The notes under the pieces were generated by a model. That model was not told the origin of the DNA. It saw only the letters and a list, made by a program, of their open reading frames with translations, and did no database searches. This document shows positions 1-36,561 of a stretch of 36,561 bases of DNA, in pieces. Numbering within the stretch: the first letter of the stretch is position 1; each line of letters opens with the position of its first letter. The position numbers and the translations under genes are program-made. This DNA is from an uncultured Lachnospiraceae bacterium (GTDB lineage Bacteria > Bacillota > Clostridia > Lachnospirales > Lachnospiraceae). The stretch spans positions 1-36,561 of the forward strand of contig CANRMC010000010.1 of assembly GCA_947631605.1 (NCBI GenBank), written 5' to 3'.

Positions 1-204
1 TGCGTCCTCCAGCTCCGATTTCTCAAGAACCGCAAGCAACGCGCCCTCTGCCTTTCCTGCCTTTTTCTTCGTCACCCGGTACCGAATCTTCTCTCCCGGA
101 AATGCACCCTTCACAGTAACTTTCCGGTCCTCACAGGTAAGTATCCCTTTATTTGGAAAGGCATAGTCTTCTACCATGCCTTCTAAAATATCACCTTTTT
201 TCAC
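1..204 (-). CDS. rlmD: RlmD/TrmA-family rRNA uracil-C5 methyltransferase, N-terminal part (runs off the left edge)
   Basis: Only the first 68 codons are present. The frame is open to base 1. The start is a GTG at 202-204, preceded by GAGGGG about 5 nt upstream, and the product begins VKKGDILEGMVEDYAFPNKG. This small basic beta-barrel-like segment, with FPNKGI followed by VKGAFPGEKI, matches the N-terminal TRAM domain that precedes the SAM-dependent methyltransferase domain in RlmD/RumA and TrmA relatives, which make 5-methyluridine in 23S rRNA or tRNA. The catalytic domain lies outside the window, so the exact target base is inferred from family frequency in Firmicutes. It is the last visible gene of the minus-strand operon, 117 nt after the phosphoesterase gene, and a repeat array fills that gap. 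Confidence 0.75.
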   Translation of the reverse strand, partial: MKKGDILEGMVEDYAFPNKGILTCEDRKVTVKGAFPGEKIRYRVTKKKAGKAEGALLAVLEKSELEDA

Positions 205-238
205 TTTATCCCCTCATTTCAAAAATCTTTTCCGACGC

Positions 239-357
239 CATCAATCCGGTTCCCGATGTCGGATATTCATTTCACATTACCATCAATCCTGTTCCCAATG
301 CCAGTTACCCATTTCACATCATCAATCCAGTTCCCGAAGCTGGATATCCATCTTCCC
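239..357. repeat. Three-copy ~40-bp tandem repeat at the 3' end of the phosphoesterase gene
   Basis: On the plus strand three imperfect copies begin CATCAATCC at 239, 281 and 320 (periods 42 and 39). Each continues with a GTTCCC.A.G core and, except for the first part of copy three, ends in a CATTTCACAT-like tail. The copy at 320-357 is the authentic 3' end of the phosphoesterase gene, including its TGA stop (322-324). The other two lie in the gap before the methyltransferase gene. This suggests the gene's last eleven or so codons were duplicated twice and have since diverged. The units touch without spacers, so this is not a CRISPR. Confidence 0.8.
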
Positions 358-816
358 CTCTTCGTCCATTTCGATCAGAATATAAGTTTTCTTATGCCCG
401 CTCTGTCTCGGCAGGGAAATGCTGCCCGGATTGAGAAGCGTAAGATTTTCATCCTGCCGGATAAACGGCACATGCGTATGACCAAACATGACAATATCGC
501 AGTTATTCTGGATTGCGGACCGTTCAAGAGCGGATGTCCCGAAATGCACCTGTTGCCTGTGTCCATGCACTGCCAGCACCCTGTGGGGTCCCAGTGGAAA
601 TACTCTGGAAGCAGGAAGATCCAGCGCATAATCATTATTTCCGGCAATCATAAGAACCGCTGCCGGCGTGCTTGCTTCCAGCCGCTGATACCCATATCCT
701 ACATCGCCCAGATGCACCAGCAGATCAAAACGCCCCGCCTGTTTCATAGCGCGCTCCACATTTTCATCACGACCATGGGAATCACTCAGAACCAGGATCC
801 GTTTCTTCTTTTCCAC
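322..816 (-). CDS. YfcE/MJ0936-family metallophosphoesterase
   Basis: This 164-aa protein has the compact calcineurin-like phosphoesterase fold. The metal-binding motifs appear in order: SDSHG near residue 12, HLGDV near 36, GNND near 59 and GHTH near 112. These are the di-metal ligands of the YfcE/YsnB/MJ0936 group of small cytosolic phosphodiesterases, whose physiological substrate is not settled. The length is typical. The start is GTG at 814-816 with a strong GAGGAGG site 7 nt upstream. It follows rdgB by 181 nt on the same strand, a pairing common in Clostridia, so the two are probably co-transcribed. The gap contains a 31-bp repeat array, and the 3' end of this gene is itself tandemly repeated. 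Confidence 0.9.
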   Translation of the reverse strand: MEKKKRILVLSDSHGRDENVERAMKQAGRFDLLVHLGDVGYGYQRLEASTPAAVLMIAGNNDYALDLPASRVFPLGPHRVLAVHGHRQQVHFGTSALERSAIQNNCDIVMFGHTHVPFIRQDENLTLLNPGSISLPRQSGHKKTYILIEMDEEGKMDIQLRELD

Positions 817-908
817 AGTAAAACCTCCTCAAAACTTACTTTTCGACAATTCCTAACATATCATCCTAACGCCATGCCGCAACTTCCGACATGCCTCCGG
901 CAAAACAC

Positions 909-996
909 TACATCATCGACCTTCTACTGCACCAGCCTCTACATCATCAACCCTCTACTGCACCAGCCTCTACATCATCAACCTTCTACTGCACTA
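909..996. repeat. 31-bp tandem repeat just downstream of rdgB
   Basis: Two full 31-bp units lie at 921-951 and 952-982 on the plus strand and differ at a single base. Partial units flank them at 909-920 (TACATCATCGAC) and from 983 (CTTCTACTGCACTA). Read on the coding strand, each unit holds GTGCAGTAG, which resembles the last two codons and stop of rdgB (GTG CTG TAG), so the array seems to have grown from the stop-codon region. The units share the CATCAAYCC core with the array at 239-357. Confidence 0.85.
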
Positions 997-997
997 A

Positions 998-1579
998 CTA
1001 CAGCACTTCCCGGATCATCCTGAGCGCACGCCCTCTGTGGCTTACCTCATTCTTTTCCTCCGGAGAAAGCTCCGCCGTTGTCTTTCCGAACTCCGGCACA
1101 TAGAAGATCGGATCATAGCCGAAGCCGTTTTCGCCTGCCGGTTCATAGGCGATCCGTCCCTCAATGGTACCCCGCCTCGTCTCAATCCTGCCATCCGGAA
1201 ATGCCGCCGCGATCGCGCAGACGAAACGGGCAGTACGTTTTTCATCCGGCACGCCTTCCAGCCTGGAGATCAGGTTCTGGTTCTTCAGATCATAAGACGT
1301 ATCCTCCCCCATATAGCGTGAGGAATAAATGCCCGGCTCTTTATTGAGATAGTCGATCTCCAGACCGGAATCATCCGCCAGCACCAGACAGCCGCAGAGC
1401 TCGCGGATTGCTTTTGCCTTGATGATCGCATTTTCTTCAAATGTGGTTCCGTCCTCGACAATATCCGCGTCGATTCCCGCCTCCTTCATGGAGAGGATTT
1501 CATAACCCGCGTCCGCAAGGATCATCCGGATTTCCTTCATTTTATTTTCATTACCTGTTGCAAAGATCAGTTTTTCCAT
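998..1579 (-). CDS. rdgB: Non-canonical purine NTP pyrophosphatase (RdgB/HAM1, XTP/dITP diphosphatase)
   Basis: A house-cleaning enzyme of 193 aa that hydrolyses dITP, ITP and XTP to the monophosphate and pyrophosphate, keeping deaminated purines out of nucleic acids. Family signatures are intact: the N-terminal FATGNENKMKEI nucleotide-binding strand, DDSGLEID with the catalytic Asp near residue 69, ENGFGYDPIF, and SHRGRAL near the C-terminus. Length is normal. The ATG (1577-1579) directly abuts the TAA stop of the upstream protease gene (1580-1582), so translation is probably coupled. A tandem repeat begins immediately after the stop. Confidence 0.96.
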   Translation of the reverse strand: MEKLIFATGNENKMKEIRMILADAGYEILSMKEAGIDADIVEDGTTFEENAIIKAKAIRELCGCLVLADDSGLEIDYLNKEPGIYSSRYMGEDTSYDLKNQNLISRLEGVPDEKRTARFVCAIAAAFPDGRIETRRGTIEGRIAYEPAGENGFGYDPIFYVPEFGKTTAELSPEEKNEVSHRGRALRMIREVL

Positions 1580-3286
1580 TTATTCTTCCTCCACTATATT
1601 TGTAAATGCCTTCAGGCAGATATTGCAGTCCTGCGTTTCTTCTGCGCTGTGCCATGCCTCGCCGTACAGACTGATATAACCCTCGCCGTCGGAAATGTCC
1701 ACCTTTGCAGTACGGATGTCCGCATTGTATTCGATCGCGATTGGGCGTTCGCTTCCCGGCGTTTTGATATAGACCATAACGGCAAACCGGCTGTTATCCT
1801 TTAACCGCACCGGCTCCGGCAGATCCACGGTATAATACCCTGCATATCGGGTTTCCCCCGTAACCAGCGGGATCCGTTCCTCCAAAGATTCTTCGTCCTG
1901 AAAATCCGTAACCAGATAGACCGAAAATTCTGTGTTCTCGCCGGTTGCGTAGAAGGAAACCGCCGCCAGCTCCTCATTTTCTCCGGCGTCATAAACATTA
2001 GCAAAATAAGCGCTCTCACTGCCAAATCCCATCTGTCCGACCCAGCCGAGAAGATCCGACTGGTAAATATTGTCATAATTATCCGCGTCTCCCAGCTTCG
2101 TATACACGATCGACTGTCCGCAGATATTCACATCCTCATAAGAAACGTAAAAATATCCGTCCTCGCCAAAATTTTTGCCCCAGCTGTTCTTACAGATAAA
2201 TGCGCCGTCCTTTTCCGGCTGGACTTTAAAATTCTCTCTGGGATACGTATCATCCCAGCCCACGATCACCACATCATGATTCGGCGCGTGATTTCCGTTA
2301 TAATAATATGCCGCCGTATCCGGATTATAAAAACGGGAGTATTCTCCGATATAGGTCATTTGAAGATAGAGAGAAGTCTCCACACCTCCATAGCGGTAGA
2401 TCGCGCCCTTAATGGTTTCATCGTTCCGCTCATTCATGACGATTGCCTCCTCCAGATGCCGGACCGCTTTCAGACTGCTGTCAGTCTTACCGTCCCCGTA
2501 AGGATCGTCTTCTTCATAGACCGGTCCCTGCCATGCGGCAAGGTACGCGATACTCATCGTATGCTCGCCGCCGAGGCTTAGATCCAGATTATAACTGTTG
2601 TTCATCGCCATATGGTCTGTAGAGAAACATTCTTCCTCCAGCGGCATGAGCGTCGTTTCCAGCGCCCCAAGCGAAGCAAACGCCCAGCAGGTGCCGTACT
2701 TTCCCTGATCCCGTACAGAAGTAACCCTGCCCTTCTCTCGCATATCGTACTGTTCCGGCAGGATCGGAAGGTCAGAAACCTTTTCAAAATTCACCGCCCG
2801 CTCCCGGAACCGGTAAGACGCTTTATATCCGAGCTTGTCCACATATTCCGAAATCGGTACAAAGAGAGTTCCATCCTCATCATAAGCAAACCGTGCGGCA
2901 AGCAGCGTCCGTTTGTTGTTCACCAGAGCCGCATCGGACTTTTCCGAAAGCCGGACTGAGGTATTTCCCCGTTCCAGCGTAACCACCCCATCCGGATAGC
3001 GGCTGACGGAGCATCCAAGCACATCCTCCAGAAAGTCTTCGGAAGCCATGATCTCCATGTCGTCCGCAATATAGACCTGATAATCAAAATTGGACAGACT
3101 GACTCCCTCCACGCAGACGTCCGTTCTCTGGAACGATGCCTGCGCTACCGTTTCTTCCTGGAATTGTTTGATACATTCTTCAAAGGAATCTGATTTTGAA
3201 ATTGTCCCCTGCTTCCGGCGGGAAAATGCGAAAACCGCACCGATCCCCGCAAGCAGCAGCAAAAATAAGACAACTGCCTTTTTCAT
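1580..3286 (-). CDS. Membrane-anchored or secreted papain-like (C1A) cysteine protease with C-terminal lectin-like domain
   Basis: The protein has 568 aa. Residues 4-21 form a hydrophobic signal or anchor followed by RRK, with no lipobox Cys, so it is exported or tethered outside the membrane. Residues about 75-165 resemble a copper-amine-oxidase-N-like stalk. The peptidase core follows: YGTCWAFASLGALE with the nucleophile Cys near 200, NHDVVIVGWDD with His near 338, and KNSWGKNFGEDGYF with Asn near 366, so the C1 triad is complete. Residues about 400-560 form a beta-rich tail like the lectin-like domain found on clostridial C1 peptidases. The start lies 5 nt after the methyltransferase stop, and the stop abuts the rdgB ATG. 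An exported protease between two nucleotide or RNA housekeeping genes is an unusual neighbour. Substrate unknown. Confidence 0.88.
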   Translation of the reverse strand: MKKAVVLFLLLLAGIGAVFAFSRRKQGTISKSDSFEECIKQFQEETVAQASFQRTDVCVEGVSLSNFDYQVYIADDMEIMASEDFLEDVLGCSVSRYPDGVVTLERGNTSVRLSEKSDAALVNNKRTLLAARFAYDEDGTLFVPISEYVDKLGYKASYRFRERAVNFEKVSDLPILPEQYDMREKGRVTSVRDQGKYGTCWAFASLGALETTLMPLEEECFSTDHMAMNNSYNLDLSLGGEHTMSIAYLAAWQGPVYEEDDPYGDGKTDSSLKAVRHLEEAIVMNERNDETIKGAIYRYGGVETSLYLQMTYIGEYSRFYNPDTAAYYYNGNHAPNHDVVIVGWDDTYPRENFKVQPEKDGAFICKNSWGKNFGEDGYFYVSYEDVNICGQSIVYTKLGDADNYDNIYQSDLLGWVGQMGFGSESAYFANVYDAGENEELAAVSFYATGENTEFSVYLVTDFQDEESLEERIPLVTGETRYAGYYTVDLPEPVRLKDNSRFAVMVYIKTPGSERPIAIEYNADIRTAKVDISDGEGYISLYGEAWHSAEETQDCNICLKAFTNIVEEE

Positions 3287-3291
3287 AGGTT

Positions 3292-4443
3292 CTACGCTTT
3301 CTTTGGTGGTTTTGCCCCCATAAACTGATAATAATAAGACTTGATCATACCATTGTAGATTTTCCGGTTCCTGTCCGCTTTCCTGCCGATGTATTTCTCG
3401 GCGTCCTCATAGGAAGTAATGATAAACATGGACCAGTCTTTCAGACCTGCATAACTCTCCCCGATCTGCCGGTACAACGCCGGAAGCGAAGCCTTGTCCT
3501 CCAATCGCTCGCCGTAAGGCGGATTTGTAACCAGAAAGCCGTAAGGCTTCGGATTGTGAAGGTCTTTTACGTCCCGCACCTGAAAATGAATATGCTCCGC
3601 AACGCCTGCATCCTTCGCATTCGCCGCCGCACACCGGACAATGCCCGGATCGATATCATACCCCTGAATATTCATTTTCACATCCCGAAGAACCTTCGCC
3701 TGCGCCTCGTCCAGCGCGGCGTACCAGCTTTTCTTCGGAATGAATTTCATCCACTTGTCCGATGTAAATTCCCGGTTCACGCCGGGTGCGATCCCGGCAC
3801 CTATCATAGCGGCTTCGATCGGAAATGTACCGCTGCCGCAGAAAGGATCCACCAATATCCGGTCTTTGTTCCATGGGGTAAGCAGAAGAAGCGCAGCCGC
3901 CAGTGTTTCGGAAATCGGAGCCTTTCCCACCAGCTTCCGGTAGCCCCGCTTATGCAGAGAGGCGCCGGAGGTATCCAGTCCGATAGTCACCATATCCTTA
4001 AAAATAAACACCCGGATTGGATACTCGTCTCCGTCCTCTTCAAAACGGTTCAGGCGGTAGGTTTCCTTCATCCGTTCCACCATCGCCTTTTTTACGATTG
4101 ACTGGATGGCGCTGCCGCTGTAAAGCGCGCTCTTATTTGTAGTCGCCTTTGTCACCCAGAATTTCGCATCCCTTGGCAGATACCGTTCCCACGGAATCGC
4201 CCTTGTTCCTTCAAATAATTCATCAAAATCCGTTGCCCGGAAACTGCCTGTTTTCAGCAGTATCCTCTCGGCTGTCCGTATAAATATATTAGAGCGCGGA
4301 ATTGCAGAAACGTCGCCTCTGTATGTGATGCGTCCGTCCTCCACGCTGATAATTTCATAACCCAAGTCCAGAATTTCTTTTTTCAGTACCGCTTCCAATC
4401 CGAAATGACAGGGAGCGATGAGTTCAAACATTTCCTTTTCCAT
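3292..4443 (-). CDS. THUMP-domain class I SAM-dependent RNA methyltransferase (RlmL N-terminal/YpsC-type)
   Basis: The protein has 383 aa from the ATG at 4441-4443. I prefer this start because GAGGA lies 5 nt upstream. A longer reading from a TTG at 4455 would contain that ribosome site. Residues about 45-155 form a THUMP RNA-binding domain. The Rossmann methyltransferase follows, with DPFCGSGTFPIEAAMIG near 205 and the catalytic NPPYGER near 310, an N6/N2-type motif. The family, annotated as the putative N6-adenine-specific DNA methylase YpsC or the RlmL-N domain, methylates 23S rRNA guanine (m2G2445 in E. coli RlmL). It is the first gene of the minus-strand operon, served by the promoter at 4483-4511. 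Confidence 0.92.
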   Translation of the reverse strand: MEKEMFELIAPCHFGLEAVLKKEILDLGYEIISVEDGRITYRGDVSAIPRSNIFIRTAERILLKTGSFRATDFDELFEGTRAIPWERYLPRDAKFWVTKATTNKSALYSGSAIQSIVKKAMVERMKETYRLNRFEEDGDEYPIRVFIFKDMVTIGLDTSGASLHKRGYRKLVGKAPISETLAAALLLLTPWNKDRILVDPFCGSGTFPIEAAMIGAGIAPGVNREFTSDKWMKFIPKKSWYAALDEAQAKVLRDVKMNIQGYDIDPGIVRCAAANAKDAGVAEHIHFQVRDVKDLHNPKPYGFLVTNPPYGERLEDKASLPALYRQIGESYAGLKDWSMFIITSYEDAEKYIGRKADRNRKIYNGMIKSYYYQFMGAKPPKKA

Positions 4444-4482
4444 ATCGGTCCTCAACTTCTGTATATTTCCCGTTATAGTCTT

Positions 4483-4511
4483 ATTCTACGTTTTGCCCTC
4501 TGTTGTGTCAA
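4483..4511 (-). promoter_or_regulatory. Sigma-70-type promoter of the methyltransferase-protease-rdgB operon
   Basis: On the minus strand there is a TTGACA (4506-4511), a 17-nt spacer and a TAGAAT (4483-4488). It sits about 40 nt upstream of the methyltransferase ATG, immediately after the end of the rhodanese gene, so the operon can be transcribed independently of upstream genes. Confidence 0.75.
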
Positions 4512-4520
4512 CCAAAAGCG

Positions 4521-4829
4521 CTATTTTTGTTTTGTGAGCGCACCCTGATATTCATTCAGTCCGCCGACGGTATTAATGACATGATATCCCCGTTCCGACA
4601 GCAGTTTCGCCGCCATTGTGGAAGCGCCGCCTGTATCGCAGTAGACTATGATCACCTTATTTTTCGGAAGATTGATATTTCCCCGCCGGATCATTGGCAG
4701 GGGCAGATTCACTGCCATGGGAATATGACTCGTTCGAAACTTATCCGCATCACGTACATCTGCGATCACTGCCTGATACTTCATAGCCTCTTCCATAATG
4801 CATCTTATATTGATATTATGAAATCTCAT
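4521..4829 (-). CDS. Single-domain rhodanese-like protein
   Basis: The protein has 102 aa. It contains the rhodanese landmarks ADVRDADKFRTSHIPMAVNLP, and an active-site loop YCDTGGAS with Cys near residue 64, followed by GYHVINTVGGL. Such stand-alone rhodaneses bind persulfide sulfur and act in the cytosol as sulfur carriers or transferases; the partner here is not evident. AGGACGG lies a few nt before the ATG at 4827-4829. An internal ATG at codon 12 or 16 is possible, but those sites lack a ribosome-binding match. There is no transport signal. It is separated from the downstream operon by that operon's own promoter. Confidence 0.9.
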   Translation of the reverse strand: MRFHNINIRCIMEEAMKYQAVIADVRDADKFRTSHIPMAVNLPLPMIRRGNINLPKNKVIIVYCDTGGASTMAAKLLSERGYHVINTVGGLNEYQGALTKQK

Positions 4830-4900
4830 ACGTCCGTCCTATACTTTTTCTTATTTTTATTATATTCCCGATCGCAAAAAACAGTGCTTCCCTGCTTTCT

Positions 4901-4953
4901 GAAAAAGAAAAGGCTGCCGCCTTTACGATCATTTAACCGTAAATGCGGCAGTC
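4901..4953 (-). terminator. Rho-independent terminator after the Asn/Ser-rich gene
   Basis: The arms 4914-4927 and 4938-4951 pair over 14 positions with one A-G mismatch and a 10-nt loop. On the minus strand the hairpin is followed by a T-rich run (4901-4912, TTTTCTTTTTC). It starts 28 nt after the stop of the small Asn/Ser gene. Confidence 0.85.
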
Positions 4954-4980
4954 TCATTGCCATCTTGCGTTCAGTCTGCA

Positions 4981-5151
4981 CTATTCGCAGTCAGAAGAAT
5001 CTGAGTAGTCAGAGCTGTTGTTCTGGCTGTTCTTGGAACTGTTCTTAGAGCTGTTCTTGGAACTGTTCTTTGCATTCTGTGCGTTCTGTGCATTACTCTG
5101 TGAGTTGTTCTGAGCATTATTCTTTGCATTTGACTGACTGTTGTTTGCCAT
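4981..5151 (-). CDS. Small Asn/Ser-rich low-complexity protein with acidic C-terminus, unknown function
   Basis: The protein has 56 aa from the ATG at 5149-5151, chosen because GGGAGG lies 9 nt upstream; the frame is open further upstream but without a better start. The product is almost entirely Asn, Ser, Gln, Ala and Lys, begins MANNSQSNAKNN, has a run of KNSS repeats in the middle, and ends DYSDSSDCE. There is no signal peptide or membrane segment. The gene looks real: it has a ribosome site, a strong private terminator, and lies between the isomerase and rhodanese genes on their strand. Upstream, at about 5195-5215, an ATATCA/TGATAT inverted repeat may be regulatory. Asn-rich small proteins are often spore- or stress-associated in Clostridia, but I cannot assign a role. 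Confidence 0.65.
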   Translation of the reverse strand: MANNSQSNAKNNAQNNSQSNAQNAQNAKNSSKNSSKNSSKNSQNNSSDYSDSSDCE

Positions 5152-5277
5152 TTCTTTATCCTCCCACTTTTCTGATACGCAAATCGCTTTACATATCACT
5201 TACATGATATACCACAGGTATTGCGGTACATTAAAAGTATTACCAAGTAGGACGATAATATACATTGAATTTTTTAA

Positions 5278-6633
5278 TTACTGTTCCAGTCTTGCAAGAA
5301 GCTCCGCTGTTTTTTCTTCATAACCCGGTTTTCCAAGCAGCGCGAACATATTCTTTTTGTAGCTTTCTACGCCCGGCTGGTTGAACGGATTGATGCCAAG
5401 CACGTAACCGCTCATGCCGCAGGCAAACTCAAACTTATAGAACAATTCGCCAAGGGAAAGCTCGTCAATGGTATCCATATCGATCCGGATATTCGGAACG
5501 CCGCCGTCCACATGGGCAAGGATCGTTCCGTTCATCGCGCACTTGTTAATGAAATCCAGTGTCTTTCCGGACAGGTAATTCAGTCCGTCCAGATCCACAG
5601 GTTCCGTACCGATAATGACTTCTTCTCTCGGATTTAATACGTTGATCACTGTCTCAAAATGGTTCTTCGTTCCCTGCTGGATAAACTGTCCCAGTGAATG
5701 AAGATCGGTCGTGAAATCAACGGCAGTCGGGAAAATACCTTTGTCTTCTTTTCCTTCGCTCTCGCCGTATAACTGCTTCCACCATTCGGATACATAATGC
5801 AGCGCCGGTTCATAATTCGCAAGGATCTCCATGCCGAGACCATTCTCACGAAGTACATTTCTTACTACGGCATACATCATCACATCGTTATTCTCGATAT
5901 CATTTTCAATGCAGTACTGTCTGGCATTCTGAGCGCCCTGCATCAGTTTATCAATGTCTGCGCCGCTGACAGCGATCGGAAGAAGACCAACGGCTGTAAG
6001 AACCGAGTAACGTCCGCCGATATCATCCGGCACTATGAAGGACTCATATCCTTCTTCGTTGGAAAGCGTCTTTAACGCGCCCTTTTCTTTATCCGTAGTC
6101 GCGTAGATCCTCTTAGCAGCTTCTTCCTTGCCATACTTTTTCTCCATGATTTCCTTGAACAGCCGGAACGCAACGGAACATTCCGTAGTCGTACCTGACT
6201 TGGAAATAACATTGATGGAGAAATCCCGGTCGCCGATCACCTGAATCAGATGTTTTACATACGTACTGCTCAGATTGTTGCCGCAAAAATAGATTTCAGG
6301 CGTCTTACGGACGGAACGGTCAACGGCATTATAGAATGAATGCCGCAGAGCCTCGATTGCTGCCCTTGCACCCAGATAAGAACCGCCGATACCGATCACA
6401 AGCAACACATCGGAATCCGACTGAATCTTCGCAGCCGCTGCTTTGATCCTTGCAAACTCCTCTTTATCATAATTTACCGGAAGATCGATCCAGCCCAGAA
6501 AAGCATTTCCTTCTCCGGTTCTGCCGAGAAGCGTCTCCTTTGCAGCAACTACACGCGGCTTCATTGCCTCAATGTCTGCATCACTGGCTTTAATTTTTGC
6601 GTTTCTAAAATCAAACGATATTCTCTGTGCCAT
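5278..6633 (-). CDS. pgi: Glucose-6-phosphate isomerase
   Basis: A cytosolic glycolytic enzyme that interconverts glucose-6-phosphate and fructose-6-phosphate. It has 451 aa from the ATG at 6631-6633, preceded by AAGGAG at 9 nt; the longer TTG-started reading would place the ribosome site inside the gene. Signatures are present: [16 protein letters not shown] (sugar-phosphate loop), ISKSGTTTE near 140, [12 protein letters not shown] with the catalytic Glu near 290, and [19 protein letters not shown] with the C-terminal Lys. Length fits the short bacterial form. It has its own promoter (6687-6715), and I see no clear terminator before the next gene 126 nt downstream. Confidence 0.97.
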
Positions 6634-6686
6634 CTTACTTATCTCCTTCAAGTATGTATAATATGAATTTTCACATAATTATATTA

Positions 6687-6715
6687 ATCATAGCAAATAA
6701 AAATCATTTTTACAA
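6687..6715 (-). promoter_or_regulatory. Promoter of pgi
   Basis: On the minus strand there is a TTGTAA (6710-6715), a 17-nt spacer and a TATGAT (6687-6692), about 55 nt upstream of the pgi ATG. It lies in the 102-nt gap after the ChW protein gene, which shows no terminator hairpin of its own. Confidence 0.65.
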
Positions 6716-6735
6716 TAGAAACCTCTTTATATTTA

Positions 6736-9700
6736 TCATTTTTCAACATAGCTTCTTACCGTAGAACCCGGTGCGCTTCCTCCCTTTGGAACAAGGACGA
6801 TATTGATGCCTTCCAAACGTTTCGCATATCCTGCGGTTCCGGCAGGATCGCCATTCTTCGCCCAGCCAAGCCAGCCGAAGGACTGTGCATGGACGCGGTA
6901 GTAAATGTCATAATGCTCCGCCATCTCACCGGTAAGCGTAATGCAGATTGCTTCCAGACGCTTCGCCTGACCGCTTGTTCCTGCCATCGTACCGTTTCTT
7001 CTCCATGTAAGAGGATTCTTCACATCTCCCTGCCAGCCGTAACTCTGAACATGGGTGGTGTAAAGGATATCTCCCGGATACGGCTGATTGGTAAGCTTAA
7101 TCTCAATTCCTTCCAGACGCTTTGCCTGACCGCTTGTTCCGGACATCTGTCCGTTAAACTTCCAACCCTGCCAGCCGATACTCTGGACATGAGTTCTGTA
7201 TGTTACGTTTGGCGTATCGGTTCCGCCAATCTGCGGATCCAGTGAAGAAGTAAGGATGCCGCCTACAACCGGAGAAGTTCCCGCAAGCGCTACATACGGC
7301 TGCTGATATGCAGAAGAAATACCCTCCATCTTCTGATTGAAGCTTTCTCCTTTCTTCACAACGACAATCTGAATACCCTCCAGACGTTTCGCGTATCCTG
7401 CGGTTCCGGCAGGGGCGCCATTCTTTGCCCAGCCGAGCCAGCCATAGGACTGTGCGTGAACACGATAGTAAATATCATATTTATCTTTATCTGCACCTGT
7501 CAGCTGGATCTTAATTGCTTCCAGACGTTTTGCTTCTCCTTCCGTACCGGATGCGTCGCCGTTTGCCGACCATGGCATCCAGCCGTAAGACTGAACATGC
7601 GTTGTATACTGAACGCCCAAATCTACCTTGTGTCCGCTCTCTGCGGAAGCAACATTAATATTAATGCTTTCCAGACGTTTCGCAAGTCCCGAAGTTCCCG
7701 CCATCTGACCGTTCTTCTTCCAATCCTGCCAGCCAAAGCTCTGTACGTGGGTTTTGTACGTCACATCAATATTCGGCACATATGCAGGAGTTGGCGGCGT
7801 TGGTTCCGATATACTTGGACCTGTCTGACCCGGATCTGACGGTTTCGGCTCTGATGGTGTCGGGTCAGGTGTTGGGATCTTTCTCTCGATCGTCAGCGTA
7901 CAGGTTGCTTTGTAACCGCCATCTTCCGTTTCTACCGTAATGACAACTGTACCGGTTTCCCTTACCATAACAGTACCATGATTTGAAACCGTAGCAATCG
8001 CAGTATTGCTGCTGGACCATTTCAGGTTCTTATTCGTAGCGTCTGCCGGAGTGACAGTTGCAGTCAGTGAAAATGCGATTCCGCCGCCATTTTCAAGTAC
8101 TATATGTTTTGTAGTCTCGTTTAACGTTACTCCTGTAACTGCAACCGGAGTTTTGGCAGTACGGATCGTCGTTCCTGCGCTCTTATCACTTTCCAGATAA
8201 TATCCGCTTTTGGATTTCTTTGCGTAGAATGTATAATCCGTATCTGCGGTCAGTCCGGTAAATTCATTGGAAGACTGCCATGTCGTACCGTCTTTGGAAT
8301 ATACACAGCCATCCATTGACTCTAATGTAATACTTGTGTCTGTAACAGATTTCTTCGTCGGTGCTGACGGAGCTTCATATTTCTGGTATACCTTTACTGT
8401 ACATTCAGCTTTTATGTCAGCATTTTCATCGGCGTATGCTGTAATCGTTGCACTTCCTGCACCAACTGCCGTAACTTTTCCGTTTGTCACCGTAGCAATA
8501 CTTGAATCAGAAGTCTTCCAAAGTACTGTTTTATTGGTTGCAGCCTCTGGATTTACTGTAGCATTTAGTGTGTCCGATTCTTTCTCGCCCATTGTCAATG
8601 ATATTTCTTTCTTATCCAGGGTAACACTTTCAACAGAAATTATTTTTGCATTTACCGTAATGGTACAAGTTGCAGTCAGATTAGTTCCATCTGTTGTAGC
8701 CGCTGTTATCGTTGCCGTACCTTCTTGCTTTGCTGTAACCTTTCCGGTTTGGTCTACGGCTGCAACTGTTTCATCATTGCTGCTCCATTTAATTGTTTTA
8801 TTTGTAACATCATTCGGTGTCAGGGTTGCCGTAAGTTGAATTACATTTTGGGTCCCGTCCTCTACAGTAACTTCCGTTTTATCCAATGTGAGTGTTTTCG
8901 CCAGGCGATCAGCCGTTCTAATCTTTGCACTGCTCACATCACTTTCTGTATAATATCCACTAGCCAGTTTTTTTACATAAAATGTGTATTCCGTCGCCGG
9001 TGTAAGTCCAGTAAACTCATTACTTTCCTGCCAATTCAAGTTATCTTTGGAATACTGGCAGCCTTCCTGTTCTACTAATGTAATACTTTCATCCGCTATC
9101 GTTTCAGCAACAGGATCAGCCGGTGTTTCATATTGCTTAAACACTTTCACTGCACAAACATCTGTCTTACATCCATCCACAGTTGTAACCGTAATATCGG
9201 TTATTCCTGGTCCTACCGCAGTCACCTTTCCATTCTCTACGGATGCCACATTTATATCACTGCTTTGCCAAGTCACAGCCTTATTTGTTGCATTACTTGG
9301 CCAAACCGTTGCCTCAAGGGTTTCCGTATTACCATATGTCAAAGAAAGTGAGTTTTTTACAAGTTTAACAGAATCTACAGGTATAACTGTACTTGTAACT
9401 GTCACTTCACAAGACACTGTTTTTCCAGAGCCATCTGTAGTAGAGGCAAGAATTTTGGTTTTACCAGGAGCCACCGCCGTCACATAACCATAAGGATTTA
9501 CAGTAGCAATTCCAGTATCATTACTCTTCCATTCAAGAGTTTGAACTGTTGCGTTAGTTGGTTCAATGGTTGTCTTTATTTGCTTAGCCTCCCCCTGATT
9601 TAAGATAAGCGTCGTTGGATCCATAATAAGACTCGTTATCAATACCGTTGCATCCTTAACTGTAACCAAACATAAAACTTTTATATTACTACCATCCGTT

Positions 9701-11298
9701 GTAGTGGCAGAAATCTCTGCTGTTCCTGCACCAACTGCTGTAATCAATCCATCTTTTACTGTTGCAGCAGCACTATTACTTGTCTCCCATTTAAGTGTTT
9801 TATTTGTGGCATTCTCAGGTAAAACTGTTGGATTTAGCTGATAAGTTTTACCTGGTGCAAGCTCAATACTTCCATCCGTCATTAAGACCTTTTCCACTTC
9901 AATTGCCCCCGTCGATGTTGTTGTTGCCTTAAAGGTAGAAAGGTCGATTTCATAAAAGACTTTCGTATTATTCTTCCAAGTGTACCATACCAGTTTATTA
10001 TTGATAATTGTTGGCACACAATCTGAAAGATTTCCCTCAACACTATGTAAGGAATCTACGGTATTTCCATCCCCGTCTATTTTCTGATAATATACAGTAT
10101 TCTTCTTCGTAGATGAATCTACTCTTGACCAAAGTACTAAATAGCTATTATTTGCCAACTTCACCATATGTGGCGTAGATGCACTTATACTATATTTCTC
10201 ATATTCTGTCAGCCACTTAGTTTCAGCCTTTCCGGTTGTCTTATTCACAACAGATATGAAAATGTTGCGGGTTGTATCTTTGCCTCCTGTTGAAGTACCG
10301 CCTTCCATTACTTTCATACTGCTATTTCCGGCAAATAAATAATTATTATCTGTGACTTCAAAACCACCAAGAGATACATTGAAACTACCATCCGGCATAA
10401 CTGGAACAGAAAATGCCTGAATAATTTCGCATGCATTTCCCGATGTAGAATTTAATTTTCCGGTAGTTATATCTGATCTGTATTTTACAAGCACAATTCC
10501 TGGAGTCCCCTTATTTGTCAGCTCCGCCGATACTATATGATTATCGTCAAACCGAACAAATTGAGCATAAGAATTCATAACACATCCATTAATTTCTGTA
10601 GATGCTGATTTTACCATTTGTGAATCCACAATTGTCATATTGCTAGTATCAAGTATGATTGTTGCACTTCCTTGATCATTCGCTGTATTGCCCGATGTTC
10701 TTGTAAGCATATAGTGGCAGCTACGGATAACCAAATATTTTCCGTATTCTGCAAAGCTTAGACCTCCTTGTTCAAATGCCATAAGAGTATTATTTGTTCC
10801 CGTTAAATTCACGGTTTTTGTAGTAGAAGTATCCCATGTTTTATCGTATTGTATGATTTCCCAACACGAGATGTTATTACTTGCAACCAAACTATTATCT
10901 CTTCCTACAACAATATAGTATTTAGATTCTGATTCATGAAATCCACCAAAGAATGAGTATCCTGTCGGCATTGGAATCTCTTTTGTATTCTGCAGGTTAA
11001 AATTGCTATCATAATACTCAATAACTATTTTTGACACATCATTTGTTGCACCATTACCAATCGCCTGAACTACCATTATCTGATCGTTCGATGTCTTAGT
11101 TATATATGATTTCGTCGTCATTCCATATCCTTGTGTGGTAGCACGGTTCTGGCTCTCAATATTTGTCCCCGTATAGGTTGTGGCGGCCTCTACGGTTGCT
11201 GCGGTTCCCGGAACAGAAAAATTGCTTCCGACTGCCAGTGCCGCTGCCAGTGTAAAAGCAAAAATCCGTTTCAGAACTGTATGTTTCTGCTTCCTCAT
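6736..11298 (-). CDS. Secreted multidomain surface protein: propeller-like N-terminus, six Big_2 domains, two FN3-like domains, six ChW repeats
   Basis: The protein has 1520 aa. A signal peptide (residues 1 to about 38, with the KR/LAAALAVG pattern and an Ala-rich cleavage region) is followed by a beta-rich segment to about 455 that reads like a propeller (repeated YYIVVGRDN- and NYLFAGN-type strands). Residues about 464-1140 hold Ig-like Big_2 domains in the order Big2 x3, FN3-like, Big2 x2, FN3-like, Big2. Each Big_2 has the NATNKTLKW...ATV...G...TAVGAGTA pattern. The FN3-like modules share the EFTGLT..T(E/D)YTFY core. A Pro/Thr-rich linker (about 1140-1170) leads to six ChW repeats. There is no LPXTG-like signal, so attachment is probably through ChW or another non-covalent contact. 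GGGGG lies 11 nt before the ATG. It sits directly downstream of the giant adhesin on the same strand, separated by a strong terminator, so it has its own promoter. Confidence 0.88.
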   Translation of the reverse strand: MRKQKHTVLKRIFAFTLAAALAVGSNFSVPGTAATVEAATTYTGTNIESQNRATTQGYGMTTKSYITKTSNDQIMVVQAIGNGATNDVSKIVIEYYDSNFNLQNTKEIPMPTGYSFFGGFHESESKYYIVVGRDNSLVASNNISCWEIIQYDKTWDTSTTKTVNLTGTNNTLMAFEQGGLSFAEYGKYLVIRSCHYMLTRTSGNTANDQGSATIILDTSNMTIVDSQMVKSASTEINGCVMNSYAQFVRFDDNHIVSAELTNKGTPGIVLVKYRSDITTGKLNSTSGNACEIIQAFSVPVMPDGSFNVSLGGFEVTDNNYLFAGNSSMKVMEGGTSTGGKDTTRNIFISVVNKTTGKAETKWLTEYEKYSISASTPHMVKLANNSYLVLWSRVDSSTKKNTVYYQKIDGDGNTVDSLHSVEGNLSDCVPTIINNKLVWYTWKNNTKVFYEIDLSTFKATTTSTGAIEVEKVLMTDGSIELAPGKTYQLNPTVLPENATNKTLKWETSNSAAATVKDGLITAVGAGTAEISATTTDGSNIKVLCLVTVKDATVLITSLIMDPTTLILNQGEAKQIKTTIEPTNATVQTLEWKSNDTGIATVNPYGYVTAVAPGKTKILASTTDGSGKTVSCEVTVTSTVIPVDSVKLVKNSLSLTYGNTETLEATVWPSNATNKAVTWQSSDINVASVENGKVTAVGPGITDITVTTVDGCKTDVCAVKVFKQYETPADPVAETIADESITLVEQEGCQYSKDNLNWQESNEFTGLTPATEYTFYVKKLASGYYTESDVSSAKIRTADRLAKTLTLDKTEVTVEDGTQNVIQLTATLTPNDVTNKTIKWSSNDETVAAVDQTGKVTAKQEGTATITAATTDGTNLTATCTITVNAKIISVESVTLDKKEISLTMGEKESDTLNATVNPEAATNKTVLWKTSDSSIATVTNGKVTAVGAGSATITAYADENADIKAECTVKVYQKYEAPSAPTKKSVTDTSITLESMDGCVYSKDGTTWQSSNEFTGLTADTDYTFYAKKSKSGYYLESDKSAGTTIRTAKTPVAVTGVTLNETTKHIVLENGGGIAFSLTATVTPADATNKNLKWSSSNTAIATVSNHGTVMVRETGTVVITVETEDGGYKATCTLTIERKIPTPDPTPSEPKPSDPGQTGPSISEPTPPTPAYVPNIDVTYKTHVQSFGWQDWKKNGQMAGTSGLAKRLESININVASAESGHKVDLGVQYTTHVQSYGWMPWSANGDASGTEGEAKRLEAIKIQLTGADKDKYDIYYRVHAQSYGWLGWAKNGAPAGTAGYAKRLEGIQIVVVKKGESFNQKMEGISSAYQQPYVALAGTSPVVGGILTSSLDPQIGGTDTPNVTYRTHVQSIGWQGWKFNGQMSGTSGQAKRLEGIEIKLTNQPYPGDILYTTHVQSYGWQGDVKNPLTWRRNGTMAGTSGQAKRLEAICITLTGEMAEHYDIYYRVHAQSFGWLGWAKNGDPAGTAGYAKRLEGINIVLVPKGGSAPGSTVRSYVEK
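6788..7763 (-). repeat. Six ChW (clostridial hydrophobic W) repeats in two blocks of three
   Basis: Each unit of about 45 aa has the form (Y)xxHxQSxGWxxWxxNGxxxGTxGxAKRLExIxI. Units 3 and 6 are nearly identical (both with YYRVHAQS.GWLGWAKNG), units 1 and 4 are closest to each other, and unit 2 pairs with unit 5. This indicates duplication of a three-repeat block. Unit 5 carries an insertion (GDVKNPLTW). A linker of about 50 residues separates the blocks. Confidence 0.85.
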
Positions 11299-11392
11299 AA
11301 TTAACTGTTACCCCCTTTTTATTTCCGATTCTGCTGCTTAATATTATAGAACATTTTTCCTGCGAATACTATTCATTTTTTTAGAAATTTAA

Positions 11393-11440
11393 GAAAAAAA
11401 TACGCTGATACGGAAATATATTTCTCTCCGTATCAGCGTT
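11393..11440 (-). terminator. Strong terminator after the giant adhesin
   Basis: A perfect 13-bp stem is formed by ACGCTGATACGGA (11402-11414) and its complement (11427-11439), with a 12-nt loop. On the minus strand it is followed by ATTTTTTT. It starts 12 nt beyond the adhesin stop and also presents TTTT on the plus strand, so it could act in both directions. Confidence 0.92.
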
Positions 11441-11451
11441 TTAAGATCATA

Positions 11452-14400
11452 TTACTGCTTCTTTTTCTTTCTGCGATATATAACCCCTGCACCGGCTGCA
11501 GAAATACCTGCCAGAAGCATCCATAGAGCAAGTTTCATTTCGTCACCGGTCTTTGCCGATTGATTCTTGGACGTATCGGAAACATCCGAATCTTCCGTAA
11601 CCACATCTGCATCTTTAGCCGCATCTTGGGAAGGAGCCGCTGTAGTGCCCTGTGTGCCCGGATTCTCTGTCACGGTCGGTTCTTCCGGTTTTTTGTAAGT
11701 ATTCACGAACAACGCATGGTCTTCGCCGCCCGCTCTTACATTCTCTTTCGTATAAACCGCCTCTGCTTCCAGCTGTCCGTCTACATCTGTTACCGTAACC
11801 GTCAGTATCCAGACGCTTTCATCATAAGTATAGCCTTCGGCAGTTCCGATCAATTCTTCTAACTGCATGGTATATACACCCGGTTTCGTGAAGCGGAATT
11901 CGCCAAATTCACCGGTTCCCGGTCCCGTAATATCTATCATCATATCATCCGGCCAGATTACATCCAGGATACAGCTTTCATCCGGCGTGATATAGAAAGT
12001 AAATACTTCCGGAACTTCCGGCGTATCGCCGACTACCGTATTTTCCAGTTTCGGCGTGTATCCTACAGAAAGCGGACGATAGATATTTATAAATGCTGCC
12101 GTCTCAGACACATCTTCGCTTCCTGCCATAACATAATCTTTTCCCGTTACCTGCAGCTTTCCGTCGATATCTTCCACCGTTACCGTCAGGATCCATACAT
12201 TGATATCATAATAATATCCTGTCAATCCGTCATCTTTTTCACGGATCTCAAACTGGTAAACGCCTGCTTTTTTGAAAATGACCGGATCAAATTCCGCATC
12301 GCCGGAACCTGTCACCTGTACGGTTGTAACATCCGGCATCTGCACCTCATCCGCATACTCATCAAGCTTATTCAGGGCAAAGGTAAATGTTTTATCTTCC
12401 GGCGTTTCACCGTCCACTGTCTTGGAAACCGTCGGTGCGTACTGTGTATCAAGCGGCACATAGTCATTTATGAAGACTGCCTCCCGCCTGTTCATCAGAT
12501 GTCCGGTCTCCTCGCCCTGATCCTGACAGGTCTTGCAGGAATAGGTCACTTTCAGACCGAGCACAGCATCCGTATCGGTTACTTCTACCATCAGCGTCCA
12601 CTCTCTATGCTGTTCATACGCATATCCTGTCGGAAGCTCTGCCGGAACCTCTTCCGTGATTGTAAAGGTATATGTGCCATGCTGCGTAAATGTAATACCG
12701 CCAAATTCGGCCCAGCCGGTATCGGTTATATGCACGGTATCTCCGCCATCCGCCGGCATTACCACACGTCCGCCGTAATCTTCATCCGGCGTGATCGTAA
12801 AGTCAAATTCCTGTCCCTTCGGTCTGTCGTGTCCCGTCACAATATTGTGGACATGCGGTACATACGTCCGAGGGATTGCCTGATATACATTCGTAAATGC
12901 GGCTTCGTCCGCAGCCGTTCCATCATGTGAATACTCGGTCTTAACGACTACAAGCTGCGAATTCTGATCCTCCACCGTTACCGTCAGAGTCCAGATATCA
13001 CCGGCGTAATCATAGCCCTGTGCCTCTCCGGTTTCCTCACCGATCATGAAGCGGTAAGTTCCGGCTTTCGTAAAGGCGATCGCATCAAAGAGACTCGTTC
13101 CGCTTCCGGTAACCGTTGTATCCAGCTCGCCTGCGCTGTTTAAGACTGCGCCCTCCGGATTATCCTCGTAAGGTCTCAGATAGAAATTAAACGTATTATC
13201 AACCGGCGGATTTCCTTCCACGGTCTTGGAAACCTTCGCGGTATATTGCGTCTCTTTCACCGTATATTCATTTGTAAAGACTGCCCGGTTATCATTGGAA
13301 GTTCCATCTTCGCAAGTATAGGTATGCCTTATGACTGTAAGGACAGAATCCCGGTCTTCCACTTCAATCTCAACGGTCCAGGTCTTTCCGTCATAGGTAT
13401 AACCCGCTGCCATTTCTTTCGTTTCCCGTATTGTAAAGCGGTAAGTTCCGGCTTTCGTAAATGCGATTTCTTTAAAGCTTCGGATCGTGCCGGACGCCTC
13501 GTATGCAAGGGAATCCGTCGTGATCGCCAGCTCCTTATCCGTAATAGCTGCGCCCTCCGGATTATCTGCCGCAGCTTCAATCGTGAACCGGAAGGGTTCC
13601 GGTTTCGGCGGCCTGCTGTCGCCCGTTACTTTCTTTGCAACCACAGGTGCGTAACGCACTTCTTCCGTCTTGTAAATATTTACAAATTTTGCCGCGTCTG
13701 CATTTTTCTCCGGCGCCGTTACGGTTTCATCCGCAATACCGTTTTTCGTCTGTTCATAAACGCCCGAAGCCGTAAGAACGCCATCCGTATCCGTTACGGT
13801 AACCGTCAGCGTCCAGACGCTTTCATCATAGGAGTAACCCTTCGTGCGTCCTTTATCCTCTGTGATATTAAATGTATATTCTCCTGCTTTCGTAAATCCG
13901 ATTTCACCGAATGTACCTGTGTTCTCACCGTTTATAATTACCGTATCCTGATAATCAGCCGGCCAGATCACGCCGTCTGTACTGCCTTCCGGTTCGATCT
14001 TAAAGGTAAACGGTTTCTCGCCCACGTAGTCGCCTTCAATGGTCTTCTCGACCGCCGGTACAAAACTTGCCGCATCCGGTACATACCGGTTGACAAAATC
14101 CGCGCTGGAAGACTTGTTCACAAGCGGGCTCTGATAAGCTGCATACGCCCGGAGTCTGTGATCGTCATCCACGACTTCAACCGTAAGTGTCCATACCGTT
14201 GTATCGTAAGTATATCCGGTCGGAACGGCCGTCGGCACATTTTCCCATATCTCAAAGGTATAGGTTCCTGCCTTTGTAAAGGTGACTGCCGGGAAGTCTG
14301 CCTTTCCGCCGCCCGTCCGGTTCGTACTCAGTACCGTATCGAGCGTAAGCGGCTGTTTATTTGCCGCGCAGCCGTCGGCAGGCTCCAGCCCTGTCGGTTT

Positions 14401-17400
14401 CAGGGAGAATGTAAATGTCTTCTCCATGCCCTCCGGCACCGGATTGCCCGTAACCGTCTTTGTCACACGCGGCACAAGCCTTGTGCTGATTACCGAATAA
14501 TGATTTGTAAATGTTGCTTCTACCGTGCTGGATTCAGCTGTTCCCGTCTCCGGTTCATAAACAGGAGCTACTTTCAGCTTGCCGTCTACATTCGTAACTT
14601 CAACAGTTAAGATCCAGGCCGCAGCATCATAATCGTAACCATGCGCTTCTCCGGTTTCTTCTGTTATCCGGAACTTGTAAGTGCCTGCCTGATCAAATGT
14701 AATTTCTTCAAAATCTGCTCTGCCCACGCCGGTCACGGAAGCGGTCCGGCTATCCGGCATGATCACTCCGGTGTCTGCTCCTTCTATCTTCTCGATCGCA
14801 AACGTAAATTCTGCTTCATGATTTTCCGGCATCTCTGCGCCTTCTACAACCTTCCGTGCCCAAGGCGTGTAACCGACCGGATCCGCCTCGAACCGGTTCA
14901 CAAAGGTTGCCGTATCTTTCGAAGTATCTCCCCGCCTGTCTCGATATGTGATATCTGCTGTAAGTACCGAAGCTTCATCCGTTACGACCACCGTTACATT
15001 CCAGATCCTGCCGGAATACGTATAGCCTGCCAGATGATGATTTTTCTCCGTGATCTGGAACCGGTACGTTCCCGCCTTTGTAAAGGTGATAGCATCATAA
15101 GACGCCGTTCCTTGTAAATGTGCGCTGTCAGGCGTAATTGTTATCACCTTGTTATCCGGCACGATTGCTCCGTTCTTCGGATTTGCCGTTACGGAAAGTT
15201 CAAATTCAAACGTTTCATCCGTGTTCGGAAGTACGCTGGACGCATCCACCACAAGCTGTTTCGTTACATTCAGCACTGCGGTAGTCTCTGTAACGGCATA
15301 TGCATTTTCAAACGCCGCACTGATATCCGTTACCCCGTCATCCCTTGTATACGTTACCGACTGCACTGTCAGAACGCCGTCTATATCGACAACTTCCACC
15401 GTCACTGTCCAAACGTGTTCGTCATAAGTATATCCCGGCGTACCATCATTATCCTGACGGATTTCAAAGGAATACGTTCCTGCCTTATTAAATGTAATAT
15501 CTCCGAATCTTCCCACTGCGGAATGTGCCTGAAGCTCCTTTGTTCCTACAGAAGCAGAAGCCGCCGCAGGATCCGGAAGTTCTGCGCCTGCCGGATTTCC
15601 GCTTGCTGCAGTCAGGGTAAATGTAAAGGCTTTTTCATCCGGCGTCTCGGCACCGGTGATCGTATCGCTTACAACCGGCTGATACTTCACGGCATCCGGC
15701 GTATAGCTGTTACCAAAGAGCGCCAGCGTTCCGGTCGTACCGTCTTTCAACTGATACGTTGCACTTTCTATCTGAAGCGCACCGCCTGCATCCGAAACGG
15801 TAACCTTAAGCATCCATACCGTTCCGTCATACCCATAACCGTGATCCTGATTCTCCGGAGTAAATTCCGTATTCATTTCACGGATTTCAAAAATATACTC
15901 GCCCTTCACCTTAAATGTGATCGGTTCAAAGGACGCTTTTCCCTGACCGGTAATCTGAATCCGTGAATCCGCCGGCATTTCCACGCTGTCCGAATCCGCA
16001 GTAGTACTTATACCAAAGTAGAAGTTCTTATCTTCACCCTCCGGTACATCGCCGGTTACCTGTTTCTCTACCTCTGCGGTAAATGTTATCGGAGTTACCG
16101 AATACTCATTCGTAAAGAGCGCACGATTCATACTGCTGTCATCGCCTCTGGTATAAGAAACGCTTTCCACGCTTAAAACCGCATCCGTATCTGTCACGAC
16201 GACTGTCAGCGTCCATGGCGCGTCATCATATTTATACCCTTTGACGCCGCCGTTCACTTCCTGAATCGTAAAGTGGTAAGTACCCGCTTTTGCAAATGTA
16301 ATATTTCCGAACTCAGCCATTCCTTCACCGGTTACAGAAGCTGTTGCAGGACTTGGAAGTTCTGCGCCGCCTGCCGGATTTCCGGACTGTTCGCTCAGGG
16401 CAAAGCTGAATATGCTGTCTGACGACGGTTCCGCACCGATTATTTCCTTTGCTGCCTTCGGTGCAAATGTCACCTTCTGCGGTGTGTAAATATTCTCAAA
16501 TTCCGCAGTATCCGCCACGGTTCCGGTTCCTTCTGCCGGCTCCCCTGCTTTCGAATACGAAGCAGTCGCTTCAAGCTGACCGCCGATATCCGTTACTACA
16601 ACAGTAAGCGTCCACTCACTGTCATCATATTTATAGGTGGTATCCTCCGTCTGCTGCGTTTCTTTTATTATGAAGTTATAAGTTCCTTCCTCTGTAAATT
16701 GAATCTCCTGGAAATCACCTGAAACCGTCGGATTCTCGCCCGCCAATGTCTTGAGTGTCAGTTCCACATCCGATGGCAACCGGTAACCAACTGTAGGATT
16801 TTCGGAAGCAGCTTCCAAAGTAAACATAAATTCATGATCGTTTACCGGCGTTCCGTCAATCTTCTTTGTCACAGCCGGCGCGTATTCCGTAGGAAGCGGA
16901 TGGTAGTTATTGCTAAATACTGCTGCCGACTCCGTGCGGCTTCCTGCCTGATATGTGATAGACGTCGGAAGCGTAAGCTGAGAATTCTCGTCCTTTACTT
17001 CTATCTGAACCGTATATACATCACCGGAATAGGTATAACCATTCTTGCCATCATTAACCTCTCGGATTTCAAAGGTATAGGTTCCTGCTTCTTTGAATGT
17101 AACTGCCTCAAATTTCTTATTGCGTGCAGACTCATCAATATAATCAATCTCAAGCGAGGTATTTACCGGAAGTACAACACCGTCTTCTGGATCTGCGGCC
17201 TTCAGCTTTAATTCAAAATGGAACTTCTGTTCATATCCTTCCGGTACTGTTCCTTCCAAAATCTTCTGAACAGGTATCTCATAGGAAACGGTCTTTACTT
17301 CATAATTATTTTCAAAGACTGCATTTTCCGGATTCGTATCTTCACCGGAACCGGCAGCGTCTTCCTTCTGATAAGAATGCGTTTCTTTCAGATATCCATT

Positions 17401-20400
17401 TACGTTCGTTACCGTAACCGTAAGAATCCAAGAACTGTCATCATAAGTATACCCCAGTGTGCTTCCGGCGATTTCCGTTATACGGAATTTATAATCTCCC
17501 GGTTTCGTAAACTTAATCTGTTCAAAGTTCGTCTTACCGCTTCCGGCAACCGAAGCTGTCATATTTGCCGGCAACGTCACTCCATCCTCTGACGCTGCCT
17601 TGCCCGCACCGTTTACACCCAGATATTCTATTTTGAAATTAAATGTCTCCGGAGCATTCGTCACTCTGGAACCCGTCAGACGTTTTTCAACCTGAGGATA
17701 ATAACCAACCGGATTTGCCCGGTAATTATTCTCAAAATCAACTTTAGCTGCCGTTTCCGATATGACTTCTTCACCTTTAGATTCCCATTTTGTATACTTG
17801 GTTTCTACTTTAAGTTCAGAATCCACATCCGTAACCGTTACTTCGATCGTCCAGACATGACCGTCATAGGTAAAGCCCGCCGTAGCACTGTCCGGCTTAT
17901 TATTATTTACCTCCGTAATCTGGAACCGATAGGTACCTGCCTTAGTAAAGGTGATATCGTCAAAACTCTTCTCACCAACTACCTGTTTGCCTGCTCTTGT
18001 AGCACTATTATCCGGCAGTGTGATCGTGATTGTCTTCTGCCCGCCCGGAGCAAGGCTTGCGCCCGGATCATCATTATCTGCACTTGCCTCGAGTATGAAG
18101 GTAAATATCTCCGGTTTTGCAGGATTATCATTCTCGATTGTAAGTGTCTTCGTAATATCCGGCGTAAATGTAGCAGGCGTTACATGGTATTCATTCGTAA
18201 ATACCGCTCTGTCATCCGCAGAATCGGAAACTGCCCCATCCTGTCTGTACGTAATGGAATCTACAGCTAAATGTCCGCCTTTATCAGACACCTTAACCAT
18301 TACTGTCCACTGCGTTCTATCATATGTATAACCTTTGTCTGAACCCTCTGTTTCGGCAACCGTAAATTTATAAGTTCCGGCTTTCTTAAAGGTAATCTTC
18401 TGCGATGTTTCACCTTCACCGGTAATCGTTACGGTCTTTTTATTCTCCAGATCTGCACCGCCATTATTATTTCCGGCTGCTGCTGTTATATCAAAAGAAA
18501 ATGTTTTATCTACAGGAGTCACATCGCCTTTTATCTCTTTTACAATGACAATATCCTTATCAACCGGTTTCGGCTCATAATCATTGTGGAAGTAAGCCTT
18601 TCCATCATTCGGACTTGGATCTGAAGTATCCGAACTGCTTGCTTTATATATCACATCCGTATCCGCAATCTCAAGCTGGCTTTCATTATCCTTCACTACG
18701 ACCGTAAGCGTCCAAGTGCGTTCATCAAAAGTATAGCCCTCCGGTACCGGATCCGGCTTCTGTTCCTTGATAGTAAAGGTATAAGTTCCGGCCTGTTTAA
18801 AGGTAAGAACAGGGAAAGATACCTCTCCAGCACCGATTCTCTCAGCCGTAATGATATCCGTTGCTTCCAATGGTAAACCGTCAAACTTATCAACCATGCC
18901 ACTGTAATCTGCTGTTGATGCTAGGTTAAATGTATAAGTAATTTTCGTTAACGGTGTCTCACCTGTAAGTACCTTCACAGCCTTTGCCTCATAGATTGTC
19001 GGCTTCAAAGTATAGGTATTTACAAATATTGCTTTCTCCGAATTTTCCGTATCTCCGGAGTCATCACCATTCTTCTTATAAGTATGACTCTCTACTTCCA
19101 ATGTGCCGTCATGATCTACCACCACTACTTCAAGATCCCAAGTAGATTTGTCAAAGGTATAGCCTGCATATGTCTCTTGCTTCTCGGTAATTGTAAAGCT
19201 ATAGGTGCCTGCCTTGGTAAATTTAATGTCAGCAAATTTGGTTGTATTCACAGATGCATTACCTGTTATAAAAGTTGTTTTCTTCGTTGGAAGCTCTGCG
19301 CCATCATTATCACCGGCATTCTCAATAGAGAATGTGAAAGTCTTCTTTTTTTCCGGTATCGGATCGCCTGCAAATTCTTTCTGAACTTCCGGAGCATATG
19401 TTATTGGAATTGGTACATATTCATTTCGGAAATATGCCGTCTCACTATTTGTTTCATCTTTACCCGCAACAGAACTATCAATCTCATATTCTGCATTAAT
19501 CTTAAGAATACTGTCATTATCTGTAACCTCTACCTTCAGTGTCCATTCACGTTCATCAAAAGTATAACCTGCCGGAAGCGGAGTTGGTTTTACCTCTTTA
19601 ATTGTAAATTCATAAATTCCTGCTTGTGTGAAAGTAAGGGTTGGGAAAGTAACTTCACCAGAGCCGGTATGTTTAACAGTAATCGAATCGGTTGTTAATG
19701 CTATAGCATCGTTCTTAACCTTGCCTTCATAATTTTTCTCCGGTACCAGCTCAAACGTAAATTCATAATCCTTTACCGGTTTCTGCCCGCTCAGAATCTT
19801 CTCCGCCTTCGGTGTGAATGAAACCGGTGTTACTGCATACCTGTTCGTGAATATAGCATTTTCATCACTTTCATCCGTATCTTCACCTGTGGTCGCCTTC
19901 TTCCTATACTTATTGCTACTTACTTCCAATACACCGTCATTATCTTTCACTTCTACCGTAAGCGTCCATACACTGTTATCATATTCATAACCGGAATCCG
20001 AGCCCTTTTTTTCGGCAATCGTGAAGTTATAAGTACCTGCTTTTTCAAATGTGATTTCACCAAATTCAGCAGTTCCTTCACCTATCACAGTTGTTGTTTG
20101 TTTGGCAGGAAGCGTTGCAGCAGCCGGATTACCTGCATCTGCGGAAATTGTAAATTCAAAGGTCTTCCAATTGACTGTCGGAATTGGATCGCCGATAAAC
20201 TCCTTCTTTACCTGCGGCGTATATTTTACTGGTGTCGGAATATAACGGTTTGTAACCATAGCTACAGCAGATTCAATATCCGGAGCCGGAGTATCATCCA
20301 CCTGAATTTCCTTTATTTCCAATTGTCCCGTCGTAGAATCTTCAACAGTAACTGTAACTGTATGTTCTTTCTCATCATATTCTATAAAATTATAATATCC

Positions 20401-23400
20401 AGCAGAAGCATCTGTCGGAATCTGTTCTTTGACAGAGAAGGTATATACCCCGGCTTCATTAAATCTAAAGTCTAATTTTTCCTCTTTTTTAGACTCAGTA
20501 AATGTCAACGGTATGCTATCCGGCAAAGCTTTACCATCATACATTACACTGTCTGCATTATCGCTGGTCACTTTGACATCAACTGTAAAGCTATCCGTCT
20601 CTTTCCATTCTCTCTCTTCTAGTTCTTTCTTAACTGTAAAGCCTCCTGTAACATAAGCTGCATTGGTAAATGGAATAACGATACCCTCAGATTCTGTCTC
20701 AATAACCTCACAGTCAGCTTCGTCCAGATAACCCGTAGAACTATACTTAGCAGAAACTGTCAGATTACCTGTCGGAAGGTTTGTATCATGATTCCTTTCC
20801 CTATCAACAAGCATAGTTAAGTAAAGTTCTGCATCTGACGTGTCCGTATTATGCAGACCACTGATATCTTCTGTAATCTCAAATCCATATTTCTGGACAG
20901 AGTCACCCCCGGAAGTTATTTTAATATCTCCAAAATTATTACTTCTGGTATTACCATCTGCCTTATCTGTCCCCTTGACAGTCAGCGTATAATACCCACT
21001 TTCATCCGGGGCTCCCATAGATTCCGGCAAAACCAGAATTTCATCCTCGATTGCCTTTTGAGTATCCTCATCCGGCAAGACTTTAAAAGTAAAAGTATCC
21101 GTTTCACGCCACTTTCTACCTTCAAGCGTTTTCTTAATCGTAAATGGTACAGTTCTTTCTGTATCCGAATATTGATTTGTAAATTCTATTGGCGTTGAAG
21201 TTGAAAAACTTGTTTCATTCGGAAATTGAAGGGTAAGGATTCCCACTTTATTATCTTCTATCTGAACTCTAACAGTTCTTTCATTTTTACTTATATCATC
21301 AAAACCTCCACCTGCGGCATGTGTCTCAGATATAGTCACATCATATATTCCAGGCTTTGTAAAAGTTATAGGTCCAAAAGTTGCTTCATGAGGTTCATCA
21401 TAAGTAATCGTAGCTTGGTCCTTTTTAGGAGAAATTGAGTATCCATCTTTAGGAGTACCTTCGACTGGCGTTACATCCATTTGGAAAGTAAAACTATCAG
21501 TCGGTTCCCAGCTTCTTCCTTCCAAGGTTTTCTTTATATGTGGTTCCCAGCTTGTCGGTTGTGCCTTATAAATATTAGTAAATGTCATGGAATGGTCTGG
21601 ACCATGCTTTGATGATACTACTTTTTCATTTCCATCTTCATCTGCTTCTTGTACTATGACACAACTACAATATGGTGAATCTCCATCCTTGTAATTTTTA
21701 TAAAGATTCATTGTAATCTTGTCTATAACGCCATCTATTTCCCCAGCACCGTCAACAGAATTTTCCAATTCAATTTCCAGCAGATATTTATCCGTTGAAT
21801 ATGTAATGCCTTGATAAACTCCACCAACAGCCTCTTTCGGAGATACTTCTTGAATGATAAACTTCCAGATAATAGGTTCTGTTATCGGAGTATCAAGTTT
21901 ATCTCCGTTCTCATCTACATTTGTTGCTTTAAATTCTACATCATGGAAAGATATATCTTTAATTTCAAAAGAAGGGTTATCCTTATCTAAATAAAAGTGT
22001 CTTTCAGACGAAGCGCCGTCACCGGAAGTATCAGGGACTTCAAACTCATCGCCTTCAGTCCCCTCAATTATTATATATCCTTCACGAAGTGCTTTTTGTG
22101 AATCTTCATCCATGCCATCGATAATAAACTCGAACTTATCACTGCTTTCCCATTCAGAGTCTGTTCTACCAGTTAAGACCTTCTCTATAACATATTTTGT
22201 ATGCAAATCTACATCCTGAACTGTATAAACATTTGTAAATACAGGAGCATTTCCGGAAAAAATGAAACTTTCACTGCTTCCGGTTTCTATATCATCCTGA
22301 TACGTGATATTCGATATAGTTGCCGTAAGATGAGAATTATCTTTCGTCGCATCTCCTTCTACACCATCATCAAGCGCACGTACAACATCTATTGTAACTG
22401 TATATTTTCTTGAAGATGTCGTTAACGTAGGATCATCTGTTTTAATAGGATTTTCCTGTACTGTAAAAGTATAAGTGCCTGCCGCAGGAAATTCTTTCCC
22501 ATTTAAACTTGCCTTACTGTCACTATCCGTTCCATCCACAAGTAATGGGGCGGAAGCTTTCGTATCTGCACTTAAAACCCCATTTGTGATTGCATAATTA
22601 TCGGAATCCCCGATTGTAACATCATCATCTTCTTCAAAAGCTTCCACAAAGTCTTTTTTACTTTTATTTACATTATCCTCTTCCAAAAGATTGTTTTCAT
22701 CTGGTGTAATTTTAATATCCGTCTCATTGAACTTAATGTCAAATGTAAAAACATCAATTCCCGGCAGCCATGCACGTCCCGTAATACGTTTTCTAAGTTC
22801 AAATTCACCTTCCGCCGGAGCATTTCCTACTTTAACAAGGCAATAATTATCATCACTAAAACATAACTCACTACCATCCGAAGTTTTTCCTTTCGGATTA
22901 ATCTGATAATATTCCTGCAAGATACGATATCCACTAGGAGCATATCGTTCCCGTACAGTGTATGTTTCCTCAGGGTTAAGACCGGAAAAAGCAAATCTTC
23001 CATTTGCACGAGTTGCAGCGCTATCTACCTGTATTGCTATTAAAGCACTATATGCCTTATTGGCTTCTTCACGTAACCTCTCTTTCTCCTCCGCATCAGT
23101 TGCACTCTCATAAGCAGCCATAGCAGAGGCGTACGCATCCGCTTTCCCTTTTACTGTTTCCAAATCCCCCTCATATACATTAAATACGGCAGCATCCAAG
23201 TATGTTTCTCCCTCATCTGCATCCGTATATTTAAGAACTTCTATCGTTCCAGGTTCCTGTGCATTTGTAACTGTAATAGTATGAACCGCTGTCCCTCGGT
23301 CAATATCAAGTACACTATTATAAGGCGCAACAACCTGATCTACTGTTGGTTCTGTACCCGCTGGCAATGCAGGTTCCCACTTTTCTATAGCTAAGAAGTC

Positions 23401-26340
23401 ATGCCCGTCAATTTTTCCATCTCCATCAAAATCCGGCATTGTATCCATGGTATATGCCGTTTTCGGCTCCTTTTTTAAGGTGTCCCTTTCATAATCGCTG
23501 ATGGAAAAATAAGTATCTTCACCTACAAAACTATTATATATACCCTTTTCAGCATCGTAATCATATTTGTGTCGAAAAACTTTGTCTCCTGAAATGTAGT
23601 ATTCTGCTGAAATAAAGTAATCGGTAACAGTTGTTCCATTAATCTCCTTAGGCATGTAATACTGATTATCAAGCCAGGAGGTGATTTTTGATAACGTTCT
23701 GCAATCCCATGTACCTGTCGTGCCATTTTCAAATCTATAACTGATTTCTAATACAACAGAAGTTGGGATCCCCTTTAGATTCGCTGGTGACCAGTCTTTT
23801 TTTAATTTAAGGGTATATGGCGTTGTATCATATCCATAACCTACATCTATTGTGGTAATCGTGTTATTATCTGAACTAGGATTAACACCTCCTGCTCCAC
23901 CTATGGTAAGAATCTGAATTTCTGTACCTTTTGCCGTTTTATCATAGCTATAAAGTGAATATTGTAATCCATAACTTGGTTTATTCGCACTTGTACTCGT
24001 GTCTGTTGCTCCGGATACCCCTCCTGATGTAAGTTTATAATCATTATTGGGCTTTACAACATGATATAAATATGTAGTACCTTCTGATTTGTCATATTCA
24101 ACACCTGTAAATATATATGTTCCCAAAGCAGGTGTAATCCCGGTTTGTACCAACTCATAAATATCCTGTGAAGAAGCTTCACTTCTGTCATTAATTGTTC
24201 TTAATATTCCTTGATCTTTATCTACAACTGCATAGCTGTGTTCAGGCTGAAGTTTCTCGTCCTCTTCTATTTTTTTATATAATTCAACTGTCACACCCTT
24301 TAACAGATGATCCCCATCCTCCTTTGAATTATACTTTCCATTAGTCACTGTTTCATCATAAAATACCCTGCCAACCAAATTACAGTATTGTTTATTTCCG
24401 TCAATAGGTTTTATAATATTTATTGGCTCTTCTGATGTAAGTGCCTTAGCAGCTGTAAACATCCAATAATTTGCAATTGCATAATCTGTAACAGTGCTAG
24501 GGTTACTGTTATTCGCAGATACCGCAACCGGATTCTTTTTACTATCGAGATAATTTATCATATCCTGCTGACTGCTTGCATCTGCACCAAAATTAATAAC
24601 ATTACTAGTATGACTATGATCCCCCATTCTCAATCCGTGGTTTTTAGCATATAACTCATATAGATAATATTCATTATGACTACTTGAATTATTTATTGCA
24701 TTCACATATTGGTATGGCGTCTCTTTGCCCTGAATTGTCTTAACTTTACTTTCCGATTCCCCCTTAGCTGTAATTCTTTCACCATAATAAATAGCAGTAT
24801 CATCATAATATACTACACTTCTGGTTGCATCATATATTGTTCCTTTACCATCAAGTTGCCCACCTTCCCTGTCATATATTTTACTGACACGAGTAAATGT
24901 AATTCCCTGAGGTGCCTCTTCAGCATCAAAAATCGGGAAATGGATTTCACCTGCTTTTGTTGTCACTGAATAACTCTTTATATCAGTACCATTTGTTATT
25001 ACTGTTCCTGCTCCATCTCTTCCATCCCAGAAAAAAGTATTCGTTGCATAAGGCATAACAACGTCAGAGATTTCAACTGGCTTATAATCTTCCTTAAATT
25101 CAATGCGTAAAGTAGCAGTCGTTGCCTCTTTTACATCAAACGAAAAATATCCGCCATTACCAGCATACATCTCATCACCTGCGAATTCCAGGTTGACAGC
25201 CGGATCGGGTAATATTGCCTCTTCATAAAATATTCCTTTCAGATCATCATTTGGCTGTTCAAAAAATATATGAAAATTTTTAGATAAGTCATTATCTTTT
25301 GTGGCCGGATATGTGTAACTGACTCCAAATTTATCAAAAAGGTTGGTGTTTTCCAAATCTTTTACCGATTTATATACAATATTTCCATTCGCGCTATCAA
25401 TCAAACCGCGATTATTTGCAAAGAAATTATAAGTATATGGTTTCACCCCATTAAAAGTCATGCTATAAATATAACTATCTGAAGTCACAATATAATAGCG
25501 TTCTTTCATAGAAGGTTTGGTTCCTGTCTGCAAGGAAAGAAAATCAGTATAAACTCTTCCTGTTTTCTTTTCATTGTTTTCATTAAAAACAGTGATATCC
25601 CATGCTGATACCAAACCGGGTTCATCACTAGGCGCTAGCAATGCATCTTTCTTTGCCTTATTATATTTATCTGCAACTCCCCCTCCACTATATGACCGGA
25701 ATTCAACCGTATATATACCGGATTCCGGAACAGTATATACATATGGCTTATATGTTTCGTTACCATCTGGAGATGTCATATTTTTAGCAGCTTGTTCTTT
25801 TTCTACCGTTTCAATGTGACCTGCTTCACCTTTTTTTATATCAACAGGTATTCGCGTATCATTTAAATCTCTGATAACGATATCAATTGATCCATCATCT
25901 GTATGTGAAATATTTATATTCGTATCTCTTTTTCCATCCAATGCATAACCACCAGCATTATATATATTAGTACCAAGACAAATTTTATCACCGGCAAATG
26001 CATATACATGAATATAATTCTTTTTTTCTACACCACCGAATCTACCTTCCATCCAGTTTAAAAAAACTCTAGATGCATCACTATTTTCAAGTGGCTCTTC
26101 TTCAATCATCGTAGATTCATCCGCTTCAGCAATCGGCATCACTGCATTTTCTGCCATCAGGGTAAAATTATTCCCTGAATTGCTTCCTTCCGTTTCTTCA
26201 GAATCTATATCTGTAGAGGTGCTTTCAGCAGTATCTGCCTCTGCTGCAAACAAAATAAGCCCCTCTGCATTGGAAAAGCACATACACAAGCAGAGCAGCA
26301 ACGCTATTATCCGTTTCATCATCTTAATCTTTGTTTTCAT
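11452..26340 (-). CDS. Giant (4962-aa) sortase-anchored adhesin with 26 pilin-type isopeptide domains
   Basis: A signal peptide (1 to about 34, MMKRIIALLLCLCMCF) precedes a unique N-terminal adhesive region (about 35-640) containing a FlgD-like FFWDGRDGAGT strand. Next come an SdrD_B-like domain (about 650-780, LVGRVFYDE), a lone EF-hand loop DFDGDGKIDGHDF near 970, and a SpaA/CnaB-like domain (about 1030-1170) interrupted by an Ala/Glu-rich helical insert. Residues about 1176-4882 are 26 Spy0128/FctA-type pilin isopeptide domains of about 140 aa. The C-terminus has SAKTGD, a hydrophobic segment and RRKKKKQ, a KTGD-type sorting signal. The mature protein should form a long, covalently stabilised stalk on the cell wall presenting the N-terminal tip. 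No sortase lies in this window. The ribosome site is GGGAGG before the ATG at 26338-26340. The 5' third looks more AT-rich than the 3' half. Ligand unknown. Confidence 0.93.
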   Translation of the reverse strand: MKTKIKMMKRIIALLLCLCMCFSNAEGLILFAAEADTAESTSTDIDSEETEGSNSGNNFTLMAENAVMPIAEADESTMIEEEPLENSDASRVFLNWMEGRFGGVEKKNYIHVYAFAGDKICLGTNIYNAGGYALDGKRDTNINISHTDDGSIDIVIRDLNDTRIPVDIKKGEAGHIETVEKEQAAKNMTSPDGNETYKPYVYTVPESGIYTVEFRSYSGGGVADKYNKAKKDALLAPSDEPGLVSAWDITVFNENNEKKTGRVYTDFLSLQTGTKPSMKERYYIVTSDSYIYSMTFNGVKPYTYNFFANNRGLIDSANGNIVYKSVKDLENTNLFDKFGVSYTYPATKDNDLSKNFHIFFEQPNDDLKGIFYEEAILPDPAVNLEFAGDEMYAGNGGYFSFDVKEATTATLRIEFKEDYKPVEISDVVMPYATNTFFWDGRDGAGTVITNGTDIKSYSVTTKAGEIHFPIFDAEEAPQGITFTRVSKIYDREGGQLDGKGTIYDATRSVVYYDDTAIYYGERITAKGESESKVKTIQGKETPYQYVNAINNSSSHNEYYLYELYAKNHGLRMGDHSHTSNVINFGADASSQQDMINYLDSKKNPVAVSANNSNPSTVTDYAIANYWMFTAAKALTSEEPINIIKPIDGNKQYCNLVGRVFYDETVTNGKYNSKEDGDHLLKGVTVELYKKIEEDEKLQPEHSYAVVDKDQGILRTINDRSEASSQDIYELVQTGITPALGTYIFTGVEYDKSEGTTYLYHVVKPNNDYKLTSGGVSGATDTSTSANKPSYGLQYSLYSYDKTAKGTEIQILTIGGAGGVNPSSDNNTITTIDVGYGYDTTPYTLKLKKDWSPANLKGIPTSVVLEISYRFENGTTGTWDCRTLSKITSWLDNQYYMPKEINGTTVTDYFISAEYYISGDKVFRHKYDYDAEKGIYNSFVGEDTYFSISDYERDTLKKEPKTAYTMDTMPDFDGDGKIDGHDFLAIEKWEPALPAGTEPTVDQVVAPYNSVLDIDRGTAVHTITVTNAQEPGTIEVLKYTDADEGETYLDAAVFNVYEGDLETVKGKADAYASAMAAYESATDAEEKERLREEANKAYSALIAIQVDSAATRANGRFAFSGLNPEETYTVRERYAPSGYRILQEYYQINPKGKTSDGSELCFSDDNYCLVKVGNAPAEGEFELRKRITGRAWLPGIDVFTFDIKFNETDIKITPDENNLLEEDNVNKSKKDFVEAFEEDDDVTIGDSDNYAITNGVLSADTKASAPLLVDGTDSDSKASLNGKEFPAAGTYTFTVQENPIKTDDPTLTTSSRKYTVTIDVVRALDDGVEGDATKDNSHLTATISNITYQDDIETGSSESFIFSGNAPVFTNVYTVQDVDLHTKYVIEKVLTGRTDSEWESSDKFEFIIDGMDEDSQKALREGYIIIEGTEGDEFEVPDTSGDGASSERHFYLDKDNPSFEIKDISFHDVEFKATNVDENGDKLDTPITEPIIWKFIIQEVSPKEAVGGVYQGITYSTDKYLLEIELENSVDGAGEIDGVIDKITMNLYKNYKDGDSPYCSCVIVQEADEDGNEKVVSSKHGPDHSMTFTNIYKAQPTSWEPHIKKTLEGRSWEPTDSFTFQMDVTPVEGTPKDGYSISPKKDQATITYDEPHEATFGPITFTKPGIYDVTISETHAAGGGFDDISKNERTVRVQIEDNKVGILTLQFPNETSFSTSTPIEFTNQYSDTERTVPFTIKKTLEGRKWRETDTFTFKVLPDEDTQKAIEDEILVLPESMGAPDESGYYTLTVKGTDKADGNTRSNNFGDIKITSGGDSVQKYGFEITEDISGLHNTDTSDAELYLTMLVDRERNHDTNLPTGNLTVSAKYSSTGYLDEADCEVIETESEGIVIPFTNAAYVTGGFTVKKELEEREWKETDSFTVDVKVTSDNADSVMYDGKALPDSIPLTFTESKKEEKLDFRFNEAGVYTFSVKEQIPTDASAGYYNFIEYDEKEHTVTVTVEDSTTGQLEIKEIQVDDTPAPDIESAVAMVTNRYIPTPVKYTPQVKKEFIGDPIPTVNWKTFEFTISADAGNPAAATLPAKQTTTVIGEGTAEFGEITFEKAGTYNFTIAEKKGSDSGYEYDNSVWTLTVEVKDNDGVLEVSSNKYRKKATTGEDTDESDENAIFTNRYAVTPVSFTPKAEKILSGQKPVKDYEFTFELVPEKNYEGKVKNDAIALTTDSITVKHTGSGEVTFPTLTFTQAGIYEFTIKEVKPTPLPAGYTFDEREWTLKVEVTDNDSILKINAEYEIDSSVAGKDETNSETAYFRNEYVPIPITYAPEVQKEFAGDPIPEKKKTFTFSIENAGDNDGAELPTKKTTFITGNASVNTTKFADIKFTKAGTYSFTITEKQETYAGYTFDKSTWDLEVVVVDHDGTLEVESHTYKKNGDDSGDTENSEKAIFVNTYTLKPTIYEAKAVKVLTGETPLTKITYTFNLASTADYSGMVDKFDGLPLEATDIITAERIGAGEVSFPVLTFKQAGTYTFTIKEQKPDPVPEGYTFDERTWTLTVVVKDNESQLEIADTDVIYKASSSDTSDPSPNDGKAYFHNDYEPKPVDKDIVIVKEIKGDVTPVDKTFSFDITAAAGNNNGGADLENKKTVTITGEGETSQKITFKKAGTYKFTVAETEGSDKGYTYDRTQWTVMVKVSDKGGHLAVDSITYRQDGAVSDSADDRAVFTNEYHVTPATFTPDITKTLTIENDNPAKPEIFTFILEASADNDDPGASLAPGGQKTITITLPDNSATRAGKQVVGEKSFDDITFTKAGTYRFQITEVNNNKPDSATAGFTYDGHVWTIEVTVTDVDSELKVETKYTKWESKGEEVISETAAKVDFENNYRANPVGYYPQVEKRLTGSRVTNAPETFNFKIEYLGVNGAGKAASEDGVTLPANMTASVAGSGKTNFEQIKFTKPGDYKFRITEIAGSTLGYTYDDSSWILTVTVTNVNGYLKETHSYQKEDAAGSGEDTNPENAVFENNYEVKTVSYEIPVQKILEGTVPEGYEQKFHFELKLKAADPEDGVVLPVNTSLEIDYIDESARNKKFEAVTFKEAGTYTFEIREVNDGKNGYTYSGDVYTVQIEVKDENSQLTLPTSITYQAGSRTESAAVFSNNYHPLPTEYAPAVTKKIDGTPVNDHEFMFTLEAASENPTVGYRLPSDVELTLKTLAGENPTVSGDFQEIQFTEEGTYNFIIKETQQTEDTTYKYDDSEWTLTVVVTDIGGQLEATASYSKAGEPAEGTGTVADTAEFENIYTPQKVTFAPKAAKEIIGAEPSSDSIFSFALSEQSGNPAGGAELPSPATASVTGEGMAEFGNITFAKAGTYHFTIQEVNGGVKGYKYDDAPWTLTVVVTDTDAVLSVESVSYTRGDDSSMNRALFTNEYSVTPITFTAEVEKQVTGDVPEGEDKNFYFGISTTADSDSVEMPADSRIQITGQGKASFEPITFKVKGEYIFEIREMNTEFTPENQDHGYGYDGTVWMLKVTVSDAGGALQIESATYQLKDGTTGTLALFGNSYTPDAVKYQPVVSDTITGAETPDEKAFTFTLTAASGNPAGAELPDPAAASASVGTKELQAHSAVGRFGDITFNKAGTYSFEIRQDNDGTPGYTYDEHVWTVTVEVVDIDGVLTVQSVTYTRDDGVTDISAAFENAYAVTETTAVLNVTKQLVVDASSVLPNTDETFEFELSVTANPKNGAIVPDNKVITITPDSAHLQGTASYDAITFTKAGTYRFQITEKNHHLAGYTYSGRIWNVTVVVTDEASVLTADITYRDRRGDTSKDTATFVNRFEADPVGYTPWARKVVEGAEMPENHEAEFTFAIEKIEGADTGVIMPDSRTASVTGVGRADFEEITFDQAGTYKFRITEETGEAHGYDYDAAAWILTVEVTNVDGKLKVAPVYEPETGTAESSTVEATFTNHYSVISTRLVPRVTKTVTGNPVPEGMEKTFTFSLKPTGLEPADGCAANKQPLTLDTVLSTNRTGGGKADFPAVTFTKAGTYTFEIWENVPTAVPTGYTYDTTVWTLTVEVVDDDHRLRAYAAYQSPLVNKSSSADFVNRYVPDAASFVPAVEKTIEGDYVGEKPFTFKIEPEGSTDGVIWPADYQDTVIINGENTGTFGEIGFTKAGEYTFNITEDKGRTKGYSYDESVWTLTVTVTDTDGVLTASGVYEQTKNGIADETVTAPEKNADAAKFVNIYKTEEVRYAPVVAKKVTGDSRPPKPEPFRFTIEAAADNPEGAAITDKELAITTDSLAYEASGTIRSFKEIAFTKAGTYRFTIRETKEMAAGYTYDGKTWTVEIEVEDRDSVLTVIRHTYTCEDGTSNDNRAVFTNEYTVKETQYTAKVSKTVEGNPPVDNTFNFYLRPYEDNPEGAVLNSAGELDTTVTGSGTSLFDAIAFTKAGTYRFMIGEETGEAQGYDYAGDIWTLTVTVEDQNSQLVVVKTEYSHDGTAADEAAFTNVYQAIPRTYVPHVHNIVTGHDRPKGQEFDFTITPDEDYGGRVVMPADGGDTVHITDTGWAEFGGITFTQHGTYTFTITEEVPAELPTGYAYEQHREWTLMVEVTDTDAVLGLKVTYSCKTCQDQGEETGHLMNRREAVFINDYVPLDTQYAPTVSKTVDGETPEDKTFTFALNKLDEYADEVQMPDVTTVQVTGSGDAEFDPVIFKKAGVYQFEIREKDDGLTGYYYDINVWILTVTVEDIDGKLQVTGKDYVMAGSEDVSETAAFINIYRPLSVGYTPKLENTVVGDTPEVPEVFTFYITPDESCILDVIWPDDMMIDITGPGTGEFGEFRFTKPGVYTMQLEELIGTAEGYTYDESVWILTVTVTDVDGQLEAEAVYTKENVRAGGEDHALFVNTYKKPEEPTVTENPGTQGTTAAPSQDAAKDADVVTEDSDVSDTSKNQSAKTGDEMKLALWMLLAGISAAGAGVIYRRKKKKQ
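11695..22813 (-). repeat. Array of 26 tandem Spy0128-like pilin isopeptide domains
   Basis: Each unit begins with a V/A-x-K-x-x-x-G strand, holds an (A)GTYxFxIxE strand and GYTYDxxxWTLTVEVTD, and closes with a FxNxY strand running into the next unit. In the solved Spy0128 pilin these positions supply the Lys, Glu and Asn of an intramolecular isopeptide bond. By eye 23 of 26 units keep the Lys, 25 of 26 keep the Glu, and all keep the Asn. Exceptions are unit 17 (Lys to Asp, Glu to Gln), unit 24 (Lys to Asn) and unit 26 (Lys to Asn). Units 1-5, nearest the N-terminus, are longer and more divergent. Units are diverged at DNA level, which should limit recombination. Confidence 0.88.
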
Positions 26341-26388
26341 ATTTTATTTCCTCCCGATAAGACCTAATAAGATATGTAAACATTCCTA

Positions 26389-26402
26389 TGTAAGCGTTTA
26401 AG
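26389..26402 (-). promoter_or_regulatory. Candidate CcpA (cre-like) site in the adhesin leader
   Basis: On the minus strand CTTAAACGCTTACA matches 12 of 14 positions of the cre consensus TGWAANCGNTNWCA; the two misses are the first two bases. It lies between the adhesin promoter and its ATG, where a bound repressor would block elongation. It is a consensus match only, and AT-rich DNA produces such matches by chance. Confidence 0.35.
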
Positions 26403-26451
26403 ATTAGTCATAACGCACCAGATTATCATATTAAAAAACATAATTACCGTT

Positions 26452-26480
26452 ATTATACGCCAAAAAATCAGGACTTGCAA
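26452..26480 (-). promoter_or_regulatory. Promoter of the giant adhesin gene
   Basis: On the minus strand there is a TTGCAA (26475-26480), a 17-nt spacer and a consensus TATAAT (26452-26457). It predicts a leader of roughly 105 nt before the adhesin ATG. This is the only good promoter I found in the 570-bp gap between the adhesin and the divergent integrase. Confidence 0.7.
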
Positions 26481-26590
26481 CATAATAAACATGAAAAATC
26501 CTCTAATCCGCAACCGGAAGCATCAGCATGATATAAAATATGACAGATAAACCGAGAATGTCCCAGCATCTTTTCAACTTATCATATCTT

Positions 26591-26761
26591 TTAGGATTCC
26601 TTTAAATAATAAAATGCTTCGCTATATGTCGTTCCGTCTACCATGATTGTCAGCATTGGCATATTCGGATCGGGCGTTTCTTCCTCTATAAGTTCTCCTG
26701 TCACGCCCGTCGGAAGTTCCGCCTCATCAGAATGAATCTGTTTGCTCCATTCGGCGTTAAA
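26591..26761 (-). pseudogene. C-terminal remnant of an unrecognised protein
   Basis: A 56-codon frame ends in TAA at 26591-26593 and is closed upstream by an in-frame TGA just before position 26761. It has no plausible start: the first ATG is at codon 34 and there is no ribosome site. The product reads like real protein, with EAELPTGVTGELIEEE, then PDPNMPMLTIMVDGTTYSEA and FYYLKES. I interpret it as the tail of a gene whose front was lost, perhaps when the integrase-bearing segment arrived. I do not recognise the family. The rest of the gap (26481-26590 and 26762-26911) shows only AT-rich DNA, including a short imperfect palindrome near 26780-26800. Confidence 0.5.
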
Positions 26762-26911
26762 CTTTCACAACACATGGCATTTTAAGAATAAGTTCTTTTA
26801 AAGAGCAAAAAATATAATTATCCAAATTATAGCTTAGTGTATTTAAAATCACAGGCAGAGTATATAAAATTTTCATTATCAAGAATATTTTCAAAGCAAG
26901 GAGGTTCAAGT

Positions 26912-27997
26912 ATGAAAAACAAATCCGTATATTATCGTCGGGATGGTCGGTGGGAATGTAGAATTTCTTTTGGAAAAGATGAAAACGGCAGAAGAAAATA
27001 TCGTTCTTTTTATGGAAAAACACGGGAAGAAGCCGAATTTCATGCGGAGCTTGCGCTGGGAAATGAGAAGAAAGATACTATCCTAACGGAAATGACGGTC
27101 AGAGAACTGATTTTGGAATGGCTGTTTGTCACATCCACCCGAATAAAAGAGTCCACAATGGCGAATTATCTTATGAAAGCCGAAAAACACCTGATTCCTG
27201 CATTCGGAGATATGCAATGCTGCACATTAAGGTCAAGAGATGTGTATGTCTTCATAGAAAGCAAGCTGAAATCAGGACTTTCGCCTCGATATGTCACAGA
27301 CATCATTGTAATCCTAAAATCCGTTTTCCGTTACGGAAGCCAAGAATACCATATCCATAACGTAATTGACGGTATCGTCATGCCGAAAAAAGGCAAGCCG
27401 GATGTCAAAATCCTCTCTGCGAATGAGCAAAAAAAATTAGAGACGTATATCGCTGAAAATCAGAATCTTACTGCACTTGGCATATCTTTTTCCATGTATA
27501 TGGGGCTTAGGATTGGCGAGGCATGCGCGCTGAAATGGAGCGACATTGATTTTGAAAAACGGATTTTAACCGTCAGCCATACCGTTCAGCGTATTCAGGC
27601 AAAAAACAGTTCGAAGAAAACGAAGCTCGTTCTCTCCGAACCGAAAAGCATAAGTTCCAGACGTGAGATTCCGATACCGGAACGTATGCTGGAAATAATG
27701 AGAACATTCAAGAATTCTGATTCACTCTATGTTCTATCGAACAGCCACAAACCGGTTGAGCCGAGAGTCATGCAGTATCGCTTCGCAAAACTTCTAAAAA
27801 ACGCTGGGCTTCCCTCTGTGCATTTCCATAGTCTCCGCCACTTGTTTGCAACCAACTGTATCGCATTGGGTTTTGATGTAAAGACATTATCCGAGCTGCT
27901 TGGACATAGCTCCGTCGAAGTCACACTCAATCGGTATGTACACTCATCCATGGAGCGGAAACGCGTCTGCATGAACCTAATCGACATTTCGGCGTAA
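26912..27997 (+). CDS. Tyrosine recombinase/integrase (Tn916/phage-type)
   Basis: The protein has 361 aa from the ATG at 26912, with AAGGAGG ending 7 nt upstream. The frame is open further upstream but lacks another ribosome site. Residues 1 to about 50 (YYRRDGRWECRISFGKDENG) match the AP2-like arm-binding domain of Tn916-type integrases. About 55-160 is the SAM-like core-binding domain and about 170-360 the catalytic domain. The active-site set is complete: Arg in GLRIGEA, HxxR in HSLRH, His in LLGHSS and the Tyr nucleophile in NRYVH. It should therefore be able to cut and rejoin DNA. No excisionase, relaxase or phage gene is seen nearby. It is divergent from the giant adhesin and followed by 10-11-bp-spaced direct repeats. 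Confidence 0.92.
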   Translation: MKNKSVYYRRDGRWECRISFGKDENGRRKYRSFYGKTREEAEFHAELALGNEKKDTILTEMTVRELILEWLFVTSTRIKESTMANYLMKAEKHLIPAFGDMQCCTLRSRDVYVFIESKLKSGLSPRYVTDIIVILKSVFRYGSQEYHIHNVIDGIVMPKKGKPDVKILSANEQKKLETYIAENQNLTALGISFSMYMGLRIGEACALKWSDIDFEKRILTVSHTVQRIQAKNSSKKTKLVLSEPKSISSRREIPIPERMLEIMRTFKNSDSLYVLSNSHKPVEPRVMQYRFAKLLKNAGLPSVHFHSLRHLFATNCIALGFDVKTLSELLGHSSVEVTLNRYVHSSMERKRVCMNLIDISA

Positions 27998-28025
27998 CGT
28001 CAAAAAACGTCAATGTATCGTCGAA
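27996..28025 (+). repeat. Helically spaced short direct repeats at the integrase stop
   Basis: AACGTCAA occurs at 27996-28003 and again at 28006-28013, and a related TCGTCGAA lies at 28018-28025. The shared CGTC falls at 27998, 28008 and 28019, a spacing of 10 and 11 bp. Closely phased short repeats at the end of an integrase gene are the usual form of arm-type binding sites, but that role is inferred. Confidence 0.4.
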
Positions 28026-28103
28026 CTTTCCCTTAAAATATCAAATAGGATAAAGAATTTTAGATTTATTTCTTAAAATGCCATGTTTTGCGAAAAATTA
28101 TTC

Positions 28104-28133
28104 AAAAAAAGAGACTAACCTTTCGGTCAGCCT
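28104..28133 (-). terminator. Minus-strand hairpin terminator between integrase and HTH gene
   Basis: On the minus strand AGGCTGACC-GAAA-GGTTAGTCT folds into a 9-bp stem with two G-U pairs and a GNRA-type GAAA loop, then CTTTTTTT. On the plus strand the same positions give A-C mismatches, so the structure belongs to a minus-strand RNA. There is no evident minus-strand gene upstream of it (28134-28302), so it may end a lost gene or a small RNA. The remainder of 28026-28253 is AT-rich and shows no further gene. Confidence 0.6.
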
Positions 28134-28253
28134 CCTGTTGCATTTTTTCCATTAAGCTAATTCTACAATGCGTTTTTTTATTCTCAAGCAATATTTCCTG
28201 TCAATAATTTGATTTATAGCGGCAAACAAGTGATATTTTCATAATTTTTTTGC

Positions 28254-28282
28254 TTGACAATACTTCGGTCAACCGACATAAT
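28254..28282 (+). promoter_or_regulatory. Promoter of the HTH/nucleotidyltransferase pair with an embedded operator-like palindrome
   Basis: TTGACA (28254-28259), a 17-nt spacer and CATAAT (28277-28282) lie just upstream of the HTH gene. Within the spacer TCGGT-CA-ACCGA (28265-28276) is a dyad of 5-bp arms ending at the -10 hexamer. A repressor bound there would exclude RNA polymerase, which fits autoregulation by the first gene product. A related 11-mer (TTCGGTCAGCC) occurs at 28122-28132. Confidence 0.65.
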
Positions 28283-28302
28283 CAAAACAGAGGTGATCTC
28301 AA

Positions 28303-28887
28303 ATGCATTTAAATGATCTATTGGCTGAAAAGCATATGTCAAAATACAGACTGGCAAAAGAAAGCGGAGTCCCACAGACTACGATTGCAGATATTTGTTC
28401 CGGAAAAGCACATATTGAAAAATGCTCCGCAGAAACAATTTTCCGGATTGCAAAAACATTGAACGTTTCAATGGAAAGTCTTATTTCACAGGAAATTCAC
28501 ATCAACAGTCCGGAATCACGAAATTCCTTTGAAGTATTTAAAAGCAATGTCTGCCATTTCGTAAAAGATAAAGGTGACATGAGTTTTATTATCGAAGTTC
28601 TTGCAACCAACGAAGTCAGATCATTATACGAACGAAAATGGTATCCGGAAGCGTTTTACCTGCTTGCCATGGTAGACTATCTTTCGAGGGAAAATAATGT
28701 TCCAATCTGTACCAACTATAATGATATTCGTTCCCAACGGCTTCAGGAAATCATTTATCCTGCAAGTGCACTCCTTGCAGATGCCGCCATGAAGACTGAT
28801 AAGCATTGTAAAGAATGTCTTAAAAAAGCAATTCCTGAATTTTTAAATTTCAATATTGTAGAAAGTGAGATTCGAAATGTCTGTTGA
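28303..28887 (+). CDS. XRE-type HTH protein, putative antitoxin/autorepressor of a nucleotidyltransferase TA pair
   Basis: The protein has 194 aa. Residues about 2-60 are a Cro/CI helix-turn-helix (KYRLAKESGVPQTTIADICSGK...FRIAKTLNVSMESL). The remaining 130 residues are mostly helical, without a motif I recognise, and carry several Cys (for example CKECLKKA). AGAGGTGAT precedes the ATG. Its last 11 nt overlap the start of the downstream nucleotidyltransferase gene, so the two are translated together. Regulator first, MNT-fold protein second is the order of AbiE-like and HTH/NTase toxin-antitoxin modules. I therefore infer an antitoxin that also represses its own promoter at the palindrome 28265-28276. 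An ordinary regulator is the alternative. Confidence 0.75.
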   Translation: MHLNDLLAEKHMSKYRLAKESGVPQTTIADICSGKAHIEKCSAETIFRIAKTLNVSMESLISQEIHINSPESRNSFEVFKSNVCHFVKDKGDMSFIIEVLATNEVRSLYERKWYPEAFYLLAMVDYLSRENNVPICTNYNDIRSQRLQEIIYPASALLADAAMKTDKHCKECLKKAIPEFLNFNIVESEIRNVC

Positions 28888-29578
28888 TATAACATTTACG
28901 AAAGATAATTTAGATGCCTGTTTTAGCAGGCTCGCAAAAGAGTTTCGCAGAAGAAATGGCAAGTCTGCTTTTGCTGAAATTATATTGATTGGCGGAGCTG
29001 CAATCCTGGCTAATTATAATTTCCGAAACATGACTTATGATATTGATGCTATCATTCGTACTACTGCTTCAATGAAAGAATCTATCAATTTCGTTGGCGA
29101 TGAAATGGGACTTCCAAATGGTTGGCTGAATTCAGATTTCATGAAAACCAAATCCTACTCAGCAAAGCTTTTACAATATTCTAAGTTTTATAAAGAATTT
29201 GGACATGTATTAGAAGTACGAACAATTTCCGGCGATTATCTGACTGCCATGAAATTAATGTCTGGAAGGAAATATAAAAATGATATATCAGATATAATCG
29301 GTATTCTGCAAGAAGAAAAAGAAAGAGGAACACCCCAAACACTTCATTCAATTCAAGAAGCAGTGTGTAATCTTTACGGAAAATGGGAAACCATACCTCA
29401 GGATTCAAGGGATTTCATTACTGAAATCATGAAGGAGGATTGTTTAGAATCTTTATACAAACAATACCTTAATATTGAGACATCTACGAAACAAGCCTTA
29501 TTAGCCTTCAATACAAAATATCCCAACGTAACCAATGAAAATAATGTAAATGATATTATTAAAAAAATTGAAACTTAA
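28877..29578 (+). CDS. Nucleotidyltransferase-fold protein (DUF6036/AbiEii-like), putative toxin
   Basis: The protein has 233 aa from the ATG at 28877, overlapping the HTH gene by 11 nt; a GTG at 28865 is possible. The N-terminal half carries the minimal nucleotidyltransferase signature: IGGAAILANY followed 11 residues later by the DID of YDIDAI, the two metal-binding acids. Then come LEVRTIS and the helix LTAMKLMSGRKYKNDISDI, typical of AbiEii and DUF6036 proteins. Such enzymes are usually the toxic partner and transfer a nucleotide to an RNA or protein target in the cytosol. The C-terminal third is helical and unassigned. The stop lies 2 nt from the convergent phosphatase stop, with no terminator visible between them. 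Confidence 0.78.
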   Translation: MSVDITFTKDNLDACFSRLAKEFRRRNGKSAFAEIILIGGAAILANYNFRNMTYDIDAIIRTTASMKESINFVGDEMGLPNGWLNSDFMKTKSYSAKLLQYSKFYKEFGHVLEVRTISGDYLTAMKLMSGRKYKNDISDIIGILQEEKERGTPQTLHSIQEAVCNLYGKWETIPQDSRDFITEIMKEDCLESLYKQYLNIETSTKQALLAFNTKYPNVTNENNVNDIIKKIET

Positions 29579-29580
29579 TA

Positions 29581-30297
29581 TTACGATTCTTCGCACTCCA
29601 CATAAAACTCCTCCATCGTATCCAGACAGAGGCATGCAAGCCGCTCTCCGAAACCGGCGCCGCAGTCGATTACTATGTGGTTGTTTTTATGAAAAATATA
29701 TCCCGGATTCGGATTCGATTGAATGACCTGCGTCGGCGTATGTCCGGCGATCACATATTTATCCGAAAAATATGCTTTCTCATAATTCGGTCGCTCCCAG
29801 ACCAGCTCCTCAATACCGTATTCCCAGAGTTCTTTATTCTGCCGAAAATTACCGAGCCCTGCGTGAACCAGGATATAATCCTTGCCATTCATATGGATCT
29901 CCTCATACAGCTCAAAATCTTCCATAAAAGAAACAACCGCTTTCTGCTGCTCTTTATCCAGCTTTCGAAACTCCGCAAGCGTAGTATCGGAACCGTTTTG
30001 CTGCCAATTCAGAATATCCAGTACAATATCCGGATCCAGCCGTTCCAGATTTTCCTTCGTCACTTCTTTCATCAGAAAACGCAGACAGGTCAGCGCCATA
30101 TACTCATGATTTCCCGCCAGACACACCACATTCGGCCGGCTCATCAGATCAAGAACAATACTGATCGGGCGCGGTCCCCGGTCGAGAATATCGCCCAGCA
30201 CATACAGAGTGTCCTCCTCAGAAAAATCAATCTTTTCCAGCATTTTCATATATGCGTCATATTGCCCGTGTATATCTGAAATTATAAATGTGCGCAT
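29581..30297 (-). CDS. PPP-family metallophosphoesterase (serine/threonine phosphatase or ApaH-like)
   Basis: The protein has 238 aa from the ATG at 30295-30297. I prefer this start to the ATG at 30306 because GAGGAG is 9 nt upstream rather than touching it. All PPP metal and phosphate motifs are in order: SDIHGQYDAY near 8, GDILDRGP near 35, GNHEYM near 65, LVHAGLG near 145, AGHTP near 185 and the C-terminal DCGAGFG. Length and motifs match bacterial PrpA/PrpE-type protein phosphatases and Ap4A hydrolases; sequence alone does not separate these. It is a single gene, convergent with the nucleotidyltransferase. A TATAAT at 30338-30343 upstream has only a poor -35. Confidence 0.9.
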   Translation of the reverse strand: MRTFIISDIHGQYDAYMKMLEKIDFSEEDTLYVLGDILDRGPRPISIVLDLMSRPNVVCLAGNHEYMALTCLRFLMKEVTKENLERLDPDIVLDILNWQQNGSDTTLAEFRKLDKEQQKAVVSFMEDFELYEEIHMNGKDYILVHAGLGNFRQNKELWEYGIEELVWERPNYEKAYFSDKYVIAGHTPTQVIQSNPNPGYIFHKNNHIVIDCGAGFGERLACLCLDTMEEFYVECEES

Positions 30298-30497
30298 GTT
30301 CCTCATCTCCTCATTCCGATCATAAAAACATAATAATATTATATCGTATTTCAGCGGGTAAATGAAATTAATTTATTCAAAATATATTATAACCAAACCA
30401 ATTTCAAAACACATCCCACCACGTCATACGAAAAGTGCGATTTTTCGGAGAGTTTTTTGGTAGATAGCCTGTTGACAAAGAAAACTGAATAAGAAAT

Positions 30498-30543
30498 ATA
30501 GCGGACGGTGTTTCATACAATTGAAGCGCTGTCCGCTATTTTT
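30498..30543 (+). terminator. Long 17-bp hairpin with T-run, plus-strand polarity
   Basis: Positions 30498-30514 pair with 30523-30539 over the full length around an 8-nt loop, then TTTTT. Three of the pairs are G-U on the plus strand and would be A-C mismatches on the minus strand, so the plus-strand RNA is the better fold. No plus-strand gene ends here. It lies just beyond the 3' end of the minus-strand AraC gene and may serve it weakly. The rest of 30298-30585 is AT-rich with no gene I can see; a TTGACA...AATATA pair at 30472-30500 is promoter-like. Confidence 0.55.
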
Positions 30544-30585
30544 ATGCTATGAAATCATTGTATAGTCATAGTTTGAATCGTTTGT

Positions 30586-31455
30586 TTACTCATTTACAAC
30601 AGGAATCAGGATATAACTTTTGTAGTTTTCAGCTGTCATATCGCCGTCGGGGTAAGCCTCGATATCCAATTCATAAGTTGGCTGATAATCTGAAACCGGA
30701 AAAAATTCCGCACAGATTTCATGCCAAAGTTTTTGGATTGCATTAGGCATTGCTCCCGTGCATTCAAAAATAATCCAAGTTCTTGCCGGAATTTCATTGA
30801 CACGATAACCTTTGGGTGCAATTGTATCAGGAGCGCATTCAACTGCAATCCCGTAGTCAAAATCTTCACAGTCAGTGTGGCTGTTACCGTAACATATTCC
30901 GAAGATAAATTTTTTATCTGAAGCATTTCCAAGCAGAGTTGTAATTGTTCCATCCTTATGTGCCCTATCCCAGAAATCCGGAATTGTGTTCAGATTTTGT
31001 TCACCGGAAACCGTATGCCTTTCAACTTTTTCAAGAACCGTAAACGCATTTTTTGTGATAATTTTGTAGTTCATAGAATTACCGCCTTTCAATATAATTT
31101 GCACTTTCAGGCGGGAAAATGACCTTAGTTCACAGGATTTTTGTCTTACCTCAGACGGAGTTACACCGTGAAAGCGAACAAAGGCTCTTGTAAAACTTTC
31201 CGGCGATTCATAGCCGTATTTCAATGCGATATCAATTACCTTTGTACCTGTTTTCACAATTTCATTTCCGGCAAGTGAAAGCCGTCTGTTGCGAATATAT
31301 TCGCCGACTGTTATACCACAAAGTATTCCGAAAATTTTTTGAAAATAGTACGGTGAACACATAGCTTGTCTTGCAATTTCGTTATAATTCAATTCATCTG
31401 TAATATGTTCCTCAATGTAATCAACAGCCTTTTGAATACCCATTGCTAAGTTCAT
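30586..31455 (-). CDS. AraC-family regulator fused to a GyrI-like effector-binding domain
   Basis: The protein has 289 aa. Residues about 5-107 are two AraC helix-turn-helix units (LNYNEIARQAMCSPYYFQKIF and the VIDIALKYGYESPESFTRAF region, ending with HGVTPSEVR). Residues about 128-288 are a GyrI-like/SOUL-fold small-molecule domain (ending YELDIEAYPDGD...YILIPV). This order is that of Rob/BmrR-like regulators that sense hydrophobic compounds and control export or detoxification genes. AAGGAGG lies 9 nt before the ATG. The gene is divergent from the peroxide operon. An 11-bp inverted repeat places one arm in this gene's leader and the other next to the operon promoter, which could reflect shared control. 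Confidence 0.92.
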   Translation of the reverse strand: MNLAMGIQKAVDYIEEHITDELNYNEIARQAMCSPYYFQKIFGILCGITVGEYIRNRRLSLAGNEIVKTGTKVIDIALKYGYESPESFTRAFVRFHGVTPSEVRQKSCELRSFSRLKVQIILKGGNSMNYKIITKNAFTVLEKVERHTVSGEQNLNTIPDFWDRAHKDGTITTLLGNASDKKFIFGICYGNSHTDCEDFDYGIAVECAPDTIAPKGYRVNEIPARTWIIFECTGAMPNAIQKLWHEICAEFFPVSDYQPTYELDIEAYPDGDMTAENYKSYILIPVVNE

Positions 31456-31487
31456 TTTATTTCCTCCTTTCAGTGTAATTACATTAA

Positions 31488-31612
31488 ATCATGTATTTAC
31501 GACTTTTTCCTGATAATTTATGCCTTTCTATATCAAATTTATATTTTTATATAAATTATTTTACCATATTCATATTTATATTTATATTTTGATATATTAA
31601 AAAATACATGAT
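31488..31612. repeat. 11-bp inverted repeat in the divergent araC/gpx intergenic region
   Basis: ATCATGTATTT (31488-31498) and its exact complement AAATACATGAT (31602-31612) enclose about 103 bp of very AT-rich DNA. The left arm is 32 nt upstream of the AraC ATG. The right arm ends 8 nt before the TTGACA of the peroxide operon. This is the usual place for paired activator sites, although inverted repeats of this size also occur by chance in AT-rich DNA. Confidence 0.5.
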
Positions 31613-31620
31613 AGTTTTAC

Positions 31621-31658
31621 TTGACAACTCTATTATTTTGTGTATAATTCAATTTATA
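31621..31658 (+). promoter_or_regulatory. Promoter and candidate OhrR operator of the peroxide operon
   Basis: TTGACA (31621-31626), a 16-nt spacer and TATAAT (31643-31648) form a near-consensus promoter. The dyad TATAATT-CA-ATTTATA (31643-31658; arms match at 6 of 7 positions) covers the -10 box. It resembles the AT-rich palindromes bound by OhrR/MarR repressors, and such a protein is encoded by the third gene of the operon. Confidence 0.65.
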
Positions 31659-31696
31659 TCAATTTAATTTTATTCAATCAATCGGAGGTGCATAAT

Positions 31697-32155
31697 ATGA
31701 ATGTCTATGATTTTACTGTAAAAGACCAAAACGGAAACGAGATTCCTCTTTCCGATTTCAAAGGAAAAGTGCTGCTCATTGTAAATACAGCAACCGGTTG
31801 CGGATTCACTCCGCAATATGATACACTAGAAGATATCTACGAAGAGTTCAAAGAGAAGGGATTTGAAATTCTGGATTTCCCCTGCAACCAGTTCGCTAAT
31901 CAGGCGCCGGGCAGCGATGAAGAAATCCATTCCTTCTGCACCGGCCGTTATGGCATTACTTTTCCGCAGTTTTCAAAGATTGAGGTAAATGGAGAAAATG
32001 CTATTCCGCTCTACAAATGGCTGACCGGAAAAAAATCAATCAAATGGAACTTTACAAAGTTTCTGATCGATAAGAACGGCAATGTATCAGCACGTTTTGA
32101 ACCAATCGCTTCTTTAAAAAAAGTACGAGCAAAAATTGAGGAGGTTTTATCATGA
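31697..32155 (+). CDS. Glutathione peroxidase family thiol peroxidase
   Basis: The protein has 152 aa from the ATG at 31697, with GGAGG 8 nt upstream. Family motifs are clear: NTATGCGFTPQ with the peroxidatic Cys near residue 35 (Cys, not selenocysteine), LDFPCNQFANQAPG, and KWNFTKFLIDKNG with the catalytic Trp and Asn. A second Cys in HSFCTGRYG may be the resolving residue. Bacterial members mostly use thioredoxin rather than glutathione to reduce hydroperoxides in the cytosol. It is slightly shorter than the usual 158-160 aa because of a compact loop before KWNF. It is the first gene of the operon; its TGA overlaps the ATG of the next gene (ATGA). Confidence 0.95.
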   Translation: MNVYDFTVKDQNGNEIPLSDFKGKVLLIVNTATGCGFTPQYDTLEDIYEEFKEKGFEILDFPCNQFANQAPGSDEEIHSFCTGRYGITFPQFSKIEVNGENAIPLYKWLTGKKSIKWNFTKFLIDKNGNVSARFEPIASLKKVRAKIEEVLS

Positions 32156-32412
32156 GATACCAGTACAAAACAAAAGATGTTTGTTCCCAGTTGATTAGTT
32201 TCGATATTGAGGACGGGAAGATCTACAATGTGGAGTTCCTCGGAGGGTGCAACGGCAACCTGAAAGCAATCTCCAAACTTGTTGACGGATATACCGTAGA
32301 GGAGATTGAAAATAAACTCGCCGGAAATCTCTGCGGCCGCCGTCCAACTTCCTGCGCCGACCAGTTGGCAAAGGCGGTTCGGGAAGCCTACAACGCTGCA
32401 AAGGAACAATAA
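32152..32412 (+). CDS. TSCPD domain protein (TIGR03905 family)
   Basis: The protein has 86 aa. It matches the small clostridial TIGR03905 family, related to the C-terminal TSCPD domain of vitamin B12-dependent ribonucleotide reductases: a VCSQLISFDIEDG start, FLGGCNGNLKAI with one Cys, and LCGRRPTSCADQLAKA with two more. The three spaced Cys residues suggest metal or thiol chemistry, but no activity has been assigned. It overlaps the peroxidase stop by 4 nt and is followed 3 nt later by the regulator, so it belongs to the peroxide operon. Confidence 0.9.
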   Translation: MRYQYKTKDVCSQLISFDIEDGKIYNVEFLGGCNGNLKAISKLVDGYTVEEIENKLAGNLCGRRPTSCADQLAKAVREAYNAAKEQ

Positions 32413-32415
32413 AAT

Positions 32416-32847
32416 ATGATGAAAAAAAGCGATTCATTGAAACTGGAATACCAGCTCTGCTTTCCTCTTTATGCGGCATCCAGAGAAGTCATCAAACAAT
32501 ACCGTCCGTATCTTGACGCACTAAATCTGACTTATACGCAGTATGTCGCTATGATGGTATTCTGGGAAAATAAAAAAATCAATGTCAAAGAACTTGGAAA
32601 AAAACTCTTTCTGGATTCCGGCACCCTGACGCCGGTTTTAAAAAGCCTCGAGGCAAAAGGGTTTGTTAAACGCTACCGTTCTTCCGAGGATGAACGCGTT
32701 CTCATGGTCGAGATCACAAAACAGGGAGAAAACTTAAAAGAACATGCTGCAGCCGTCCCTGAAAAAATTGCAGCATGCGTCAATCTTGAGCCGGAGGAAG
32801 CTGCCGAATTGCACCGTCTGCTCTATAAAATCCTGCAGGGAATGTAG
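32416..32847 (+). CDS. MarR-family regulator of the OhrR type (organic peroxide sensor)
   Basis: The protein has 143 aa. The N-terminus LKLEYQLCFPLYAASRE places a Cys at residue 15, the position of the redox-sensing Cys in Bacillus OhrR and in the same local sequence pattern. The winged helix follows (INVKELGKKLFLDSGTLTPVLKSLE, then the wing KRYRSSEDERVLMVEIT). In the family the reduced dimer represses peroxidase genes, and oxidation of this Cys by organic hydroperoxide releases DNA. Here it is the third gene of a peroxidase operon instead of sitting next to ohr, so it probably represses its own operon through the dyad at 31643-31658. AAGGA overlaps the preceding gene. Confidence 0.93.
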   Translation: MMKKSDSLKLEYQLCFPLYAASREVIKQYRPYLDALNLTYTQYVAMMVFWENKKINVKELGKKLFLDSGTLTPVLKSLEAKGFVKRYRSSEDERVLMVEITKQGENLKEHAAAVPEKIAACVNLEPEEAAELHRLLYKILQGM

Positions 32848-32871
32848 AAATGCTGCGAGAAATGCAGAAAA

Positions 32872-32916
32872 CGACGCTGCCAGTCATATAATGACCGGCG
32901 GCGCCGCTTTTTTTAT
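32872..32916 (+). terminator. Terminator of the peroxide operon (possibly bidirectional)
   Basis: An extended hairpin: the outer arms CGACGCTGCC (32872-32881) and GGCGGCGCCG (32897-32906) pair with one mismatch and one G-U, and the inner GTCAT/ATGAC pairs with a 3-nt loop. A run of seven T follows. It lies 25 nt after the regulator stop and shortly before the convergent muramidase stop, for which the reverse strand offers only TTTTC. Confidence 0.9.
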
Positions 32917-32932
32917 TATTTATCCGCAGATG

Positions 32933-33691
32933 TTACTTCTTTACTATCAGCTTCTGTCCTACATAAATAAGATTCGCATTTTTTATTTGATTTAATTTCT
33001 TTAACATATAAATGGTTGTGCCGTATTTTCTGGCGATTCCTGTCAGGGTATCGCCGGCTTTCACCGTATAGATCACAGGTTTTTCGGCAGGTGTTTCCGG
33101 CTTCGTAAGATCTGTATTTAATACCAGCGTTACCAGATCCCTGTAGCTGATATTCATATCTACATTACCGGCAATTCCGTCTATCCTTCCTTCAGATGAA
33201 TACTGCCATATATCAATAGCACCCTCATAGGTCAGTTCCTTGCTATACTGCGCTACCCACTTGGAGAAACGCTCCAAACCTTTCAGATAGTTTTCCCACC
33301 AGAATTTATTCGCATAGACGCCGCACCAGTAACCGGCCTTTTCGATGATGTCGCCGAAGACCTCCGCTCCCTTTCTTGCATAATCCTCCGTCCCTTCCTC
33401 CTCTAAATCCAGATAAACCGGAAGCGACAATTTGTAGCCTTTTACAAGCCGAAGCACATGAGCCGCTTCACTTCGGCTGTCTGCCTCATTTTTCGCATAT
33501 GAATATAGGTACACGCCGAAGGGAATCTGAAGTCTGGTACACTCATCCGCGTTCCGTTTGAACTGTGCGTCGTCCTGCTTTTTTAAATTTTTGCCATATC
33601 CGCACCGAAGGATCACCGCTTCTATTCCGGATCTCTTCACCTTTTCCCAGTCGATAACGCCCTGAAATGTTGATACATCTATAATTTTCAT
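32933..33691 (-). CDS. GH25 lysozyme-like muramidase with C-terminal LysM domain
   Basis: The protein has 252 aa. Residues about 1-190 are a glycoside hydrolase 25 catalytic domain: [17 protein letters not shown] at the start with its Asp, [22 protein letters not shown] with the catalytic acids near 97, and [14 protein letters not shown]. Residues about 207-252 are one LysM ([17 protein letters not shown]...[11 protein letters not shown]) that binds peptidoglycan. The family cuts the MurNAc-GlcNAc glycan strand. There is no N-terminal signal peptide, as in phage endolysins, yet no holin or phage gene is nearby. AAGGAAT precedes the ATG. It follows the diguanylate cyclase by 69 nt without a terminator, so co-transcription is possible. 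Confidence 0.93.
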
Positions 33692-33760
33692 TTTATTCCT
33701 TCATTTTTTCTTTTACCTATCTATTATGAAGAAATCCCGAAATGCGTGTCTGTTTTTATT

Positions 33761-35422
33761 TTAATGACTGCTCTTTTTCCGCCTCTTGCACTCGTACATC
33801 CTCTGATCCGCCAGCAGCTCGGCATTCTTCAGGCTTTCACCGGACATTTGGTGCAAAGCCATGCCGTAAGCGATTTCCAACGGAACCGGCGGATTCTCAC
33901 TCTGATTATACGCCTGTATATTTTTTTCCATGTCCTGCAGGGCATGTTTCGCATTTTCCACGTCAGCGGATTCCGTTATCAGCACGATAAACTCATCACC
34001 GCCCGTCCGGTAGCAGGCGCCGATTTCCTCAAAGCTTTTCTGAATCGCATTTGCTGCGGCTATGATATGTTTATCGCCTGCCATATGCCCGTACTCATCA
34101 TTTACCTTTTTCATATTATTGATGTCAAATTGAATTACGATGCACGTTTCTTCCGGCCGCCCCTGCAGCTCCGATTCCACTTCGTTGAATGCCCGCCTGT
34201 TTTTGAGTCCGGTCAGACCGTCCAGATATGCCAGCCGCGCCATAACCTCTGCCTGCCCTTTTTCCATACGGACACGGCTGTATTCCCTGATAAAGTAGAT
34301 ACCGATCAGCACCAGAAAGATAAATGCGCCTATACAGGTATAAAAACTGGCGCTCTGGTCGACGCCTTCAATAAAACGGTACCGCAAAAGGTCGATACCC
34401 GTTCCAAGTATTCCTGCACCCAGTCCCAGGATCAGAACGATCAGGAAACTTCGTTCCATACTCTTTTTATGGATCGCGGAAACCACCAGATATATACCCA
34501 TGCATAACGCCACAACAATGATACACTGCGAAACCGTGACTAAATTAAAATAATCCACAATCTTCAAAGACGAAAGCGTGATATTTAATATGAAATTTAC
34601 GCATATCAAAAAGAACAGAACCGGCAGAAGCTTCGTCTTTTTCTGATTTACCGCTCCCGCAATAAAAGAAACCGGAAAATACGGCAGAAAGATCAGCGTA
34701 ATATAGTTGATCATGCGGATTACCGCCGGGCTCTGCGTCAGAACCTGCAGAACCATTGTATCATTTACCGCCCATATAGCGATCAAAGCGGAAAATGCTC
34801 CGAGAGAAAAGAATTCGATCTGCTGCTCCTGATTTTCATGAGCAGTCAGTATACTTACCAGAATCAGAATAATGCCGAGGATCAACATCAAAAGACAGAT
34901 ACAGAAACCCGGTATTCCTTTTTTGAATAAATCCCCCATATACATGCCCGGATCTATAACCAGCGTATTTATAAATGCCGCGGGGTTCCTGTCGAAAATC
35001 GGAAACAGCTTCAGCGTAATGGTTTCGGTGCCGACCGGGATCGGGATTTCATGAATATACATGCCGTAGGAGCTGCCCAGAATATCTTTCTGCTCCGGAT
35101 AATAGGTGTATATAACATTTTTATCTGCGATCACTTCAAAAAATGTATCTACGCTTTTGAAGCACAGCCTCTTATTCGTAAAATCAATATCTGCAACTGA
35201 ACGCTCAATCGTAATATCCCCGTGAGGCAGATCGCTGAGCATAACAAAATTACCGGCTTCCGTTTCCCATCCGGAATCCAGATTGATGATCGCATCATTA
35301 TAAAAATGTTTGGAGGCATCCTTTGTATTCATCCCCACCATGGCATAACCCACAATGATGAGGATTACGAAAAGCGCCGTCCACCAATACCGATCCATGT
35401 TGAATAGTTTTTTCTGTTTCAA
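33761..35422 (-). CDS. Membrane 7TM (DISM-like) GGDEF diguanylate cyclase
   Basis: The protein has 553 aa. A first membrane helix (about 13-30) leads to an extracellular beta-rich sensor of about 150 residues. About seven membrane helices follow (roughly 190-400), as in 7TMR-DISM receptors, and then a cytosolic GGDEF domain (about 415-550). The catalytic loop is intact (RTGGDEF), with DGLTGLKNRRAF and FDINNMKKVNDEYGH upstream, so it should make cyclic di-GMP. The inhibitory RxxD site expected just before GGDEF is missing (E and G at those positions). The likely start is TTG at 35420-35422, with AGGAG about 10 nt upstream; the ATG eight codons in lacks such a site. Ligand unknown. Confidence 0.92.
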   Translation of the reverse strand: MKQKKLFNMDRYWWTALFVILIIVGYAMVGMNTKDASKHFYNDAIINLDSGWETEAGNFVMLSDLPHGDITIERSVADIDFTNKRLCFKSVDTFFEVIADKNVIYTYYPEQKDILGSSYGMYIHEIPIPVGTETITLKLFPIFDRNPAAFINTLVIDPGMYMGDLFKKGIPGFCICLLMLILGIILILVSILTAHENQEQQIEFFSLGAFSALIAIWAVNDTMVLQVLTQSPAVIRMINYITLIFLPYFPVSFIAGAVNQKKTKLLPVLFFLICVNFILNITLSSLKIVDYFNLVTVSQCIIVVALCMGIYLVVSAIHKKSMERSFLIVLILGLGAGILGTGIDLLRYRFIEGVDQSASFYTCIGAFIFLVLIGIYFIREYSRVRMEKGQAEVMARLAYLDGLTGLKNRRAFNEVESELQGRPEETCIVIQFDINNMKKVNDEYGHMAGDKHIIAAANAIQKSFEEIGACYRTGGDEFIVLITESADVENAKHALQDMEKNIQAYNQSENPPVPLEIAYGMALHQMSGESLKNAELLADQRMYECKRRKKSSH

Positions 35423-35444
35423 TTTTTTCTACTCCTGTTATCAG

Positions 35445-35471
35445 ACTATATCATCAATAAATGATTGTCAA
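35445..35471 (-). promoter_or_regulatory. Possible promoter of the diguanylate cyclase gene
   Basis: On the minus strand TTGACA (35466-35471) and TATAGT (35445-35450) are separated by only 15 nt, shorter than optimal. It lies between the tRNA terminator and the cyclase start, which is the right place. Confidence 0.4.
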
Positions 35472-35485
35472 TTGTAAAATAACTG

Positions 35486-35520
35486 CAAAAAAAGCCTAAA
35501 CCCATAATCAGGTTTAAGCT
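35486..35520 (-). terminator. Terminator of the tRNA operon
   Basis: On the minus strand AGCTTAAACC (35511-35520) pairs fully with GGTTTAGGCT (35493-35502), with one G-U pair and an 8-nt loop, followed by TTTTTTT. It starts 6 nt beyond the 3' end of tRNA-Leu. Confidence 0.92.
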
Positions 35521-35526
35521 TTATAG

Positions 35527-35612
35527 TGCCGGCGACCGGAATCGAACCGGTACGAGTGTCGCCACCCGCAGGATTTTAAGTCCTGTGCGTCTGCCAGTTC
35601 CGCCACGCCGGC
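35527..35612 (-). tRNA. tRNA-Leu (UAA)
   Basis: An 86-nt class II tRNA with a long variable arm. The acceptor arm is GCCGGCG/CGCCGGC with discriminator A. Anticodon TAA lies in GGACTTAAAATCC, and a T arm with GGTTCGATTCC is present. CCA is not encoded. It is the last gene of the four-tRNA operon. Confidence 0.97.
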
Positions 35613-35637
35613 TTATTAATGTAGTTAATGATAAAAG

Positions 35638-35711
35638 CGACCCAGACGGGACTCGAACCCGTGACCTCCGCCGTGACAGGGCGGCGCTCTAACCAACTGA
35701 GCCACTGGGCC
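35638..35711 (-). tRNA. tRNA-Asp (GUC)
   Basis: A 74-nt cloverleaf with acceptor GGCCCAG/CTGGGTC and discriminator G. Anticodon GTC lies in CCCTGTCACGG, and the T loop is GGTTCGAGTCC. CCA is not encoded. It is third in the operon, 25 nt before tRNA-Leu. Confidence 0.97.
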
Positions 35712-35726
35712 ATGACTATCTTCTTT

Positions 35727-35800
35727 TACCAAGCATCTGCCTTATCCTGCGAAAGGGCTGTATTCTGCGGAACGTCTGTATCCTACGGAACATCTTGGTA
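35727..35800. repeat. 18-bp triplication enclosed by a 7-bp inverted repeat in the tRNA spacer
   Basis: Three contiguous 18-bp units occupy 35739-35756, 35757-35774 and 35775-35792. Neighbouring units agree at 13 and 14 of 18 positions around a core TATYCTRCGGAA. The array lies between TACCAAG (35727-35733) and CTTGGTA (35794-35800). It fills nearly all of the 96-nt spacer between tRNA-Met and tRNA-Asp and would be part of the tRNA precursor. Confidence 0.7.
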
Positions 35801-35807
35801 TGAATAG

Positions 35808-35881
35808 TGGACGTTCAGGGACTCGAACCCGGGACCGATCGGTTATGAGCCGATTGCTCTAACCAACTGAGCTAAACGTCC
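35808..35881 (-). tRNA. tRNA with CAU anticodon (tRNA-Met, or tRNA-Ile2)
   Basis: A 74-nt cloverleaf with acceptor GGACGTT/GAACGTCC and discriminator A, D arm AGCTCAGTTGG, anticodon loop CTCATAA and T loop GGTTCGAGTCC. It is not an initiator, since it lacks the three G-C pairs flanking that anticodon loop. A CAT anticodon can belong to elongator Met or to a lysidine-modified Ile2; reading alone does not decide. CCA is not encoded. It is second in the operon. Confidence 0.9.
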
Positions 35882-35940
35882 ATAATAAATAAAATTAAGC
35901 GGATATCCGGCTGAAAACCGGAAATCTGCCAAAAAGGAAA

Positions 35941-36012
35941 TGACCCTGACGGGAATCGAACCCGTGTTACCGCCGTGAAAGGGCGATGTCTTAACCGCTT
36001 GACCACAGGGCC
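35941..36012 (-). tRNA. tRNA-Glu (UUC)
   Basis: A 72-nt cloverleaf with acceptor GGCCCTG/CAGGGTC and discriminator A. Anticodon TTC lies in CCCTTTCACGG, and the T loop is GGTTCGATTCC. CCA is not encoded. It is the first gene of the operon, about 45 nt downstream of the promoter -10. Confidence 0.97.
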
Positions 36013-36055
36013 ATATTTATTTTTCACTCCGCAAAAAGCGTTTATCCGTTGACGT

Positions 36056-36084
36056 TATCTTTAATCTTCATTTTCAACAGTCAA
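36056..36084 (-). promoter_or_regulatory. Promoter of the tRNA operon
   Basis: On the minus strand there is a TTGACT (36079-36084), a 17-nt spacer and an AAGATA (36056-36061), about 44 nt upstream of tRNA-Glu. The -10 is weak, but the position is right and it is the best candidate in the gap. Confidence 0.55.
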
Positions 36085-36130
36085 CGCAAATCAGTGTACC
36101 ACGAATATGCTTTTCCGTCAAGAGAAAACT

Positions 36131-36167
36131 TGTGTTTTTTTACGGTTTTATTGTGTTTTTTACGGTT
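36131..36167. repeat. Two-copy 16-17-bp direct repeat upstream of the tRNA promoter
   Basis: TGTGTTTTTTTACGGTT (36131-36147) and TGTGTTTTTTACGGTT (36152-36167) start 21 bp apart, two helical turns, and lie about 47-88 bp upstream of the tRNA -35. A/T-tract repeats in this position could act as an upstream element or regulator site. The rest of the gap (36013-36309) has the tRNA promoter and a terminator and no gene. Confidence 0.6.
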
Positions 36168-36212
36168 AACATATCCTAGTCAAAGAAAGAAAGCCGTCTT
36201 AAACCCCTCTTG

Positions 36213-36253
36213 CAAAAAAAGACCCAGAAAAGAAATATCTCTTCCTGAGTCTT
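36213..36253 (-). terminator. Terminator downstream of the Panacea-domain gene
   Basis: On the minus strand GACTCAGGAAG pairs with CTTTTCTGGGTC-type sequence (36221-36251, stem of about 11 bp with G-U pairs), followed by TTTTTTTGC. It lies about 57 nt after the stop at 36310. Confidence 0.8.
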
Positions 36254-36309
36254 AAGTCTTCGATTATTTAGTCGTCCGCTATGGCATCGCCATTTTTTAT
36301 TATTCCTTA

Positions 36310-36561
36310 TCATAGAACAGATGCGCTGTTCATTAGCATATCGTGAATGTAAGCGTTAAGCCCTTCTTCCGTCCCGATTCCATATTTACGGTTTACGGCC
36401 ACGTAATATTTCATGATACGCTCTTTTGGCAAAAGCTCACTGGACGGAATACTGTCTCCGTAACCTTTTCTAGCTTCCTTCCAAGGATCCTCATTATGCG
36501 TGATTCGCTCCAGAACCTTGCCGCCATACATACCGAACGTATTCACCACAAGATCGATTAC
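36310..36561 (-). CDS. Panacea-domain (SocA/DUF4065-like) protein, C-terminal part (runs off the right edge)
   Basis: There are 83 codons up to the window edge, open at the 5' side; an internal GTG is not the start. The visible part, with VLERITHNEDPWKEARKGYG and a final helix YGIGTEEGLNAYIHDML, resembles the C-terminal half of Panacea proteins (SocA antitoxin-like, formerly DUF4065), where an (L)xxxTHxExPW motif is typical. These are often antitoxins or phage and mobile-element proteins. The partner, if any, would be outside the window. It has its own terminator, so it is a transcription unit separate from the tRNA operon. Confidence 0.6.
   Translation of the reverse strand, partial: VIDLVVNTFGMYGGKVLERITHNEDPWKEARKGYGDSIPSSELLPKERIMKYYVAVNRKYGIGTEEGLNAYIHDMLMNSASVL

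Follow-up and report, generated by a model that had tools for sequence, protein, structure and literature searches.

Is a surface protein that strings pilin domains together in a single chain to be understood as part of a pilus, as a replacement for one, or as an ordinary fibrillar adhesin? As a rule, the pili of Gram-positive bacteria are handled as a class apart from single-chain fibrillar adhesins, and the gene described here shares features with both. The window, i.e. the whole stretch of DNA that was analysed, has a length of 36,561 bases and is the entire contig C10 of a 2.34-Mb MAG that is 97% complete.

Layout of the giant adhesin

A single open reading frame on the minus strand (26340..11452), with an ATG start and no internal stops, encodes a giant surface adhesin of 4962 aa. 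The layout is that of a fibrillar adhesin, with an N-terminal head, tandem stalk domains between and an anchor-like tail at the C-terminus. The features of the gene are as follows.

11452..26340, minus strand: giant surface adhesin open reading frame, 4962 aa (translation and Pfam)
26236..26340, minus strand: signal-peptide-like N-terminus, aa 1-35, basic, then hydrophobic, then AEA (judged by eye from the translation)
23236..26082, minus strand: conserved head module, aa 87-1035, without a Pfam family (Pfam; AlphaFold pLDDT 85.5, pTM 0.88)
22897..23217, minus strand: SpaA (PF17802) prealbumin-like domain, aa 1042-1148 (Pfam)
20224..22806, minus strand: neck, FctA units u1-u5, aa 1179-2039, colinear with the five FctA units of the pilus-operon relatives L058 and L059
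11680..20223, minus strand: stalk extension, FctA units u6-u26, aa 2040-4887, 127-155 aa each, missing from the pilus-operon relatives
15280..15684, minus strand: u17, isopeptide triad lost (D/Q/N)
12442..12864, minus strand: u24, Lys lost (N/E/N)
11680..12060, minus strand: u26, Lys lost (N/E/N), adjoining the wall anchor
11455..11559, minus strand: sorting-signal-like C-terminal tail, aa 4928-4962, with SAKTGD, a hydrophobic stretch and RRKKKKQ; neither an LPXTG nor a TGG signal

The giant is probably a single-chain, sortase-anchored fibrillar adhesin, in which a head of the pilus-tip type is carried on an FctA stalk and most units are locked by their own internal Lys-Asn isopeptide bond.

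FctA units and the isopeptide triad

A preliminary description of this DNA had counted about 26 pilin-like units in the 4962-aa chain, and the number proved to be exactly 26, both as separate stretches matched by the Pfam FctA family (PF12892; 1232.8 bits against a cut-off of 22.1) and in our own unit-by-unit alignment (aa 1179-4887). The NCBIfam model TIGR03786 scores 865 bits on the same protein. Searched against the PDB, a profile of the 26 units matches T-antigens as well as Spy0128, and the triad Glu of the units aligns with the position that reads Ala in the Spy0128 E117A structure (3gld), so that the profile search proposed in the preliminary description places the units in the Spy0128/FctA family down to the level of single residues. 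The structure prediction proposed there gave a Spy0128-type, CnaB-like fold for u16-u17 (AlphaFold2, pLDDT 92.7). The best Foldseek matches of this model in the PDB are 3gle, 6bbt, 8f70, 3gld, and 3b2m; Spy0128 ranks first, and T-antigens, PitB, and FctB are also among the leading matches. The pairwise rmsd of these matches is high, probably because two rigid domains are superposed at a differing angle; single-domain FctB entries reach a TM-score of 0.68-0.74 over the target. A non-isopeptide Ig family was rejected as a better reading of the units, since the FctA score lies far above that of every other Pfam family. Weak matches of the giant to THSD1_N, DUF6941, and a reovirus family form no stand-alone stretch and were taken as chance overlap.

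The Lys/Glu/Asn pattern that had been ascribed to the units is complete in 23 of the 26 and does not extend to u17, u24, and u26, which are without the bonding Lys; the Asn is invariant throughout. Across approximately 40 FctA proteins, relatives included, 8 of the 17 units without the Lys have lost the Glu as well (always to Gln), compared with 5 of 390 units that retain the Lys (Fisher p = 1.6e-9). As expected for a working isopeptide bond, the residues of the triad thus appear, from their pattern of substitution, to be kept or lost jointly. The giant shares its fold, its profile match and the Lys/Glu/Asn positions with the S. pyogenes T-pilus shaft pilin Spy0128 and with PitB and FctB (PF12892, TIGR03786), but differs from these pilins in having 26 domains per chain rather than two per subunit, three of them without the Lys, as well as a KTGD-type tail and no adjacent pilus sortase.

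The head module and its distribution

The head comprises some 1,000 conserved residues, hardly any of which are annotated in Pfam: no family matches aa 87-1035, after which the SpaA domain follows (aa 1042-1148). More than 80 columns are invariant in an alignment of 34 orthologues, among them a GDHS motif. The AlphaFold model of the head is confident (pLDDT 85.5, pTM 0.88), and its matches in the PDB are pilus or multi-domain beta proteins, namely the shaft pilin SpaA, Cna B repeats, GBS52, Cpa, and complement components. Overall structural similarity to any of these matches was not found (TM-score over the query at most 0.12), and neither Pfam nor the PDB structure search recognised a known adhesive domain. 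From the model, we read this region as a putative multi-domain adhesive head with CnaB-type modules. A literature search returned nothing that describes the head or FctA arrays of this kind.

A scan that used the head as a single sequence detected no relatives, and one that used an alignment of three sequences detected 32 loci (L058-L089). Of these loci, 31 come from 'Lapin' (French for rabbit) gut MAGs, as found by a scan whose two peptide patterns were derived from a set of three sequences that itself included at least two from Lapin MAGs. The range of WGS accessions suggests that the Lapin MAGs make up no more than about 1,100 of some 85,000 species, and with so small a share the excess from the rabbit gut is large. 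The carriers are labelled Lachnospiraceae, Oscillospiraceae, Ruminiclostridium, Dysosmobacter, Clostridia, and Bacilli, and the one non-Lapin locus is a partial match in a Bacteroidales MAG from horse faeces. It should be noted that this tally covers the named scan; the genomes G269, G336, G359, and G555 are not assignable to a host. A literature search for the Lapin MAG set found no paper. The head is possibly a host-linked module that is tied to the rabbit gut. A distant version of part of the head (approximately 300-350 positions) was also seen in G673:C6, G433:C1, G521:C1, G467:C5, and G610:C2, in open frames of 5011-7703 aa.

One head in pilus operons and on long arrays

The first 2039 residues of the giant are 44% identical to L058 over 1840 columns and 41% identical to L059 over 2035 columns, and both of these relatives are encoded beside a class C sortase and pilin-like genes. 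All five FctA units of each find their best match in the giant at their own index, 1 to 5 in order (10 of 10). The giant is therefore a full head and neck of the pilus-operon type, with 21 extra units ahead of the anchor. Within the giant itself, the first units of the neck are longer and position-specific, and u6-u26 are uniform.

Two forms can be distinguished across the head family. Short forms have 2190-2473 aa, usually 3-5 FctA units and a GG-type sorting motif, and they are usually encoded in an operon with genes for a major pilin (TGG at its end) and a minor pilin, for one or two class C sortases, and for an accessory sortase. Long forms have 3046-6133 aa and are not found in such operons. 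Among the genes with adequate flanks, a class C sortase is adjacent to 10 of 14 short forms compared with none of 10 long forms (Fisher p = 5.8e-4), where the class call means that four checked proteins passed the NCBIfam cut-off and the others are homologous to these four, and where the call at L076 is given by PF04203 matches 2.4 kb downstream. Neither a pilin nor a class C sortase occurs near the 10 long forms. The sorting motifs divide the two forms without overlap, with TGG or AGG in all 14 short forms and TGD, TGT, TGV, TGN, or TGS in all 11 long forms (GG-type, 0 of 11). An intermediate form, L060, has 2914 aa, five units, and a TGD tail, and both forms are present in the genomes G012, G398, and G399.

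The division is not complete in every respect. Four short forms are without an adjacent pilus sortase, and a general statement that long forms never lie near a sortase had to be dropped: a class B sortase is encoded directly downstream of L068 and of L071, and an unclassified sortase directly downstream of L047, and none of the three reaches the class C cut-off. The short genes L136 (G398:C2), L137 (G399:C5), and L139 (G269:C12) have a PSAGG tail and no adjacent pilus sortase, and L136 adjoins tig-clpP-clpX.

An unrooted tree of the heads, reconstructed with a quick method, interleaves long and short forms and requires at least five changes between them. A tree constrained to a single clade of short forms is worse by 443 log-likelihood units (AU p = 1.9e-41). 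Of the contrasts between long and short forms, only two are on branches with full support. Both go in the predicted direction, but with so few the association falls short of significance once kinship is strictly corrected for. Judged by sequence comparison, the long array and the pilus operon look like interchangeable ways to present one head, exchanged several times. The preliminary description had spoken of a genetically fixed pilus-like stalk, and the finding of the same head on short pilus-operon proteins lends comparative support to this part of it. We give roughly even odds to the fuller scenario, in which one unannotated adhesive head has passed at least five times, in both directions, between display on a pilus polymerised by sortase and display on one encoded chain with as many as 31 FctA domains. 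In this scenario the array functionally replaces polymerisation, and the head is a rabbit-gut adaptation across several Bacillota families.

Like the pilus tip adhesins Cpa/Spy0125, SpaC, and RrgA, the giant has a head with CnaB-type modules followed by isopeptide domains, and its short relatives stand in class C sortase operons together with TGG-ending pilins. In these relatives, head and neck on a short protein would cap the polymerised pilus. The giant differs from the tip adhesins in its 21 additional units, in the lack of an operon and of a TGG motif, and in a head whose TM-score over the query does not exceed 0.12. With fibrillar adhesins and tandem-isopeptide surface proteins (PMC8286594, PMC12617251) it has in common the N-terminal head, the tandem stalk, and the C-terminal sorting signal; the difference is that its head is nearly without Pfam annotation and is common to pilus-operon proteins.

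This second likeness leads to the strongest alternative, namely that the array is an ordinary fibrillar-adhesin stalk grown by duplication, and that its likeness to pilus-operon proteins stems only from shared adhesive heads that domain shuffling has passed around, without pilus and stalk having replaced each other in function. The published stalks of fibrillar-adhesin-like proteins range from 1 to 73 domains (PMC8286594), isopeptide domains often occur in tandem (PMC12617251), and a second giant FctA protein in the same genome has a VWA-type head. The shuffling of heads would account less readily for a neck (u1-u5) that is colinear with the pilus-operon proteins in addition to the head, or for the fact that long array and pilus operon are mutually exclusive at each locus in our data. 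We regard this alternative as rather improbable. A head that occurs on both types of display, and whose neck is colinear in the two, offers a natural experiment on polymerisation, in which a regulable length can be compared with one fixed by the gene. The question of whether an adhesive domain works on an arbitrary stalk, as asked in PMC8286594, becomes directly testable with a head family of two forms.

Sortases and the proposed anchoring of the giant

The earlier statement that no pilus sortase is adjacent to the gene is borne out for the whole 36.6-kb contig, on which no sortase was found, including by homology. The window likewise holds no operon with pilus sortase and pilins around the giant gene, and the tail (SAKTGDE) is without the pilin-type sorting motif, which is TGG in the short-form loci. 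Elsewhere, the genome encodes a class C sortase together with a major pilin of the SpaH/EbpB type (C39) and a class B sortase (C98).

These enzymes could in principle act in trans, in which case the giant would itself be a pilus subunit, either shaft or tip, and the array would lengthen each building block instead of replacing the pilus. A class B sortase polymerises the FctA pilin Spy0128 in S. pyogenes (PMC3019223), and a sortase of this class is encoded directly downstream of the long relatives L068 and L071. The tail of the giant, however, reads AKTGD, as opposed to the TGG or AGG of the pilins and short forms in these loci, and none of the 10 long forms with adequate flanks lies near a pilin or class C sortase. 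Polymerisation in trans is consequently judged unlikely, and more so than the growth of an ordinary stalk.

For the preferred reading, a single anchored chain, the following sequence of events can be proposed. The chain would be secreted by Sec, and a sortase encoded elsewhere would attach its KTGD-type C-terminus to the wall in one event. The 23 units with a complete triad would crosslink themselves, giving an inextensible, protease-resistant rod of about 0.1 micrometre (at an assumed 5 nm or so per domain, taken from Spy0128), while the three Lys-less units (u17, u24, and u26) may unfold under load. The head would bind a putative ligand in the gut. An array that mixes intact and predicted bond-less versions of one domain is well suited to single-molecule mechanics.

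Array length, unit diversity and composition

The preliminary description considered the protein exceptionally long, and the survey of repeat number that it suggested does not uphold this view, as larger arrays exist, and the relatives that share its head include proteins of up to 31 units and 6133 aa. FctA proteins occur in 98 of 397 genomes of the bacterium's taxonomic family, with open frames that include 5632, 4723, 4600, 4520, and 4347 aa, and, at a stricter threshold, in 47 of 391 genomes of its class. The second giant of the same genome (L038:8437-19065, G000:C27) has 3543 aa, 11-12 FctA units, a SAKTGD tail, and a weak VWA match in its head, and a third, shorter FctA protein is encoded on C138.

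The 26 units of the giant have a mean pairwise identity of 32% (maximum 50%), and Tandem Repeats Finder detected no DNA tandem repeats in the gene. Hence an artefact of assembly or slippage was rejected, and the number of units belongs to the gene and not to the assembly. In its conserved head and in a stalk length that varies between relatives (from about 3 to 31 units in the head family), the giant's family resembles the Periscope proteins (PMC9704523, PMC8201768), but a Periscope-type protein that tunes its reach by rapid change of repeat number within a species is very improbable, since these have near-identical repeats, and slippage or homologous recombination between units as diverged as those of the giant is unlikely to be frequent, so that length varies between lineages rather than rapidly within species.

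The composition of the gene changes along its length. GC3 is 0.19-0.26 in the first three units, climbs smoothly through the stalk and is about 0.5 in its last third (rho 0.89), and GC1 climbs as well (rho 0.82). The gene is AT-rich at its 5' end and close to the composition of the host at its 3' end. GC3 is higher in the last third than in the first in 22 of 25 FctA arrays with at least eight units (Wilcoxon p = 6.6e-6), a set that includes the near duplicates L130 and L131. The rise is strong in the longest arrays (L130-L132) and absent in L045 and L047; besides the giant, it was noted in L130, L131, L132, L051, L066, L070, and L074. A reading of the gradient by selection only was not adopted, since GC1 rises too. 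A slope of this kind would result if the head had repeatedly been replaced by recombination with AT-rich donors, with crossovers at random points of the homologous array.

The neighbourhood of the gene offers several further observations. The gene downstream (6736-11298) encodes a surface protein of 1520 aa that has six Big_2 domains and six ChW domains, and this gene, too, shows an increase in GC3, from about 0.3 to 0.5. Another ChW-like protein is encoded near a class D-like sortase on C1. Upstream, at 26837-29578, an integrase-like gene about 0.5 kb from the start of the giant is followed by genes for an HTH protein and a nucleotidyltransferase-like protein (identified by eye), the latter two of low GC, and this region looks like the remnant of a mobile element.
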